Origin: Burkholderiales bacterium
GTDB lineage: Bacteria; Pseudomonadota; Gammaproteobacteria; Burkholderiales; Burkholderiaceae_E
NCBI GenBank assembly: GCA_003577305.1
Contig: QEVL01000014.1
Location: 1 to 64,000, forward strand
Length of the DNA stretch: 64,000 nucleotides
Direction of reading: 5' to 3'
The position numbers and the translations under genes are program-made. Shown here in pieces: positions 1 to 64,000 of this stretch. The notes beneath the pieces were generated by a model that saw only the letters and a program-made list of their open reading frames with translations, was not told the origin of the DNA and ran no database searches. Positions within the stretch are counted from its first letter, which is position 1; every line of letters starts with the position of its first letter.

Positions 1-891
1 CTGATCGAGCCGCACTACCCGAGGGGCAAGACGGGTCGCCCGCCGATGGGCATTGCGACGATGCTTCGCATTCACTTCCTGCAGCAGTGGTTCGGGCTGA
101 GCGATCCGGCGATGGAAGAGGCGCTGCACGACGTGCCGCTGTACCGCGAGTTCACTGATCTGGAAGGTCCGATGCGTCGGCTTCCCGACGAGAGCACGAT
201 CCTGCGGTTTCGCCATCTGCTCGAGAAGCACGGCCTGGCTGCGCCGATGCTCGCCACCGTGAACCGCGTCTTGCACGAGCGTGGGCTGACGCTCAAGACC
301 GGCACGGTGGTCGATGCGACGCTGATCGCGGCGCCGAGCTCCACGAAGAACAGCAAGGGCGAGCGCGACCCGGAGATGCGCCAGACGAAGAAGGGCAACA
401 ACTACTACTTCGGCATGAAGGCGCACATCGGGGCGGACGCCGACTCGGGTCTGGTGCACACGGTGATCTGCACGCCGGCCAATACCAGCGACGTGACGCA
501 GGCCGAGGCGCTGCTGCACGGCGAGGAAGAGATCGCCTTCGGCGACGCGGGCTACCAGGGCGCACACAAGCGCCCCGAAGCCACGATGAAGAACTGGCAC
601 GTCGCGATGCGACCCGGCAAGCGGCGCCAGCTCGATCTGGCCAATCCGCGCGATGCGATCGTCAACGAGATCGAGCGGCTGAAGGCGAGCGTTCGTGCGA
701 AGGTCGAGCATCCGTTTCGGGTATGCGCTCTCGAATCTGTGGATGGCGCGTCGAAAACTGATGGCGATGACACCCTGAATCCGTCTGCAGCGAGCGAAAA
801 GCCCGCTGCAGAGCGGAATTCAACCGCTTCATGGCGCTCAACCGACCAAAAAACGGAGCGATGGGCGAAGAAGTCGGCAGCATCGGATTGA
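1..891 (+). pseudogene. IS5-family DDE transposase, 5' partial and internally deleted
   Basis: The N-terminal DUF772-type segment (MLRIHFLQQWFGLSDPAMEE) and the DDE domain are clear: VVDATLIAAPSSTKN carries the first Asp and FGDAGYQG the second. After VEHPFRV (about base 720) the frame turns into unrelated sequence, while the next frame reads ALSNLWMARRKLMAMTP and stops at 776-778, which is the normal C-terminus of this family. The roughly 25 residues that normally lie between these two pieces, including the K/R-rich stretch after the catalytic Glu helix, are missing. An internal deletion that also shifted the frame explains this. The translated frame then runs on to 891 by chance. Confidence 0.85.
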
Positions 892-935
892 CTGAAGAAT
901 TCTGACCGCTCTGCGTGTGTTGATCAGACCTTCCC
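1..935 (+). mobile_element. IS5-family insertion sequence, left end outside window
   Basis: The element enters the window already inside its transposase frame (bases 1-45 read LIEPHYPRGKTGRPP in frame with the ATG at 46). Its likely right end is the sequence GTTGATCAGACCTTCCC at 919-935, which in reverse complement (GGGAAGGTCTGATCAAC) looks like an IS5-type terminal repeat; the partner repeat is outside the window, so the end is inferred. The transposase is damaged, so this copy cannot move on its own. Confidence 0.7.
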
Positions 936-969
936 TAGCGTCTGACTTGGCAGAAGTCTCCGATTTCAT

Positions 970-978
970 AGTCTCAGA
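970..978. repeat. Left 9-bp target duplication of the IS4-family element
   Basis: AGTCTCAGA stands directly before the terminal repeat CACTACTGTCCGGTTAAA (979-996). The identical 9-mer follows the other end at 4959-4967. A 9-bp duplication fits the IS4 family and proves the element inserted here as a unit. Confidence 0.95.
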
Positions 979-1428
979 CACTACTGTCCGGTTAAATGGT
1001 CCCCGCTCGAGCCGAGATCCAGCGCTGGCGCGGGTTGTAGGCTGATTTCGTTTGGTGTCGATTTGAACCTCGTTGTCCAGGAACTGCGTAGCTTCCCCGG
1101 GTTGACCACCTCGAGGAGCGCGCGTGAACGTCGGCAAGACCCTGTTCGCCCAAGTCATGGAGTTCGTTCCCTGGACGAGCTTCGCGCGCATCGTGCAGCG
1201 CTATCGGGGCAACGCCGGGATGCGCACGCTGTCGTGCGCCGAGCAGTTCCGGGCGATGGCCTTCGCACAGTTGACCTGGCGCGAGAGCCTGCGCGACATC
1301 GAGGCGAGCCTGTCGGCCAATGCGACCAAGCTGTATGCGATGGGGTTTCGCTCGGCGGTGCGCCGCTCCACCCTGGCCGACGCCAACGAGTCGCGCGACT
1401 GGCGCATCTGGTCGGACCTGGCCGCGCT

Positions 1429-1433
1429 GCTGA
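1429..1433. repeat. Left 5-bp target duplication of the IS21-family element
   Basis: GCTGA lies immediately left of the TGTCAC end of the IS21 element and again immediately right of it at 4081-4085. The duplicated bases belong to the IS4 transposase gene and show the order of events. Confidence 0.92.
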
Positions 1434-1440
1434 TGTCACC

Positions 1441-1559
1441 GACCGGCACATTGGAGCCATTTCGTGATCGGCGTATAGGAGCCACGGTCTGACCGGCATA
1501 TTGGAGCCACGGCATGACCGCCGTAATGGAGCCACTTCATGACCGGCATATTGGAGCCA
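1441..1559. repeat. Five iterated 19-bp repeats at 25-bp spacing, IS21 left end
   Basis: A 19-bp unit close to GACCGGCATATTGGAGCCA occurs at 1441, 1466, 1491, 1516 and 1541, an exact 25-bp period. Multiple terminal repeats are characteristic of IS21-family ends, where they are transposase (IstA) binding sites. Five copies in phase is a long array. Confidence 0.9.
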
Positions 1560-1656
1560 GCGGCGGGTAGATAGCCGGCGTCTCGAATCGATGGGTATCG
1601 CTACCCTTCGGGCCTTTTGCCCGGAGGTGGCGGCGGTGGCCCGAAGGAGATTCGAG

Positions 1657-3189
1657 ATGTATGAGTACCGACAGGCCCTGATGCGCATGCGCCAGGGCGA
1701 TTCCGATCGGGAGATCGCGGCCAGCAAGGTGATGGGCCGGCCCAAGGCGGCGGCGCTTCGTGCAGTGGCGCTTGGCCATGGGTGGCTCGAGCGCGAGCGA
1801 GCGGTTCCCGAGGACGCCGAGATCGCGGCGGCGATGAGCCCGCCGCGGCGCGCCGCCAGCACGGTGTCGAGCCTCGAGCCGCTGCGAAGCGTCATCGAGC
1901 AGTGGCTCGCGCAGGGCGTCTCCGGCGTCGTGATGCACGCGGCGCTCAAGCGCCAGCATGGCTTCACCGGCAGCTACTCGGCGGTGCGCCGCATGCTCGC
2001 CGATCTGCGTGCGAAGCAACCCGCACAGACGACCGTGCGTCTGCACTTCGACCCGGCGGATGCCGCACAGGTGGATTTCGGTGCGGGCCCGATGATGGTC
2101 GACCCCGAGGGCGCCACGCGGCGCACCTGGGCGTTCGTGATGACGCTCGCCTTCTCGCGTCACCAGTACGTCGAGTTTGTCTGGGACCAGACGGTGGCGA
2201 CCTGGCTGGGGTGCCACCGCCGCGCCTTCGAGTGGTTCGGAGCGGTACCGCGCCGACTGGTCATCGACAACGCCAAGTGCGCGATCGTCAAGGCCTGCCG
2301 TACCGAGCCGACGGTGCAGCGCGCCTACGCCGAATGCGCCCAGGGCTACGGCTTTCGAATCGATGCGTGCCCACCGCGAGAGCCACAGTTGAAGGGCGTC
2401 GTCGAGGCCGGCGTCAAGTACGTCAAGACCAACTTCTTGCCGCTGCGCACCTTCCGCGATCTGACCGACCTGAACCGCCAGGCACGCGATTGGGTGATGC
2501 TCGAGGCCGGCGTGCGCGAGCACGGCACGACACGACGCAAGCCGCTGGAGCTCTTTGCGCTCGAACGCCCGTTGATGCGCGCGCTGCCGGCGATTGCGCC
2601 AGACCTCGGTACCTGGCACCGGGTCACCGTGCACAGCGACTGCCACGTCAAGCACGCCTACGCGCTGTACTCGGCGCCCTTCGCACTGGTCGGGCACAAG
2701 CTGTGGCTGCGCGCCACCGACAACGCCATCGCCCTCTACGAGGACTACCGCCACCTCGTCACGCACCGGCGTGCCCAACGGGCCGGCGAACGCATCACCG
2801 TTGCCGACCACTTGCCGCCCAACGCCGCGCGCTTTCTCGCACACGACCGCCACTGGTGCCTCGAGCAGGCCCAGCGCATCGGCCCGGCGTGCGAGAACCT
2901 CGTTGGCCACCTGTTGGGCGATCGCATCCTCGAGAAGCTGCGCGCAGCCCAAGGCGTTTTGCGCCTTGCCGAGCAGTTCACGCCGACTCGCCTGGAGGCG
3001 GCGTGCCTGCGCGCACTGGCGCACGGCTCGCCGCATTACCGCACCGTCAAGACCATCCTCGCCGGCGGCCACGACCTGCGAGCAGACCTCAACGCGAGCA
3101 TCGAACCCGACACTCGCCACGGCAGCCGCGCGCGCTTTGCGCGCGACGCCGCCGACCTCTTTGCCGCGCAGCCCGGTCGGCTGCATTGA
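1657..3189 (+). CDS. istA: IS21-family transposase IstA
   Basis: This is the DDE transposase of the nested IS21 element. I chose the ATG at 1657 because AAGGAG stands 7 nt upstream; an in-frame upstream ATG at 1591 lacks one. The 510-aa protein has an N-terminal HTH region (MRMRQGDSDREIAASKVMG), then the catalytic core with QVDFGAGPM (first Asp), LVIDNAKCAI (second Asp) and the Glu in PQLKGVVEAGVKYVKTNFL. The C-terminus is rich in basic residues. It is followed after 18 bp by istB. Size and motifs are normal for the family. Confidence 0.95.
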   Translation: MYEYRQALMRMRQGDSDREIAASKVMGRPKAAALRAVALGHGWLERERAVPEDAEIAAAMSPPRRAASTVSSLEPLRSVIEQWLAQGVSGVVMHAALKRQHGFTGSYSAVRRMLADLRAKQPAQTTVRLHFDPADAAQVDFGAGPMMVDPEGATRRTWAFVMTLAFSRHQYVEFVWDQTVATWLGCHRRAFEWFGAVPRRLVIDNAKCAIVKACRTEPTVQRAYAECAQGYGFRIDACPPREPQLKGVVEAGVKYVKTNFLPLRTFRDLTDLNRQARDWVMLEAGVREHGTTRRKPLELFALERPLMRALPAIAPDLGTWHRVTVHSDCHVKHAYALYSAPFALVGHKLWLRATDNAIALYEDYRHLVTHRRAQRAGERITVADHLPPNAARFLAHDRHWCLEQAQRIGPACENLVGHLLGDRILEKLRAAQGVLRLAEQFTPTRLEAACLRALAHGSPHYRTVKTILAGGHDLRADLNASIEPDTRHGSRARFARDAADLFAAQPGRLH

Positions 3190-3207
3190 TCCACAGGAGC
3201 ACCACGC

Positions 3208-3996
3208 GTGAACCCCATCCCGGAACTGGCCCCGCAACTGAAGCAGCTTCGCCTCTCGGGCATCCTCGACTCGCTCGAAGCCCGCAACCGCCAGGCGATC
3301 GACGCCAAACTCGCCTACACCGAGTTCCTCGCCATGTTGATCGGCGACGAGATCGCCCGGCGCGATCAGAAGAAGTTCTCCACGCGACTGCGCCGCGCAC
3401 AGTTTCGCGCCACCAAGACCTTCGAACAGTTCGACTTCGATCGCCTGCCCGGGCTCAATCGCGCCCTCGTGCATGACCTGGCCACCGGGCACTACGTGCA
3501 CGAGTGCGCCCCGGTGCTCATCGTCGGGCCCTGCGGCACCGGCAAGAGCCACCTCGCGCAGGCGCTGGGCCACGCCGCCGTTCGACAGGGCATCGACGTC
3601 GCCTTCTTCACCTGCACTGCCCTCACGGCCAGCCTGAACGCAGCGCGCGCCATCGGCGGCTACGAGCGCAAACTGGCCAACCTCGCTCGCGTGCCGCTGC
3701 TCATCATCGATGACTTCGGCCTCAAGCCCCTTCGCCCACCCGCCGACGAAGACCTGCACGACCTCATCGCCGAGCGCTACGAGCGGTGCGCCACCGTCGT
3801 CACCAGCAACCTCGATTACCCAGAGTGGGACCAGGCCTTCCCGGCCAACCGGCTGCTCGCCTCGGCGACTCTCGATCGGCTGCGTCATAACGCCTACTGC
3901 CTCACCCTCGAAGGTGCGTCGTTCCGCGCGCCTCGCCAGGCGCCCACCGCCACCAAAACCGGACTTGCAAAAAACTCCAAAAACGGCAATTCTTGA
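3208..3996 (+). CDS. istB: IS21-family helper ATPase IstB
   Basis: AAA+ ATPase that assists IstA in target capture. The GTG start has GGAG 8 nt upstream. In the 262-aa protein the Walker A motif is IVGPCGTGKSHLAQAL (about residues 105-120) and the Walker B is LLIIDDFGL (about 166-174), followed by the sensor-type segment VVTSNLDYPEW. Length and motifs are standard for IstB. It ends about 80 bp before the right end of the element. Confidence 0.95.
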   Translation: MNPIPELAPQLKQLRLSGILDSLEARNRQAIDAKLAYTEFLAMLIGDEIARRDQKKFSTRLRRAQFRATKTFEQFDFDRLPGLNRALVHDLATGHYVHECAPVLIVGPCGTGKSHLAQALGHAAVRQGIDVAFFTCTALTASLNAARAIGGYERKLANLARVPLLIIDDFGLKPLRPPADEDLHDLIAERYERCATVVTSNLDYPEWDQAFPANRLLASATLDRLRHNAYCLTLEGASFRAPRQAPTATKTGLAKNSKNGNS

Positions 3997-4030
3997 CCCC
4001 CCTCGAGACGCCAGTTCGCCTACCTCAAAC

Positions 4031-4080
4031 TGGCTCCATTACGCCGCACATCGCCGGCTCCATTACGCCGATCCGTGACA
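4031..4080. repeat. Two inverted copies of the iterated repeat, IS21 right end
   Basis: TGGCTCCATTACGCCG at 4031 and CGGCTCCATTACGCCG at 4055 are reverse-complement copies of the left-end unit, with 24-bp spacing, followed by the terminal GTGACA. The asymmetry (five units left, two right) is a visible property of this element. Confidence 0.88.
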
Positions 4081-4958
4081 GCTGATCCGCCGCGCGCGCC
4101 GGCTCTACGCGAGCGAGCCGCTGGCAGTGGAACTGGACAACACCGTCTACGCACTGGACTCCAGCACCATCGATCTGTGCCTGAGCCTGTTCGACTGGGC
4201 GCCGTTCCGATCGACCAAGGCGGCGATCAAGCTGCACACGCTGCTGGACCTGCGCGGCGCGATCCCCGCCTTCATCCACATCAGCGACGGCAAGCTGCAC
4301 GACGTGAACGTGCTGGACATGCTGAAGTTCGAGCCGGGCGCGTTTTACGTGATGGACCGCGGCTACGTGGACTTCGCGCGGCTGTACGCGCTGCATCAGG
4401 CGGCGGCCTTCTTCGTCACCCGCGCGAAGTCGCCGATGGATGCGCGGCGCGTGTACTCCGCGCCGACCGATCGCACCAGCGGTGTGATCTGCGATCAGCG
4501 CGTGATGCTCAACGGCTACTACTCCGCCAGGAAGTACCCCGAGCAGCTGCGGCGTATCCGCTTCAAGGATCCCGAGTCGGGCAAGACGCTGGTGTTCCTG
4601 ACCAACAACACCGCGCTGCCGGCGCTGACGATCTGCGCGCTGTACAAGAGCCGCTGGCAGGTGGAGCTGTTCTTCAAGTGGATCAAGCAGCACCTGCGCA
4701 TCAAGCATTTCCTGGGCACCAGCGAGAACGCAGCCAAGACGCAGGTGTGGTGCGCCGTGGCCACCTACGTGCTCATCGCCATCGTCAAGAAAGAGCTTCA
4801 ACTCGACGCCTCCCTCTACACATGTCTACAGATCTTGTCGGTGTCGGTTTTCGAGAAAACCGAGCTTTCATGCGCCTTGCGGCCCGACGAGTCTCGAATC
4901 GAAACAGCCGACACCGCCAACCAGCTGAATTTGTTCAGCTTTTAACCGGACAGTAGTG

Positions 4959-4967
4959 AGTCTCAGA
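4959..4967. repeat. Right 9-bp target duplication of the IS4-family element
   Basis: AGTCTCAGA, identical to 970-978, directly follows the right inverted repeat. Confidence 0.95.
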
Positions 4968-5060
4968 GTTGGTTAGAAATATCGAAAGCGATTGACCTGC
5001 TCCCCTACAGCCGTACCAGAGTAAAGGAAGTACAGTCCGCGCATCAGGAGCATGGCGGAC

Positions 5061-5327
5061 ATGAGAAAGAGCAAGTACAGCGAGGAACAGATCATCGGGT
5101 TGCTCGAGCAGGCCGAGGCCGGTGTGCCGGTCGGGGAGATCTGCCGCAAGGGCGGCTTCAGCGACGCGACGTTCTACAAGTGGCGCTCGAAGTTCGGCGG
5201 CATGGAAGCGTCCGACGCACGGCGGCTGCGCGAGCTGGAGGCGGAGAACGCCCGGCTCAAGCGTCTGCTGGCCGAGGCGCATCTGGACATGCACGCGCTC
5301 AAGAGCGTTCTCGGGGTAAAGCGCTAG
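5061..5327 (+). CDS. IS3-family transposase OrfA (HTH protein)
   Basis: This 88-aa protein (91 aa if the ATG at 5052 is used) carries the HTH_Tnp_1 domain SKYSEEQIIGLLEQAEAGVP followed by ICRKGGFSDATFYKWRSKFGG, then a leucine-zipper segment RRLRELEAENARLKRLLAEA. These are the DNA-binding and dimerisation parts of IS407-type OrfA. AGGAG at 5046-5050 is 10 nt before the ATG at 5061 and only 1 nt before the one at 5052, so 5061 is preferred. It is intact, but its partner orfB is truncated. Confidence 0.9.
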   Translation: MRKSKYSEEQIIGLLEQAEAGVPVGEICRKGGFSDATFYKWRSKFGGMEASDARRLRELEAENARLKRLLAEAHLDMHALKSVLGVKR

Positions 5328-5450
5328 CCCCACGGGTCAAGCGCGAGGCGATCGACAGGATGATCAAGGAGCATCACCTGTCCGAGCGCCGTGCGTGCCG
5401 TCTCGTGGGGCTGTCCCGCGACAGTTACCGTCATCCGCCCAGGCGAGAGG
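5325..5450 (+). pseudogene. IS3-family transposase OrfB, N-terminal stub
   Basis: The frame after orfA reads LAPRVKREAIDRMIKEHHLS and RRACRLVGLSRDSYRHPP, the N-terminal HTH_21-type region of IS3 OrfB. The integrase core is absent, because the sequence passes into the antisense of mvaA. Full OrfB is about 270-280 aa; only about 40 remain. Confidence 0.8.
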
Positions 5451-6729
5451 ACGACCGCAGCTGCTTCAATTCCGCTTCGGCCAGGTCGAGTCTGACCTTG
5501 CCGCCGGCGACGAGGGCGCGAGCCACGGCATCGATTTCGTCGCCGACCGCACCGGCCATCATCGCGATGTTGTGCGCGTGTAGCGCCATGTGTCCCTTCT
5601 GGATTCCGGTGGTAGCGAGTGCCTTGAGCGCCGAGAAGTTCTGCGCCAGCCCCACCGCAGCGATCACCCGGGCGAGGTCCTCGGCGCTGTCGGTGCCGAG
5701 GATGCGCAAGGCGACCTTCGCGGTGGGATGAAGCCGCGTGGCGCCACCCACGAGGCCGACCGCCATCGGCAACTCGAGGCTGCCGGCGAGGTCGCCGTCG
5801 TGCGTCGTCTCCCAGTGGGTTAGGCTGGCATAGCGGCCGTTGCGCGCCGCGTATGCATGGGCGCCGGCCTCGACTGCGCGGGTGTCGTTTCCCGTAGCCA
5901 GCACGACCGCGCTGATGCCGTTCATGATGCCCTTGTTATGGGTTGCGGCACGGTAGGGGTCGGCATCCGCGAAGTGATAGGCGGTGATGATGCCGTCGCG
6001 CACTTCAGATCCGCCGATGTCGGCGAGCCGCCAGGTGCAACGCGCTCGCGCGAGGCGGCGATCGGCGAGGTTCGAGAGGATCCGCAAGTTGGTGCGTCCG
6101 CCCGTCCAGGCGGCGATGCGTGGCGCCAGCGCCTCGGCCATGGTATTCACCGCGTTGGCGCCCATCGCGTCGCGGGTATCAACGATCAGGTGGGTGATCA
6201 CCATCGGGCCCGAGCGAGTCTCGATGATGCGCGCCTCGAGTTCGCGAAAGCCACCGCCCAGCTTGACCAGCAGCGGGTCGCACTCGTCGCAGACGGTGCG
6301 GATCTCGTCGATGCGCTCCAGGATCCGCAGCCGGGCGTGCTGCACATCGGACACGTCGAGCAACTGCACCTGCGCGATCATCCGGGCCCCCGACATCGAG
6401 GTGGTGAAACCCCCGTTGTCGTAGCACTGGCGCGCCGCGTTGCAGACCGCGGCGACCACCGAGGATTCCTCGGTCGCCATCGGTACCAGCCGGTCGCGCC
6501 CGTCGATGCGCATGTTCGTCGCGATTCCCACCGGGATGTTCATGGTGCCAACGACGTTCTCGATCAGGCGGTCGGCAGTCTCCGGCGGCAGGTTGCCGGT
6601 GTCGGCGAGGTGTGCGCGTTCGGCATCGGTGAGTCCGGCGAACTCGCTGACGGCTGCGATGCGTTCAGCGATGGTCTGCCGGTGGAAGCCGGCGATGCGG
6701 CTGCTTCGCTTCGTGTCGCTCATGGTCAT
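5431..6729 (-). CDS. mvaA: Hydroxymethylglutaryl-CoA reductase, degradative (class II)
   Basis: It oxidises mevalonate to HMG-CoA with NAD+ in mevalonate catabolism. The 432-aa protein has all class II hallmarks: ENVVGTMNIPVGIATNM (about 57-73), the catalytic Glu in PMATEESS (about 87), the catalytic Lys in THNKGIMNG, the Asp in ATGNDTRAVEAG, and the catalytic His in QKGHMALHAHNIA near the C-terminus. It is the last gene of a minus-strand operon after the TRAP transporter (28-bp gap). The extreme C-terminus (SSSRLGG) and stop lie in or next to IS3-derived sequence, so the natural tail may have been replaced. Assignment to the degradative rather than biosynthetic direction rests on family and context. 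Confidence 0.9.
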   Translation of the reverse strand: MTMSDTKRSSRIAGFHRQTIAERIAAVSEFAGLTDAERAHLADTGNLPPETADRLIENVVGTMNIPVGIATNMRIDGRDRLVPMATEESSVVAAVCNAARQCYDNGGFTTSMSGARMIAQVQLLDVSDVQHARLRILERIDEIRTVCDECDPLLVKLGGGFRELEARIIETRSGPMVITHLIVDTRDAMGANAVNTMAEALAPRIAAWTGGRTNLRILSNLADRRLARARCTWRLADIGGSEVRDGIITAYHFADADPYRAATHNKGIMNGISAVVLATGNDTRAVEAGAHAYAARNGRYASLTHWETTHDGDLAGSLELPMAVGLVGGATRLHPTAKVALRILGTDSAEDLARVIAAVGLAQNFSALKALATTGIQKGHMALHAHNIAMMAGAVGDEIDAVARALVAGGKVRLDLAEAELKQLRSSSRLGG

Positions 6730-6757
6730 TTCCAGCGTTTCGGTCGATTTCGAGGGG

Positions 6758-8074
6758 TCAGCGCGTCGCCATCAGGCGCGGCAGGTAGGTGAGGACGTCG
6801 GGTATGGCCACGCAGATCAGCAGCCCGAACGCCTGCAGCAGGAAGAACGGGACGATCCCGCGGTAGACCTCATCCATTCCGATCTGCGGCGGAAGGGTGC
6901 CCTTGATGTAGAAGAGGGTGTAACCGAAGGGCGGGCTGATGTACCCCATCTGGATCGTGATCGCGTAGAGCACACCGAACCAGAGCTCGTCGAAACCCAG
7001 CAGCCTCACGATCGGGATGAACACCGGCACGGTGAGCAGGATGATCCCGATCTCGTCGAGCACCGTGCCGAGGAATACCAGCACCAGCATCATCACCGCC
7101 AGCACCAGCCACCGGTTGGCGTCGAGGGTGCGAATGAACTCGAGCAACGCGTCGGCGCCGCCCAGGCCGGTGAAGATCGCGACGTAGGCCTTGGCGCCGA
7201 TCGTGATCCACAGGATCATCGACGTTGCCTTGAGGGTATCGATGCCGGCTTGCCGCAGCATCGCGTAGTTCAGCTTGCGCGCAGCGAGCGCCGGCACCAT
7301 CGCGCCGCCTACGCCGACCGCAGCAGACTCGGTTGGCGTTGCGACGCCGAAGAAGATCGAGCCGAGAACGAGCACGATCAGCAGCGTCGGCATCACCAGT
7401 GATCTGAGCGAGGCCAGCCGTTCACGCAGAGGCGCATGGACCGCGTGCGGGTCGAGCGGCACCCATTGCGGACGCAGCCACGACACCACCAGGATGTAGC
7501 CTACGTAGAGCGCGGCGAGGATCAGTCCTGGCACGATCCCGGCGATCAGCATCTGGCCGATCGAGATCTGTGCGGTCACCGCATAGACGATCGTGAGCAC
7601 CGAGGGCGGAATCAGGATGCCCAGCGTGCCTGAGGCGCAAATCGTGCCGAGCGCGAGTCGCGGATGGTAGCCGCGACGCAGCATTTCGGGCAGCGCAAGG
7701 ATGCCCATCGCGGTGACCGCGGCGCCGACGACCCCGGTCATCGCCGCCATGACCACGCAGATGACCACGGTGCCGATGGCGAGGCCGCCACGCACCCGGC
7801 CGAACCAGAGCTCCATCGCCCGGTAGAGCGACTCGATGACGCCGGAGCGCTGAAGGATGCAGGCCATCAGGATGAACAACGGGATGGCGAGCAGCGCTTC
7901 GGACTTCATCGTGTCGAAGATCTGCAGCACCAGCACGACGACGGCGGCGTCGTTCCAGAGCGTGACGGTGAACAGCAGCGACAGGCCGCCGAGTACGAAG
8001 GCGATCGGCAACCCGGTGAGCATGAACAGGGTCAGGCCACCGAACATCGTAACCAGGATCGCGGTCGAGCTCAC
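6758..8074 (-). CDS. TRAP transporter large membrane subunit (DctM type)
   Basis: This 438-aa, very hydrophobic protein with about 12 membrane segments is the ion-coupled channel subunit of a TRAP uptake system. Typical family segments are visible: LTGLPIAFVLGG near the N-terminus, AIPLFILMACILQRSGV, and PPSVLTIVYAVTAQISIGQM mid-protein. ISPPFGYTLFYIKG lies near the C-terminus. It overlaps the small subunit gene by 4 nt (ATGA at 8071-8074), so the two are translationally coupled. Located between the small subunit and mvaA, its likely cargo is mevalonate or a related hydroxy acid (inference from context). Confidence 0.92.
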   Translation of the reverse strand: MSSTAILVTMFGGLTLFMLTGLPIAFVLGGLSLLFTVTLWNDAAVVVLVLQIFDTMKSEALLAIPLFILMACILQRSGVIESLYRAMELWFGRVRGGLAIGTVVICVVMAAMTGVVGAAVTAMGILALPEMLRRGYHPRLALGTICASGTLGILIPPSVLTIVYAVTAQISIGQMLIAGIVPGLILAALYVGYILVVSWLRPQWVPLDPHAVHAPLRERLASLRSLVMPTLLIVLVLGSIFFGVATPTESAAVGVGGAMVPALAARKLNYAMLRQAGIDTLKATSMILWITIGAKAYVAIFTGLGGADALLEFIRTLDANRWLVLAVMMLVLVFLGTVLDEIGIILLTVPVFIPIVRLLGFDELWFGVLYAITIQMGYISPPFGYTLFYIKGTLPPQIGMDEVYRGIVPFFLLQAFGLLICVAIPDVLTYLPRLMATR

Positions 8075-8613
8075 GGCATGCCCTCCGGTTTAGAGGGCCA
8101 GTCGCCGCGTTTGACCTCGCTGGCGCTGTACAGCGTGTGCGCGAATTCGGCGAGTGCCTGCAACAGCATTAGCGCGAGCGCGATGGGCACCGACGCCTTG
8201 GCCCACCAGATCGGCGGATTCCAGGCCGAGAAACTGGTCTCGCGGTACTCGAAGGAGGAAATCGCCGCCGGCGCGCTGAAGACGAGCAGGATGAGGCAGA
8301 AGGCGACGATGACCGGGAAGTTGAGCAGATCGAGCCAGCGGTTGATGCGGGCCGGCAGCCGCTGGCGGGCGAGGTCGAGCGAGACGTGACCGCGCAGGTG
8401 CAACAGGTATGGGCCGCCGAGCAGGAAGTAGGGCCCGAACAGCAGCACTGCGAGTTCCATTCCCCAGACCGTCGGGGCATTGAAGATGTAGCGCGCAAGG
8501 ACCTCGTAGAGCATCACGGTTACGATGACGGCCATCAGCCAGATCGTGACCATGAAGACGATGCGGTTCAGGCGCGTGATCGCGGCCGTCGTGGCAGCGA
8601 GCCAGCGGGGCAC
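8071..8613 (-). CDS. TRAP transporter small membrane subunit (DctQ type)
   Basis: This 180-aa protein has four predicted membrane segments and the DctQ-type pattern around GPYFLLGGPYLLHLRGHVSLD, where the family has its conserved H-V-x-V/L-D element. It partners the DctM-type subunit, with which its gene overlaps by 4 nt. The gap to the upstream binding-protein gene is 137 bp, larger than elsewhere in the operon, which could allow different expression of the binding protein. Confidence 0.9.
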   Translation of the reverse strand: MPRWLAATTAAITRLNRIVFMVTIWLMAVIVTVMLYEVLARYIFNAPTVWGMELAVLLFGPYFLLGGPYLLHLRGHVSLDLARQRLPARINRWLDLLNFPVIVAFCLILLVFSAPAAISSFEYRETSFSAWNPPIWWAKASVPIALALMLLQALAEFAHTLYSASEVKRGDWPSKPEGMP

Positions 8614-8750
8614 GGGCGGGTCTCCTGCGGGTCGCGCACCGCGGCGCGTCGACGCGGCGGCACCCGGGTGGGGCGGTTGTCCGGTCTGATGGTCGGGTCA
8701 GGGCCGCACGGGGACGCCGCGGTCGCGTGCGACCCGGTGCGGTCGCCGCT

Positions 8751-9797
8751 TCAGGCGATCAGCCCGAGTTCCTTCATGAATGCGATCTGGCTGTCGAGTA
8801 CCTTTGTCGCAAGCGCGTCGCCTTTGGTGGCGGCGCGCCAGGCCTCCATGGCCTTGGGCCGCGCAGCAGCGACATCGGCCTCGGGGAAGCGGATGATCTC
8901 GCAGCCCTTCTCGACGTATTTCTTCAGCACCGTTGCGTCGCTCACGAGGATGTGCTGGCGCAACGACCCCGAGATCTCACGCCCGGCGACCGCCAGCGCG
9001 GCTTTGAACTCGGGCGGCAGCTTGTCGTAGGCCGCGCGATTCGCGACGTAGGCGGTTGCAGTGGTCGGCTGGTGAAAACCGGGCAGAACCACGTACTTTG
9101 CGACCTCGGCCAGTCCCGCCTCGAAATTGGCAGTCAGGTCGCCCCGGTCGGCGATGTCGATCACGCCCTTGTCGAGCGCGCTGTAGACCTCGCCGGTCGG
9201 CAGCGGGGTCACCGCGACGCCGAGGGCGCCCATCACCGCGGAGGCGAGGCCGACGAAGCGGCCCTTCTTGCCGCGCAGGTCGGCGATCGTCTTGATCGGC
9301 ACTTTCGAGTGCAGCGGCTCCTGCCCGTAGACGGTCGGGGCGACGTAGAAGAGGCCGGCCGCACCGTAGGCCTGTCGGGCGAAGTCGAGACCGCCTCGTT
9401 CGTAGAACCAGGCTTCGTACTGATCGCTCTCGGGGAATCCGAAGGGAATCGTGCTGGTGAAAGCGAAGGTCGGGATCTTGCCAGCCTCGTAACCATCGAA
9501 GGTCTTCATCATCTCGAACGCCCCGCCGCGCACCGCATCGAACGCCTGTGCCGCAGGGACGATCTGGCCGGCCGCGAAGAGGCTGATCTTGAACTTGCCG
9601 CCGGTGAGCTCGGCGACCCGGGCGACGAAGCGCTCCTCGAACTTCTGTGGCGTGGTGCCGCCGTCCCAGAGCGCCTGCATCCGCCAGGTGACGGCCGACT
9701 GGGCCCGGACGATCGCCGGGGTGGCAAGGCTCGCGCCGGCGGCGCCGGCTAGGGCGGTCTTCAGGGTGGCGCGGCGTGTGCGATTTGTGGTGGTCAT
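8751..9797 (-). CDS. TRAP transporter periplasmic binding protein (DctP type)
   Basis: This 348-aa solute-binding protein catches the substrate in the periplasm. The N-terminus NRTRRATLKTALAGAAGASL is a twin-arginine-like signal, with cleavage probably after IVRAQS (about residue 35). The body shows the DctP pattern: WRMQALWDGGTTPQKFEERF, PLPTGEVYSALDKGVIDIAD and a conserved Arg-containing region. It is the first gene of the minus-strand operon dctP-dctQ-dctM-mvaA and lies divergent from the MocR regulator. The neighbouring HMG-CoA reductase points to mevalonate as ligand; TRAP binding proteins for mevalonate next to mvaA are known. Confidence 0.9.
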   Translation of the reverse strand: MTTTNRTRRATLKTALAGAAGASLATPAIVRAQSAVTWRMQALWDGGTTPQKFEERFVARVAELTGGKFKISLFAAGQIVPAAQAFDAVRGGAFEMMKTFDGYEAGKIPTFAFTSTIPFGFPESDQYEAWFYERGGLDFARQAYGAAGLFYVAPTVYGQEPLHSKVPIKTIADLRGKKGRFVGLASAVMGALGVAVTPLPTGEVYSALDKGVIDIADRGDLTANFEAGLAEVAKYVVLPGFHQPTTATAYVANRAAYDKLPPEFKAALAVAGREISGSLRQHILVSDATVLKKYVEKGCEIIRFPEADVAAARPKAMEAWRAATKGDALATKVLDSQIAFMKELGLIA

Positions 9798-9908
9798 GGA
9801 TCTCCTCCGTTGTTCCGGCCGGTGGCCGATTGCGGCGGCCAGCGTGCCGGGCCGTCTATCAGCCGCATGCTAGTGGGGCAATCGGCACGGGAACAAGGCA
9901 CAATCGAT

Positions 9909-9931
9909 GGGACAAGTAATACAACTGTCCC
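9909..9931. promoter_or_regulatory. Dyad in the dctP/MocR intergenic region, candidate operator
   Basis: GGGACA (9909-9914) and its complement TGTCCC (9926-9931) are separated by 11 bp. The dyad lies 112 bp upstream of the dctP start and 25 bp upstream of the regulator's ATG, which suits control of both divergent promoters by the MocR protein. No experimental support; the arms are only 6 bp. Confidence 0.4.
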
Positions 9932-9955
9932 TTTCGAAAAGGGGTGACACTCTCC

Positions 9956-11386
9956 ATGCCGGGCCCCTCCATGCCAGCGCCGCTCGCCAGGTCGAACCGC
10001 GCCGTCAAGCCGGACGGTACCCGTGTCGAGCAGCTGATCGGCCGCATCCGACACTGGATCGAGCAGGGCTTGCTCAAGCCGGGTGATCGGCTGCTGTCGG
10101 TGCGCGCGGGTGCGACCGAGCAGGGCGTTTCGAAGAACACTATGGCCGAAGCTTACGATCGGCTGGTCGCGCAAGGGCTTCTCGAGGCCCGGCGCGGCTC
10201 GGGTTACTACGTGAGCCGCATCGCCCGGCCCGCCTTCGACGAACTCCAGCCGCACGTCGTCGAAGCGATCGACACGGTCTCGTTCCTGCGCGAGCAACTC
10301 GAGCAGAGTCAGGGTGTGCGCGTGGGCGATGGCCGACCACCACCGGCCTGGATGGAGGGCAGCGAGCTGGGCAAGCACCTCAAGGCGATCCGTCCGAACC
10401 GGCACGTCGGCTTCGAACACGGCTACGGGAGCCCATGGGGCTTTGCGCCGCTGCGTGAGCGTATCGCCCTGATGCTCAACGAGCGCGCGATCGTCGCGGC
10501 ACCCAACCAGGTGCTGCTCACCCAAGGCGCCAACAATGCACTCGACCTGCTGGTGCGTCACCTATGCGACGCCGGGGACACGGTCCTGGTCGAGTCACCC
10601 GGCTACTACCCGTTGTTTGCGAAGCTCAAGCTCGCCCGTGTCAACACGGTGAGCGTGCGGCGTCGGGTCGACGGCCCTGATCTCGACGAACTTGCGGCCA
10701 AGGTCACCGAGCACCGCCCCAAGGTCTTTTTTACCCAGTCGCTCGCCCACAATCCAACGGGCGGATCGCTGAGCCTGCCGGTGGCTCACCGAGTGATGAA
10801 GATCGCGGCGCGCCACGGTGTGACGATCGTGGAGGATGATCCCTTTGCTGACGTGCTTCCGTCGAGCGCCCCGCGCCTGGCGGCGCTTGACCAGTTCGAG
10901 CGGGTGATCTACGTGGGCAGTTTTTCCAAGACCATGTCGGCGAGCCTGCGAGTCGGCTACATCGCGGCTGCGCGACCGCTGGTGGCCGCGCTGTGCGACC
11001 TGAAGATGGTGACCCAGGTCAGCACCTCGGATTTCGTCGAGCGCATCGTCTATGACCTCGTTGCGAGCGGCCATTACCTGCGCCATCTACGTCGGCTGCG
11101 CGTGCGCATTGAGCAGGTCACCGCGATCGCGATCGACCGGCTCGCGCGCATCGGGCTCGCACCCTTCGCGCCCGGCGCGGGCGGCTATTACCTCTGGGTC
11201 CTGCTGCCGGCCGGTATCGATGACCGCCAACTCGCTCGTGAGGCCGCCGAGCGCGGCATCTTCCTTGCGCCCGGCTCGGTGTTTCTGCCGGATCGCGCGA
11301 CCGAAGCGTCAGCGCTGCGGGTCAACGTTGCCTACGCGGACGACCCAGGGTTCCTCGGATTCATGGCTGAGCGCCTTGGGCGTTGA
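9956..11386 (+). CDS. MocR/GntR-type transcriptional regulator with aminotransferase fold
   Basis: The 476-aa protein has a GntR winged HTH (about residues 15-80: RVEQLIGRIRHWIEQGLLKP, then GVSKNTMAEAYDRLVAQGLL). It is joined to a class I/II aminotransferase-like domain with FTQSLAHNPTGGSLS, VEDDPFADVLP and the PLP-lysine motif YVGSFSKTMSASLRVGY. Such proteins act as PLP-sensing regulators. Divergent orientation from the TRAP-mvaA operon makes it the likely regulator of that operon. A GTG at 9944 is in frame, but the G-rich AAAAGGGG at 9937-9944 sits at a good distance only from the ATG at 9956. Confidence 0.88.
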   Translation: MPGPSMPAPLARSNRAVKPDGTRVEQLIGRIRHWIEQGLLKPGDRLLSVRAGATEQGVSKNTMAEAYDRLVAQGLLEARRGSGYYVSRIARPAFDELQPHVVEAIDTVSFLREQLEQSQGVRVGDGRPPPAWMEGSELGKHLKAIRPNRHVGFEHGYGSPWGFAPLRERIALMLNERAIVAAPNQVLLTQGANNALDLLVRHLCDAGDTVLVESPGYYPLFAKLKLARVNTVSVRRRVDGPDLDELAAKVTEHRPKVFFTQSLAHNPTGGSLSLPVAHRVMKIAARHGVTIVEDDPFADVLPSSAPRLAALDQFERVIYVGSFSKTMSASLRVGYIAAARPLVAALCDLKMVTQVSTSDFVERIVYDLVASGHYLRHLRRLRVRIEQVTAIAIDRLARIGLAPFAPGAGGYYLWVLLPAGIDDRQLAREAAERGIFLAPGSVFLPDRATEASALRVNVAYADDPGFLGFMAERLGR

Positions 11387-11491
11387 GAGTGGGGTGATCC
11401 GGAAGATCGTCTTCGCATCGATCGCGTCTTGGTCTTGGGGATCATTTCATTCCGAACCGCGATTCGCTTCATCATCGTCGGGGGCGTGCCG

Positions 11492-11555
11492 CTCACGATC
11501 GCTCTCACCGACCTCTTGGGTCAGTGAACGCTGTGGCGAGGAAGCCCGCTTGGCG
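11492..11555. repeat. 64-bp imperfect repeat, copy 1
   Basis: This stretch starts CTCACGATCGC and contains TCAGTGA and AAGCCCGCT. It aligns without gaps to 43273-43336, with 49 of 64 positions identical. The centre can fold (TCAC.GACC against GGTC.GTGA). It lies in the 297-bp gene-free stretch between the MocR gene and the BREX operon. Confidence 0.6.
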
Positions 11556-11574
11556 CAGACCGACTTTCTAACGA

Positions 11575-11602
11575 CCGCCGGCAAGTTTGCCGGCGGAGTT
11601 TT
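11575..11602 (+). terminator. Hairpin with T-run, terminator-like
   Basis: CCGCCGGCAA (11575-11584), loop GT and TTGCCGGCGG (11587-11596) form a perfect 10-bp stem followed by AGTTTT. It is 190 bp after the MocR gene, so it may end that transcript. The same 22-bp sequence recurs at 11642 with one mismatch, which also allows an operator role. Confidence 0.5.
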
Positions 11603-11641
11603 GCGTCCTTGTGTTTTCAGTCTGATCGTGGCATCGTCATC

Positions 11642-11663
11642 CCGCCGGCGAGTTTGCCGGCGG
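11642..11663. repeat. Second copy of the 22-bp palindromic repeat upstream of BREX
   Basis: CCGCCGGCGAGTTT followed by GCCGGCGG differs from the copy at 11575-11596 by one base. The starts of the two copies are 67 bp apart. Only 20 bp separate it from the first BREX gene, which suits an operator or attenuator for the operon. Confidence 0.5.
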
Positions 11664-11683
11664 ACAACAGAGTTTCCAGCGCC

Positions 11684-12481
11684 ATGGCTTCAGCCTCCCC
11701 ACTATTTCCGTCCGCAGGGATTTCAGATCGCGCCGCGAAGGTGGGTTTTCGGTTTGGCGCCAAGGGCACCCACACGAGCCGAACGATGATGTTCGACGAA
11801 CTCGCGGCAGTGCTCGCGGCGGCGCCGGAGGCGGCATCGCGCGAGGACTACGCGGCGGCGATCGTCGAGGGCAACTGCCTCGGCAAGGCGACCACCGCCA
11901 CCCGGAGGCTCAGCAACCAGCGCCTCGGCGAGCTCTACGGCTTGGACCCGGGAATTCCGCTCTTTCGGGTGCTCCGGCGACTTTGGTCCGTCGACACACC
12001 AGGCCGCCCCCTACTGGCGCTGCAATGCGCACTCGCACGCGATCCGTTGCTTGCCGCGACCGTGTCGCCTGTGCTGGCGCTGGCCGCTGGAAGCGACGTG
12101 CAGCGCGACGCGATCAGGGCGGCGCTGAAGGACGCTGTCGATGAGCGCCTCAGCGAAGCGACCCTGGACAAGGTCATCCGCAACGTCGCCAGCTCGTGGG
12201 AGCAGGCCGGGCACCTTGTCGGGCGAACCTTCAAGAAGCGTGCGCTGGTGCGGGCCACCCCCGGCACCGTCGCCTACGGCTTGTATCTCGGTCACGCTGT
12301 CGGTTTTCGCGGCGCCTCGCTCTTCGCAACCGGTTGGGTGTCGCTGCTCGATTGCACGCCCGTCGCGGCGCGCGATCTAGCCGTCGAAGCCAAGCGCATC
12401 GGGCTCATCGATCTGCGCATCGCGGGCGACGTCGTGGATCTAGCGCTCGATCGACTGGACCCTGCAGAGGGACGGAGCTGA
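11684..12481 (+). CDS. First gene of BREX operon, BrxA-like (DUF1819-like)
   Basis: The 265-aa protein begins at ATG 11684; a later ATG at 11785 would lose the segment GFRFGAKGTHTSRTMMF that looks conserved. It is soluble-looking and helical, with RLSNQRLGELYGLDPGIPLF and RPLLALQCALARDPLL in the first half. VIRNVASSWEQAGHLVGR and EAKRIGLIDLRIAGDVV lie in the second half. Position directly before brxB (1-nt gap) is where BrxA is found in BREX loci, and the winged-helix-like layout fits BrxA, a DNA-binding accessory protein. I recognise the family only weakly. No strong ribosome-binding site is visible. Confidence 0.6.
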   Translation: MASASPLFPSAGISDRAAKVGFRFGAKGTHTSRTMMFDELAAVLAAAPEAASREDYAAAIVEGNCLGKATTATRRLSNQRLGELYGLDPGIPLFRVLRRLWSVDTPGRPLLALQCALARDPLLAATVSPVLALAAGSDVQRDAIRAALKDAVDERLSEATLDKVIRNVASSWEQAGHLVGRTFKKRALVRATPGTVAYGLYLGHAVGFRGASLFATGWVSLLDCTPVAARDLAVEAKRIGLIDLRIAGDVVDLALDRLDPAEGRS

Positions 12482-12482
12482 C

Positions 12483-13046
12483 ATGGCCCGCATCGAAGAC
12501 CTGGCAGATCGTTTTGGTCGGCACATCGCCACGCCCTGGCAGCGAACCGTCTCGGGTGCTCAGCGAGTGGTCATGCTCGTGTACGACAAGGAACTCGAGC
12601 GGACGCTGAGGGCAAGAAAGGTGGCGTTCGAGACGGCGACACGACAGGCAGGGCACGACTGGCACGAGCTGGATATCTCCGAGGCGTTCGCCGCGTGGAT
12701 GGCGGCCGACGACTACCGCGAGGAGTACTTCGCCGCGCCCGAGGACCTGCAGCTCAAGCTGCAGGCCGAGTTCCCCGAGTACGTGGCCGAACGGCTCCGC
12801 GCCATCCTCAATGGCCCCGAGATCACCGAAGACTCCGTCGTCGCGCTGTTCGGCGTTGGCGCGCTGTTCGGCTTCGCTCGGTTGTCGCACATCCTGAAGA
12901 TGGTCGAGTCCGACATCAAGGGCCGACTCGTGGTGTTCTTTCCCGGGCATCTCGAGCGCAGTAACTACCGCCTGCTCGATGCCCGCGACGGCTGGAACTA
13001 CATGGCCGTGCCCATCACCCTGCACGGGGACGGAGGAGTGGAATGA
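12483..13046 (+). CDS. brxB: BREX protein BrxB (DUF1788)
   Basis: The 187-aa protein matches the DUF1788 pattern: VVMLVYDKELERTLRARK near the N-terminus and ALFGVGALFGFARLSHIL in the centre. The C-terminus has GRLVVFFPGHLERSNYRL followed by LDARDGWNYMAVPI. BrxB is a core component of BREX phage defence of unknown biochemical role. Its stop overlaps the brxC start by 4 nt (ATGA at 13043-13046). Confidence 0.85.
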   Translation: MARIEDLADRFGRHIATPWQRTVSGAQRVVMLVYDKELERTLRARKVAFETATRQAGHDWHELDISEAFAAWMAADDYREEYFAAPEDLQLKLQAEFPEYVAERLRAILNGPEITEDSVVALFGVGALFGFARLSHILKMVESDIKGRLVVFFPGHLERSNYRLLDARDGWNYMAVPITLHGDGGVE

Positions 13047-16000
13047 AGATCAAGGACGTTCTGCAGCGAGATCCGGATACCTTCCCCCTGGTCAACCAGG
13101 GGCAGGCGCGGATCGTCGACAGCCATAACGCAAAGGCGCTCGAAGAGCTGCGCGGCGAACTCTCGACGTTCGTGTGCGAGGGTCAGTACGCCGACGGCGT
13201 GCAGAGGATCATCCGCTCGTACCTCGACAGCCTGGGCAAGACCAACCAGAAAGCTGCATGGGTTAGCGGCTTCTTCGGCAGCGGCAAGTCGCACCTGCTC
13301 AAGATGCTGTGTCACCTGTGGCAGGACACCGCCTTTCCGGACGGGGCGACCGCCAGAGCCATCGTCCCAGCCATGCCGGACGAGTTGCGCGAACTTCTGC
13401 GCGAGCTCGACACCGCAGGCCGGCGCGCCGGCGGCTTGCTCGCGGCGGCGGGATCACTGCCCAGCGGCACCACCGACCAGGTCAGGCTCACGATCCTGGG
13501 CATCCTGCTGCGCGCTGTAGGTCTGCCGGAGCAATACCCCCAGGCACGCTTCTGCCTGTGGCTCCATTCGCAGGGCTACTTCGACAAGGTGAAGGCTTCG
13601 GTCGAGGCCGCCGGCAAGGCATTCGACCGGGAACTGAACAACCTGTACGTCAGGATCGCGAAGGCGCTGCTGGCTTGCGATCCGGGCTACGCATCGAGTG
13701 AGGCCGAGGCGCGGCAAACGCTGCGCGCAAGCTACCCGCCGATGGCGCGCGACATCACGACCGAAGAGTTCCTCTCCGCCGTCAAAGAGGCGCTCAAGCT
13801 CCACGGCCGCGATGGCCGCACGCCCTGCGTGCTGCTCATCCTCGACGAGGTGCAGCAATACATCGGCGAATCCAACGACCGCTCGGTGCTCGTGACCGAG
13901 GTCGCCGAGGCCGTGTGCAAGCAGCTCGACAGCCAGGTGATGATCGTTGGCGCGGGCCAGAGTGCGCTGACGGACGTGCCCTTGCTGCAGAAGCTGATGG
14001 ACCGCTTCACGATCCGCGTGCCGCTGTCGGACGCCGAAGTCGAGCAGGTGACCCGCAAGGTTCTACTGCACAAGAAGCCCGCGTCGGTGGGCGAGGTTCG
14101 CAAGCTGCTCGACGCCAATGCCGGCGAGATCTCGCGGCAGTTGCAGGGCACGCGCATCGGTGAGGTCGTCGAAGACCGCGCCGTCATCGTGGAGGACTAC
14201 CCGCTGCTGCCGGTGCGCCGGCGGTTCTGGGAGAACTGCTTCCGGCAGATCGACGCGGCAGGCACCCACAGTCAGTTGCGCTCCCAACTTCGCATCATCT
14301 ACGACGCGATCAAGAAGATCTCCGGCCGCCCCCTCGGTGCCGTGGTTCCCGGCGACGAACTGTTCGAGGCGCTCGCGCCCGAGATGGTCAACACCGGCGT
14401 CCTGCTGCGTGAGATCAACGAACGCATCATCCAGGTCGGCAAGTCCGACGGCGCGCTGGCGCAGCGTGTCTGCGGTCTAGTCTTCCTGATAGGCAAGCTC
14501 ACCCGCGAGAGCGGGGCCGACATCGGTGTGCGCGCCAAGAAGGAGCACCTGGCCGACCTGCTGGTTGAAGACCTGACGGCCGACAACGGCAAGCTGCGCT
14601 CGGATGTCGGGGCCGTTCTCGAGAAGCTGGCCAAGGACGGCGTTCTCATGCAGGTGGGCGACGAGTACCGGCTGCAGACACGCGAGGGCAGCGAATGGGA
14701 CCGCGAGTTTCGCAACCGCCAGACGAAGCTCAACAACGACGACGCTGCGGTGCAGTTCCAGCGTGACCAGCTGCTCTATTCCGAGACCGACAAGATCGTC
14801 CGCGCTGTCAAGCTGATCCAGGGCGCCGCCAAGGAGCCGCGCCAGTTCCTGATCTCGCGCGACGCCACTCCGCCGGACGCGGACGGCGCCAGCATCCCGG
14901 TGTGGATCCAGGATGGCTGGTCTTCCGCCGAAAAGCAGATGGTCGATGCCGCGCGCGCCGCCGGCGCGACGAGCCCCATCCTCTACGTCTTCATCCCCCG
15001 CCAGTCTGCCGAAGACTTGCGCCGCCTGATCGTCGAGGCCGAGGCGGCACAACAGACCCTCGCCGCCAAAGGCATCCCCACGGGGGACGAGGGGCGCGAG
15101 GTGCGCCAAAGCATGGACAGCCGCTACGCGAAGGCGGCGGGCGAGCGCGACCGCCTGGTGCGCGAGATCGTGGCCGACGCGAAGGTCTTCCAGGGCGGTG
15201 GCAACGAGCTGATCCGCCTGACGCTCGATGAGCGCATCCGGGATGGCGCCGCAGACTCGCTGGTCCGTCTGTTCCCGCGCTTCAAGGATGCGGACTCCGG
15301 CGCGTGGGAAGCGGCGATCAAGCGCGCACGCGACGGCGCGGATCAACCCTTCCAGCCCGTCGGCCATGCCGATGCGACGGAGAAGCATCCGGTCTGCATG
15401 CAGGTGATCTCAGCGATCGGTGCGGGCAAGATCGGCGGAGAAATCCGCAAGGCCTTGCGCGCATCGCCCTATGGGTGGCCGCAGGACGCAATCGACGCGG
15501 CACTGATCGCGCTCCACCGGTCGCAGCACATCACGGCAACCTCCAATGGCGTAGCCGTTCCACTCGGGCAGCTCGACCAGAACAAGATCGCCAAGGCCGA
15601 GTTCCGCGTCGAACACGCGACGCTCTCGGTCCAGGACCGGCTGCTGCTGCGAAAGCTGCTGACGCAGCTCGTTCAATGCAAGAGCGGCGAAGAGGGCGCC
15701 AAGGCGCCGGAGTTCCTGAACGCACTCGTGAATCTCGCGCGAGCTGCCGGTGGCGACGCGCCGCTGCCGTTGCAACCGGGTACGACGGATATCGAGGACA
15801 TGCAGCGCCTGGTGGGCAACGAGCAACTCGTTGCGATCAAGGACAAGGCCGCCGACCTCGAATCGCGCATCAAGACCTGGACGGCGGCGCGCGACCTGGC
15901 CGCCAAGCGCCTGCCTTCGTGGGCGGTCGTCGAGCATCTCGCGCGCCATGCCGGCGATCTCCCGGGCATGCAGCCCCATCTGGACCAGATCGAGGCGATC

Positions 16001-16483
16001 CGCACGCACCGTTTGCTTCTGGAGCCGACGGATTCCGTCGCGCCGATCCGGGTGGCCATTGCCGGCCTGCTGCGTGAGGCCGTGAACGGCGCGCACGCCG
16101 ATCACACCACGGCGTACGACCAGGCGCTCGCCGCGCTGGCGGGCAATGAGAACTGGGTCAAGCTCGATCCGACGCAGCAGGCCGGCATCCTCGCGGCTGT
16201 CGGCCTGACTGCACCCGTGAAGCCCGACGTGTCCAGTGACGAGGCGCTTGGCCGGCACCTCGATGGTCGCCCCTTGAAGGTGGCCTTAGCCGAGCGCGAC
16301 GCGATTCCAGGGCGGGTCCAGCAGGCCATCGAACGTGCCGCCAAGTTGCTGGAGCCGAAGGTGCAGACCGTCAGCGTCGAACGCAGCACGCTGCGATCGG
16401 AGCAGGAGGTGGAGGCCTGGCTCGGGCGCCAGAAGTCAAGGTTGCTGGAAGGTCTGAAACAGGGGCCGGTGCTGGTCAACTGA
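13043..16483 (+). CDS. brxC: BREX P-loop ATPase BrxC
   Basis: This large ATPase (1146 aa) is a core BREX protein. The Walker A motif is GFFGSGKSHLLKML (residues 76-89) and the Walker B is VLLILDEVQQYIG (about 262-275). An AAA-type sensor segment MIVGAGQSALTD and an arginine-rich region RFTIRVPLSD follow. The C-terminal half is helical, with charged coiled-coil-like stretches. Length fits BrxC of type 1 systems. It is coupled to brxB by overlap and ends 13 bp before pglX. Confidence 0.92.
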   Translation: MKIKDVLQRDPDTFPLVNQGQARIVDSHNAKALEELRGELSTFVCEGQYADGVQRIIRSYLDSLGKTNQKAAWVSGFFGSGKSHLLKMLCHLWQDTAFPDGATARAIVPAMPDELRELLRELDTAGRRAGGLLAAAGSLPSGTTDQVRLTILGILLRAVGLPEQYPQARFCLWLHSQGYFDKVKASVEAAGKAFDRELNNLYVRIAKALLACDPGYASSEAEARQTLRASYPPMARDITTEEFLSAVKEALKLHGRDGRTPCVLLILDEVQQYIGESNDRSVLVTEVAEAVCKQLDSQVMIVGAGQSALTDVPLLQKLMDRFTIRVPLSDAEVEQVTRKVLLHKKPASVGEVRKLLDANAGEISRQLQGTRIGEVVEDRAVIVEDYPLLPVRRRFWENCFRQIDAAGTHSQLRSQLRIIYDAIKKISGRPLGAVVPGDELFEALAPEMVNTGVLLREINERIIQVGKSDGALAQRVCGLVFLIGKLTRESGADIGVRAKKEHLADLLVEDLTADNGKLRSDVGAVLEKLAKDGVLMQVGDEYRLQTREGSEWDREFRNRQTKLNNDDAAVQFQRDQLLYSETDKIVRAVKLIQGAAKEPRQFLISRDATPPDADGASIPVWIQDGWSSAEKQMVDAARAAGATSPILYVFIPRQSAEDLRRLIVEAEAAQQTLAAKGIPTGDEGREVRQSMDSRYAKAAGERDRLVREIVADAKVFQGGGNELIRLTLDERIRDGAADSLVRLFPRFKDADSGAWEAAIKRARDGADQPFQPVGHADATEKHPVCMQVISAIGAGKIGGEIRKALRASPYGWPQDAIDAALIALHRSQHITATSNGVAVPLGQLDQNKIAKAEFRVEHATLSVQDRLLLRKLLTQLVQCKSGEEGAKAPEFLNALVNLARAAGGDAPLPLQPGTTDIEDMQRLVGNEQLVAIKDKAADLESRIKTWTAARDLAAKRLPSWAVVEHLARHAGDLPGMQPHLDQIEAIRTHRLLLEPTDSVAPIRVAIAGLLREAVNGAHADHTTAYDQALAALAGNENWVKLDPTQQAGILAAVGLTAPVKPDVSSDEALGRHLDGRPLKVALAERDAIPGRVQQAIERAAKLLEPKVQTVSVERSTLRSEQEVEAWLGRQKSRLLEGLKQGPVLVN

Positions 16484-16496
16484 CGAGGCAAGACGC

Positions 16497-19400
16497 ATGA
16501 CCACACTCACCCGCGAGCTTCGCCGCTCGCTCGAAAACACCGTGCGAGCGGCGCGCCGCACCGCCGAGGCCGGCGCACGCAAGGTCATCGAGCAGCTTGC
16601 GGTGCACCACCATGAGCCCTGGCCGAGCATGACGCCGGCGCAGCGCGAGTTGCGCAATCGTCTGCGCGTGCATGGCAGGCAGCTCGGCGACCGGCGTGAC
16701 GACCGTCGTGGCGTGCAGGGCATCGATCGGCTGACGACCGAGTGCGCTTACGAGCATTGGCATCGGTTGTTGTTCGCCCGCTATCTGGCGGAGTGCGAAC
16801 TCCTCATCGAGCCGCAGTCTGGCGTTGCGATCTCGTTGGCAGAGTGCGAAGAGCTGGCCCGCGCCGAGGGGCGCGACTGGCTCGAGCTTGCCGCCGACTA
16901 CGCGCAGCGCATGCTGCCGCAGATCTTCCGCTACGGCGATCCAGTGCTCGAAGTGGCGCTTCCGCCGGAGACACGCTCGGCACTCGAAGACCTGATGAAG
17001 GCGCTGCCGCGCGACGTGTTCGTTGCTGACGATAGCCTCGGGTGGGTTTACCAGTACTGGCAGGCGGACCGGAAGGAAGAGGTCAACCGGTCGGAGAAGA
17101 AGATCGGGGCCGACGAGCTGCCGGCGGTGACGCAGTTGTTCACCGAGGACTACATGGTGCTCTTCCTGCTGCACAACACGCTGGGCGCGTGGTGGGCCTG
17201 GCCGTGTCGGCAACGAGCGAGGGCGAGCTGCGCGCGGCCTGCGCGGTCGGCGATGTCGAGTGGACCTACTTGCGCTTCGTGCGTGAAGAAGGGAAACCGT
17301 GGCGGCCGGCTGCCGGAACGTTCGAGGGATGGCCCAAGGCGTCCAGGGACATCACGCTGCTCGATCCTTGCATGGGCAGCGGGCATTTCCTGGTGTTCGC
17401 GCTGCCGATGCTCGCGGCGATGCGGGCTGCCGAAGAGCGGCTCTCGGCAGAAGCCGCCATCGAAGCCGTGCTTCGCGACAACCTGTTCGGGCTCGAGATC
17501 GACCCGCGCTGCACGCAGATCGCAGCGTTCAACCTGGCGCTGGCCGCGTGGCGGCGGATCGGCTACCGGCAACTTCCGTCACTGCACCTCGCCTGCTCGG
17601 GGCTATCGCTCGGCGTGTCCAAGGCCGAATGGTTGAAGCTTGCCGAGCGCGCCGCGCAGGCGCTGCCGCTGCCGCCGAAGAGGAATCTTTTCGGCACCGA
17701 GGACAACCTGTTCTCGGACGCGATGAAGCGGGGCTTCGAGCGGCTCTATGACCTCTTCGCGCGTGCGCCGTGGCTTGGCAGCCTGATCGACCCGCGTGCG
17801 GCCGGTGGTGATCTGGTCGAGCACAGCTTCAATGACCTGGAGCCGCTGCTCGCGCAGGTGATGGCCAAGGCTGAGACCGCAGAGCTCGCGGAGATGGCGG
17901 TCGCGGCGCAAGGGCTCGCGAAGGCGGCGCAGACTCTCGCCGGGCGCTTCACGCTGGTGGCGACCAATGTGCCGTATCTGGGCCGCGGGAAGCAGGACTA
18001 TGTGCTCAAGGACTACTGCGAGCGGCATCACCCCCAGGCGAAGGCCGATCTCGCGACCTGCTTCGTCGAACGCTGTCTGGCCTTCTGCGCCGAAGGCGGC
18101 AGCGCGGCGCTCGTCACCCCACAGAACTGGCTCTTCCTCGGCACCTACAAGAAGCTGCGCAAGCGGTTGCTGGAAGAGGCACGGTGGGAGGTGGTGGCGC
18201 GGCTGGGTCCGCGCGCATTCGAGACCATCACCGGCGAAGTCGTCAACGTTGCCCTGCTCGCCCTGAGCGGCCGGAGGGCGGGGGACGGAGATCGTTTCGC
18301 GGGGTGGGATGCGAGTGCGGGTGCAACGCCGGCAGAGAAGAACGAAGCGTTGCTGAGTGATTCTGTGCGTGTAGTTGTCCAAGCCGAGCAGCTTCGTAAC
18401 CCTGATGCCCGAATCACCTTCGATGCCCCATCGGCGTTGCCTTTGCTCGGTACCCGCGCTGACGCGTACCAAGGGCTTACCTCGGGGGACAACCCGAAGT
18501 TCATGCAGTCGTTCTGGGAGCAGCAGGCGCTCGGGGAAACATGGGAGCCAACTCAGAGTGCGAGTAATGTCGGGCCTTGGTCTAGCGGGAGAGAGCTGAT
18601 TCTGCGTTGGGAGCAAGGCTGCGGCGAACTTACCGAGGTCTTGGGTAATGGAGTGAAGGGGCGCCCAATCTGGGGACGTTTGGGGGTCGCGGTTGGTCAA
18701 ATGCGGACCTTGCCCACAGCGCCATATCTCGGCACGCCATACGATATGACATGTGCTGTAGTGGTCCCAGCTGTCTCAGACGATCTGCCCGCACTTTGGT
18801 CGTATTGCTCCTCGTCGCAGTTCCTGGAAGACGTACGTCGCGTTGATCAGAAGCTGAACGTCACAAACGCAACACTGGTCAAGGTTCCTTTTGACCTTGC
18901 TCACTGGAAACAGGTTGCTGCTCAGAGGTACCCGAACGGCCTGCCTAAACCGCATTCCGATGACCCGACGCAGTGGCTCTTCGACGGCCATCCGAAAGGC
19001 TCCGATGCCCCGCTGCAGGTCGCCGTCGTCCGCCTCGCCGGCTACTGCTGGCCGCGCCAGACCGGCTCCAGCTTCCCCGACTGCCCGGCCCTCGGTCTCG
19101 ACGGGCTTGAGAAACACGCGGACCACGACGGTATCGTTGCGTTGAACCCGGTCAAGGGCGAGCAGCCGGCTGCGGCGCGGCTGCTGGCGCTACATGCGGA
19201 TGCCTTCGACGGCGAATGGTCCGCCGCCAAACTCGATGGACTGCTCGCGCAGGTGGGCTTTACCAGCAAGACGCTCGACGACTGGCTGCGCGACGGTTTC
19301 TTCGAGCAGCACTGCGAGCTGTTCCACCAGCGGCCCTTCGTCTGGCACATCTGGGATGGCCGCCGCGACGGCTTCCATGCGCTGGTGAACTACCACCGCC

Positions 19401-19945
19401 TGGCTGCGCCGAACGGCGAGGGGCGGCGCACGCTGGAGAAGCTGCTGTACTCCTATCTCGGCGACTGGATCGACCGGCAGCGCGCCGACCAGAAGGCCGG
19501 CGTCGAAGGGGCGGATGCACGGGTCGCGGCGGCAGAGCATCTGAAGACAGAGTTGACGAACATCCTCGCCGGCGAGCCGCCGTACGACCTGTTCGTCCGC
19601 TGGAAGCCGCTCGCTGAGCAGCCGATCGGGTGGGAGCCGGACATCAACGATGGTGTGCGGATCAACATCCGACCCTTCATGACCGCGAAGCCTCTCGGTG
19701 CGCGCGCCAGGGGCGCCTGCATCCTGCGAACGACGCCCAAGATCAAGTGGGACAAGGACCGCGGCAAGGAGCCGCAGCGTGCGCGCGAGGAGTTCCCGTG
19801 GTTCTGGGGCTGGGATCCGGACAACAAGGATGACCAGAAGGACTTCGGTGGTCGCGGCAAGGAAGCGGACGGCAACCGGTGGAACGACCTGCACTACACG
19901 CGTGCCTTCAAGCAGGCCGCTCGCGACAGGAGGAAAGGCCCATGA
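16497..19945 (+). pseudogene. pglX: BREX adenine methyltransferase PglX, one frameshift
   Basis: PglX methylates an adenine in the BREX recognition site for self/non-self marking. The gene reads in one frame from 16497 to about 17190 (…EDYMVLFLLHNTLGAWWA) and in the next from about 17190 to the stop (GLAVSATSEGELRAAC, VEWTYLRFV). The sum is about 1149 codons, normal for PglX. The SAM motif DPCMGSGHFLVF (about base 17365) and the catalytic TNVPYLGRGK (about 17968; NVPY instead of NPPY, a variant I have seen in this family) are both in the downstream frame. No homopolymer marks the frameshift site. It may be a true lesion or a sequence error. The downstream gene starts inside the stop (ATGA, 19942-19945). 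Confidence 0.88.
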
Positions 19946-21144
19946 AGCCCTACACCGATGCCGAACTCGAAGCGATGCTCGCGGACCTAGAGTCGTACTG
20001 CGTCGAACGCAAGCAGTCGTTCAAGGGCGATGCGCCTAGAGAAGTGCGTGAGGCCATCTGCGAGTTTGCCAACGATCTGCCCGGTCATGGCGAACCGGGC
20101 GTGGTGTTCATCGGCGCACAAAACGACGGCACGCCGGTGGCGGACTTCGAAGTCTCCGACGATTTGCTGCTCCAGCTCTCGGGCATCAAGAACGAGGGTC
20201 AGGTCGTCCCGCCCCCGACGCTGCTGGTCGAGAAGCGACATCTGTGCGGCCACGATCTGGCTGTGGTGACCGTCTGGCCGTGCGACTCGCCGCCCGTGCG
20301 ATTCAAGCAGCGCATCCATGTTCGCTGGGGGCCGCGCCGCGGCCTGGCCAGCGCGCAGGACGAACGCATCCTGAACGAGCGTCGCCGGCACCGGGACCGG
20401 CCCTTCGACGTGCAGCCGGTCGCGGATGCCATGCTCGATGAGCTGGATCGCCTGCGCTTCGAGCAGGAGTACCTGCCCGCAGTGGTTGCGCGGGACGTCC
20501 TGGCCGCCAACGAGCGAAGCTACGAGCAACGGCTTGCGGCGACCAAACTCGTGCTGAGCGATGCCGAGCCGCGGCCCACCGTGCTCGGTCTGCTGGTGAT
20601 CGGCAAGTCGCCGGCCGACTGGCTGCCCGGGGCCTATACAAAGTTCCTCAGACTCGCAGGCAATGACCTTACGGCGCCGATAGCCGACGAAGAGTCGATC
20701 CACGGCACCGTCGCCGACCAGATCCGTCGGCTGGAAGAGAAGCTGGAAGCACACAACCTGCGCGGCGTTCGCTTCGCCGACACGGCGCAGGAGTCACGCA
20801 ACGAGGCGTATCCGATGGATGCGCTGCGGCAGCTCGTGCGCAACGCGTACATGCACCGGAGCTACGAGGCCACGAATGCCCCGGTGCGCGTGTATTGGTT
20901 CGACGACCGCATCGAGATCCACAACCCGGGCGGGCCTTTCGGGAGCGTGACGCCGGAGAACTTCGGCCAGCCGGGCATCACCGATTACCGCAACCCCAAC
21001 CTCGCCGAGGCGCTGCGCGCGCTGGGCTATGTGCAGCGATTCGGCGCCGGCATCGCGATCGCACGCAAGGCCCTGGGGCAGCGGCTGCGCTTCGAGGTGC
21101 AGCTGGGCTTCGTCGCTGCCATTGTCGCCGGGGAGCAACCATGA
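19942..21144 (+). CDS. AlbA_2 / HATPase_c_4-type ATP-binding protein embedded in BREX operon
   Basis: The 400-aa protein has an N-terminal AlbA_2 (Schlafen-like) domain: ESYCVERKQSFKGDAPREVR, VVFIGAQNDGTPV and VRFKQRIHVRWGPRRGLAS. The C-terminal part is of the RecG-like/HATPase_c_4 kind: YPMDALRQLVRNAYMHRSYE, FDDRIEIHNPGGPFG and ALGYVQRFGAGIAIARKAL. Such proteins occur as presumed regulators or effectors in defence islands. It is not one of the six core type 1 BREX genes. Overlap with pglX (4 nt) and with the ParA-type gene (4 nt) shows it is expressed as part of the operon. Confidence 0.82.
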   Translation: MKPYTDAELEAMLADLESYCVERKQSFKGDAPREVREAICEFANDLPGHGEPGVVFIGAQNDGTPVADFEVSDDLLLQLSGIKNEGQVVPPPTLLVEKRHLCGHDLAVVTVWPCDSPPVRFKQRIHVRWGPRRGLASAQDERILNERRRHRDRPFDVQPVADAMLDELDRLRFEQEYLPAVVARDVLAANERSYEQRLAATKLVLSDAEPRPTVLGLLVIGKSPADWLPGAYTKFLRLAGNDLTAPIADEESIHGTVADQIRRLEEKLEAHNLRGVRFADTAQESRNEAYPMDALRQLVRNAYMHRSYEATNAPVRVYWFDDRIEIHNPGGPFGSVTPENFGQPGITDYRNPNLAEALRALGYVQRFGAGIAIARKALGQRLRFEVQLGFVAAIVAGEQP

Positions 21145-22118
21145 TCAGCATCGCCTTCTTCAACAACAAGGGCGGTGTCGGCAAGACCTCGCTCGTCTAT
21201 CACACCGCCTGGATGTTCGCGGAACTCGGCTACCGGGTGCTGGCCGTGGACCTCGACCCGCAGTCGAATCTGTCGATCATGGCGTTGGACGAAGACCGGC
21301 TCGAAGCGCTGTGGCCCGATGACGATCATCCTCAGACGCTGCACGGCGCGGTGGCGCCGCTCTTCGGTGGCACGGGCGATGTTCGGCCGGCGCACGTCGA
21401 GTCGCTGGCGGGCGGGCTCGGCTTGCTCGTCGGCGATCTGGCGCTGTCGCGAATCGAGGATGATCTATCGACGGAATGGCCTCGCTGTCTCGAAGGGCGC
21501 GAGCGGGCATTCCGCGTCACCACTGCGTTCTGGCGCGTGATACGGAGCGCAGCGCAGCAGCACGGGGCAGATCTCGTACTGATCGACGTGGGGCCCAACC
21601 TCGGTGCCATCAACCGTGCCGCGCTCGTGGCGTCCAGTCACGTGGTGGTACCCGTGGCCCCGGACCTCTTCTCCCTGCAAGGCCTGAAGAACCTGGGACC
21701 GACCTTGCGTCAGTGGCGAGCCACCTGGCAGCAAGCCTTGGCCAAGGCCCCGAGCGCGCTCGGTGAAATGCCACAAGGTCGGATGGCTCCAGTCGGCTAT
21801 GTGTTGATGCAGCATGCTGAGCGCTTGGGTCGACCGACCAAGGCTTATGCCAAGTGGCAGGGGCGGCTGCTCGGTGGCTATAGGCAAAGCGTGCTGGATC
21901 AGGCAGGAGCGGCCACGACGCCGGACCCGAACCAGATCCAACGCATCAAGCACTACCGCAGCCTGATGCCGATGGCCATGGAGGCGCGCAAGCCGATGTT
22001 CGACCTGACCAGCGCCGATGGCGCGATCGGCGCGCACCAGACCAACGTACAGCAGTGCCGCGCTGATTTCGAGGCGCTGTGCCGCGAAATCGCGCGTCGC
22101 GTGGGGTGCGTGAAGTGA
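21141..22118 (+). CDS. ParA/MinD-type ATPase embedded in BREX operon
   Basis: The 325-aa protein has the deviant Walker A of ParA proteins (NNKGGVGKTSLVYHTAWMF, residues 8-26), the switch region VLAVDLDPQSNLSIM and the Walker B-like segment DLVLIDVGPNLGAINRAAL. These support an ATP-dependent dimer switch. No ParB-like partner is near, so a plasmid-partition role is unlikely here. It overlaps its upstream neighbour (ATGA) and pglZ (GTGA at 22115-22118). The gene pair AlbA_2-ParA between pglX and pglZ is the unusual feature of this BREX locus. Confidence 0.88.
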   Translation: MISIAFFNNKGGVGKTSLVYHTAWMFAELGYRVLAVDLDPQSNLSIMALDEDRLEALWPDDDHPQTLHGAVAPLFGGTGDVRPAHVESLAGGLGLLVGDLALSRIEDDLSTEWPRCLEGRERAFRVTTAFWRVIRSAAQQHGADLVLIDVGPNLGAINRAALVASSHVVVPVAPDLFSLQGLKNLGPTLRQWRATWQQALAKAPSALGEMPQGRMAPVGYVLMQHAERLGRPTKAYAKWQGRLLGGYRQSVLDQAGAATTPDPNQIQRIKHYRSLMPMAMEARKPMFDLTSADGAIGAHQTNVQQCRADFEALCREIARRVGCVK

Positions 22119-24414
22119 ACGCGTCGGGTGAGCGACGAACTCTCGTCGACGCGCTGCTTGCCTCGCTCGCCGCGGCGATGCGCTCACCCGAGGGCGTTGC
22201 CGATCCCGTCGCGTTGCTGTGGACCGATGCAGACGGTCAGTGGCGGCCGCTCCTACCGGCCCTTCAGAAGGCTTGCGCGCACCTGTATGTCCTGGGCGAG
22301 TACGCCCCTGCGCAGCGCACCGGGCCTGTCATCTGGCTCAAGTGCGTCGTCGACCGGACGCTGCCCGACCTGGCGCCACCGCCCGGCACCGTGCCCATCC
22401 TGTACTTGCCTGGCGTCAGCCGGCAGGAGCTGCGCGCGGGCGGAGATTGCCCCGATCTGCTCCACCCGTTGATCGAGCTTCAGTACCGCGGCGCCGTCTG
22501 GCACCAGAAGAACGGTCGGGATTGGACGGTGGAGGCGTTCATGACCTCGGAGGCGGCGTTGGGTCTCGACCTGTCGCTGGACATGCGAACCCGCGAGGCG
22601 CTGATGCGCGCGCTGCCAGTGCTGGCTACCGAGCCCATTGCACCGCTCAGAGGGCGCCGACTGGATGCGGACGACTTCGACCGCCTTTCGGTGGGCGATC
22701 CCGTGCGTGATCTGCTGGGCTGGATGTCGGAGCCTGAAGCTTTCCAGGCGCGTTGCGACGCCCCCAGGTGGGAGGCGTTCAGGAACATCTGCGGCCGCGA
22801 GTTCGGTTTCGACCCCGACAAGGACGGCCCGGCGCGGGCGGGCGACCTGATGCTCAATGGCAACGGCAAGTGGGAAGACGTCTGGCGCCGGTTCCGCGAT
22901 GCCCCACGCGGCTACCCCGGCGTCACCGAGCTGCTTCGCCACGCTACGCCGCGTGATCTGCTCGTTGACCGAGCGCGCCAGCCGCAGGTGAACGACGAGC
23001 AGGAGGCTCAGCTCCGGTATGCGTTGGAGGCGGCGGTGGCCATGCCGAGAACCGCGATCGGCGCTCCTGGGTTTGGGCTGACCTCGGCTACAGCACGATG
23101 GCGCACGCGCTGGAGCCCCTGGCACGGCTCGCAACCTTGGCACGCTCTGCGTTGGGCGGTGTATCGCTGGCGGCGATGGCGGCGGACTATGCCACCGAGG
23201 GTTGGCGCTGCGATCGAGCTGCGCTCGATGCGATGAGCCACGCGAAGGCGCCTTCAGACAACGCACTTGTCGCAAAGGTGGTGCGCTCGCTCTACGCACC
23301 GTGGCTGGACAAGTCCGCCCGCAAGTTCCAGGAGCTTGCCAGCCAGAACGAAGCCGAGTACCGCCAGCTGGTCTCCGGCGTGAAGGCGGAGCCGGAGACG
23401 TGCCTGGTTTTCGCCGACGGTCTGCGATTCGATGTCGCCGGCATGCTTCAGGAACGGTTGGAGCAACGTGGGCTAAGGGTGAAGCTTGGGCATCGCCTCG
23501 CGCCGTTCCCCACGGTCACTGCCACGGCCAAGCCGATCGCCTCGCCGGCCTATGCGGCGTGTGAAGGCGCCGCATCGGCCGAGGATTTCAACCCGGTGCT
23601 TGCGGCCAGCAAGCAACTGGTGAATACCTCGCGCCTGCGCGACGAGATGGCTCGTCAGGGTGTCGAGATCCTGGATGCTGACGAGACGACGCTGGCTGCC
23701 AACACCGAAAAGGGTGGCTGGACGGAGATCGGGCGTCTGGACGAGATGGGCCATTCGCTGGGGTCTTCGCTTGTGCGACACATCGATGTCGAGATCGAGG
23801 CGATCGCCGATCGCGTCTCGGCCTTGCTCGGCACGGGGTGGACGCGCGTTCGTGTGGTGACTGACCACGGCTGGTTGCTGGTGCCGGGCGGCATGCCCAA
23901 GGTGGAGTTGCCGGCTCACCTGGTCGCCACCAAGTGGGCGCGGTGTGCCTCCGTGCACGGCGAGTCCAGCCCGGACGTGCCCACGTTCGGGTGGTTCTGG
24001 AACGCCCACGCACGCATCGCGTCGCCGCCAGGTATTGGCTCGTTCATCGTCAATACGGAATACGCCCATGGCGGAGTCAGCCCGCAGGAGTGCGTCGTGC
24101 CCGACATGCTGGTGGAGCAGGGCGAGGTCGCGTTGAAGGCGCAGATCACCGAGATCAGCTGGCGGGGCATGCGTTGCCGGGTCGTCGTTGACACGAACGC
24201 CGCCGGACTGCGCGTCGAACTTCGACGCAACTGGAAGCAGGCCGATCCGGAAGGGCAGCGCATCGCCACGGCCAAGGATCTTGGCAGCAACGGTCAAGCG
24301 AGCCTGGCCGTCGAGCGCGACGACTACGAGGGAACGGCGGCGATGGCCGTGGTCCTCGATGCAACGGGACGGGTGCTCGACTATCGGCCCACGACGATTG
24401 GAGAAGGGCAATGA
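22115..24414 (+). pseudogene. pglZ: BREX alkaline-phosphatase-superfamily protein PglZ, one frameshift
   Basis: PglZ is a core BREX protein with an alkaline-phosphatase-like domain. The N-terminal part reads from the GTG at 22115 in one frame to about 23030. The remainder reads in another frame, from about 23041 (DRRSWVWADLGYSTMAHALE) to the TGA at 24414. The phosphatase-like domain with FADGLRFDVAGMLQERLE (about 23410) and VVTDHGWLLVPGGMP (about 23860) is in the second frame. The two parts together make about 766 codons, near the usual size. Like pglX the gene is broken as sequenced, with the join between 23020 and 23050. Confidence 0.88.
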
Positions 24415-26465
24415 GCATGGAATTGGATGCGCTGGACAGGCTCGCGGCGTCGGCCTTCGACGGCTACCTGGTTCGCAAGGACCTCGTGCGCAAGTACTCG
24501 CGCCAGTACCCGGTGCCGACCTACGTCGTCGAGTTCCTGCTGGGCCGCTACTGCGCGAGCGTCGACGAGAACGAGATCAACGAGGGTCTGCAGATCGTCG
24601 AGAAGCAGCTGAAGGATCGCACGGTGCGCACCGGCGAGGAGGAGCTGTTCAAGGCGCGCGCCAAGGAAACCGGGTCGGTCAAGCTGATCGACATTGTTCG
24701 CGCCCGGCTCGACGCGAAGAACGACTGTTACCTGGCCGAGCTGCCCAGCCTTGCGCTGCGCGATGTCCGAATCGAAGACCAGACGGTCCGGGACAACGAG
24801 CGCATGCTGACCGATGGTTTCTACGCGGAAGTGACGCTGAGCTACGACGGCGTCATTGCCCAGCAGACGGGAGGGCGGCCGTTCAAGGTGGACGCTCTGC
24901 GGCCAATCCAGATGTCGAAGTCGGATGTGCTGGATGTGCTCATGAAGGCGCGGCAGACCTTCTCTGTCGCGGAATGGATCGACTTCCTGCTGCGCTCGAT
25001 CGGCCTGGAAGCGTCGGCGCTCTCCCATCGCGCCAAGAAGGTCGTCCTCCTGCGGATGGTGCCGTTCGTCGAGCGGAACTACAACATGGTCGAGCTTGGC
25101 CCCCGCGGAACGGGCAAGAGCCACCTGTTCCAGCAAATCTCGCCGTACTCGCACCTGATTTCCGGCGGCAAGGCGACGGTGGCGAAGATGTTCGTCAACA
25201 ACTCGACGGGGCAAAGAGGCCTGGTCTGCCAGTACGACGTGGTCTGCTTCGACGAGGTATCGGGCATCTCGTTCGATCAGAAGGACGGCGTCAACATCAT
25301 GAAGGGCTACATGGCCTCCGGCCAGTTCAGCCGCGGCAAGGAGAACATTCGCGCCGACGGCAGCCTCGTCATGGTCGGCAACCTGGACGTGGACGTCGAG
25401 CAGCAGCAGCGAGTCGGACATCTGCTGAGCCCGCTGCCCCCGGAGATGCGCAACGACACGGCCTTCATGGACCGCCTGCATGCCTATGTGCCTGGATGGG
25501 ATTTCCCGAAGCTGAACCCGACCGAGCACGTGACTGACCATTTCGGCCTCGTCAGCGACTTCCTCAGCGAATGCTGGGACCGGCTGCGCGCTGGAAACCG
25601 TGTGTCCGTCATGCAAAGCCGGGTGCATCTCGGTGGCGCGCTGAGTGGGCGTGACATCGAGGCCGTGAACAAGACGGTCAGCGGCTTGGCCAAGCTCTTG
25701 TTCCCGGACCCCCAGATGCCAGTCTCGGACGAGGACCTCGAGTGGATGGTGCGCCTGGCGCTGGAGTCCCGTCGGAGGGTCAAAGAGCAACAGCGGCGGG
25801 TGTTCAAGAGCGAGTTCCGCAACACCCACTTCAGCTACATCCTCGGTCCCGAGGGCGTCGAGCAGTTCGTGTCAACGCCCGAACTGCATAGCGACGAGGC
25901 AATCGAAACGGACCCGCTACCACCTGGACAGGTCTGGGGTGCGAACCCGGGATCAGGGGAAACGGGCGCGGGGCTCTACCGGATCGAAGTCACATGCGGA
26001 CGAGGCAGCGGCGTCAAGATCCTCAACCAGCCCACGCCACCCGCCTTTCGCGAAAGTGTCAAGGTCGGCGAGCAGAACCTCTACACGCGCTCGAAGGAGC
26101 TTGTCGGCGACCGCAATCCGCGCGAGGAGGAGTTCTCGGTCCAGATGCGCGCGATGGACTCGGACAAGGCAGGGGCGGGCCTGGGTCTTCCCGTGCTGGT
26201 TGCACTGTGCGGTTCGCTGCTCAACAAGAACACGCGAGGTGGAACCGTGGTCGTCGGGGCGCTGAACCTCGGCGGATCGGTCGAGTTGATCCCCAACGCG
26301 GCGCGGATCGTCGAACTCGCGATCGACAAGCAAGCGCAGACGATCCTCATGCCGGTCGCTGCCCGCCGCCAGTTGAACGATTTGCCCGACGACCTGTGGA
26401 CGAAGATCAGCATCGAGTTCTACAAGGACTCGGCTGACGCTGTGTTCAAGGCGCTGGTGGAGTGA
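24411..26465 (+). CDS. brxL: BREX Lon-like AAA+ protein BrxL
   Basis: Last gene of the operon; the 684-aa protein begins at ATG 24411 (overlap with pglZ stop). The AAA+ core has Walker A LGPRGTGKSHLFQQI (about 226-240) and Walker B VVCFDEVSGISF. The C-terminus is Lon-like (MRAMDSDKAGAGLGLPVLVA, about 580-600; GALNLGGSVELIPNAARIV), but the positions of the Lon catalytic Ser and Lys appear to be Ala (AGAG) and Val (GGSVE). That suits BrxL acting as a ring ATPase on DNA rather than a protease. Presence of brxL defines a type 1-like BREX. Confidence 0.92.
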   Translation: MSMELDALDRLAASAFDGYLVRKDLVRKYSRQYPVPTYVVEFLLGRYCASVDENEINEGLQIVEKQLKDRTVRTGEEELFKARAKETGSVKLIDIVRARLDAKNDCYLAELPSLALRDVRIEDQTVRDNERMLTDGFYAEVTLSYDGVIAQQTGGRPFKVDALRPIQMSKSDVLDVLMKARQTFSVAEWIDFLLRSIGLEASALSHRAKKVVLLRMVPFVERNYNMVELGPRGTGKSHLFQQISPYSHLISGGKATVAKMFVNNSTGQRGLVCQYDVVCFDEVSGISFDQKDGVNIMKGYMASGQFSRGKENIRADGSLVMVGNLDVDVEQQQRVGHLLSPLPPEMRNDTAFMDRLHAYVPGWDFPKLNPTEHVTDHFGLVSDFLSECWDRLRAGNRVSVMQSRVHLGGALSGRDIEAVNKTVSGLAKLLFPDPQMPVSDEDLEWMVRLALESRRRVKEQQRRVFKSEFRNTHFSYILGPEGVEQFVSTPELHSDEAIETDPLPPGQVWGANPGSGETGAGLYRIEVTCGRGSGVKILNQPTPPAFRESVKVGEQNLYTRSKELVGDRNPREEEFSVQMRAMDSDKAGAGLGLPVLVALCGSLLNKNTRGGTVVVGALNLGGSVELIPNAARIVELAIDKQAQTILMPVAARRQLNDLPDDLWTKISIEFYKDSADAVFKALVE

Positions 26466-26619
26466 GGCGCGTCGTCTTTGCACTGGGCGAAAGGAAAGTT
26501 GGAGCCGATTGAGATACTTGAGTACCTGTTCGGCTTCGACTACCTCGCTCTACAGGGTTCTGGTCAAGCGTATCAAGAAGGCAAAGGAACAGTGTCGGGT
26601 GATCATAGTCATGCGCAAC
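26466..26619. other. Junction between BREX operon and catabolic operon
   Basis: This 154-bp stretch has lower GC than its surroundings and no gene I can support. A short open frame ending at about 26632 is too short to judge. The serine hydrolase gene coming from the right loses its homology here, so this is the right-hand edge of the BREX insertion. Confidence 0.5.
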
Positions 26620-26901
26620 TCACGACCTGATGAACTTGCCGAATTCCGGGAAGATCGACGCGGCCGGCGTGTCCGGGTCGAGCTTGCCGCGGCCCATCAG
26701 GATCATCGCCGCCGTGCTTCCGACGGCCTTGGTCATCGAGAAGATGCGGAACACCGTGTCGACACTTGCCGGCACGCCGGCGCGAGCGTCGCTGGCCGCA
26801 CCCGACCAGGTTACGCCGCCCGAGTTGCCAGTCATCCCGACGACGAAAGGCACCTGGTTCGCGGCCACGACGTCGGCAAGGATTCGTTCGAGTTCGGTCA
26901 T
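26620..26901 (-). pseudogene. Beta-lactamase-related serine hydrolase, N-terminal fragment
   Basis: The 93-aa frame begins normally (ATG with GGAGACG upstream). It shows the start of the class C beta-lactamase/esterase family: VPFVVGMTGNSGGVTWSGAA and VFRIFSMTKAVGSTAAMIL with the SxxK nucleophile motif (SMTK). The protein then stops after PEFGKF, whereas family members are about 380-400 aa. The C-terminal three quarters, including the Tyr motif, are missing. It follows the ABC ATPase genes on the same strand with a 133-bp gap and was probably the last gene of that operon. Confidence 0.8.
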
Positions 26902-27034
26902 GTCATCGTCTCCGTTCGCTGTTTCATCGAATAGTTACGGGCCTTCGCTCGCCCGTCGAACGCCGGCCGGCACGGGCGCGGCGATCGCGCCCGCCGCTGC
27001 ACCGGCCCGACGCGCGAGCCGCACCGGCGCTGCG

Positions 27035-28102
27035 TCATGCCACGAGTCGGTCGTCCACGAACACCCGCAGCTTGCCGGGTGCAAATGCGAGCGCCGCCGG
27101 TCCTTCCGGGACGCTCGTTTCCCGGTCGACCTTCATCTTCGCGCGCGCGTTGCCGATTTCGACGTCGAGGACGCGAACGCTGCCGTGGTCTTCGATGCCA
27201 AGGACCCGGGTGGGGATCGCGAGCGGATCCGAGGCGTCGGCGAAGCTGACGTACTCGGGGCGGATGCCGACCTGGAACGCGCCTTCCGGCGCGGTGGCCA
27301 GCCACTCCGGCGGCACCGGGACCGTCGCGCCAGCGATCCTCAGGCCGCCCTCGCTGACCGCCGCGTCGAAGAGGTTCATCGCCGGCGATCCGATGAAGTA
27401 GCCGACGTAGGTCGTGCCGGGCATCTCGAACAGTTCCTCGGGCGTGCCGCGCTGCACGATCCGGCCGGCCGACATCACGACCACCTGTTGGGCGAACGTC
27501 ATCGCCTCGTTCTGGTCGTGCGTCACGTAGATCACCGTGAGCTTCGACCGGCCGATGATTTCCTTGAGCTTGCGCCGCAGGTGCGTCTTGAGCTGTGGGT
27601 CGATCACTGTGAGCGGCTCGTCGAGCAGCAGCGCGACGACGTCGTCGCGGACGAGCCCGCGCCCTAGCGAGATCAGTTGCTTCGCGTCGGCGGTCAGGCC
27701 CACCGCGCGTCGGCCCAGAGACTCGTCGAGGCCGAGCAGGTTCGAAATCTCCTCGACCCGCAACCGGATCCGGTCCCGCGGCCAGCCGCGGCACACGAGC
27801 GGGAATGCGAGGTTCTCGTAGACCGTCTTCGACTGGTAGACGACGGGGAACTGGAACACCTGCGCGATGTTGCGGCCGGCGGTGGGCACGTCGGTGACGT
27901 CCTGCCCGCGGATCAGCACCTTTCCTTCGCTCGGGCGCACGAGGCCCGAGATGATGTTGAGCATCGTGGTCTTGCCGCAACCCGAGGGGCCGAGCAGCGC
28001 GTAGCTGCACGCCTCGTCGAATTCGAAGTCGAACGGCTCGAGCGCGTAGGCGCCGGCGGGACCGTAGCGGTGTCCGGTTCGGGAGAGCGCGATTCTCGAC
28101 AT
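27035..28102 (-). CDS. ABC importer ATPase, GlpT-like
   Basis: The 355-aa MalK-type ATPase has Walker A LLGPSGCGKTTMLNII (about 36-51), Q-loop QVFQFPVVY, Walker B VALLLDEPLTVIDPQ and H-loop YVTHDQNEAMTF, plus a C-terminal TOBE-like domain. The signature is not LSGGQ but GLTADAKQLISLGRGLVR. That exact style is shared by the GlpT ATPase of rhizobial glycerol ABC transporters, so it is a family trait and not decay. It pairs with the next ATPase, which has a normal signature. The gap between the two genes is 7 bp. Confidence 0.9.
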   Translation of the reverse strand: MSRIALSRTGHRYGPAGAYALEPFDFEFDEACSYALLGPSGCGKTTMLNIISGLVRPSEGKVLIRGQDVTDVPTAGRNIAQVFQFPVVYQSKTVYENLAFPLVCRGWPRDRIRLRVEEISNLLGLDESLGRRAVGLTADAKQLISLGRGLVRDDVVALLLDEPLTVIDPQLKTHLRRKLKEIIGRSKLTVIYVTHDQNEAMTFAQQVVVMSAGRIVQRGTPEELFEMPGTTYVGYFIGSPAMNLFDAAVSEGGLRIAGATVPVPPEWLATAPEGAFQVGIRPEYVSFADASDPLAIPTRVLGIEDHGSVRVLDVEIGNARAKMKVDRETSVPEGPAALAFAPGKLRVFVDDRLVA

Positions 28103-28109
28103 GGCTGCC

Positions 28110-29177
28110 TCAGCGCGACGGGGCGCCGACGAGTGCGCCCGCCCGATCGAAGGCGAACAGGCGCCGCGGATCCAGCGCGATCGGAACCGGTTCGCCGAGC
28201 GAGAAGTCGTGGATCCCCTCCAGTTGCAGCGTCAGTGCACCGAACGGCGTGTCGACCTGCACGAACGTCTCCGACCCCGACACCTCGACGAATGTGATCC
28301 TGCCCGAGAGCGGGCTGGCGGCGTCGATGCGCACGTCCTTCGCGCGGATCCCGAAGCGGTAGTCGCCCGGGCGCAGCGAAGACACCCCGCCGGCGGCCGC
28401 GAGCGGCGCCGCGCCCGCGACCGTGATGCACCCGCCGTCGAAGCGGCCGTCGACGAAGTTCATCGGCGGGTCGCTGAAGACCTCGGCGACTGTCGCGGAG
28501 GCGGGCCGCTCGAAGACCTCGGCGGGCGACCCGCGCTGCAGCACCTTCCCCTCGTGCATCACGACCACGGTGTCGCCCAGCATCATCGCCTCGGCAGGCT
28601 CGGTCGTCGTGTAGACGACAATGGCGCCGGAGGCGCTCGTCAGCAGCCCGCGGAACTCCGAGCGGATCTGCTCGCGAAGCTTGTAGTCGAGGTTGACCAC
28701 CGGCTCGTCGAGCAGCAGGATGGGCGCGCCGCGAACCAGCGCCCTCGCGAGGGCCACGCGCTGCTGTTGGCCGCCGGAGAGCTGGGAGGGCCGGCGCTGC
28801 TGGAATTCCGCCAGCCCCACCTTGGCGAGCGTCGCGCGCACCCGATTCCCGAGTTCGGGCTCGGCCACCCCGCGCCGCCGCAACGGGAACGCGACGTTCT
28901 CGAAGACGTCGAGATTCGGGTAGTTGATGAACTGCTGGTAGACCATCGCGACGTCCCGCTTCCAGGCCGGCACGTCGTCGATCGGCCGCCCGTCGAGCGC
29001 GATGGATCCCGCGTCCGGGGTCAGCAGCCCGGCGAGCGTGCGAAGTAGCGTGGTCTTGCCCGCGAGCGTTCGACCGATCACCGTCGTGAGACGGCCGCGC
29101 GGGAACTCGAGTTCGACGTCGTCCAGGTGCGCGACGCCCTCGCGCCGCAGTGTCAGTCCTTGAACCGAAAGCGACAT
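28110..29177 (-). CDS. ABC importer ATPase, GlpS-like
   Basis: The 355-aa ATPase carries Walker [18 protein letters not shown]-loop [19 protein letters not shown], a canonical [16 protein letters not shown] signature and Walker [15 protein letters not shown]. The H-loop is replaced: the segment reads [13 protein letters not shown], with Thr where His is expected. The same features (GxTLAGKT, ATTEP) are typical of GlpS. Together with the GlpT-like partner this should make a heterodimer with one complete and one modified ATP site. It lies 10 bp downstream of the second permease gene. Confidence 0.9.
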
Positions 29178-29187
29178 CCGGGGCCTT

Positions 29188-30033
29188 TCAGCGGATCGCG
29201 CCCGCGAGGTTGCCCCGCGAGAGCAGGCGCTCGACGAAGAACGCGATGACCACCAGCGGCGCGACCGAGATCAGCGCCGACGCCGACAGGCTCCACCACG
29301 GCGTCACCGAGGAATTGAGCGCGACGACCGCGACGGGCAGCAGCTGCGTCTGCGTGAACGTCAGTGTGAACGCGAAGAAGAAGTCGTTCCAGCCGAAAAT
29401 CAGGCAGAAGAGGCCCGCCACGATGATGCCGGGCAGGCTGTTGGGCAGTATCACCCGCGCGAACGCGCCGAACGGCGTGCAACCGTCCAGCATCGCCATC
29501 TCGTCGATCTCGCGAGGAACGTTGTTGAAGAAGTCGACCATGATCCAGACCGCGATGGGAAGCAGCAACGCGACGTAGACGATGATGAGCCCCAACCGGG
29601 TGTCGAGCAGATCCAGGAACTGCAGCATCAGGAAGAACGGGATCGACAGCACGATCGGCGGCATGATCCGCTGCGAGACGAAGAAGAAGACCAGGTCGGC
29701 GTTCTTCACGAAGCCAGCGCGGTACTCGAAGCGTGACAGTCCGTAGGCGGCGAGCGTGCCCAGCACGATGCTGATCACGCTCGCGCTCGTCGTCACCACG
29801 ATGCTGTCGAAATACGGCCTCACGATGTCGATGCCCCCGGTGGCGCCGAAGAGCTTGCGCCAGCCGTCGACCGATGGCTCGTACTGCAGCCACGGCAGGT
29901 ACGTGGGCCCGCCGGTCACGCCGGCAGCGGTTTTGAAGCTTGTCGTCAGCGCCCACAGGAACGGGCCGACGACGAACGCCGACCACAGCAGGATCGCCGC
30001 GTACTTGCCTAGAACGAACAGTCGGTGGTTCAC
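29188..30033 (-). CDS. ABC importer permease 2 (MalG/GlpQ type)
   Basis: The 281-aa inner-membrane protein has about six membrane segments and the EAA-loop region near the end of the cytoplasmic loop: REIDEMAMLDGCTPFGAFARVILPNSLPGI. The GTG start at 30033 overlaps the stop of permease 1 by 4 nt (GTGA), so I use it rather than longer upstream frames. Role: translocation channel together with permease 1. Confidence 0.9.
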   Translation of the reverse strand: MNHRLFVLGKYAAILLWSAFVVGPFLWALTTSFKTAAGVTGGPTYLPWLQYEPSVDGWRKLFGATGGIDIVRPYFDSIVVTTSASVISIVLGTLAAYGLSRFEYRAGFVKNADLVFFFVSQRIMPPIVLSIPFFLMLQFLDLLDTRLGLIIVYVALLLPIAVWIMVDFFNNVPREIDEMAMLDGCTPFGAFARVILPNSLPGIIVAGLFCLIFGWNDFFFAFTLTFTQTQLLPVAVVALNSSVTPWWSLSASALISVAPLVVIAFFVERLLSRGNLAGAIR

Positions 30034-30911
30034 GCCGCCTTCCCCTTTACCGCGCGCACCAGCAGCTTCGCGATGATCGTGAGCGCGACGATCATAACGA
30101 CGAGGTACGTGATCGAGAGCGCGGCGCCGTAGCTGATCTCGAAGTCGCGCAGGCCGCGGATGTAGATGTAGTAGCCCGACGTCTCGGTGGCCGTGCCCGG
30201 TCCGCCCGAGGTGAGCACGTAGATCGTCTCGAGCATCTTCGAAGCCTCGATCAACCGGATGATCAGTGCGCCCGCCGACACCGGCAGCAACATCGGCCAG
30301 GTGACGTTGAAGAACGTGCGGACCGGTCCCGCGCCGTCGATCGCGGCCGCAAGGAACGGCTCCCTCGGGAGGCTGAGCAACCCGGCCAGTAGCAGCAGGA
30401 ACATGAACGGCGTCCACTGCCAGATCTCGACGATCATCACGCTGGCCACCGCCGGCAGTGACGACGTAAGCCACGGCACGGCCGGGATCCCGAGGTGGCC
30501 CAGGATGTCGTTCACCGGCCCCAGCGACTCGTGGAGGATGGTTCGCCACAGCACCGACATCACGACCGGGGTGGTCATCATCGGCACCAGGAAGAGCACG
30601 CGGAAGAAGCGCCGCAGCTTCACTTCGCGCCAGACGAGCAGCGCGAGCGCGAGTCCGAGGAGGTACTCGAGGAGGACCGTCGCGATGGCGAGAAACGCGA
30701 GGCGCCCGAAGGCCTCCCAGAACCGCGCGTCGCCCGCCATCGCCGCGTAATTCGCGCCACCCCTCCAGTTCAGGCCGGGGGTGACCGCGTCCCACCCGGA
30801 AAAGCTGACCGCGATCGTGAAGAACAGCGGGAACAGCACGATCGCGGCCAGCGAGAGCAGCGCCGGCAGGAGGAACGCGAGTTTGTAACCCCTGAACCAG
30901 GAGCCGTTCAT
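30030..30911 (-). CDS. ABC importer permease 1 (MalF/GlpP type)
   Basis: The 293-aa inner-membrane protein has six predicted membrane segments, starting with KLAFLLPALLSLAAIVLFPL. The EAA-type segment FLAAAIDGAGPVRTFFNVTW followed by PMLLPV is clear. It lies downstream of the binding-protein gene, separated by 97 bp that contain a long palindrome, and overlaps permease 2. Confidence 0.92.
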   Translation of the reverse strand: MNGSWFRGYKLAFLLPALLSLAAIVLFPLFFTIAVSFSGWDAVTPGLNWRGGANYAAMAGDARFWEAFGRLAFLAIATVLLEYLLGLALALLVWREVKLRRFFRVLFLVPMMTTPVVMSVLWRTILHESLGPVNDILGHLGIPAVPWLTSSLPAVASVMIVEIWQWTPFMFLLLLAGLLSLPREPFLAAAIDGAGPVRTFFNVTWPMLLPVSAGALIIRLIEASKMLETIYVLTSGGPGTATETSGYYIYIRGLRDFEISYGAALSITYLVVMIVALTIIAKLLVRAVKGKAA

Positions 30912-30946
30912 CTGTCGTTCGCGCCTCGTTTCGATTCAGCGAGCGT

Positions 30947-30982
30947 GCCGGCTCCGCCCGCCGATCGGCGGGCGGAGCCGGC
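30947..30982. repeat. Perfect 36-bp palindrome between binding-protein and permease genes
   Basis: GCCGGCTCCGCCCGCC (30947-30962), centre GATC, and the exact complement (30967-30982). In RNA it makes a 16-bp GC-rich stem. Stem-loops at this place (after the binding-protein gene) commonly protect that part of the mRNA and lower permease expression, as in malE-malF; here this is inference. Confidence 0.75.
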
Positions 30983-31008
30983 GTGCGAGCGAAGCACCGC
31001 CCGACGCG

Positions 31009-32574
31009 TCACCGCGTGCTAGCGGAGTCCTCGAGCTTCACGACGTTGGCGTACGCGGCGCGAACCTTCTCGACGCCGATCTTCGAGACGATCTCCTTCC
31101 ACTTCGCGGCGACCTCGTCGAGCGCGGCCTTGGGCTCCTTCTGCCCGGCCATCGCTTCGGCCACGCCGGCGGCGAGCGTAGACATGAACTGGCTGACGCC
31201 CGGAACGCGAAGGTCGAACACCCGGTTGCTGCTCTTGTCCATCGCGCTCAGGGTCTGAACGTAGGACTCCGCGACCTTGGCGTCCCAGCCCAGCTTCTGC
31301 TGCCAGAAGGTCGGGTCGAAGTGCGCCTTGCGGTACGGGTTGACGCCGAAACGCCCGATCTGCAGGTCGAGGTAGGCGTTGGCCTCGTTCGAGAAGAAGC
31401 ACAGGAAGTCGAAGGCCATGTCCTGGTTCTTCGACGCCTTCGCTACGGCCGATGTCCAGCCCCACGTGATGTACGGCGGGGCGTTCGGCGTCTCGAACTT
31501 GTCCCAGGACTTCGTCACTCGATTCCAGACTTCCTTCGAGCCCGGAAGCGGGGCCGCGAACACCTTGTTGCGGATCGGGTTGCCCGGCTCCATCGCCTGG
31601 ATGAACGCATCGTCCCAGCTGTAGCTCATCAGCGTCTGGCCGCCGCCGAACGAGAAGATCTCGTCGCCGAGCCCGAAGTTGTTGCCGCCCGGCGGGAAGG
31701 CCTTCTGCGCGTCGATGAACATCTCGAGCGCCTTCACCCAGCCCGGGTTGTTGACCTGCGGCTCCATCGTCTTGAGGTCGAAGAAGAACCCGCCCTTGAC
31801 CTTGGGGTTTTTCGCATAAGCGGCTACCCGGCTGATGAACGCCGAGAACATGAGGTCGTCGCGCTTCGTGACCTCCGCGCTGCCGAAGTGCTTCTTGCCG
31901 TCGCCAGCCCAGTCCCAGTTCGAGAAGTACTTGGCGATCTCGTTGTACTCCTCCCACGTTGCCGGCACCTTCAGGTCGCGCCCGGTGTCCTTCTTGAAGC
32001 GCGCCTGCATCTCCGGATTGTTGAAGACGTCGCCGCGGTACTTCAGGTAGTGCCGGTCACCGTCGACCGGGTACTGGACCATCGTGTCGCCCCAGGTGGC
32101 CACATCCTTGTAGTTGGGCGTGACGTCGACCATGCCCGGCACCTTCTGGTAGGCGGGCGGCACCGGCGCCAGGAAGTTGTGCAGGTCGCCGATCCAGAGC
32201 GAGCCGTAGAACATCACGTCGTATGCGGCCTGCTTCGTCTGCAGCGGGATCATGATCCGCTGGAAGAGGTCGCCGAACGGAACGTGGACGACGTCGACCT
32301 TCGCTCCCGTCAGATCGGAGAACTGCTTTGCGTGCAGGTCGGTCGGTTCGCCCATCACCGGGACCGCGTGCGTGATGACCTTGAGCGTGCGGCCCTTGTA
32401 GTTCTTCTTGCCGATCGACTGGTACGAACACGCGCCCGGCGCGTCCGTGGCGGACCCGAACTTCGCGTAGTCGCCGTACTTCGAGTAGTCGATCGTGGAC
32501 TGCGCCGACGCCAGCGCCGGCAGGACGGCCGCAACGGCGGCCACGAGTGCGATCGTCGCGAACTTCTTCTTCAT
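31009..32574 (-). CDS. ABC importer periplasmic binding protein (family 1 type)
   Basis: The 521-aa protein begins with a Sec signal peptide (MKKKFATIALVAAVAAVLPALASA, cleavage after about residue 24). The mature part has typical extracellular solute-binding segments: RTLKVITHAVPVMGEPTDLH, FGDLFQRIMIPLQTKQAAYD, GQTLMSYSWDDAF and NAPPYITWGWTSAVAKAS. It is larger than average, like the binding proteins of GlpSTPQV-type systems. The ligand is unknown; linkage to an alcohol dehydrogenase suggests an alcohol, polyol or a derivative. It is 43 bp downstream of the dehydrogenase gene. Confidence 0.9.
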   Translation of the reverse strand: MKKKFATIALVAAVAAVLPALASAQSTIDYSKYGDYAKFGSATDAPGACSYQSIGKKNYKGRTLKVITHAVPVMGEPTDLHAKQFSDLTGAKVDVVHVPFGDLFQRIMIPLQTKQAAYDVMFYGSLWIGDLHNFLAPVPPAYQKVPGMVDVTPNYKDVATWGDTMVQYPVDGDRHYLKYRGDVFNNPEMQARFKKDTGRDLKVPATWEEYNEIAKYFSNWDWAGDGKKHFGSAEVTKRDDLMFSAFISRVAAYAKNPKVKGGFFFDLKTMEPQVNNPGWVKALEMFIDAQKAFPPGGNNFGLGDEIFSFGGGQTLMSYSWDDAFIQAMEPGNPIRNKVFAAPLPGSKEVWNRVTKSWDKFETPNAPPYITWGWTSAVAKASKNQDMAFDFLCFFSNEANAYLDLQIGRFGVNPYRKAHFDPTFWQQKLGWDAKVAESYVQTLSAMDKSSNRVFDLRVPGVSQFMSTLAAGVAEAMAGQKEPKAALDEVAAKWKEIVSKIGVEKVRAAYANVVKLEDSASTR

Positions 32575-32617
32575 CGTTCCCTCCTCGTGGGATGCGAAAA
32601 ACGGGACTGGGATGTGG

Positions 32618-33670
32618 TCAGGGGATCAGCACGGCGCGGCCGTGGATCTTCCCGCGGTGCAGGTCCTGGAGCGCCTGGTTGGCGTCCTCGAGCTTGTAGA
32701 AGGCCGTGGCGAGCTCGACGTGGCCCCGGTCCGCGAGCGCCATCAGCTCGGTCAGCTCGGCCCACGTTCCCACGAGGTTCCCGATGATGTTGCGCTCGGT
32801 GATGATCATGTCGACCGTGGGAATCCGGATGTCTTCCCCGTAGCCGACGATGTAGTAGCTGCCCATCGGGCGGGTCATCGCCAGGCCCTTGGTCGTCGTT
32901 CCCTTCTCGCCCACGAAGTCGATCACGGCCTCGGCGCCCTTGCCGTCGGTGAGCGACAGCACCGCCTCGACCTCGTTGCCGTCGGCCTTGACGAGGAAGT
33001 CCGCGCCGCACTTCTTCGCGAGCTCGAGCGACGCGTCGGAGATGTCGACCACGATGATGTCGGCGGCCGACATCGCCTTGAGGCACTGGATGCCGATGTG
33101 GCCGAGGCCGCCGGCGCCGATGAACACGCAGCGCTCGCCGGGCACCAACTGGTGCGCCGCCTTCTTGATCGCGCGGTAGGCCGTCAGGCCGGCGTCGGCG
33201 TAGGGCGCGACGTCCTTCGGCGCGAGCGTGGACGGCAGCGGCACGATGTTCCGCTGCGAGGTGGCCAGGTACTGCGCGTAGCCGCCGTTGCTGTCCAGGC
33301 CCGGGAACTTGCCCTCGCCGTGCATGTCGTGCCCGCGCCGGCACGCGAGGCAGGTACCCGAAGTGATCTTCGGGTGGATGATCACCGGGTCCCCGACCTG
33401 GAGGTTCTCGACTTCGGGACCGACCTCCTCGATCCAGCCCGCGTTCTCGTGCCCCATGATCAACGGGAGCAGCTTGTCACCGGTGGGGTCCATGTGGGGC
33501 TTCCACACGCCCTCGATGATGTGCAGGTCGGTCCGGCAGACGCCGGCGCCCCCGATCCGGACGATCACGTCGGTGGACTTCTCGATCTTCGGGTCCGCGA
33601 CGTCCTCGTAGTCGACCCACTTGGAAGCGGTGAGTTGTTCGTCGTACTTGTGCAGCACCTGTGCTTTCAT
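32618..33670 (-). CDS. Zinc-type medium-chain alcohol dehydrogenase
   Basis: NAD(P)-dependent MDR alcohol dehydrogenase, 350 aa. GGAGG lies 6 nt before the ATG at 33670 and directly against the ATG at 33676, so 33670 is the better start. Catalytic zinc ligands are visible in GVCRTDLH and MGHENAG, with Asp in ADAGLTAYRA likely as the third; the Rossmann motif is GAGGLGHIGIQ. The usual four-Cys structural zinc loop is reduced: SGTCLACRRGHDMHGEGK keeps only two Cys. First gene of the operon behind a sigma-54 promoter. Substrate unknown. Confidence 0.9.
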   Translation of the reverse strand: MKAQVLHKYDEQLTASKWVDYEDVADPKIEKSTDVIVRIGGAGVCRTDLHIIEGVWKPHMDPTGDKLLPLIMGHENAGWIEEVGPEVENLQVGDPVIIHPKITSGTCLACRRGHDMHGEGKFPGLDSNGGYAQYLATSQRNIVPLPSTLAPKDVAPYADAGLTAYRAIKKAAHQLVPGERCVFIGAGGLGHIGIQCLKAMSAADIIVVDISDASLELAKKCGADFLVKADGNEVEAVLSLTDGKGAEAVIDFVGEKGTTTKGLAMTRPMGSYYIVGYGEDIRIPTVDMIITERNIIGNLVGTWAELTELMALADRGHVELATAFYKLEDANQALQDLHRGKIHGRAVLIP

Positions 33671-33722
33671 CGACATCCTCCAAGATCACGCGCCGGTACC
33701 CGACGCCTTGGGGGAGTTGCAA

Positions 33723-33738
33723 AGCAAACACCGTGCCA
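33723..33738 (-). promoter_or_regulatory. Sigma-54 (-24/-12) promoter of the dehydrogenase/ABC operon
   Basis: On the minus strand the sequence is TGGCACGGTGTTTGCT, a match to the consensus TGGCAC-N5-TTGCW at every key base, including GG at -24 and GC at -12. It is 53 bp upstream of the dehydrogenase ATG, and the divergent neighbour is a sigma-54 activator gene. Confidence 0.88.
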
Positions 33739-33823
33739 CGAGAAATTGCTCAATAACATCAATAGCTTGCAGTGATGTTCGGCCCTCGCACTGAGCAGAA
33801 CGTGGACATCGCGAAAGCCCGAG

Positions 33824-33840
33824 TGTCCAGTTTCTGGACA
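33824..33840. promoter_or_regulatory. Palindromic upstream activator site for the sigma-54 activator
   Basis: TGTCCAGTTTCTGGACA is a perfect 7+3+7 palindrome 86 bp upstream of the -24 element. A further half-site TGGACA is at 33803-33808. Position and symmetry suit an enhancer site for the Fis-type HTH of the adjacent activator. It also lies 68 bp before the activator's own start, so autoregulation is possible. Confidence 0.7.
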
Positions 33841-33907
33841 TTGCGTTCATGGCTGCTATGCCCGATGCTCGACACAAGACACCGTTGGACGAGAAGCGGA
33901 GGGACAA

Positions 33908-35833
33908 GTGGTCTATGCGAGCGGCATCGACCGGGCGAGGGCGGCGCTCGCCCGGGGCGCCGTGCTGCCCTCGGCCGCGATCGGCAGGACGATTGCGGGC
34001 AGTTGGGAGCGGTGCCGTGAACTCGGGCTTCACCCGAGCGGAAGGCCGGAGGAGATTGTCGTCGATCGCGTGGACCTGCAGCAGCGACGTGAGCGCGACG
34101 CCCTGCTGCGCCGCCTCGCGCTCGCCGAGATGCGGCTGCTGCACGAGCAGATCTCGGGATCGAACTTCATGATCGCGTTCGCCGACCGCGAGGGCGTCGT
34201 CCTCGACACCATCAGCGACCACCGATTCGCGTCGACCTCCGACGGCAGGTCGATCATTCCGGGCAGCCAGTGGTCGGAGGGGCAACGCGGCACCAATGCA
34301 CTCGGGCTCGCGCTGATCGAGCGCGGCGCGGTCGCGGTCTACGGACGCGAGCACTTCTTCGACTCGCACGTGCACCTAAGTTGCATGGCGGCGCCGATCT
34401 TTGACGCGGCGGGCCAGGTCATCGGTCTGCTCGACGCGTCGTGCAACGTCGAGGCGCGGCAGCAGCACACGCACGCCCTCGTGAGGATGGCGGCGTCCCA
34501 GATCGAGAACGGCCTCATCTATCAGACACAGCGCGACTGCCTGACGCTCGCGTTTCACCCGCGAGCCGAGTACCTCGACACGCTGTCGGCGGGCCTCGTC
34601 GCGGTCACACCGGAGGGCGCGATCGGGTCGATCAACCGCTCGGGTCGCCAGTTGCTGGCGGGGCTCGAAGCTCGGGTTGGAGCGCGCTTCGAGGATCTCT
34701 TCGACCTGAAGTTCGCGCCGGCCGTCGACGCGATCGTCGGCGGCGGCGTGACGCGCGTGCGCGACCGTACTGGCAGCCAGGTCTTCATGGTCTGCCGCCA
34801 GATGCCCAGCGTGAGTTCGCGCGGCCGCGTGCTGCTCGACGTCGCGGCCCCCGCGTGGTGGGCACAGTCGCGGCGAGCGCCGATCACGCCCGCCCCGATC
34901 GCCGGGACCGCGCCGGGCGCATACGCCGACCCTGGGTTCGTCTGCGCGGACCCGACGCTGGTCTCACGGATGGCCAGGCTGCAGCAGGCGGTACGCATTC
35001 GCCTGCCGATCCTGATACGGGGCGAAACGGGTACCGGCAAGGAGCTGATGGCTCGACACGTGCACGCGCTCACGGGGCGCAAAGGTGCATTCGTTCCTGT
35101 GAACTGCGGCGCGCTCGCGGAATCGCTCTTCGTCGCGGAGTTGTTCGGCCACGAACGCGGCGCGTACACGAACGCCCACCCCGACGGCGCGCCGGGTCTC
35201 ATCCGCGCCGCCGACGGAGGGACGCTGTTCCTGGACGAGGTCGCCGACATTCCGCTCGCGGCCCAGACCGCGTTGCTGCGCTTTCTCGACTCGATGGAGG
35301 TCAGATCGGTGGGCAGCAGTCAGCTGCGGCGCGTGGACGTGCAGGTCGTTTCCGCGACCAATGCGGACCTGACGGCCGCCGTGAGCGCGGGGCGCTTCCG
35401 CGCCGATCTCTACTACCGGCTGACTGGCTACGAGCTCGAGATTCCACCACTGCGGGAGCGGACCGACTTCCCCGCGATCGTCGAGCAGTTGCTGCGCGAG
35501 GTGCGGCCGGACGTCACGATCACCGACGCGGCGATCGAGCGCATCCGCAGCGGCCGGCGATGGCCCGGGAACGTCCGGGAACTGCGCAGCGCGCTGCAGG
35601 TCGCGGCGCTCGGCCTCGAGGACGGCTTCCTGGACGAGGACTCCTTCGGCGTTCCCGTGCGCGACCCGGCGACCGAGTTCGCGTGCCCCGACTGCCGGGG
35701 CGTCCATCTCGCGCGACAGCGATGCGGGCAGATCCGCAGTACCCATCAGCAGAACGGCGGCAACATAGCCGAGACCGCTCGGACCCTCGGAATCTCTCGC
35801 ACGACCGTGTACAAGCATCTCAGGGACGATTGA
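33908..35833 (+). CDS. AcoR-like sigma-54-dependent transcriptional activator
   Basis: The 641-aa protein has an N-terminal GAF-type sensor region (about 70-200) with RGTNALGLALIERGAVAVYG and DSHVHLSCMAAPIFD, typical of the AcoR family. A PAS-like segment (about 220-310) comes next. The AAA+ domain has Walker A GETGTGKELMARH (about 371-383) and Walker B GGTLFLDEVADIP. The sigma-54 contact loop reads GAYTNA instead of GAFTGA, a variant also found in other AcoR-like proteins. A C-terminal Fis-type HTH ends GNIAETARTLGISRTTVYKH. The GTG start has GGAGGG 4 nt upstream. It is divergent from the operon it should activate. Confidence 0.92.
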   Translation: MVYASGIDRARAALARGAVLPSAAIGRTIAGSWERCRELGLHPSGRPEEIVVDRVDLQQRRERDALLRRLALAEMRLLHEQISGSNFMIAFADREGVVLDTISDHRFASTSDGRSIIPGSQWSEGQRGTNALGLALIERGAVAVYGREHFFDSHVHLSCMAAPIFDAAGQVIGLLDASCNVEARQQHTHALVRMAASQIENGLIYQTQRDCLTLAFHPRAEYLDTLSAGLVAVTPEGAIGSINRSGRQLLAGLEARVGARFEDLFDLKFAPAVDAIVGGGVTRVRDRTGSQVFMVCRQMPSVSSRGRVLLDVAAPAWWAQSRRAPITPAPIAGTAPGAYADPGFVCADPTLVSRMARLQQAVRIRLPILIRGETGTGKELMARHVHALTGRKGAFVPVNCGALAESLFVAELFGHERGAYTNAHPDGAPGLIRAADGGTLFLDEVADIPLAAQTALLRFLDSMEVRSVGSSQLRRVDVQVVSATNADLTAAVSAGRFRADLYYRLTGYELEIPPLRERTDFPAIVEQLLREVRPDVTITDAAIERIRSGRRWPGNVRELRSALQVAALGLEDGFLDEDSFGVPVRDPATEFACPDCRGVHLARQRCGQIRSTHQQNGGNIAETARTLGISRTTVYKHLRDD

Positions 35834-35853
35834 TCAGTCGCCGTGGGGGCATC

Positions 35854-35892
35854 GCCCGCGGGCGGAAACCCGCGGGCTGCATGAATGTTTTT
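35854..35892 (+). terminator. Rho-independent terminator after the sigma-54 activator gene
   Basis: GCCCGCGGG (35854-35862), loop CGGAAA, CCCGCGGGC (35869-35877), with TTTTT at 35888-35892 after a 10-nt gap. It starts 21 bp after the stop codon. The T-run is further away than ideal. Confidence 0.6.
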
Positions 35893-35924
35893 GCAGATCG
35901 ACGACTGCGTTTCCGATCCGTCGG

Positions 35925-36110
35925 CTAATTCTTCCCGGATTCGCGTTCCATGAGGGACTTCCGGCTGGGCACCGGCAGGAAATTCGTTGGTCGTGCCGAA
36001 CTGCGGGTCGACGAAATCTCGTCCATGCGACCGGCGATCATGATCCGCTTCTGATGTAGACCGGCCAGCCGCTCGCCCAAGATTTCGGCGACGGCTTTCT
36101 GCGGCGCGCG
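35925..36110 (-). other. Unrecognised C-terminal-like protein fragment
   Basis: An open minus-strand frame without a start codon reads KAVAEILGERLAGLHQKRIM and ends NFLPVPSRKSLMERESGKN before TAG at 35925-35927. It looks protein-like but I cannot place it. It directly follows the truncated NERD gene in a different frame and may be a remnant of the same or another gene. Confidence 0.35.
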
Positions 36111-36114
36111 CCAC

Positions 36115-36909
36115 TCAACCGGCAGCCTTGAACTCTTCGAGCGCCAGCTGGGTCTTGCCCGCGCCTGCCGTACCGATCACGCGCAGGCGATGCGGCTGCA
36201 TTTCGAAGCTTCGTGCCCAAGTGGTCAGCCCGCCCGAGATCCGCTTGTAGTGCTTGTGTTCGAGCCGGCTGAGCGCGTCCACGCTCGGGGCCACCTGCAC
36301 GACGTCCGAAAGGAACGCGTGGACGTCGCATGCGTCGGGTGGCTCGGCGCCCCCCGTGTCGCGACGGCTCGCGGAACAGGAGCGCTTGTCGAACAGCTGG
36401 AGGATTCGCGACACGAGTTGGTCCCTGCGGCCCGCGTCGATCACCCGCGTCGGGTCGATTGAGGCGGGCGGGGAACCGGACAGGGTGCAGTCGGGCAGGT
36501 AGAGCAGGTGGTCGACGTCCAGCCTTCGTCCCGGGCAGCGGCGCCCGAATTCGCGCATCAGGTTGTGCAGGTTGCGTGTGACCTGCGTGCGCAGGCCCTT
36601 CGCACCCGTGGCGTAGACCTTGACGAGATCGCCATCGGACATCGTCACTGCCCTGTTCGTCTGCTCGATGGCGACGACTTGGCCGAGCCGGCTCACGACG
36701 ACGAAGTCGATCTCGCCGTAGAACGCCGCCCGCGCGTCGGCATCCGCCCAGTGAACACCGTGGTAGACGGTGTACTCGTCGGACCGCTCGCGCTTGCGCC
36801 GCTCGAGCGTCTCGATCTTGCGGGCCGCGTGCCCGCGGCGGGTGGCCGCGTCGGTTTTGTCGGGGATGATCCCAGCGATGGCCTGTCGGCGATGCCGAGG
36901 TCGATATGA
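36115..36909 (-). pseudogene. NERD-domain / P-loop helicase-like gene, remnant
   Basis: The open frame has no start codon upstream of the conserved part: IPDKTDAATRRGHAARKIET and YTVYHGVHWADADARAAFYG come before the first usable GTG (36696). FYGEIDFVVVSRLGQVVAIE is the core of a nuclease-related (NERD) domain, and near the end VIGTAGAGKTQLALEEF is a Walker A of UvrD-like NERD helicases. The frame then stops, so the helicase body (usually several hundred residues) is missing. Both ends are damaged, consistent with a decayed gene in a mobile region. Confidence 0.7.
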
Positions 36910-37036
36910 TTACCAATACGATCGGTCTGCGGGTGCTTCCGATCCGGCATCGAGGCGCCGGTGCAATCCGCAGGGATCGGCCGGGCATCCGATGCCGGCC
37001 CTGCGCCGAACAGCGACGGCCCGATGCCTTGCCTGG

Positions 37037-38977
37037 CTAATGTCCCCTGGAGGCTCTCTTCGCCGCCTGCTCGAGGTCGCGCGCATGCAGCGCCAGCGCG
37101 TAGTCGGAGCCGCTCTGGTCGTAAAAAGTCAGGACAGTGTCTAGGCTCACGAGCAGCAACTTCGCGACGAGAGTGTGCTCGTTCGGATGGCGTCTCAAGT
37201 AGTTACTGGCCACCACATGCCGCAGCGCATGTGGCCCGAAACCGGGGCAATCGGGCACATGGCGCCGGGTTACCGCAATGATATGGCCGTTCATCGTCCG
37301 CCAGACACGTTGAGGGTTACGCGTCGACGGGAACAGATAGCGGCTTCGCGTCGAACCGACGATGTGAGGGAGGTGCTCTCTCAAGTATTCGTCGATGCGC
37401 CCGGTCAGGATGTCCGGTAAGGCGACGTCCACGGTTTCCCCTTCGTCCCGGTGGCGATTCTTCAAGTTGCACGCACTCAATCGGAACTGGCCATGAAGGC
37501 GATAGATGTGGTCGCCACCGGTGCTTCCGTCGCATTGCAGCGTCGCGAGGGTTTCGACACGCAGCGGGATGCAGGTCAAGAGCGCCAGGATGAGGGCGTC
37601 GCGCTTGACGCCCGCACGCCGCACCGAGCCTCGTGGAAGGGTATCGGCTTCTGCGTCGAGCGAGGCGACACCGCGCCAAATCCTCTCGAGAGCATCATCG
37701 CCAGACAGCACGCTCGCGATAGCCGTCTTCGGGTGGCGGCTGCGGCCGGCGAACCGCTTTCGCCATTTCAGACAGATTTCGGAGGTCTTGTCGCAGGCAC
37801 TTACCCAGTCCAGGCGTGCTGTGACCGTCTCAGGCAGAGTCGCCGCGTACTCAGGGTGATGGCGGAGCCATCCGGTGCGCGCGTCCAGCAGCGACAGGAT
37901 GAAGCTCGTCATTCCGAGCGTCTGATTGTTGACTTTTCCAGAGCGCGTGACAACGAAGTCAAAATAGCCGTCGACGGCTTCCGGGACTGCGAGCCAAGCC
38001 AACGTCTGTACCTCCGAGATGGGGTATCCGGCGCCTCCGCGCGTCCTTGCGCGGGCGAGAAAGCCGAGGAGCCCCTGCACCTTGCGACCAATGACTTCTG
38101 CCGACGGGCAAACCCCGCCGGCGATCTTCGTGAGTACGGTGGGCTTGACCCGCGTCATCGTCTCGCTTTTCACACTCCAGCCGGCGCGACGAGAGAGCGG
38201 AACATCAGACGCGATGGTGCCGGTTTGTCGAGCAAGGAGCGATTGCCACTGAGCAAGCAGTGCAGGTGAGAACGCGGTGAGCGGCAGCCGGTACGGGTCT
38301 TGTTGGAGGTCGTGAACGCGCTTGCGGTACGCACTCAGTTGTCCGGACGGCGCGCCGCCGGAATCCGCCCATCGGACGAGGCGCGACAATGTGCCCGATC
38401 CGAGCCCCAGCGTCTTCTCCACCCGCTCGAGCGCGTCGCGGGTTTCCGTGCGCGGTTGACGGCCGCGGAGCCAGTCGCCGAGCGTCATCGGCGACATCGA
38501 TGCCGACGTCGCCAGTCCGCTCTTCGTGAGTCCGGATTCGGAGAATGCGTGCTGCAGCGCTCGCGTAAATGCGCTTGCCGGGCGCGGTTCGACCCGCTCC
38601 CGGCGAGGGTTGGAGACGGAGGCGGCAAGACTGGACCACCAACGCAAATGCCCCCTCATGTCGGCCAGGCGGCGTTCTTTGAATCTTCCCGAGTCCGTCA
38701 TGGCCTTGAGAGTGCCGTCGAACTCCAGGCACAAGTCTGCGTAGGCCGAGTCGTGGTCCTTGCGCCCGAGAATCGCCATGGTCCTGCGCAGAGCCGATTT
38801 CCGGTTGCGCTGAACCTGACCCGCAGGCGTCTGGGCGGCGGCGGTCTCCAGGAGCTGGCGGTAAGTGAGGGTGAAAAGCATCGCGCTTCCATAGACATAG
38901 CGTCCGGGCGCGATCTGCTGCCAACCGGTCAACACGTTATTCGGCGGTAACGGGAAATAACGGTAATTGCTGTACAT
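37037..38977 (-). CDS. Large tyrosine recombinase with internal XRE-like HTH
   Basis: The 646-aa protein starts at ATG 38977 (GGAG 8 nt upstream; a longer frame exists but lacks this). Residues about 137-192 resemble an XRE-type HTH (ESGLTKSGLATSASMSPMTL). The C-terminal third is a tyrosine recombinase: Arg473 in TCIPLRVETLATL, His583 and Arg586 in HALRHVVAS, and the likely nucleophile Tyr619 in TVLTFYDQS. The usual LGH box reads LLLVS, so the second His is not conserved. Unusually long for an integrase. It is divergent from an unknown gene at 39271. No attachment sites could be assigned. Confidence 0.8.
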   Translation of the reverse strand: MYSNYRYFPLPPNNVLTGWQQIAPGRYVYGSAMLFTLTYRQLLETAAAQTPAGQVQRNRKSALRRTMAILGRKDHDSAYADLCLEFDGTLKAMTDSGRFKERRLADMRGHLRWWSSLAASVSNPRRERVEPRPASAFTRALQHAFSESGLTKSGLATSASMSPMTLGDWLRGRQPRTETRDALERVEKTLGLGSGTLSRLVRWADSGGAPSGQLSAYRKRVHDLQQDPYRLPLTAFSPALLAQWQSLLARQTGTIASDVPLSRRAGWSVKSETMTRVKPTVLTKIAGGVCPSAEVIGRKVQGLLGFLARARTRGGAGYPISEVQTLAWLAVPEAVDGYFDFVVTRSGKVNNQTLGMTSFILSLLDARTGWLRHHPEYAATLPETVTARLDWVSACDKTSEICLKWRKRFAGRSRHPKTAIASVLSGDDALERIWRGVASLDAEADTLPRGSVRRAGVKRDALILALLTCIPLRVETLATLQCDGSTGGDHIYRLHGQFRLSACNLKNRHRDEGETVDVALPDILTGRIDEYLREHLPHIVGSTRSRYLFPSTRNPQRVWRTMNGHIIAVTRRHVPDCPGFGPHALRHVVASNYLRRHPNEHTLVAKLLLVSLDTVLTFYDQSGSDYALALHARDLEQAAKRASRGH

Positions 38978-39270
38978 CCTTGATTCTCCAAGGGTTCTTG
39001 CGGTAACGAGTACGGATGGGCCACTGGCACCCATCGCGTCGTCCCGTTACGTCCCTTGGCATTGGCCTCAATTGGCGACAGCGAAATCGCAACCGCGGAC
39101 GGGGTTCCCCGACCGGGTATGCCTCGTGTAGCGAGCGCGGTTCATACGCACCCCTGGAACAGGCTAAGAGCAGTCGTCGCCGCGCGATCGCGCCGCTGCA
39201 TGCCCATATAAAACGCAGTCGCTATTCGTATCGAGCGGGTCGTCCGCTCGACACGATTCGAGAGTGGATC

Positions 39271-39903
39271 ATGGGAACAGCGCCTTCGACGCCTTGGCTT
39301 CGCGACCGCGACGGATATCCCATCCTGCCGCCCGGCTACGTTGCGACTCTGAACGAAATAGTGAACCCGAGCGTGACGCTACCGTCCGGGATGGGAAGCC
39401 TTCCCGTCTTAGTCGGTCACTTCGCGTCGCATCCTGTCGGCCTCGATGCGACACAACCGCGGCACGTCGGATGGGGTTGCATTGGCACGGACTCAATACC
39501 GCTGCTTACGTTCCGGATGCAGATTGGGCCGACTCTTGCGTACTGGCTCGCGAATCCGGCCGACCCGCAAACGTGGAAGCTGCTCGACGCCTGGCATGCA
39601 GCAGGAAAGATGGCTCTATCCGCGCACTTTGGCGAAACGCGGCCCATACTCGTCTGGACCTTTCGTATCACACCGCAGTTGAACGCGCTGCGCCGATGGA
39701 CTTCGCAAGCGGGCGACCGTGCGACCGCGGACTTCATATCGCGTGCAGGTCGCGCCCTGCTCGACGGCATCCTATCGAGACTGGCGACATCGGATATCGC
39801 GAGCGTGCAGAAGCTTGAGCACGTCACCGGATGCATCGTCTGTCCTCGGGGAATAGGGACCGTTCGCATCAGTGTGGTGAATGAAGGTGTAACGCTGCAT
39901 TGA
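39271..39903 (+). CDS. Unknown protein, mobile-region gene
   Basis: A 210-aa frame from ATG 39271, soluble, with no motif I recognise. It contains DRDGYPILPPGYVATLNEIV and WKLLDAWHAAGKMALSAHFG. A 13-bp gap separates it from the small HTH gene, so both are likely one transcript divergent from the large recombinase. The 236 bp before it hold AT-rich TATAAA at 39208, a possible -10 element, but no clear -35. Confidence 0.6.
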   Translation: MGTAPSTPWLRDRDGYPILPPGYVATLNEIVNPSVTLPSGMGSLPVLVGHFASHPVGLDATQPRHVGWGCIGTDSIPLLTFRMQIGPTLAYWLANPADPQTWKLLDAWHAAGKMALSAHFGETRPILVWTFRITPQLNALRRWTSQAGDRATADFISRAGRALLDGILSRLATSDIASVQKLEHVTGCIVCPRGIGTVRISVVNEGVTLH

Positions 39904-39916
39904 CCGGGAGTCACTG

Positions 39917-40141
39917 ATGAGCACAATCTTCGGCATCGAAGTCATCTCGCTTCGCGAGCTCGCTGTGGCTCTCGATGTCACGCCCCGTGCAGTGCAGAAA
40001 TGGGTTGCCGCCGGCCGATTCCCCCATCCGCTGGCCATCGGTCGCAACCGAGTCTGGAGGAAAGATGACGTACGCGTGTGGCTCGAGCGGAAGTTTGCGG
40101 AAGCACCGAGTGAAACGCTCCCGCGCAGCCGCGGTGCGTGA
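39917..40141 (+). CDS. Small HTH protein, excisionase/AlpA-like
   Basis: This 74-aa protein has a MerR-like HTH_17 fold pattern: ISLRELAVALDVTPRAVQKW, then VAAGRFPHPLAIGRNRVWRK with the basic wing. Such small proteins serve as excisionases or regulators of integrase genes. GGGAG stands 7 nt before the ATG. It lies between the two recombinase genes of the region. Confidence 0.8.
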   Translation: MSTIFGIEVISLRELAVALDVTPRAVQKWVAAGRFPHPLAIGRNRVWRKDDVRVWLERKFAEAPSETLPRSRGA

Positions 40142-40202
40142 GGGTACGCTCGAGGGAGGGGCACGGCGGCCGCAGTGTAGGGGCGGCCGTGTTGTCGTTC
40201 TA

Positions 40203-40847
40203 CTAGCCGAGGAATGCCGAGATGTCACGCGCATGCACGGCGTCTTCGACCTCGGCGATGTCCGGTCTTTCCCGCCCGAAGGCCCATTGTGCGAAGACGC
40301 TGCGTGCGGCATAGGGCAAGTCTCGCGCACGACAGTAGCGGATCGCGCCATGCCGATAGACGGGTATGCTGACCGGCGCCGGAAGCGGCGGCGCCTCGGT
40401 CGTCCCCCAGGCTTCGTACGCGAGACGTCTTTGCATGACTGACCAGAGCGAGATCGAAGCGGGCGTGTTCGTTGGCGTCAACGAGGCGCATTCCGACATC
40501 GATTCAGCGTCCGGGAGCAGGTGTATTTCCGCGAGATCGCACCGATCGAGCGTGACCGATAGTGCCGCAAGCCGAAGACCGGTCGGGATCCGTGTGACTG
40601 ATTTGCACGCGACAAGTTCCAGGCAGCGTGCGACGAGCGCCACCAGGGGTTCCGACCAGCGCGGATACCCGGGCAGGACCGCCTGGATTGCTTGGTCATC
40701 TCCCGACGGATCTAGCGTTATCGCAAAGTCGGCAACACGTCCCCCGGCCAGGCATTTGATGGTGCCGCGGCGTCGCACGAGGAGCCTCCTTGGGGAGGAG
40801 ACGAACGCGCGAAGCTCGAGCGAGATCTGCAGTTCGCAGGGGTTCAT
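40203..40847 (-). CDS. Unknown protein, last gene of recombinase operon
   Basis: A 214-aa frame coupled by a 4-nt overlap (40844-40847) to the upstream gene. No recognised domain. The middle is rich in Ala/Leu/Cys (ALVARCLELVACKSV), and the C-terminal part has YCRARDLPYAARSVFAQWAF. Base composition matches the operon. Function unknown; presence in the recombinase operon suggests a mobile-element role. Confidence 0.6.
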   Translation of the reverse strand: MNPCELQISLELRAFVSSPRRLLVRRRGTIKCLAGGRVADFAITLDPSGDDQAIQAVLPGYPRWSEPLVALVARCLELVACKSVTRIPTGLRLAALSVTLDRCDLAEIHLLPDAESMSECASLTPTNTPASISLWSVMQRRLAYEAWGTTEAPPLPAPVSIPVYRHGAIRYCRARDLPYAARSVFAQWAFGRERPDIAEVEDAVHARDISAFLG

Positions 40848-41371
40848 GCGGATCGGGGTGGTGAGCTAAGGGCGGCAGCCTGAATTGCCAGGAGAGGCAA
40901 TGGTCGGGGGCTGCGCGCGACCCCGGTGAGCCTGGACAGAAGTTCTTCGGAGGCGGCCTGTCGATACAGGGCCTGCAGGCGATCGATCGCTGGGGACCCA
41001 CCCACGCTCTCCACGTCGCCGCCGCCCGGAAGGGGCGCGGACGCGATTGCATACACGAGCAACGTAATCGACTGAAGCGCCAGGCTCCGGACGTCAACGT
41101 CGTCACCCGCGAGTTCGAGTTGTCGCAGGTCGCGAACGACCGCGAGGAGCCAGGCGTCGGGAAGTGCGGAGGGAAGCGCAGCCTCAGCTCCACCGGACAG
41201 CACCGCGTGGACCAGAGCGTCCAGCGGTGTCACGCCCACCGAGGAAACCCACGGTCTCGGTCCAGGTGCCTCGGGGAGGAGACTTCCTCTTTGCCACGCC
41301 GACGTGGCGGCGGCGAGCTCTGGCCAGAAACCGAAACTCCCGAGTCGGTCAATCAATCGGCTTGAATCCAT
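40844..41371 (-). CDS. Unknown protein, third gene of recombinase operon
   Basis: From ATG 41371 the product is 175 aa (MDSSRLIDRLGSFGFWPEL...); a longer frame to 41518 would run close to the XRE gene but its extra part looks non-coding. Helical, with DDVDVRSLALQSITLLVYAI. No family recognised. It overlaps the following gene by 4 nt. Confidence 0.6.
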   Translation of the reverse strand: MDSSRLIDRLGSFGFWPELAAATSAWQRGSLLPEAPGPRPWVSSVGVTPLDALVHAVLSGGAEAALPSALPDAWLLAVVRDLRQLELAGDDVDVRSLALQSITLLVYAIASAPLPGGGDVESVGGSPAIDRLQALYRQAASEELLSRLTGVARSPRPLPLLAIQAAALSSPPRSA

Positions 41372-41521
41372 GGGTGACACCACGCGCGTGAGATGCGCCA
41401 GAGCTTGCGGGTGGGTCACGGCAGGCGAAAACGCCGAAACTCGTCGTTGACAAATGTGCTGTATTCGGCTCAAGGGGCGATGGGGAACCTTCACGCTGCC
41501 TCGTGACAACTCAGCCAAGGG

Positions 41522-41884
41522 TCAAGGCACCTTGCCAGGATCGCGATGCCGCAATCGTGTCTGAAGCCACCGCCACACCGCCACGCGCTCGTGAATCGGC
41601 GCCTGGGCAAGCAGCACGTAACAGGCGAACTCGAGCGTGGAATGAGCGAGTAGGGAAGCGACCGGCACATCATGGAGTCGTGCGATACGCCCCACGAGCT
41701 CGAGATCTGGTCGTGTCGGCGACTGCTCGAGGCGCCGGATCCTCGCTGTCATCGATTCGGGTTCGGAAGGCGAGAGACGCGCCGCGAGAGATTCGATGCT
41801 CAGGCCGCGCCGCCGGCGCAGATCCCGCAGTCGGTGCGCGACTAGATGTGCCAGCAGCCCCTGCGAGTGCGGGCGCGTACTCAT
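41522..41884 (-). CDS. XRE-family HTH regulator
   Basis: The 120-aa protein has an N-terminal HTH of the XRE type: LRDLRRRRGLSIESLAARLS, followed by RIRRLEQSPTRPDLELVGRI. The helical tail ends in WLQTRLRHRD. It overlaps the recombinase gene by 4 nt (41881-41884), so it is translated with it and may repress the operon. Confidence 0.82.
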   Translation of the reverse strand: MSTRPHSQGLLAHLVAHRLRDLRRRRGLSIESLAARLSPSEPESMTARIRRLEQSPTRPDLELVGRIARLHDVPVASLLAHSTLEFACYVLLAQAPIHERVAVWRWLQTRLRHRDPGKVP

Positions 41885-43218
41885 GCTGTGGCTCTCGAAG
41901 CAGCGCGGTTGCCGTTGAAAATATCAGCGTGCGCGCGAAGCAGTGCGCCCACGCCGACGGGGGCTGCAATGGCGTCGGGTGACATTGCCAGGACCGCCGC
42001 CGCGCTCGGCACCGCCGAGGCCGCGTTAGCTGCCGCTGCGTTGGTGCGGTGGACATTGAGAGCGTCTTGCGCGACCGCGACGATGTCCTGGGGGCGGTCC
42101 CGGAGGTAGCGCTGCAGCATGCGCATGTCGCGATGCGACGAGAACTGCAGCAAGACATGGGTCGAGATACCTGGCGTGCGCGCGAGCCGCGTCAGGAAGG
42201 TCGCGCGAGCGTCATACAGGTGAGCATCGAGAACGCCGGCAGCGGCGAGTACCTGGTGGTTCCACGCTCGCTCGACGGTCTCCTCACTAATGGGCAGCAC
42301 ACGGCCGTCACGTGGGCTCGGAATGCGTTGCAGAAGGGCAACCGCGGCGTCGAGCAAGGGTTGCTTGTGGAGCCTGCCATTCTTGGTCTTGCGGAGCAGC
42401 ATGTAGCGCTCATCGAGATGCACATCAGACCACTGCAAAGCGAGCAGCGACCCCGGGCGGCAGCCGGTGACGAGCATCAATCGGAAGAGCCAGCGCGGGT
42501 AAGCGTTCTTCGCCCGACCCAGCATCGCGTCGATTGCCTCGACTTCGTCTTCGTCGTAGACCCGGTCGCGCTCGGCGTTGCATCGCAGACGGGTGTCCAT
42601 CTTGGCTGCGACGACGGGGTTGCGGGTCAGGGTGGTGAGGCCAAACGTGCGCGCGCGATTGATGATGGCCGACGCAATCGCGAGTTCGCGCGCAATAGTC
42701 GTGTCCTGCACCGGCTCGCCGGTCCACGGCGTGACCTGCCTCCGGCGCCGGCGGATGTACTCCGCGAAGTGCAAGTGGCTGAGCTTAACCAGCGGTACGG
42801 CGGCAAGCCCGAGGTTGCGCACGAGCGCGCGCACGCGGCGTGCGTACTCGTTCGCGTCGCGCGAATGTGGGACGCGCTCGGAGAGATAGCTCTCGGCAGC
42901 CTCGCCGAACGTCAGCCGGGCGTGCCTGGACGGGTCGACGATTGCGTCGCGCGCGCTGTCGTCGTGCAGTTGTGCCTGGATGCGAACCGCCTGGGCCCGG
43001 GTGTCGGCGGCGATGCGCAGCCCCGCCCGCTGGTCGACGACGAGAAACTTGGTTTCGAGCTGGCGCAGGGCGGCCGCGGGGTGACCGCCCGTCGCTAGCT
43101 CGGTGCAATAGGCCTGGGCGGCCTTCTTTTCGTTGATGCTGAACTGCTTGAGCAGGTCAGGGCGCAGGGGGACTTCGACGACGAAAGGCGACCGGTTCTC
43201 GATGTAGGCCACGGGCAA
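41881..43218 (-). CDS. Tyrosine recombinase, first gene of a four-gene operon
   Basis: The 445-aa protein has an N-terminal SAM-like core-binding domain (about 103-195) and a catalytic domain. The catalytic domain has Arg254 in TGCRPGSLLALQW, Arg338 in LYDARATFLTRLA (the His of the usual HxxR box is Tyr), His362 in FSSHRDMRML and nucleophile Tyr371 in LQRYLRD. It reads away from the satellite attachment site at 43337 and is not closely related to either other recombinase in the window. The three following genes are coupled or closely spaced. Confidence 0.85.
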   Translation of the reverse strand: MPVAYIENRSPFVVEVPLRPDLLKQFSINEKKAAQAYCTELATGGHPAAALRQLETKFLVVDQRAGLRIAADTRAQAVRIQAQLHDDSARDAIVDPSRHARLTFGEAAESYLSERVPHSRDANEYARRVRALVRNLGLAAVPLVKLSHLHFAEYIRRRRRQVTPWTGEPVQDTTIARELAIASAIINRARTFGLTTLTRNPVVAAKMDTRLRCNAERDRVYDEDEVEAIDAMLGRAKNAYPRWLFRLMLVTGCRPGSLLALQWSDVHLDERYMLLRKTKNGRLHKQPLLDAAVALLQRIPSPRDGRVLPISEETVERAWNHQVLAAAGVLDAHLYDARATFLTRLARTPGISTHVLLQFSSHRDMRMLQRYLRDRPQDIVAVAQDALNVHRTNAAAANAASAVPSAAAVLAMSPDAIAAPVGVGALLRAHADIFNGNRAASRATA

Positions 43219-43272
43219 CTCCTGAAGGAGCTGCGTCTAGCCATCCCTTTTTATCCCTGCGGGAAAACGCCT

Positions 43273-43336
43273 CTCACGATCGCCCTCACTGGCGCCTGAG
43301 GTCAGTGAGCGCTATCGCCGGGAAGTCCGCTGGACG
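43273..43336. repeat. 64-bp imperfect repeat, copy 2, next to the tRNA attachment site
   Basis: Aligns to 11492-11555 at 49 of 64 positions. Its centre forms the hairpin CTCACTG / CAGTGAG. It directly abuts the left attachment repeat, so before satellite insertion it stood just downstream of the tRNA-Val gene, where it may have been the tRNA terminator. A partial likeness (AGTG.GCGCTATCGC...CCGCT) is also seen at 52307-52333. Confidence 0.6.
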
Positions 43337-43382
43337 CTGGTGGGCGGCACAGGGTTCGAACCTGTGACCCCTGCCGTGTGAA
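43337..43382. repeat. Left attachment repeat (attL), 46 bp of tRNA-Val 3' end
   Basis: Identical to 52349-52394. It contains the tRNA 3' half from the anticodon loop to the CCA end but no 5' half, so it is an attachment scar and not a gene. Confidence 0.93.
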
Positions 43383-43442
43383 TGCGGGGAAATAGTGGTT
43401 TCGCGCACATCCGCGCACAGACTTTCCCTCTGAAACAGTGCT

Positions 43443-43493
43443 TTAGTGTGCGCCGAAATGCGCGTATGATTTGGACAGTTTTTGGACAGTCGG
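43443..43493. repeat. Arm-type-like repeats near the left end of the satellite
   Basis: TTAGTGTGCGC (43443-43453) and a 23-bp block with two TTGGACA units (43471-43493) recur near the right end at 52305-52315 and 52273-52295, the latter with one mismatch. They are just before the integrase start and are candidate binding sites for the integrase or the AlpA-like protein. Confidence 0.6.
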
Positions 43494-43501
43494 ACCAAAT
43501 C

Positions 43502-44683
43502 ATGGCGAAGCACTCGATCACGACGGTCAAGGGCCGGGAGGCGCTCAAGTCGCGCCATGCGCCGTACTGGCATCGCATCAGCAAGGGCGCTTACCTCGGG
43601 TTTCAGAAAACCAGTGCGACTGCGCCGGGGACGTGGGTAGCGCGGTTCCACGACGATGAGGGCCGACAGACGCGACACGCGCTCGGCGGCTTCGGCGACC
43701 TGCCGCCGTCCGATCGTTTCGACGCTGCGAAAGCTGCGGCCGAGGAATGGTTCACGCACAAGGGACGCGGCGGTACCAGCGAGGCCAGGACGGTGCGCGA
43801 CGTGTGCGGGGCATACGTCCAACACCTGCGCGACGAGGGCCGCGAGAACACGGCGAAGGATGCCGAGGGACGGTTCCGGCGATGGGTCTACTCGGACGCG
43901 AAGCTGGCCGCGACCCCGGTCATGAAGCTGACCGCCAAGCAGGTTGACGACTGGCGCAAGAAGCTGCGCAAGACGCTGGCGATCCCCCAGGACAAGGCGA
44001 AGCCGGCGACGAAGCCGCGCACCGATTCGTCGCTGAACCGCGATATGGCCGTGCTCAAGGCCGCGCTTAACCTCGCGGTGGAGAACGGCGACGCAACATC
44101 GGATCACGCCTGGAAGGTGAAACTCAAGCCGGTGAAAGCCGCCGACAACCGGCGCGACGTGTACCTCGACAGCAGGCAGAGGAAGGCGCTGATCGAAGCC
44201 GCGCCGGCCGACCTGGCGAACCTGCTGCGGGCCCTGTGCCTGCTGCCGCTGCGGCCCGGCGCGGTGGCCGCGCTGAATGCGGGGAGCTTCGACAAGCGGC
44301 TCTCGACGCTGGTGGTCGGCAAGGACAAGGCCGGCAACGATCGGCGAATCGCGCTGCCGCCCGCCACGGCTGCATTCTTCGCGGCGCTGGCGAAGAACAA
44401 GCTACCGGCCGCGCCGCTGCTCACCCGCGCCGACGGCAAGCGATGGGACAAAGACGCCTGGAAGTACCCGATCAAGGATGCGGTGAAGGCCGCCAAGCTG
44501 CCCGCGACTGCGACAGCCTATTCGTTGCGTCACTCGACGATCACCGACCTGATCGCGCTGCACAGGTTGCCGACGCTGACGGTCGCGCAGCTATCCGGAA
44601 CGTCGGTGGCGATGATCGAGCGGCACTATGGGCACTTGCTGCAGGATCAGGCGCGTGAGGCGCTCGCGGGGCTGGCGCTGTGA
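43502..44683 (+). CDS. Satellite integrase (tyrosine recombinase)
   Basis: The 393-aa protein starts at ATG 43502, after the arm-type repeats. Earlier in-frame starts would lie in the attachment site. It has an N-terminal DUF4102-like start (TTVKGREALKSRHAPYWHRI), a core-binding domain and the catalytic residues: Arg in LLPLRPGAVAALN, Arg343 in TAYSLRHSTITDL, and Tyr376 in MIERHYGHLL. It catalyses integration in the tRNA-Val gene. Its stop overlaps the next start by 4 nt. Confidence 0.92.
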   Translation: MAKHSITTVKGREALKSRHAPYWHRISKGAYLGFQKTSATAPGTWVARFHDDEGRQTRHALGGFGDLPPSDRFDAAKAAAEEWFTHKGRGGTSEARTVRDVCGAYVQHLRDEGRENTAKDAEGRFRRWVYSDAKLAATPVMKLTAKQVDDWRKKLRKTLAIPQDKAKPATKPRTDSSLNRDMAVLKAALNLAVENGDATSDHAWKVKLKPVKAADNRRDVYLDSRQRKALIEAAPADLANLLRALCLLPLRPGAVAALNAGSFDKRLSTLVVGKDKAGNDRRIALPPATAAFFAALAKNKLPAAPLLTRADGKRWDKDAWKYPIKDAVKAAKLPATATAYSLRHSTITDLIALHRLPTLTVAQLSGTSVAMIERHYGHLLQDQAREALAGLAL

Positions 44684-45273
44684 CCGCCGCGACGATCTTG
44701 GTCGAGTGGCGCGACGGCCAGCAAGCGGAGGTCTCGCGCGAGTTGTACGAATGGATCGTGGCGAGCGTGCCAGAGGCGGCCACGGCCGATGCACGGGCAC
44801 GTCTGTACGAGATCGGCTATCGGCTGTCGCGGATGGTGCCGGCCGTCGGCGACTCGACCGCGGAGACCGATCAGGAGCGGATCGCGCGACGCAACGCCGC
44901 GAGCAAGACGGTGGTTGATGCTTGGGATCGACTTATGCAAGCGATGGCCGATCACCCGACCTATCGCGGCGACCAGCACGACGCCTGCGAGCGGGCCGGC
45001 GTGAACATGACCGAGGCCGAGAAGTACGCGATCGCGCTGCGCGGCGTGATCGACGGATACCGGACCCCCGCACGGGCACCAAAGGGTGGCCGGCCGCCAC
45101 GGCTGCGGATGCTGTGGCTGGCAGAGTACGCTGAGCAGATCATGCCAATGCTCGGCATCGGCGAGCAGCGCGCGGCCGCAGTCATCTGCGGCGTCGTGAA
45201 ACTTGTGGACGTGACCGTTGACGCAGAGACGCTGCGCCAGACGATGCGGAACCGTCGTGTAAGGAATGGGTAG
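44680..45273 (+). CDS. Unknown satellite protein after integrase
   Basis: The 197-aa product begins at GTG 44680 within the integrase stop (GTGA). No known domain. It contains SRELYEWIVASVPEAATADA and WLAEYAEQIMPMLGIGEQRA, so it is mostly helical. Tight coupling implies joint expression with the integrase. The next gene is 123 bp on, after a short spacer in which I see nothing distinct. Confidence 0.65.
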   Translation: MTAATILVEWRDGQQAEVSRELYEWIVASVPEAATADARARLYEIGYRLSRMVPAVGDSTAETDQERIARRNAASKTVVDAWDRLMQAMADHPTYRGDQHDACERAGVNMTEAEKYAIALRGVIDGYRTPARAPKGGRPPRLRMLWLAEYAEQIMPMLGIGEQRAAAVICGVVKLVDVTVDAETLRQTMRNRRVRNG

Positions 45274-45396
45274 GCAAGAGCTGGGGGGATAGTTACACCG
45301 AGTCCCGGTCTCCACGATGCGCACATAGACGGCGCGCGTCGTTTCCAAGAGTAGGCAGGCGGCCTACCCGATGCGCCCGAGCATGGAGCGCATCAA

Positions 45397-45636
45397 GTGA
45401 AGAAATCCGGTCACAGCACCGTTCCGCCGCACACGCAGGTTCCCGAAACCCTGCACCCCGAGCAGCGTCTGCGGTTCGAAACCGTGGCGGCGCTCACTGG
45501 CTGGCAGCGCAGCAAACTCTACGCCGAAATCCGCGCGGGCCGGTTCCCGGCGCCCGAGCGCGACGGGCCGCGCTGCTCGCGTTGGCGAGCGGGTAGCGTC
45601 CTGGATGCGCTGCGCGCACGCGGGGTGCCGGCATGA
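45397..45636 (+). CDS. AlpA-like HTH regulator of the satellite
   Basis: The 79-aa protein starts at GTG 45397 with GGAG 8 nt upstream. RFETVAALTGWQRSKLYAEI followed by RAGRFPAPERDGPRCSRWRA is the AlpA/MerR-type HTH with wing. In P4-like satellites and PICIs AlpA-type proteins control excision and early genes. Its stop overlaps the next mini-ORF (ATGA at 45633-45636). Confidence 0.85.
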   Translation: MKKSGHSTVPPHTQVPETLHPEQRLRFETVAALTGWQRSKLYAEIRAGRFPAPERDGPRCSRWRAGSVLDALRARGVPA

Positions 45637-45779
45637 GGCCGACCTGGCGAGGGGCGGGCGGCGAGCGGGCGCTCGCCGGGACCGCAGAGGACAGCAAACG
45701 CGCGCCGATTCTAAACGACGACGACGCCGCCGGCAAACAAGCGGCGCTGCGCGCGTCTGGGCAGTCGAGTTCGCGGTGA
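45633..45779 (+). CDS. Mini-ORF, 48 aa, coupled in satellite operon
   Basis: ATG 45633 overlaps the AlpA-like stop, and the stop at 45777-45779 overlaps the next start (GTGA at 45776). The product is hydrophilic, with a KRAPILNDDDAAGKQAAL segment. No family known. The perfect 4-nt overlaps on both sides are the main support. Confidence 0.5.
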   Translation: MRPTWRGAGGERALAGTAEDSKRAPILNDDDAAGKQAALRASGQSSSR

Positions 45780-45838
45780 ACCTGCAGCGCGCCGACGTGG
45801 CGCTGCTCGCGCTCGCGTTCGTCGGAGGTGCATCGTGA
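45776..45838 (+). CDS. Mini-ORF, 20 aa, coupled in satellite operon
   Basis: From GTG 45776 to TGA 45838, VNLQRADVALLALAFVGGAS: a short hydrophobic peptide. It overlaps both neighbours by 4 nt (GTGA at each end). It could be a leader or coupling cistron for the OB-fold gene rather than a functional protein. Confidence 0.35.
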   Translation: MNLQRADVALLALAFVGGAS

Positions 45839-46170
45839 TCGGCGCCGTGGTCACTGGAACACTGGTCGCCGATCCGGTCGAACGCACGACGCAGGCCGGC
45901 AAGCCGTTCACGACCGCGACCCTGCGCGTGCCGGCCGGCGAGGATGCGTTGTTCATCGGCGTCGCTGCCTTCGAGCCGGTGGCCGCCGAGCGCCTCGCGC
46001 GCATGACGAAGGGCGGCACCGTCGCCGCCTGCGGGGTGCTCGAACAGAACACCTGGACCGCGAAGGACGGCAGCGAGCGCACTGGCTGGCGGTTGACCGC
46101 ATCTGAGGTGCTGACCGCGTACAGCGCGACGAAGAAACGGCGCGCGGCCGAGGGAGACGCCGATGCATGA
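45835..46170 (+). CDS. OB-fold, SSB-like protein of the satellite
   Basis: The 111-aa protein from GTG 45835 reads MIGAVVTGTLVADPVERTTQ, then KPFTTATLRVPAGEDALFIG and CGVLEQNTWTAKDGSERTGW. This is the strand pattern of single-stranded-DNA-binding proteins of the SSB/PriB kind, with aromatic residues. It lacks an acidic SSB tail. It overlaps the primase gene by 8 nt and should act with it in replication. Confidence 0.75.
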   Translation: MIGAVVTGTLVADPVERTTQAGKPFTTATLRVPAGEDALFIGVAAFEPVAAERLARMTKGGTVAACGVLEQNTWTAKDGSERTGWRLTASEVLTAYSATKKRRAAEGDADA

Positions 46171-48205
46171 GGTCGACCGCGCGCGCGCCGCGCTGCACGC
46201 GCTCGACTCCGGCTGCCCGCGCGACGAGTGGGTTTCGCTCGCGATGGCTGCGAAGGCTGCCGGGCTCGACTTCGACGACTTCCACGAATGGAGCAGACCG
46301 GCGCACAACTACCGCAACGAGGCCGACTGCGCATCCGTCTGGCGTTCGATCGCCGAGTCGGGCGGCATCGGCGCCGGAACGCTGTTCGCGAAGGCCCGCG
46401 AGGCCGGATGGTCGGAGCCGGTGAACGGCCACAGGCCGCGCCAGAGGCCGCAGGAGCCGCGCAAACCGGGCGGCAAGGCCGATGGGCCATCCTTCGACTT
46501 CGCGGCCGTCTGGCGCGATTCTGAGGCGGCCACGGCGCAGCATCCGTACATCGCGCGCAAGCTCGGGCTGCCCGACGGATTGCGGGTCTATCGCGGGCCG
46601 CTGACGCTCAACGGCCAGGCGCTCGACGGTTCGCTGCTGGTGCCCGCATTCGACGCCGACGGCAACCTTCAGTCGTGGCAGGCGATCCCGCCGGCCGGCG
46701 ACAAGCGCAACGCGCCGGGCGCGACCATCCGGGGCGCGTCGTTCTCGGTGGGCGGCGCTGTGCATGACGGCGAGCCGGTTTACCTGTGCGAAGGCATCGG
46801 CCAGGCGTGGAGCGCACATCAGGCAACGGGCAAACCCGCCGTCGTCTGCTTCGGCGCGGGCAACGTCGAGACGATCGCCAGGCGAATGCGTGAGCGTTAC
46901 CCGGTAACGCGCATCGTCATCGTCTGCGATGCCGGCAAGGAGCGCGACGGCGAGCGCATCGCGCGGGCGGTGGGCGGCGCATGGGTCGAGATGCCGGCCG
47001 GCTCTGCCGCGAACTTCGACTTGAACGACTACCACCAACAGGTGCGCTCGCTGCCAGCGGTGGCCGAGCTGCTCGCGCAGGCCCGCGAACCGGAGCCGGC
47101 CGACGACGACCGAGACGACGACCGGCCGCGCGAGATCAACATTGCCGCGCTCGCCGAGCGAGTACCCGAGCCGCCGGCATTCATCGTGCCCGATTGGCTG
47201 CCGGCCGGCGAGGTGACGCTACTGGCCGCAAACGGTGGCACCGGCAAGTCGGCGACCGCGCTGCGCCTGGCCGTGTGCCTGTGCACCGGGCGCGACTTCC
47301 ACGGGCTGCCAGTCGCGCAGCGCAGCGTCGACTTCGTTTCCTTCGAGGATGCAGAGCCGGTGATTCACTGGCGCCTGCATCGCATCTGCCGGGCGCTGGG
47401 CGTCGCGCCGGCCGACGTGGCCGATGGGTTGCGCATCTTCGACGGCACGAAGTGCGTATCCGCGTGGTACTCGCGCGGACAATTCGGCGAAACCGGGCCG
47501 ACCGCTGCCTTTCACGCGATGGCCGAGCGCATCGGCGGGCCGGGCCGCGTCGTCATCGTGGACGGATCGAGCGACACCTTCGCCGCCAACGAGAACGACC
47601 GCGCCCAGGTGAAGGCGTTCACTCGGATGCTGCGCCGGCTGATTGCCGCCGACGGTGCGCTGCTGCTGCTCGCGCACGTCGACAAGCTGGCCGCCAAGTC
47701 GGGCGCCGAGTCGCTCGGATTTTCCGGCTCGACCGGCTGGAACAACGGCGTTCGCTGCCGGTGGTACATGTACGTCGAGACGGACGACGAGGGCATCGAG
47801 TCGGGCCGCATCGCGCTCGAAGTGCGCAAGTCCAACCTCGGGCGCACTGGCGCACGGATGCTGCTCGCGTTCGATGAGGCAAGCGGCACTTTCGAGCGCG
47901 TCGACACCGAGACGCCGCAGCGCGGGCGAGCGTTCCAGAGGGCAGACGAGGCCGATGCGATCCTGCAGATCATCCGCGCCGCTTGGGCCGCTGGCGACCC
48001 GATACCGGCGGCGACCGGCGGGACGCGCACTGCACACAGCGTCTGCGAGGCTCGGGGCGAGCTGCCCGCAACCCTCAAGGGCCGGCGCGGCCGACAACGC
48101 TTCAATCGCGCCCTCGAAGAATTGCGCGCTGCCGGCGCTGTGCGCACTTCGACAGTCAGGACGGGCAGCCGGAACACGCGCGAGGTGCTCTATGCGCCAG
48201 ATTGA
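46163..48205 (+). CDS. Satellite primase/helicase (PriCT_2, Toprim, RepA-like ATPase)
   Basis: The 680-aa protein has an N-terminal PriCT_2-like region (ALDSGCPRDEWVSLAMAAKA, residues 14-33), then a Toprim-like segment (PVYLCEGIGQAWSAHQATGK and RIVIVCDAGKERDGERIARA). A RecA-like ATPase domain of the RepA/AAA_25 type has Walker A LLAANGGTGKSATALRL (about 353-369) and Walker B-like VVIVDGSSDTFAANENDRAQ. It ends with a winged-helix-like tail. No archaeal-eukaryotic primase domain is evident. It should drive replication from the nearby iterons. It partly overlaps the preceding gene, so expression is coupled. Confidence 0.85.
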   Translation: MHEVDRARAALHALDSGCPRDEWVSLAMAAKAAGLDFDDFHEWSRPAHNYRNEADCASVWRSIAESGGIGAGTLFAKAREAGWSEPVNGHRPRQRPQEPRKPGGKADGPSFDFAAVWRDSEAATAQHPYIARKLGLPDGLRVYRGPLTLNGQALDGSLLVPAFDADGNLQSWQAIPPAGDKRNAPGATIRGASFSVGGAVHDGEPVYLCEGIGQAWSAHQATGKPAVVCFGAGNVETIARRMRERYPVTRIVIVCDAGKERDGERIARAVGGAWVEMPAGSAANFDLNDYHQQVRSLPAVAELLAQAREPEPADDDRDDDRPREINIAALAERVPEPPAFIVPDWLPAGEVTLLAANGGTGKSATALRLAVCLCTGRDFHGLPVAQRSVDFVSFEDAEPVIHWRLHRICRALGVAPADVADGLRIFDGTKCVSAWYSRGQFGETGPTAAFHAMAERIGGPGRVVIVDGSSDTFAANENDRAQVKAFTRMLRRLIAADGALLLLAHVDKLAAKSGAESLGFSGSTGWNNGVRCRWYMYVETDDEGIESGRIALEVRKSNLGRTGARMLLAFDEASGTFERVDTETPQRGRAFQRADEADAILQIIRAAWAAGDPIPAATGGTRTAHSVCEARGELPATLKGRRGRQRFNRALEELRAAGAVRTSTVRTGSRNTREVLYAPD

Positions 48206-48515
48206 GTGCGTCGCAGCCGGTACGGTGTGCGTCGCTGCTGACGCCGAGCGCGTCGCAGATGGCACAAAAGCGCGTCGCAGTCGGTACGAAGGTGCGTGCG
48301 TGAGTGACCCCCCATACCCCCCGCTCGCTGTGCGCGCTGAGACGCGCGCCAGCAGCGACGCAGGTTCGGCGCGTTGGTTGGTGATTGCCGCGCTGCTCGC
48401 GTCACCGGCTGCCGAGTCCCGCCGCCCGCCACGGCAGTCCTCAGCCCCGACTGCGCTGGGTCGCCATCCGGACTCAGGCCAGCGCCCGCGGAGCCGATCG
48501 AGCCAGTGGCTCTAG
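48192..48515 (+). CDS. Possible small ORF across the iterons
   Basis: ATG 48192 lies inside the end of the primase gene and the frame runs 107 codons through the iteron array. The product is rich in Ala, Arg and Ser (REP-like VAAGTVCVAADAERVADG) and looks unlike a folded protein. It may be open only because of the 21-bp repeat period. Otherwise the stretch 48206-48611 holds no gene I can support. Confidence 0.2.
   Translation: MRQIECVAAGTVCVAADAERVADGTKARRSRYEGACVSDPPYPPLAVRAETRASSDAGSARWLVIAALLASPAAESRRPPRQSSAPTALGRHPDSGQRPRSRSSQWL
48208..48293. repeat. Iteron array, candidate replication origin of the satellite
   Basis: The 9-mer GCGTCGCAG starts at 48208, 48250 and 48272, with GCGTCGCTG at 48229: spacings 21, 21 and 22 bp, two helical turns. 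A broken fifth core (GCGTGCGTG) follows at 48294. Copies 1 and 4 also share CGGTACG after the core. The array starts 3 bp after the primase gene. Iterons beside the rep/primase gene mark origins in P4-like and PICI satellites; here this is inference. Confidence 0.6.
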
Positions 48516-48617
48516 GTTCTTCCTGGAGCTTTTCAACCACGGTTGCGATGAGCCCCGAAGTCGCGCTAGTGACTGGCCGGTCAGTTAATTCCCGATGCGC
48601 CCCATAGGTGCATGAAC

Positions 48618-49139
48618 ATGGCAGGAAAGATCAGTACTTCGCAGTTTGCCTCCCAAGTCGGCGTGACCGGCTCGGCGATCCGCAAGGCGATCGCTGCCGG
48701 TCGGCTGACTGCCGACGCCGACGGGCTGCTGGACCCGGTTGCGGCCCTGGCGCAGTGGCAGCACAACCGGCGACGCCGGCGCCGGCCGAGAGGCGCCGAT
48801 CCGGCGGTCGAGGGTGCGCCGCCACCTGCAGGTGGCGGCTTCTGGCAGCACCGAACCGAGCGCGAGGCCGCCGAGGCCGCGATCGCGCGGATGCGTGAAC
48901 GCGAGATGGCCGGCGAGCTGGTGCGCCGCGCCGAGGTCGAGCGCGAGCTGGCCGGCCGAATCATCGCGCTGCGCGAGCACCTGAACACGATGGCCGACCG
49001 GCTGTCGGCCGTGGTCGCGGCTGAGTCCGACCAGGCGGCGTGTCGCCGCGCGATCGCCGACGAGGTGCGCCAGGCGCTGCGCGGTTTCGCGGCCGAGCTC
49101 GAGGTGGCGAAGTCATCGACCACGAACCCCCTACCCTGA
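48618..49139 (+). CDS. Terminase small subunit (Nu1-like)
   Basis: The 173-aa protein (175 with the ATG at 48612) begins with a Nu1-type HTH: ISTSQFASQVGVTGSAIRKA, then IAAGRLTADADGLLDPVAAL. A basic linker and a long helical part EAAIARMREREMAGELVRRA, typical of oligomerising small terminases, follow. AGGTG at 48606-48610 is 7 nt before the ATG at 48618. Small terminases recognise packaging sites; a satellite carrying its own can redirect a helper phage's large terminase to its DNA. Confidence 0.8.
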   Translation: MAGKISTSQFASQVGVTGSAIRKAIAAGRLTADADGLLDPVAALAQWQHNRRRRRRPRGADPAVEGAPPPAGGGFWQHRTEREAAEAAIARMREREMAGELVRRAEVERELAGRIIALREHLNTMADRLSAVVAAESDQAACRRAIADEVRQALRGFAAELEVAKSSTTNPLP

Positions 49140-49154
49140 CCAATGGAGATCCCC

Positions 49155-49442
49155 ATGACCGACGTCTACGCACTCCCTCCCGAAATGACAGGCCGCATCC
49201 CTGCTGTGCCAGGGCTCTGCACGGAGTGCCTGTGCGACCCGCGCAAGTTGATGTTCTACCGGCCGGCGCCGAGCATCGTCGTGGCGTACTGCGAACACAA
49301 CTTCACCGGCGCCGTCGTGAATCTCGCCGACGAGCGCCCGCTGTGGCGGGCGTACGCACCAGTTAGCCAGGACGAATGGCGCGAGATGCTCGCCGACACA
49401 GCTGCGTTGCACCTCTCGAGAACGCAGTCCAAGCTTGATTGA
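49155..49442 (+). CDS. Unknown Cys-containing small protein
   Basis: A 95-aa protein from ATG 49155 (GGAG 6 nt upstream). CTECLCDPRKLMFYR and a later CEHNF give C-x2-C-x-C and C-x-H spacing that could bind zinc. No family recognised. It lies between the terminase small subunit and the capsid gene. Confidence 0.6.
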   Translation: MTDVYALPPEMTGRIPAVPGLCTECLCDPRKLMFYRPAPSIVVAYCEHNFTGAVVNLADERPLWRAYAPVSQDEWREMLADTAALHLSRTQSKLD

Positions 49443-49589
49443 CACGGCCCGCCAACCGTGATGCAATGCCGTTCAGCGACGAGCGTTGCTCGCCGTTCCC
49501 ACGCATCCGGTCATTGCCACGCGCTGTCAGGATTCGGGATCGGAGTCAAGCAACGCGCCGAGGCGGTGAACCGCTGGAACGCATCAGGC

Positions 49590-49641
49590 CCAGCCGAAAG
49601 GCTGGCTCTCATTGCGCCCGGCGGTTTCTTTTTTCCGGGCG
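49590..49641 (+). other. Two hairpins in the leader of the capsid gene
   Basis: CCAGCC-GAAA-GGCTGG (49590-49605) is a GNRA-loop hairpin. GCGCCCGG (about 49613-49620) and CCGGGCGC (about 49634-49641) enclose a 13-nt T-rich loop. They sit 25-75 bp before the capsid ATG and might attenuate or stabilise the late transcript. A 63-codon frame over this stretch lacks support. Confidence 0.45.
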
Positions 49642-49665
49642 CACGCTGATGCCGGGAACGCCTCG

Positions 49666-51480
49666 ATGAAGATGCACTTCCGCACGCTCGGCTTCGAGCG
49701 TGCAAAAGCCCGAGACCGCACCGTGCCGGTCGTGATCGCGACCGAAGAACCGGTGCGCCGCGAGCACGGGCGATACGGGGTGATCGCGGAGGTGCTCGAC
49801 TGCAGCTCGATCAACGCGATCGACCTGCACCGCGCGCCCCTGCCGCTGATCGTCGGCCACGAGTCGAGCCCACCGCCGATCGGCATCGTCGAGAACCTGC
49901 ACGTAGCCGACGCCAAGCTTCGCGGCCTGGCCCGCTTCGGCGAGTCGACGCTAGCCGAAGAGGTTTACCAGGACGTACTGCGCGGGATCGTGCGTAACGT
50001 TTCCATCGGATACACAACGATCGGCGAGCCGCGCCGCGTCGGCGACAGCAACACCTATCGCTTCAAGTTTTGCCCGCACGAAGTGTCGGTGGTCGGAGTT
50101 CCGGCCGACCCGCAAGCGGGCTTTTTCCGTTCACAGGAGAACGTCATGGAAGAGAGCAACGGGGTTGTGGTCGAAGACGACCGCAAGAGCCGGTCCGAGC
50201 GTCGCGCCGCGGCACGCACCGAGAACGACGTGCGCGATCTAATCAAGGTCGGCGAGCACTACAAGTCGTTCGGCGGCCTGGAGGCCGCTGCGCAGGCCGT
50301 ACGCGAGGGCCGCGATATGGAGTGGCTCCAGCGCGAGCTCTTGCGCCGCTCGGCCTCGGGCTTCTCTACCCCGCGCGGCATCGAAGAAGGCTTCCTCTCG
50401 GGCGAGCGCCGGCAGTATTCCCTGTTGCGCGCGGTGCGCGCCCAGGTCGATTCCGAGTTCGCCCGGCGCGAAGCGGGCTTCGAGCTCGAGGTGAGCCGCC
50501 ACCTGGCGCAGCGCGTCGGGCGCGAGCCGCGCGGACTGTTCGTGCCGCCCGAAGCGCTCACGCATCGTATGCAGGTCGTTGGCACCGGCACGCACGGCGG
50601 CAACCTCGTCGCGACGAATCTGCTCGCCGATCAGTTCATCACGATGTTGCGCAACCACTCGCTCGTCATTCGCATGGGGGCGACCGTGCTGCCCGGCCTG
50701 GTGGGCAACGTCGCGATCCCGCGGCAGGACGGCCCCGGCGCGATCGGATGGGTGGCGGAAGGCACGGCCGTGGGCACAGGTGCGTTGACGTTCAGTCAGG
50801 TCACGATGGTGCCGCAGACGGTCGGTGGCTACGTCGACATCAGCAGGAAGCTGATGCTGCAGGGAACGCCCGAGGTCGAGTCGCTGGTGCGCAACGACCT
50901 GGTTGCGCAGATCGGCCTGGGCATCGACGCCGCCGCGATCAACGGTTCGGGCAACGCACCGGAGCCGAAGGGCATCCTCAACACGGCCGGCATCGGCACG
51001 GTCGTGATGGGCACCCACGGCGGCGCTCCAAGCTGGGATATGGTGCAGCAGCTCGTGCGTGACGTGGCTGTTGCCAACGCACACATGGGTGCGCTCGGCT
51101 TCCTCACGAACGCGAACGTCAACTACAAGCTGTCGACGACGCCGCGGCAGGCCTCGGGCGTCGAAGGCAACTTCGTCGTCTCGGCCGACAGCCCGATCGA
51201 TGGGGACGGCTTCGGGCGCCTGGCAGGCTACCGGCTCGGCGTCTCGAACAACGTGCCCGCCACGTTGACGAAGGGCACATCGACCAGCGTGTGCTCGGCC
51301 GTGATTTTTGGCAACTGGACGGACCTGATCATCGGCATGTGGTCCGCCATTGACGTCCTCGCCGATCCGTACTCGCTGTCGACGCAGGGGGCGCTGCGCG
51401 TCATCGCCATGCAGGACGCCGATATCGCGGTGCGGCGCCCTGCATCGTTCTCGGCTGCGAAAGACGTGTTGACGGCGTGA
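49666..51480 (+). CDS. Prohead protease-major capsid protein fusion (HK97 type)
   Basis: The 604-aa protein starts at ATG 49666. Residues about 20-160 form an HK97-type prohead protease: RTVPVVIATEEPVRREHGRY, LPLIVGHESSPPPIGIVENL (catalytic His) and GIVRNVSIGYTTI (catalytic Ser). HEVSVVGVPADP follows. A charged linker and scaffold-like region lead to the HK97-type capsid domain from about residue 300: MGATVLPGLVGNVAIPRQDG, NAPEPKGILNTAGIG and SADSPIDGDGFGRLAGYRLG. One chain thus provides protease, delta-domain and shell. No portal gene accompanies it. Confidence 0.9.
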   Translation: MKMHFRTLGFERAKARDRTVPVVIATEEPVRREHGRYGVIAEVLDCSSINAIDLHRAPLPLIVGHESSPPPIGIVENLHVADAKLRGLARFGESTLAEEVYQDVLRGIVRNVSIGYTTIGEPRRVGDSNTYRFKFCPHEVSVVGVPADPQAGFFRSQENVMEESNGVVVEDDRKSRSERRAAARTENDVRDLIKVGEHYKSFGGLEAAAQAVREGRDMEWLQRELLRRSASGFSTPRGIEEGFLSGERRQYSLLRAVRAQVDSEFARREAGFELEVSRHLAQRVGREPRGLFVPPEALTHRMQVVGTGTHGGNLVATNLLADQFITMLRNHSLVIRMGATVLPGLVGNVAIPRQDGPGAIGWVAEGTAVGTGALTFSQVTMVPQTVGGYVDISRKLMLQGTPEVESLVRNDLVAQIGLGIDAAAINGSGNAPEPKGILNTAGIGTVVMGTHGGAPSWDMVQQLVRDVAVANAHMGALGFLTNANVNYKLSTTPRQASGVEGNFVVSADSPIDGDGFGRLAGYRLGVSNNVPATLTKGTSTSVCSAVIFGNWTDLIIGMWSAIDVLADPYSLSTQGALRVIAMQDADIAVRRPASFSAAKDVLTA

Positions 51481-51692
51481 TGCCCGCCGGCCGGCGCGGT
51501 GGGGTTCCCGTGAATGCGACGCCAACATCGGCACGCGAAGCGGCGACGCTGGCGATGCTCGCGAAACGCAAGTTGCGGCTCACCCCGTTCGGCCGCGGGT
51601 GGCGCATCGTCGGCACAGGCGTGGACGTGCTCGTGACCGACTGGCGCCGCATCCACCCAGACGACCTGCGCCCGCTGCGGCCGCGCGAATGA
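51480..51692 (+). CDS. Small unknown satellite protein 1
   Basis: About 70 aa from ATG 51480, which overlaps the capsid stop by one base. Basic, with KLRLTPFGRGWRIVGTGVDV followed by LVTDWRRIHPDDLRPL. It overlaps the next gene by 4 nt. Possible head-completion or regulatory role; unknown. Confidence 0.55.
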   Translation: MPAGRRGGVPVNATPTSAREAATLAMLAKRKLRLTPFGRGWRIVGTGVDVLVTDWRRIHPDDLRPLRPRE

Positions 51693-51961
51693 CGACCGAC
51701 GTTGCCGCGTGGCTCGCGGCTGGTGCCGAGCTCGAGGCCGAGCTGCTGCAGTCGCCGCCGCTCGAGCTATCCGCGATCGACGCAGCCTGTGCCGCGCTCA
51801 ATGCCGGCGGGCACCTCCGCCTGGTTGTCGACCTTCATCCGCCGCCCGGCGAACCGCGGCTGCGCGTCCGCGTGATCGAGCGCGGCTGTGCCTGGTGGCT
51901 GTCGGACAGCTGGGCGCGTGTCGCGCCTGCAGCGCACGCATTGGGCGCCGCGACCTGCTGA
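51689..51961 (+). CDS. Small unknown satellite protein 2
   Basis: 90 aa from ATG 51689 (ATGA overlap). The first part is helical and acidic (LAAGAELEAELLQSPPLELS), followed by a strand-rich part (HLRLVVDLHPPPGEPRLRVR). Last coding gene of the satellite operon before a strong terminator. Confidence 0.55.
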   Translation: MTTDVAAWLAAGAELEAELLQSPPLELSAIDAACAALNAGGHLRLVVDLHPPPGEPRLRVRVIERGCAWWLSDSWARVAPAAHALGAATC

Positions 51962-51981
51962 CCCGCGCCACGCCCGCGCCG

Positions 51982-52002
51982 GCCGCCTTCGGGCGGCTTT
52001 TT
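51982..52002 (+). terminator. Rho-independent terminator of the satellite operon
   Basis: GCCGCC-TTCG-GGCGGC followed directly by TTTTT (51998-52002). The stable UUCG loop and T-run make it a standard terminator, 20 bp after the last gene. Confidence 0.88.
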
Positions 52003-52007
52003 CGGTC

Positions 52008-52048
52008 GTGATCACCGGGGTGTAGAAGGTGGTGATCACCGTGGTGTA
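52008..52048. repeat. Tandem 17-bp repeat with GTGATCAC palindrome
   Basis: GTGATCACCGGGGTGTA (52008) and GTGATCACCGTGGTGTA (52032) differ in one base and start 24 bp apart. They lie in the 388-bp stretch 51962-52349 that otherwise holds the terminator, a doubtful short frame and the right arm-type repeats. Function unknown. Confidence 0.5.
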
Positions 52049-52098
52049 TCGGCGCGCTGCCGATCGCGCGCCCTGGGCGGTTCTGGCGGCTCGGCGAG

Positions 52099-52308
52099 AT
52101 GTGGAAGGTGGCGCCGAGGAACAAGGGTGTACGGCTCGCCGGCAAAGATGCGCTCGGCTGTTCCGTAGTGGAACAGCCGAAGGGCGACGTTCCGAGCCTC
52201 GCCGATCTCGGCATCGACCGGAAGGTGGCGATGGTGGCGCGGCGCGGGCGCGAGCGGTATCCCGAACCTCGTTTGGACACTTTTTGGACAGTCGGCCGAG
52301 CAGGTTAG
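52099..52308 (+). CDS. Possible remnant ORF near the right end of the satellite
   Basis: 69 codons; the segment PSLADLGIDRKVAMVARRGR looks like the end of a phage replication or ParB-like protein (typical LADLGI-K-S/A pattern). No good ribosome-binding site is seen. It is partly overlapped by the arm-type repeats. May be a fragment. Confidence 0.3.
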   Translation: MWKVAPRNKGVRLAGKDALGCSVVEQPKGDVPSLADLGIDRKVAMVARRGRERYPEPRLDTFWTVGRAG

Positions 52309-52315
52309 TGTGCGC
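52273..52315. repeat. Arm-type-like repeats near the right end of the satellite
   Basis: A 23-bp block with two TTGGACA units (52273-52295; 22 of 23 identical to 43471-43493) and TTAGTGTGCGC (52305-52315). Same orientation as the left copies but in the opposite order relative to the attachment site. Confidence 0.6.
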
Positions 52316-52348
52316 TATCGCTGAAAGCCGCTTGTTTCCTGAGTATTT

Positions 52349-52394
52349 CTGGTGGGCGGCACAGGGTTCGAACCTGTGACCCCTGCCGTGTGAA
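52349..52394. repeat. Right attachment repeat (attR), inside tRNA-Val
   Basis: 46 bp identical to 43337-43382, reaching from 1 bp beyond the CCA end into the anticodon loop of tRNA-Val. The tRNA stays intact because the 5' half is the host's own. Confidence 0.92.
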
Positions 52395-52424
52395 GGCAGT
52401 GCTCTACCGCTGAGCTAGCCGCCC
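52350..52424 (-). tRNA. tRNA-Val (anticodon CAC)
   Basis: The 75-nt cloverleaf has acceptor GGGCGGC/GCCGCCC, D-arm AGCTCAGCGGTAGAGCA, anticodon arm CTGCC-TTCACAC-GGCAG and T-arm ACAGG-TTCGAAC-CCTGT; CCA is encoded. The loop gives anticodon CAC, reading GUG valine codons. It is the integration target of the satellite to its left and has its own promoter on the right. Confidence 0.96.
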
Positions 52425-52442
52425 CTGGGGAAGGGAGGCGCA

Positions 52443-52471
52443 ATTGTAGGCAAATCCGCAACCCCGATCAA
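52443..52471 (-). promoter_or_regulatory. Promoter of the tRNA-Val gene
   Basis: On the minus strand TTGATC (-35, 52466-52471) and TACAAT (-10, 52443-52448) are separated by 17 bp. The expected start is about 7-12 nt before the tRNA 5' end at 52424, which fits a tRNA promoter. Confidence 0.7.
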
Positions 52472-52501
52472 ATCCGCACGCGCTCCCTGTCTCCGCGCGT
52501 C

Positions 52502-53092
52502 TCATGTCCGTTTCCAGACGATGCAGCGATTGTTCGCCGGCATCGTGCGGTCTTCCTTGAGCGCGAACCCGGCCGCGGCGGCGAGCGCATCGACTTCCTC
52601 GAAGTCGCGGATGCCGCGCTTGGGGTTCGCGCTGTGCAGCGCCTCGTCGAACTGCGCGTTGCTCTGGCTCGTGTACTGCCCCTCGTAGTTGAACGGTCCG
52701 TAGATCACCAGCACGGCGCCGCGTTTCGTGAGCCCGGGCAGCGCCACGAACATGCGCTCGACTTCCTTCCAGCTCATGATGTGCAGCGTGTTGGCGCTGA
52801 ACACCGCGTCGTACTCGCCCGCGGGCGGCGGATGATTGACGTCCCAGGCGATCGGCGCCGGCGTGTTGGACAGCGCCGCCTCCTTCAGCCACAGGCGGAT
52901 GCCGGGCAGGTTCTCGGGCACGTCGGAGGTCTGCCAGCGCAGCTTCGGCAGCGCGGCCGCGAAGTGCACCGCGTGCTGGCCGGTGCCGCTGCCGATCTCG
53001 AGCACGTGCCTGCGGTCGGCGAACCAGTCGCGCAGCACCTCGAGGATCGGTTCGCGATTGCGTTCGCAGGCGGGCGAGAAGGGCTTCTCCAT
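52502..53092 (-). CDS. SAM-dependent methyltransferase-like protein (DUF938)
   Basis: The 196-aa protein has the class I SAM motif HVLEIGSGTGQHAVHFA (about 29-45), followed by WQTSDVPENLPGIRLWL and YDAVFSANTLHIMSW. The whole chain matches the DUF938 pattern (PFSPACERNREPILEVL at the start). The substrate is unknown. It lies 3 bp downstream of the MgtE-like gene on the same strand. Confidence 0.88.
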   Translation of the reverse strand: MEKPFSPACERNREPILEVLRDWFADRRHVLEIGSGTGQHAVHFAAALPKLRWQTSDVPENLPGIRLWLKEAALSNTPAPIAWDVNHPPPAGEYDAVFSANTLHIMSWKEVERMFVALPGLTKRGAVLVIYGPFNYEGQYTSQSNAQFDEALHSANPKRGIRDFEEVDALAAAAGFALKEDRTMPANNRCIVWKRT

Positions 53093-53095
53093 GGT

Positions 53096-54139
53096 TCAGA
53101 ACAATAGCGCCTGTACGGTCCAGAAATAGATCAGCAGGCTCAGCACGTCCTGGATGATGGTGGCGATCGGGCCGCTGCCGAACGCGGGGTCGCGACCGGT
53201 GCGTGCGAGCAGCCACGGTAGCGCAAAACCGATCGTCGTGGCGCATGCGCTGGCGGCGAGCAGGGCTACCGCCACCGCCAGGGCAAGGTCAGCGTCGCCG
53301 AACCACCACCAGACCGGGCCGAGCACCAGCACTGCGAGCGTCAGTCCGATCAGCAGGCCGGTGCGCAGCTCGCCTGCCAGCAACCGTGCGAGCGGCAGGC
53401 GGCTCAGCGACAGGCCGCGCACCGCGATGGCCTCGCTCTGCGTGCCCACCGCGTCGGCGAGATAGACGATGCCGGGCACGAAGAAGGCGATCGCCACGCG
53501 CGCCTGCAGCGTTGCTTCGAAGCCGGCGACGATCCAGGTGGCGAGCATGCTGCCGACGAGGCCCACCAGCAGCCATGGGAGCCGATCGCGGGCGCGCCGG
53601 ATGGGCGGGGCTTCCACCGCGTCGCGGGCCCGGTTGGTGTCTTCGGGGCCGATGCCGGCGAACCGGTGCAGGTCTTCGACGTGCTCGCGACGCAGCACTT
53701 CGAGAAGCGCCAGCGCCGGCACCACGCCCGCGAAGTGGCCGCGGCGGTCGACGACCGGCACCGCGGTGAGGCCGTGCTGGATCGCCAGCGATGCGACGTG
53801 CTCCTGGTCGGCGTTGACGCGCACCGCCGGCACCGGAGCGATCGCGATGTCGGCGAGCCGCTGTTCGGCGCGGGCCTGAAGCAGCCGGGCGATCGGCACC
53901 CGGCCGAGCAGGCGGCGCCTGGCGTCGAGCAGGTAGACCGCCTCGGCAGAGTCGACTTCGACGCCGGCGGCCAGTCGCTGGCGCAGCGCGCCCACGGTGT
54001 CGTGCGGCGAGGCCTGCAGCACGCGCAGCACCAGGTGCTCGCCGGCGGTGTCGGGATGCGCGGGCAGCGCCTCGATGGGCGAGGCGGCCGGGCTGGCGCC
54101 GGATGCTTCGCTGCCCGACCGCGGCTCAGGCGCCGGCAT
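53096..54139 (-). CDS. MgtE-like magnesium transporter, short form
   Basis: The 347-aa protein has a CBS-domain pair (about 40-160; [20 protein letters not shown] and [20 protein letters not shown]) and a five-segment membrane domain: [20 protein letters not shown] and [20 protein letters not shown], the latter matching the MgtE pore signature. The N-terminal MgtE_N superhelical domain is missing, which is common in short family members. Imports Mg2+ or another divalent cation across the inner membrane; specificity is not proven by sequence. Confidence 0.85.
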
Positions 54140-54237
54140 GGCCGGTTTCCTGCGGAGTGCCCCGGATGCGGCTCGGCGGCGGGCAGGATCGCTCGCGTAA
54201 AATCGAACGTTTCCCCCGCCTTCCGGATACCCGCGAC

Positions 54238-55629
54238 ATGGTTCGCACGCGCTTCGCTCCCAGCCCGACCGGCTTCCTGCACATCGGCGGCGCCCGCACC
54301 GCGCTGTTCGCGTGGGCTTTCGCGCGCCACCACAAGGGTACCTTCATCCTGCGCATCGAAGACACCGACGTCGAGCGCTCGACCCCCGAGGCGGTGCAGG
54401 CGATTCTCGACGGCATGCGCTGGCTCGGGCTCGATGCCGACGAGGGCCCGTTCTACCAGATGGAGCGCATGCCGCGCTACCGCGAGGTGATCCGCAAGAT
54501 GCTCGCCGACGGCACCGCCTACCACTGCTGGTGCACGAAGGAAGAGCTCGAGGCGATGCGCGCCGAGCACGAGGCGCTCGGCCTGAAGCCGCGCTACGAC
54601 GGGCGCTGGCGCCCGGAACCCGGGCGCGCGCTGCCGCCTCCGCCGCCGGGGGTGGAGCCGGTGGTGCGCTTTCGCAACCCGGTGGACGGCGCGACCAGCT
54701 GGAACGACACGATCAAGGGCCCGATCGCGGTCGACAACAGCGAACTCGACGACCTGATCATCGCCCGCTCCGACGGCACGCCCACCTACAACTTCTGCGT
54801 GGTGGTCGACGACTGGGACATGCGGATCACGCACGTGCTGCGCGGCGACGACCACGTGAACAACACGCCGCGGCAGATCAACATCCTGCGTGCGCTGGGC
54901 GCGCCGGTGCCGCAGTACGGTCACCTGCCGATGATCCACGGTCCCGACGGCCAGAAGCTCTCGAAGCGCCACGGCGCGGTGTCGGTGATGCAGTACGACG
55001 AAGACGGCTACCTGCCCGAGGCGGTGGTCAATTACCTGGCGCGGCTCGGCTGGAGCCACGGCGACGCCGAGATCTTCTCGCGCGAGCAGTTCGTCGCCTG
55101 GTTCGACGGCTCGCACGTGAGCCGCTCGCCCTCGCGCTTCGATTTCGACAAGCTGCGCTGGCTGAACCACCACTACATCAAGGCTGCCGACGACGCCGAC
55201 CTCGCCGGGCGGGTGTTGCCGCGCCTGCGCGCGTCCGGGGTGGAGCCGGGCCCGGCTTCGGCCGATCTGGCAACGGTCTGCGGGCTGCTGAAGGAGCGGG
55301 CGCAGACGCTGAACGAACTCGCCGAGATGGCGCACATGTTCTACGCGGAGCCGACGATCGCGCCCGCCGATCGGCACAAGCACCTCGACGCCGCGCCGGC
55401 GGCGCTCGCGCCCGCGCTCGCCGCGCTCGCGGCGCGGCTCGCAGGCGGCGAATGGACGAAGGAAGCGATCGCCGCGGCATTGAGGGAGACGCTCGCCGAG
55501 CATGGCTTGAAGATGCCGCAACTGGCGATTCCGGTGCGGCTCAAGGTGTTCGGCACCACGCAGACGCCGTCGGTCGATGCGGTGCTGGCAGCGATGCCGC
55601 GGGAGACGGTGGTCGCGCGGTTAAGATAG
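54238..55629 (+). CDS. gltX: Glutamyl-tRNA synthetase
   Basis: Charges tRNA-Glu with glutamate. The 463-aa class I synthetase starts at ATG 54238 with the HIGH motif region [20 protein letters not shown] (residues 5-24) and the KMSKS region [15 protein letters not shown] (about 237-251). A zinc-type region with [12 protein letters not shown] lies between. Length and ending are normal. TAAAAT at 54198-54203 may be a -10 element. Essential housekeeping gene; marks the conserved chromosomal arm. Confidence 0.97.
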
Positions 55630-55829
55630 CGATCCTCGACTGGGACGAGGAGGCGGCGGACCACTACGCGGACATCCGTGCAGACCTCAGGCGTCGCGGC
55701 GAGATGATCGGCGCCAATGACTTGTCGATCGCTGCGCATGCGCGTGCGCTGGATGCCGTTCTGGTGACGAACAACGTGTGCGAGTTCCGGCGCGTCAGGA
55801 ACCTGAAGCTGGAGAACTGGGTCCGCTAG
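55621..55829 (+). pseudogene. VapC-type PIN-domain toxin, C-terminal remnant
   Basis: The frame begins at the end of gltX without a start codon and reads [40 protein letters not shown] and [20 protein letters not shown]. This is the C-terminal half of a VapC toxin, including the conserved Asp of GANDL and the TNN..EF motif. The N-terminal half with its first catalytic Asp and the vapB antitoxin gene are absent, so it is a decayed toxin-antitoxin locus between gltX and aroC. Confidence 0.8.
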
Positions 55830-55858
55830 AATCACCGTTTCAGGACGAGGTTCACGCG

Positions 55859-56971
55859 ATGTCCGGCAGCACGCTCGGTCGTTTCTTCACCGTCACCACA
55901 TTCGGCGAATCGCACGGGCCCGCGATCGGCTGCGTGGTCGACGGCTGTCCGCCGGGCATGGAGTTGTCCGAGGCCGACATCCAGCCCGATCTCGACCGGC
56001 GCCGCCCGGGCACGTCGCGGCACGTCACGCAGCGCCAGGAGCCCGATGCGGTCGAGATCCTGTCCGGGGTGTACGAGGGCCGCACCACCGGCACGCCGAT
56101 CGCACTGCTGATCCGCAACCAGGATGCGCGCAGCAAGGACTACTCCTCGATCGCGCGCACCTTCCGCCCCGGCCACGCCGACTACACCTACTGGCACAAG
56201 TTCGGCGTGCGTGATCCGCGCGGGGGCGGGCGCTCGTCGGCGCGGCTCACCGCGCCGGCGGTGGCCGCGGGCGCGATCGCGAAGAAGTGGCTGCGCGAGC
56301 ACTTCGGCACGCAGATCAGCGGCTGCATGACGCAGCTGGGTGAAATCGTCATACCGGTCACCGACTGGGCGCAGGTGGCGAACAACCCGTTCTTTGCCGC
56401 CGACGCGGGCGTCGTGCCGAAGCTCGAGGAATACATGGATGCGCTGCGCCGCACCGGCGACTCCGTCGGCGCGCGGGTGCGGGTGGTCGCCGACGGCGTG
56501 CCGGTGGGGCTGGGCGAGCCGCTCTACGACAAGCTCGACGCCGACATCGCCTACGTGATGATGGGCATCAACGCGGTGAAGGGGGTCGAGATCGGCTCGG
56601 GCTTCGCCTGCGTGACGCAAAAGGGCAGCGAGCACGGCGACGAACTCACTCCAGAGGGCTTCGCCACCAACCACTCGGGTGGCGTGCTGGGCGGCATCTC
56701 CACCGGACAGCCGATCGTGGTGGAACTCGCGATCAAGCCCACGTCGAGCATCCGGGTGCCGCGGCGCTCGATCGACCTCGACGGGGCGCCCACGACGGTG
56801 GAGACGCTCGGCCGCCACGATCCCTGCGTGGGCATTCGCGCGGCGCCGATCGCCGAGGCGATGCTGGCGCTGGTGCTGATCGATCACGCGCTGCGCGACC
56901 GCGGGCAGAACGCCGAAGTGGCGGTGGCCACGCCGCGCATCGCGGGGCCGGCGCCGCGCGGCGCACGTTGA
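55859..56971 (+). CDS. aroC: Chorismate synthase
   Basis: Last step of the shikimate pathway, from EPSP to chorismate, with reduced FMN. The 370-aa protein starts at ATG 55859. Signature segments are [19 protein letters not shown] (about 18-36), [20 protein letters not shown] and [37 protein letters not shown] and [16 protein letters not shown] complete the set. TAGAAT at 55826-55831 may be a -10 element. Overlaps the transporter gene start by 4 nt. Confidence 0.97.
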
Positions 56972-58140
56972 GCGCGGGCGGCAGCGGCGCCGCCGGCATC
57001 AAGGCGCTCTTTCTCGCCTATTTCACCTGGGTCGGGCTCTTCTCGCCCTACCTGAGCCTGTACCTCGCCGCGATCGGGCTGACGATCGCCGAGATCGGTG
57101 TGTTGCTGGCGGTGCCGCAGGTGCTGCGCATCGTGGGGCCGCCGTTCTGGGGCTGGCTCGCCGACCGCAGCGGCAGCCGGGTCGCGTTGCTGCGGGTGAG
57201 TTCGGTGGGCGCACTGGCGGGTGCGCTGCTGCTGCCGCTGGCCGGCGGCAGCTTCGGCGCGCTCATGGTGGTGCTGGCGTTGCTCTACTTCATGACCGCC
57301 GCACAGATGCCGATCGGCGAGACGATCGCGATGCACGCGGCCGGCGGCGACGCGGGCCGCTACGGGCGCATCCGCATCTGGGGTTCGGCGGGCTTCATCG
57401 TCGGCGTGGTCGCGATGGGGCCGGTGCTCGACGCCTGGGGAATGCGCACGCTGCCGTGGTGGACGGCGGCGATCATGCTCGCGCTGGCAGCCAGCGCCTG
57501 GCGGATGGGCGCGGTGCCCGCGCCGCGAGCCGGGCCGCCGGCAGTGCGGGTGCGCGAGCGGCTGCGTGAGCCGCGGGTGCTGGCGTTCTTCGCGTCGGCG
57601 TTCCTGATGCTGTTCGCGCACGCGGCGTTGTACGCGTTCCTGTCGCTGTACCTGGCGCAACTGGGTTACAGCAAGACCGCGATCGGCCTGCTGTGGGCGC
57701 TGGGCGTCGCGGCCGAGATCGCGATCTTCTGGGCGCAACGGCGGCTGTTCGAGCGCTTCGGCGCGATCCGGTTGCTGCGGGCGAGCCTGTGGGTGGCGGC
57801 GCTGCGCTTCGGGCTGATCGGGCTGGCGGCAACCTGGCTGCCGGCGCTGGTGCTCGCGCAACTGCTGCACGCGGTGACCTTCGGCATTCACCACAGCGCC
57901 ACGGTCGCCACGCTGCAGCGCTGGTTCGAGCCGGCGCAGCAGGCGCGCGCGCAGGCCCTCTACGTGACGGTGGGTTACGGGCTGGGCGGCGCGCTGGGCG
58001 TGCTGGTGGCCACCGCGGTCTGGTCGGCGGTGTCGCCGCCGGCCGCGTTCCTCGTCTCGGCCGCGGCCGCGGCGCTCGGCGGCTGGGTGTTCCGGGGCTG
58101 CCGCGAGCCGGATGGCGGCGCATGCGGTGCGGCCGCATGA
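56968..58140 (+). CDS. MFS transporter, phenylpropionate-permease (HcaT)-like
   Basis: The 390-aa protein with about 12 membrane segments begins with TTG at 56968, within the aroC stop. The opening [20 protein letters not shown] and [20 protein letters not shown] are typical of the MFS_1-like/HcaT group. The substrate cannot be read from sequence. Coupling with aroC may be positional and not functional. Confidence 0.85.
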
Positions 58141-58237
58141 TTGGCGGTGCACCCCGATTGGCCCCTTGGGCCGTGCTTTGCGAGAATCGCGTCGATCGGA
58201 GCGGCCGCAGCGGCTGCCAGACCAGGGAGAAGGAAGC

Positions 58238-59062
58238 ATGAAGGGAATCCGGATCGCGGCGGCGGTGCTGGTCACCGGCGCCGCAATCACGTCGGGCTGC
58301 CAGTCGGTGAAGACGACCAGTCCGGGCGCGGTAGGCATCGAGCGCACGCAGCGCATGTCGTCGCTGGTCTCCGAGGCCGACATGCGCCAGCAGGCCGAAC
58401 TCGCATACCGCGAGACGCTCGGCAAGGAGCGCGAGAAGGGCGCACTGAACGCCGATCCGGCGCTCACCTCGCGGGTGCGCGCGATCACCAACCGGCTGAT
58501 TCCCGCCAGCGCGGCGTTCCGCCCGGAGGCGGCGCGGTGGAAGTGGGAAGTCAACGTGATCCGCTCCGACCAGATCAACGCCTGGTGCATGCCGGGAGGC
58601 AAGATCGCGGTCTACAGCGGGCTGGTCACCAAGCTGAACCTCACCGACGGCGAGATCGCCGCAGTGGTCGGGCACGAGATCGCGCACGCGTTGCGCGAGC
58701 ACGCGCGCGAGCGCGCTTCCGAGCAGATGGGAGCGCAGGTGCTGATCAGTGGCGCATCGATCCTGCTGGGCGCCGGGCAGGCGGGGGCCGATCTCGGCGG
58801 GGTCTTCTACAAGGCCTTCTTCGGCCTGCCCAACAGCCGGTTGCACGAGACCGAGGCCGACCGGATCGGCGTGGAACTCGCGGCGCGCGCGGGCTACGAT
58901 CCGCGCGCGGCGATCTCGTTGTGGCAGAAGATGGCGAAGAACGGCGGCGGCAGCGGCCCGGAGTTCCTGAGCACGCACCCGTCGGCCGAGACCCGGCTGA
59001 AGGATCTCGAGGTGTATTCGGCGCGGGTGATGCCGCTGTACGAGCAGGCGCGGCGCCGATAG
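58238..59062 (+). CDS. M48-family metalloprotease lipoprotein (LoiP/YggG-like)
   Basis: The 274-aa protein starts at ATG 58238 (GGAGAAGGAAG upstream). A lipoprotein signal ends AAITSGC with Cys21 as the lipidation site. The zinc site is VVGHEIAHALREHARER (about 144-160), and the third ligand region is LHETEADRIGVELAARAGYD. The fold is periplasmic and membrane-anchored. Family members take part in cell-envelope protein quality control. Confidence 0.92.
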   Translation: MKGIRIAAAVLVTGAAITSGCQSVKTTSPGAVGIERTQRMSSLVSEADMRQQAELAYRETLGKEREKGALNADPALTSRVRAITNRLIPASAAFRPEAARWKWEVNVIRSDQINAWCMPGGKIAVYSGLVTKLNLTDGEIAAVVGHEIAHALREHARERASEQMGAQVLISGASILLGAGQAGADLGGVFYKAFFGLPNSRLHETEADRIGVELAARAGYDPRAAISLWQKMAKNGGGSGPEFLSTHPSAETRLKDLEVYSARVMPLYEQARRR

Positions 59063-59137
59063 CGTTCGTCGGCAAAGCCCGGGCCAGCGCCCGGGCCCGC
59101 CCCGGGGGCGTGATGGCCTGCGTGGCATAATTTCCGG

Positions 59138-60547
59138 ATGTCCATCGCCCCCCGCACCCTCTACGACAAGCTCTGGGACGCCCACGTCGTCCGCCAGGAA
59201 GACGACGGCACCGCGCTCATCTACATCGATCGCCACCTGGTGCACGAAGTCACCAGCCCGCAGGCGTTCGAGGGACTGAAAATGGCCGGGCGCAAGCCGT
59301 GGCGGGCGGCGGCCAACCTGGCGGTGGTCGACCACAACGTGCCCACCACCGACCGCTCGCAGGGCATCGCCGACCCGGTTTCGCGCCTGCAGGTCGAGAC
59401 GCTCGACGCCAACGCGCGCGAGTTCGACATTCCGTATTTCGACCTCAACGACCGTCGCCAGGGCATCGTTCACGTGATCGGCCCCGAGCAGGGCGCCACC
59501 TTGCCCGGCATGACGGTCGTCTGCGGCGACTCGCACACCAGCACGCACGGCGCGTTCGCCTGCCTCGCCTTCGGCATCGGCACCTCCGAGGTCGAGCACG
59601 TGCTCGCCACGCAGACGCTGGTGGCGAAGAAAATGAAGAACATGCTGGTGAAGGTCGAAGGCGCGCTCGCGCGCGGCGTCACCGCCAAGGACGTGATCCT
59701 CTCGGTCATCGGCCGCATCGGCACCGCCGGCGGCACCGGCTATGCGATCGAGTTCGCCGGCTCCACGATCCGCTCGCTGTCGATGGAAGGCCGGATGACG
59801 ATCTGCAACATGGCGATCGAGGCCGGTGCGCGCGCGGGCATGGTGGCAGTCGACGACACCACGCTCGCCTATCTTCGCGGCCGCCCGATGGCGCCGGCCG
59901 GCCCCGACTGGTACCGTGCCGAGGAGTACTGGCGCACGCTGCGCTCCGACCCCGGTGCGCGCTTCGACCTGGTGATCGAGGTCGACGCGAGCCAGCTCGA
60001 GCCGCACGTCACCTGGGGCACTTCGCCCGAGATGGTGGTCGCGATCGACGAGCGCGTGCCAGATCCCGACAAGGAAAAAGACGCGGTGCGTCGCGAAGGC
60101 ATGGAGCGCGCGCTGCAGTACATGGGCCTGAAACCGAACACCGCGATCCAGGACATCCGCATCGACAAGGTGTTCATCGGCTCGTGCACCAATTCACGCA
60201 TCGAAGACCTGCGCGAGGCCGCCGCGATCGTGCGCGGCAAGCACAAGGCCTCGAACGTGAAGCTGGCGATGGTGGTTCCGGGCTCCGGGCTGGTGAAGAA
60301 GCAGGCCGAGGCCGAGGGGCTCGACCGCATCTTCCGCGACGCCGGCTTCGAGTGGCGCGAGCCGGGCTGCTCGATGTGCCTGGCGATGAACGCCGACCGG
60401 CTCGAGCCGGGCGAGCGTTGCGCCTCCACCTCGAACCGCAATTTCGAGGGCAGGCAGGGCGCCGGCGGGCGCACCCACCTGGTGAGTCCGGCGATGGCGG
60501 CTGCCGCAGCCGTCGCCGGGCATTTCGTCGACGTGCGGCGCATCTGA
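59138..60547 (+). CDS. leuC: 3-isopropylmalate dehydratase large subunit
   Basis: Leucine biosynthesis; isomerises 2- to 3-isopropylmalate with LeuD. The 469-aa aconitase-type protein has [17 protein letters not shown] at the start and [20 protein letters not shown] in the middle. The 4Fe-4S ligands are in [13 protein letters not shown] and [16 protein letters not shown] at 59126-59131 is close to the ATG and may be part of a promoter with a very short leader. First gene of leuC-leuD-leuB. Confidence 0.97.
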
Positions 60548-60565
60548 TCGAGACAGGGTACAACG

Positions 60566-60697
60566 ATGAAGCGAATCCTCTCCGCCGTTCTCGCCGGCGC
60601 CTTCCTGCTGTCGCTGGGCGCCTGCAACACCATCGCCGGCGCCGGCAAGGACATCGAGAAGGCCGGCGAGACGATCCAGGGCGCGGCGAAGAAGTAA
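60566..60697 (+). CDS. Entericidin-type small lipoprotein
   Basis: A 43-aa protein. [20 protein letters not shown] is a lipoprotein signal with Cys20 as lipidation site, and [20 protein letters not shown] is the entericidin A/B pattern. It lies between leuC and leuD, where Betaproteobacteria commonly have such a gene. In enteric bacteria entericidins form an antidote/toxin lipoprotein pair; here only one is present. Confidence 0.9.
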
Positions 60698-60725
60698 CGA
60701 GCGGCGCAGGAAGGCACCAGCGGTC

Positions 60726-61379
60726 ATGCGAAGCCTCACGGTTCACCGCGGCCTGGTCGCGCCGCTCGATCGGGCGAACGTCGACACCGACGCGATCATT
60801 CCGAAGCAGTTCCTGAAGTCGATCAGGCGCAGCGGCTTCGGGCCGAACCTGTTCGACGAATGGCGCTACCTCGATCGCGGCGAGCCGGGCATGGACAACA
60901 GCCGCCGGCCGCTGAACCCCGACTTCGCACTGAACCAGCCGCGCTACCAGGGCGCGTCGATCCTGCTCACGCGCAAGAACTTCGGCTGCGGTTCGTCGCG
61001 CGAGCACGCGCCGTGGGCGCTCGAAGACTACGGTTTCCGGGTGATCATCGCGCCTTCGTTCGCCGACATCTTCTTCGTCAACTGCTTCAAGAACGGGCTG
61101 CTGCCGGTGCGGCTGGCCGAGTCCGATGTCGACTGGCTGTTCGACCAGGTCAACGCGTTCACCGGCTTCGAGCTGGTCGTCGACCTTCCCGCGCAGCAGG
61201 TGCGCACCGTCGACGGCGCGCGCAGCTTCGATTTCGAGATCGACCCGTTCCGCAAGGAGTGCCTGCTCGGCGGGCTCGACGAAATCGGTCTCACCCTCGG
61301 GCATGCCGACGCGATCCGCGAATTCGAGAGCCGGCGGCTGGCCCGGCAGCCGTGGCTCGCCACGCGGCTGCCCGAGTGA
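60726..61379 (+). CDS. leuD: 3-isopropylmalate dehydratase small subunit
   Basis: Swivel-domain partner of LeuC, 217 aa, normal length. It shows [20 protein letters not shown] near the start and the conserved [20 protein letters not shown] followed by [18 protein letters not shown]. It lies 28 bp after the entericidin-type gene and 22 bp before leuB. Confidence 0.97.
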
Positions 61380-61401
61380 CGCGCACCAGGATTTTTCCGA
61401 C

Positions 61402-62466
61402 ATGAAGATAGCGGTGCTTGCCGGCGACGGCATCGGGCCGGAGATCACGGCGCAGGCGGTGCGCGTGCTGCAGGCGCTGGCCGCCGACGGCCTGGCCGTC
61501 GAAATGGAGCACGCGCCGGTGGGAGGCGCCGGCTACGACGCCTCCGGCGATCCGCTGCCCGAGGCCACCCTGAAGCTGGCCGGCCAGGCCGACGCGATCC
61601 TGTTCGGCTCGGTGGGCGGACCGAAGTACGACACGCTGCCGCGCGCCAAGCGCCCCGAGCAGGGGCTGCTCAGGCTGCGCAAGCACTTCGACCTGTTCGC
61701 CAACCTGCGCCCGGCGATCGTCTATCCGGAGCTCGCGCACGCCTCCACGCTCAAGCCCGAGGTGATCTCCGGCCTCGACCTGCTCATCCTGCGCGAGCTC
61801 ACCAGCGACATCTACTTCGGCCAGCCGCGCGGGGTGCGCACCAACGAGAACGGCGAGCGCGAGGGCTTCGACACGATGCGCTACACCGAGAGCGAGATCC
61901 GGCGCATCGCGCAGCTGGCGTTCGAGACGGCGCGCAAGCGCCAGCGCCGGGTATGCTCGGTCGACAAGGCCAACGTGCTGGAAACCACGCAGTTCTGGCG
62001 CGAGGTGGTCACCGAGGTGCACGGCCAGTACCGCGACGTCGAACTCACCCACATGTACGTCGACAACGCGGCGATGCAGCTGGTGCGCGACCCCAGGCAG
62101 TTCGACGTCATGGTCACCGGCAACATGTTCGGCGATATCCTGTCGGACGAAGCGTCGATGCTGACCGGCTCGATCGGCATGCTGCCGTCGGCCTCCCTGA
62201 ATGCGCGCGGCTTCGGCCTGTACGAGCCGATCCACGGCTCGGCGCCCGACATCGCCGGCAGGAACCTCGCCAATCCGCTGGCGACGATCCTGTCGACGGC
62301 GATGCTGCTGCGGCATTCGCTGCACCAGGAGGCGGCGGCGCGGCGCGTCGAGGCGGCGGTGCGCAAGGTGCTGGGGCAGGGTTTTCGCACTGCGGACATC
62401 GCCGAGACCGGCAAGCGGACGGTGGGAACCAGAGAGATGGGCGACGCGGTGCTCGCGGCGCTGTGA
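61402..62466 (+). CDS. leuB: 3-isopropylmalate dehydrogenase
   Basis: NAD-dependent oxidative decarboxylation of 3-isopropylmalate. The 354-aa protein starts [20 protein letters not shown]. It has [15 protein letters not shown] and the metal/substrate segment [20 protein letters not shown], then the NAD site [15 protein letters not shown]. The leucine genes form one transcription unit with asd following after 49 bp. Confidence 0.97.
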
Positions 62467-62515
62467 AGACGTCGCCGCCGGCGCAATGGCGACGGCGCGA
62501 TCAGGGAGCGGTGTC

Positions 62516-63637
62516 ATGCTGAAGGTAGGAATGGTCGGTTGGCGCGGAATGGTCGGTTCCGTGCTGATGCAGCGCATGCGCGAGGAAGACGATTTCGCGC
62601 ACGTCGAGACGGTGTTCTTCAGCACCTCGAACTCCGGCGGCGCGGCGCCCGAAGTGGCCAACCTGGGCGAGCGCAGGCTGCACGACGCCGGTGACGTCGA
62701 GATGCTGAAGAAGCTGGACGTCGTGCTCACCTGCCAGGGAGGCGACTGGACCAACGAGGTCTTTCCGAAGCTGCGCGCGGCCGGCTGGAACGGCCACTGG
62801 ATCGACGCGGCCTCGGCGCTGCGGATGAACGACGACGCGGTCATCATCCTCGACCCGCTGAACCTGCACGTGATCAAGGACGCGCTGGCGCGCGGCGGGC
62901 GCACTTTCGTCGGCGGCAACTGCACCGTGAGCCTGATGATGCTGGGCCTGAACGGCCTGTTCCGCGAGAACCTGATCGAGTGGATCAGCGCGATGACCTA
63001 CCAGGCGGCTTCGGGCGCCGGCGCGCAGAACATGCGCGAGCTGCTCGCGCAGATGGGCGCCGTGCACGCGGCGGCGGCGCCGCTGCTGGCCGATCCGGCC
63101 TCCGCCATCCTGGAGATCGACGCGAAGGTTTCGCAGGCGATGCACTCCGAGGCGTTTCCGACCGCGAAGTTCGGCGTGCCGCTGGCCGGCAGCCTGATTC
63201 CATGGATCGACAAGGATCTCGGCAACGGCACTTCGCGCGAAGAGTGGAAGGGCGACGCCGAGTGCAACAAGATCCTCGGGCTGCCTGCGTCCGGGCCGGG
63301 CCACATTCCGGTCGAGAGCCTGTGCGTGCGCATCGGCGCGATGCGGTGCCACAGCCAGGCGCTCACGATCAAGCTGCGGCGCGACGCGCCGCTCGACGAG
63401 ATCGAATCGATCGTCGCCTCGGGCAACCGCTGGGTGAAGCTCGTGCCCAATACGCGCGAGGCGAGCATTCGCGATCTCTCGCCGGCAGCGGTCAACGGCA
63501 GCCTCGCAGTGCCGATCGGGCGGTTGCGCAAGCTCACGCTGGGTCCGGGCTATCTCAGCGCGTTCACCGTGGGTGATCAGTTGCTGTGGGGAGCGGCCGA
63601 GCCGTTGCGGCGCATGTTGAGGCTGCTGGCATCCTGA
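62516..63637 (+). CDS. asd: Aspartate-semialdehyde dehydrogenase
   Basis: Makes aspartate semialdehyde for lysine, threonine and methionine. The 373-aa protein opens [18 protein letters not shown] (NADP site) and has the catalytic Cys in [15 protein letters not shown] (about residue 138). [18 protein letters not shown] contains the family signature, and [20 protein letters not shown] has catalytic His and Arg context. E. coli-type (Gram-negative) form. Ends 136 bp before fimV. Confidence 0.97.
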
Positions 63638-63773
63638 GCGTCTCGTTCGGCCGCCCGCAGGCGCCGTTCACCGCGCACCGGTTGCCGCCGGGTGCCCGCC
63701 AGCCGCCGTTCGTCACGCGCACGCCACGGACCGGACTTCGGCCAGTTCCTAAGCTTGCGCCGGTAAGTAGCTG

Positions 63774-64000
63774 ATGTTAGCCTCAAAAAATCGCTTCAAG
63801 CCACTGGGGACAAGCGTGAAATCGACGCACGTACAGCCGGCCGGACGGCGCCGACACGGCACTCCGACGATTCTTGCAGTGGCGATCGCAGCGGCGCTCG
63901 CGGGCACGGCTCCTGCTCCTGCAGACGCGGCAGGCCTGGGCCGGCTCACCGTTCAGTCGGCGCTCGGTCAACCGCTGCGGGCCGAGGTCGAGGTCACCTC
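63774..64000 (+). CDS. fimV: FimV/HubP-type polar protein, N-terminal part
   Basis: The gene runs off the right edge. From ATG 63774 it encodes a hydrophilic start, a signal peptide-like stretch (TILAVAIAAALAGTAPAPAD) and then AAGLGRLTVQSALGQPLRAE, the conserved N-terminus of FimV. A GTG at 63816 is an alternative start. FimV proteins organise the cell pole and type IV pili. Position after asd agrees with Betaproteobacteria. The last 227 bp of the window belong to it. Confidence 0.9.
   Translation, partial: MLASKNRFKPLGTSVKSTHVQPAGRRRHGTPTILAVAIAAALAGTAPAPADAAGLGRLTVQSALGQPLRAEVEVT

What the first reader, a model, noticed from the sequence alone, without database searches (positions are those of the whole stretch)
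43337..52394. Minimal capsid-encoding phage satellite in tRNA-Val(CAC)
Only 9 kb, with integration, regulation, replication, a terminase small subunit and a protease-capsid fusion, but no large terminase, portal, connector, tail or lysis genes. Capsid-forming PICIs are known, but they usually carry more head genes (portal, connectors). This element would need a helper phage for the portal as well, or it may alter helper capsid size. A new satellite type is plausible.
Basis: partly seen in the sequence, partly recalled or inferred. Interest (0 to 1): 0.72.

Follow-up and report, generated by a model that had tools for sequence, protein, structure and literature searches.

The report
Phage satellite encoding only a shell
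A 9-kb genetic parasite of bacterial viruses, found here in a Burkholderiales genome, carries the gene for its own virus shell but not for the portal, packaging motor or tail, and comparison shows an old family of such elements in different chromosomal sites rather than a decayed virus.

Summary
A 9,058-bp element (43337-52394) sits in tRNA-Val(CAC) between 49-nt repeats (48 identical); a congener shows the unoccupied site. It encodes integrase, AlpA, SSB, primase-helicase, an iteron array (likely origin), TerS and a protease/HK97-capsid fusion, with no large terminase, portal, connector, tail or lysis gene recognised. Six further att-bounded elements (8.9-9.6 kb; two with weak att) lie at other tRNA genes or the same one; eight more are on partial contigs. 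The usual order is int, replication gene, TerS, small ORF, fusion, att; L057 has the small ORF before TerS and L176 lacks TerS. The 13 labelled satellite capsids form one clade (100/98) apart from 38 fusion capsids of portal-bearing phages or contigs. The capsid gene is under purifying selection and the protease triad is kept. Decayed prophages are unlikely. Most likely it builds its own shell, its TerS recruits a helper's motor, and portal, connectors and tail come from a helper. No helper, particle or induction was shown. It fails cf-PICI membership. It works like Gram-negative PICIs with capsid homologues, or the 2026 Vibrio PISP. Verdict: new variant of a known kind.

The parts
43337..43382 (.). 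attL: copy of the 3' end of tRNA-Val
43470..43493 (.). TTTGGACA repeat pair near attL, possible integrase arm site (inferred)
   Evidence: family D4
43502..44683 (+). tyrosine integrase
   Evidence: phrog_1, 2.7e-33; Pfam below cut-off
44680..45273 (+). 197-aa ORF, no family match
45397..45636 (+). AlpA-type excisionase/regulator
   Evidence: (3.9e-5, above cut-off)
45835..46170 (+). single-strand binding protein
46163..48205 (+). PriCT_2/Toprim/AAA_25 primase-helicase
48207..48362 (.). iteron array YGCGTCGCWG at 48207, 48228, 48249, 48271 (+) and 48353 (-): probable replication origin
48612..49139 (+). terminase small subunit (phrog_57)
   Evidence: 5.2e-24
49143..49442 (+). 99-aa ORF with CxxC and YCEH; weakly like the ORF before the capsid in L176 (30% over 46 aa); most relatives have a ~100-aa protein of another family here
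49612..51480 (+). prohead protease/HK97 major capsid fusion (start may be 49666)
51477..51692 (+). 71-aa ORF overlapping the capsid stop, no family match
51689..51961 (+). 90-aa ORF, no family match
   Evidence: (with a longer start)
52099..52308 (+). 69-aa ORF, no family match, doubtful gene
52272..52295 (.). second TTTGGACA repeat pair near attR
   Evidence: family D4
52349..52394 (.). attR: 3' part of the intact tRNA gene
52350..52424 (-). tRNA-Val(CAC), integration target

Best explanation
This is a phage satellite of a distinct lineage that encodes the prohead shell but no portal vertex. Shown: an att-bounded element at tRNA-Val with integrase, AlpA, SSB and primase-helicase, a clustered iteron array after the primase gene, TerS, and one intact protease-capsid protein whose relatives have long been kept in elements without TerL or portal. 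Inferred: when a helper phage infects or is induced, the element excises, replicates from the iteron region and builds shells from its own fusion protein, whose protease and middle region stand in for separate protease and scaffold. Its TerS presents satellite DNA to the helper's large terminase, probably of the GpA type. Portal, motor, connectors, tail and lysis come from the helper. Which shell size it makes, and whether helper capsid protein joins the shell, are open.
For: Capsid tree of 57 rows: the 13 labelled satellite capsids are one side of a branch with 100/98 support, 0 of 500 label shuffles as low; 38 capsids that lie beside a portal gene fall outside. Of six unlabelled rows one, L052, fell inside; its 3.9-kb contig then showed a primase-type ORF, a TerS-like gene, a 91-aa ORF and the capsid. 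tblastn with 14 TerL and 15 portal proteins over 15 satellite loci and L065 gave one hit at E 0.010, outside the element; the nine and ten queries used earlier found a portal in 49 and a TerL in 22 of 80 viral contigs (recount). Seven att-bounded elements of 8,882-9,624 bp by my outer coordinates. dN/dS of the capsid gene 0.10-0.24 in six pairs, 0.17 and 0.13 in the protease part of two. The triad residues His65, Ser113, Glu139 are present in 10 of 10, 11 of 11 and 13 of 13 labelled satellites that reach them and in 38 of 38 phages. The model's best PDB matches are HK97-fold capsids (pLDDT 77, pTM 0.51). Four iterons 21, 21 and 22 nt apart, 0 of 20,000 shuffles; inverted repeats just after the replication gene in five relatives (no shuffle control there). 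Modules are exchanged: L192 and L049 align at 76-80% in the three main pieces from replication gene to capsid, but their integrase regions do not align; L049 and L069 have 91% identical capsids with TerS in different groups. VP882 has TerS, TerL, joining protein, portal, fusion capsid in that order, so the genes missing here are those between TerS and capsid.
Against: No helper was identified. Of eight satellite-bearing genomes, window included, seven have no GpA-type TerL and no portal_2 gene at E 0.001 (several are incomplete); one complete genome, G219, has two prophages with both, but the TerS of its own satellite finds no match in them and they do not carry the fusion capsid. There is no read, particle or induction evidence. 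In the TerS tree most branches are weak and the tool warns of long branches. One att-bounded member, L176, has no recognisable TerS and carries a tape-measure and a neck-type protein; L011 also has a neck-type gene; L057 has the small ORF before TerS. So the gene set is not uniform. The small ORF of the window is not of the family seen in most relatives. Whether the shell closes without helper capsid protein is untested; SaPIbov5 Ccm cannot (PMC8569155, passages).
Confidence: 0.66

Rival explanations
1. Capsid-redirecting PICI of the Ccm kind: the satellite capsid protein does not build the whole shell but co-assembles with helper capsid protein and shifts it to a smaller size.
For: SaPIbov5 Ccm forms only the pentamers and needs helper capsid protein (PMC8569155 passages). 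PmCI172 has a capsid homologue and makes small heads (PMC6092414 section). The authors of PISP propose this for TerS, protease and capsid (PMC13230959 section).
Against: No protease was identified in SaPIbov5; here a protease with its triad is kept in the same protein under purifying selection, which is what an independent shell needs. This argument is indirect.
Confidence: 0.22
2. Decayed prophages that lost TerL, portal and tail genes.
For: Gene order equals that of VP882 with a gap. Single tail or neck genes persist in L011, L176 and L065.
Against: One capsid clade for the labelled elements, near-constant size, ends at the att, purifying selection, exchange of modules.
Confidence: 0.06
3. 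Anti-phage interference island: capsid and TerS act to spoil helper assembly, with little transfer of the island itself.
For: A satellite capsid homologue blocks its helper (Ccm, PMC5052747 passages).
Against: Own replication genes, iteron array, integrase, varied sites and exchanged TerS point to transfer.
Confidence: 0.06

Closest known systems
Gram-negative PICIs with a capsid homologue (PmCI172, EcCICFT073)
   Same: Integrase, AlpA/MerR-type regulator, primase and origin, encapsidation genes after them, reliance on a helper (PMC6092414, sections read, passages)
   Different: The parts seen mention no protease-capsid fusion; EcCICFT073 has no TerS and uses cos sites; no sequence comparison was made here
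PISP (TG93), Vibrio satellite-plasmid
   Same: Small terminase, maturation protease and capsid named, no portal or TerL mentioned; 11.1 kb (PMC13230959, section read)
   Different: Plasmid without a detected integrase; capsid of the PF03864 family, not PF05065; found in Vibrio only
cf-PICIs
   Same: Satellite-encoded capsid and protease; L013 and L068 show PF05065 and S78 in the window's genus and order
   Different: cf-PICIs encode portal, connectors, TerL and HNH (PMC10690885 passage); protease and capsid are separate genes in L013 and L068
SaPIbov5 Ccm (cos SaPIs)
   Same: Satellite-encoded capsid homologue used with helper head proteins
   Different: No protease identified; pentamers only (PMC8569155 passages)
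VP882-like phages with fused protease-capsid
   Same: Family of the fusion gene; TerS and fusion in the same order
   Different: Full phages with TerL, portal and tail

Membership tests
PICI (features as given in PMC6092414) | Integrase at one end, AlpA/MerR regulator, primase/rep then origin, then encapsidation genes | tested here: met
   origin function itself untested
[quoted passage not shown]
   the protease-capsid fusion is present; the same paper reports capsid homologues in two Gram-negative PICIs
PICI (features as given in PMC6092414) | Attachment site never used by prophages | not tested
   extra 45-68-nt copies of the tRNA-Val end occur in congeners; occupants not examined
PICI (features as given in PMC6092414) | Induction by and interference with a helper phage | not testable with these tools
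   needs experiment
cf-PICI | Portal, TerL, HNH and head-tail connectors encoded | tested here: not met
   none recognised in the window; in relatives no TerL or portal, a neck-type gene only in L011 and L176 among those scanned
cf-PICI | Own capsid and maturation protease | tested here: met
P4-like satellite | Sid/Psu capsid size genes | tested here: inconclusive
   no such match among the ORFs scanned, but several small ORFs match nothing
Decayed prophage | Variable deletion end points, broken genes, scattered phylogeny | tested here: not met

The most novel reading that the evidence does not exclude
A deep lineage of satellites splits the virion at the portal: all shell functions (protease, scaffold, capsid in one protein) are the satellite's, while portal vertex, motor and tail are the helper's. 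TerS is swapped between members to follow the helper's motor, and some members add their own tape-measure protein and so may also set tail length.
Probability: 0.45. Interest if true: 0.78.

Novelty: new variant of a known kind. Interest (0 to 1): 0.6.

Why it matters
It lies between PICIs that only reshape helper heads and cf-PICIs that take only tails. If true, it makes testable whether a portal from one genome can nucleate or dock in the shell of another, and whether TerS exchange lets satellites change helpers. It extends capsid-encoding satellites into environmental Burkholderiales and neighbours. Comparable elements may be missed by gene-model searches: PMC13230959 reports that SatelliteFinder did not flag PISP.

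Tried and rejected
Helper search: GpA TerL (PF05876) and portal_2 (PF05136) in eight satellite-bearing genomes gave hits only in G219, two prophages. The satellite of G219 shares no informative DNA with them and its TerS finds no match there, whereas the TerS of the window and of L011/L012 match at 29-37%. No helper is claimed. My reading of these prophages as lambda-like in the capsid rests on gene size and order, recalled.

The ~100-aa protein between TerS and capsid (A2, A6) has no convincing family match (best 0.007). Its model is a helical hairpin (pLDDT 77.5, pTM 0.62); no PDB match is better than E 0.64, small terminases being among the listed ones: no conclusion. The window's 99-aa ORF is not of that family by profile comparison.

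Terminal repeats were sought in the IMG/VR contig L192 as a sign of a circle: none. A viral-contig scan with the L012 small protein found no relative; that with the L049 protein found L192.

Seen only in part; 7 of 74 genomes matched, window included; regions of the other six were fetched, L015 was not analysed; 33 of 399 matched; 13 regions fetched; 10 of 369 matched; 3 regions fetched, of which L180 (G664) stays unresolved; 8 of 101 matched; two new regions fetched besides G219. Phage records: 91 of 50,697 match, all under 60% identity, 40 listed, those of 29-44 kb. Plasmids: 202 match, all under 60%, none examined further. L178, L051 and L055 are cut inside the capsid gene, L018 is 3.4 kb and L177 6.4 kb: these were labelled satellites on similarity and on what lies beside the capsid. 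L054 and L016 are unresolved.

Literature: seven searches listed no paper that I recognised as describing an integrated satellite with a protease-capsid fusion and no portal or TerL. Only the passages or sections cited were read; the original cf-PICI paper was not seen.

Replication-gene labels of the relatives were checked by family searches added at the end.
Full report
What is there. The element is bounded by a 49-nt direct repeat (48 identical); the right copy is the 3' part of tRNA-Val(CAC). The empty site is visible in congener G067, where the sequence left of attL runs straight into tRNA-Val. Between the repeats the recognisable genes read rightward: integrase, a 197-aa ORF, AlpA, SSB, a PriCT_2/Toprim/AAA_25 primase-helicase, TerS, a 99-aa ORF, the protease-capsid fusion and small ORFs. 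The eight ORFs of 300 aa or more are integrase, primase-helicase, fusion and five overlapping ORFs in other frames without PHROG match.

Origin. After the primase-helicase gene four 10-nt iterons lie 21, 21 and 22 nt apart, with a fifth on the other strand; four in that interval were reached by 0 of 20,000 single-base shuffles. Over the whole window the pattern is not rarer than chance (6 found, 5.3 expected); it is the clustering that counts. In L011, L012, L047, L049 and L057 the region just after the replication gene holds an inverted repeat with arms of 27-34 nt and other sequences (no control). This fits an origin matched to its own initiator (inference).

Relatives. A search of 74 genomes of the family found two further elements. 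L012 lies at tRNA-Pro(GGG) with a 116-nt repeat (91%); L011 beside tRNA-Ser(TGA) with only a 13-nt match. Wider scans added L047 (Thiobacillus MAG, tRNA-Arg), L049 (Hydrogenophilales MAG, tRNA-Asn), L057 (one-contig genome G219, tRNA-Val(CAC)) and L176 (another order of the class, tRNA-Arg), all att-bounded, and the partial L018, L051, L052, L055, L069, L177, L178, L192. Outer lengths of the seven bounded elements are 8,882-9,624 bp. With 14 TerL and 15 portal queries, 15 satellite loci and L065 give one hit at E 0.010, outside the element of L057. The queries are of the GpA/portal_2 kind plus the two cf-PICI-like loci, so very different families could be missed; but no ORF of 300 aa or more in the reading direction of the eight elements is left without an assignment.

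Order. Window, L011, L012, L047, L049, L069, L192 and L052 have TerS, one small ORF, capsid. L057 has the small ORF before TerS. L176 has no recognisable TerS. L011 has a neck-type gene before TerS.

Phylogeny and selection. The 13 labelled satellite capsids form one side of a branch (100/98) apart from 38 capsids that lie beside a portal. Rooting is at the midpoint. End branches inside the clade reach 1.03 changes per column (the window itself), so the lineage is old. One of six unlabelled rows, L052, fell in the clade and proved to have the satellite order. dN/dS is 0.10-0.24 for six pairs. The S78 triad columns are kept; naming them as the triad is recalled HK97 knowledge.

Modules. The replication genes differ: PriCT_2/Toprim/AAA_25 in the window, a DUF5906/D5-type primase in L011, L012 and L052, PriCT_2/DUF3987 in L049 and DUF3987 in L192, other primases in L047 and L057. 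Integrases differ. Satellite TerS do not form one group on a weakly supported tree; L049 and L069 share 91% capsid identity but have TerS in different groups. In L049/L069 synonymous differences are 0.58 in the protease part against 0.20 over the whole gene, which suggests recombination inside the fusion gene.

Variants. L176 carries a 415-aa tape-measure protein and a neck-type protein. L065, with a perfect 49-nt repeat but no tRNA called, has a capsid without protease domain and a 652-aa tape-measure protein. These are unexplained and not part of the core claim; L065 was not in the tree.

How it works. The fusion protein supplies protease, a helical middle region that may serve as scaffold, and the HK97 fold. 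A portal is needed for packaging and tail joining in tailed phages (established knowledge) and none is encoded, so it must come from a helper. The TerS family is that of phages with GpA-type TerL, which suggests such phages as helpers. The helper step is inferred, not shown.

Comparison. By the definition seen in print, cf-PICIs carry portal, connectors, TerL and HNH (PMC10690885, passages); this element does not. Gram-negative PICIs share the layout and two carry capsid homologues (PMC6092414, two sections and passages). PISP of Vibrio has TerS, protease and a capsid of another family on a plasmid (PMC13230959, one section and passages). SaPIbov5 Ccm is a capsid homologue without an identified protease (PMC5052747, PMC8569155, passages). 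Hence a new variant of a known kind, with a capsid lineage of its own.

Noticed in passing
window 36115-43218: A second likely mobile region directly left of the element: a tyrosine integrase (41881-43212, minus; Pfam 1.9e-17), an HTH regulator and a 665-aa protein with weak integrase similarity below cut-off.
   Followed up: partly
L176 8282-10098 and L065 6567-8525: Repeat-bounded elements with a capsid gene plus a tape-measure protein (415 and 652 aa), L176 also with a neck-type protein: satellites that may set tail length.
   Followed up: partly
L013 11177-16429, L068 6570-11556: cf-PICI-like gene sets (TerL, capsid, protease, portal; HNH in L068) in the same genus and order, of other TerL and portal families. 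L068 is bounded by a 58-nt repeat; no clear att was found for L013.
   Followed up: partly
G057, G060, G061, G064, G070, G073: Extra 45-68-nt copies of the tRNA-Val end, suggesting other islands at this tRNA in congeners.
   Followed up: no
L194 (G072) near position 2332: Similarity to the window runs 74 nt past attR into the element's right end, so G072 may hold an island with a related att region.
   Followed up: no
L192 1462-1767: 101-aa ORF of a satellite matching phage late transcriptional activators (phrog_836, 6.2e-10), possibly a link to helper late expression.
   Followed up: no
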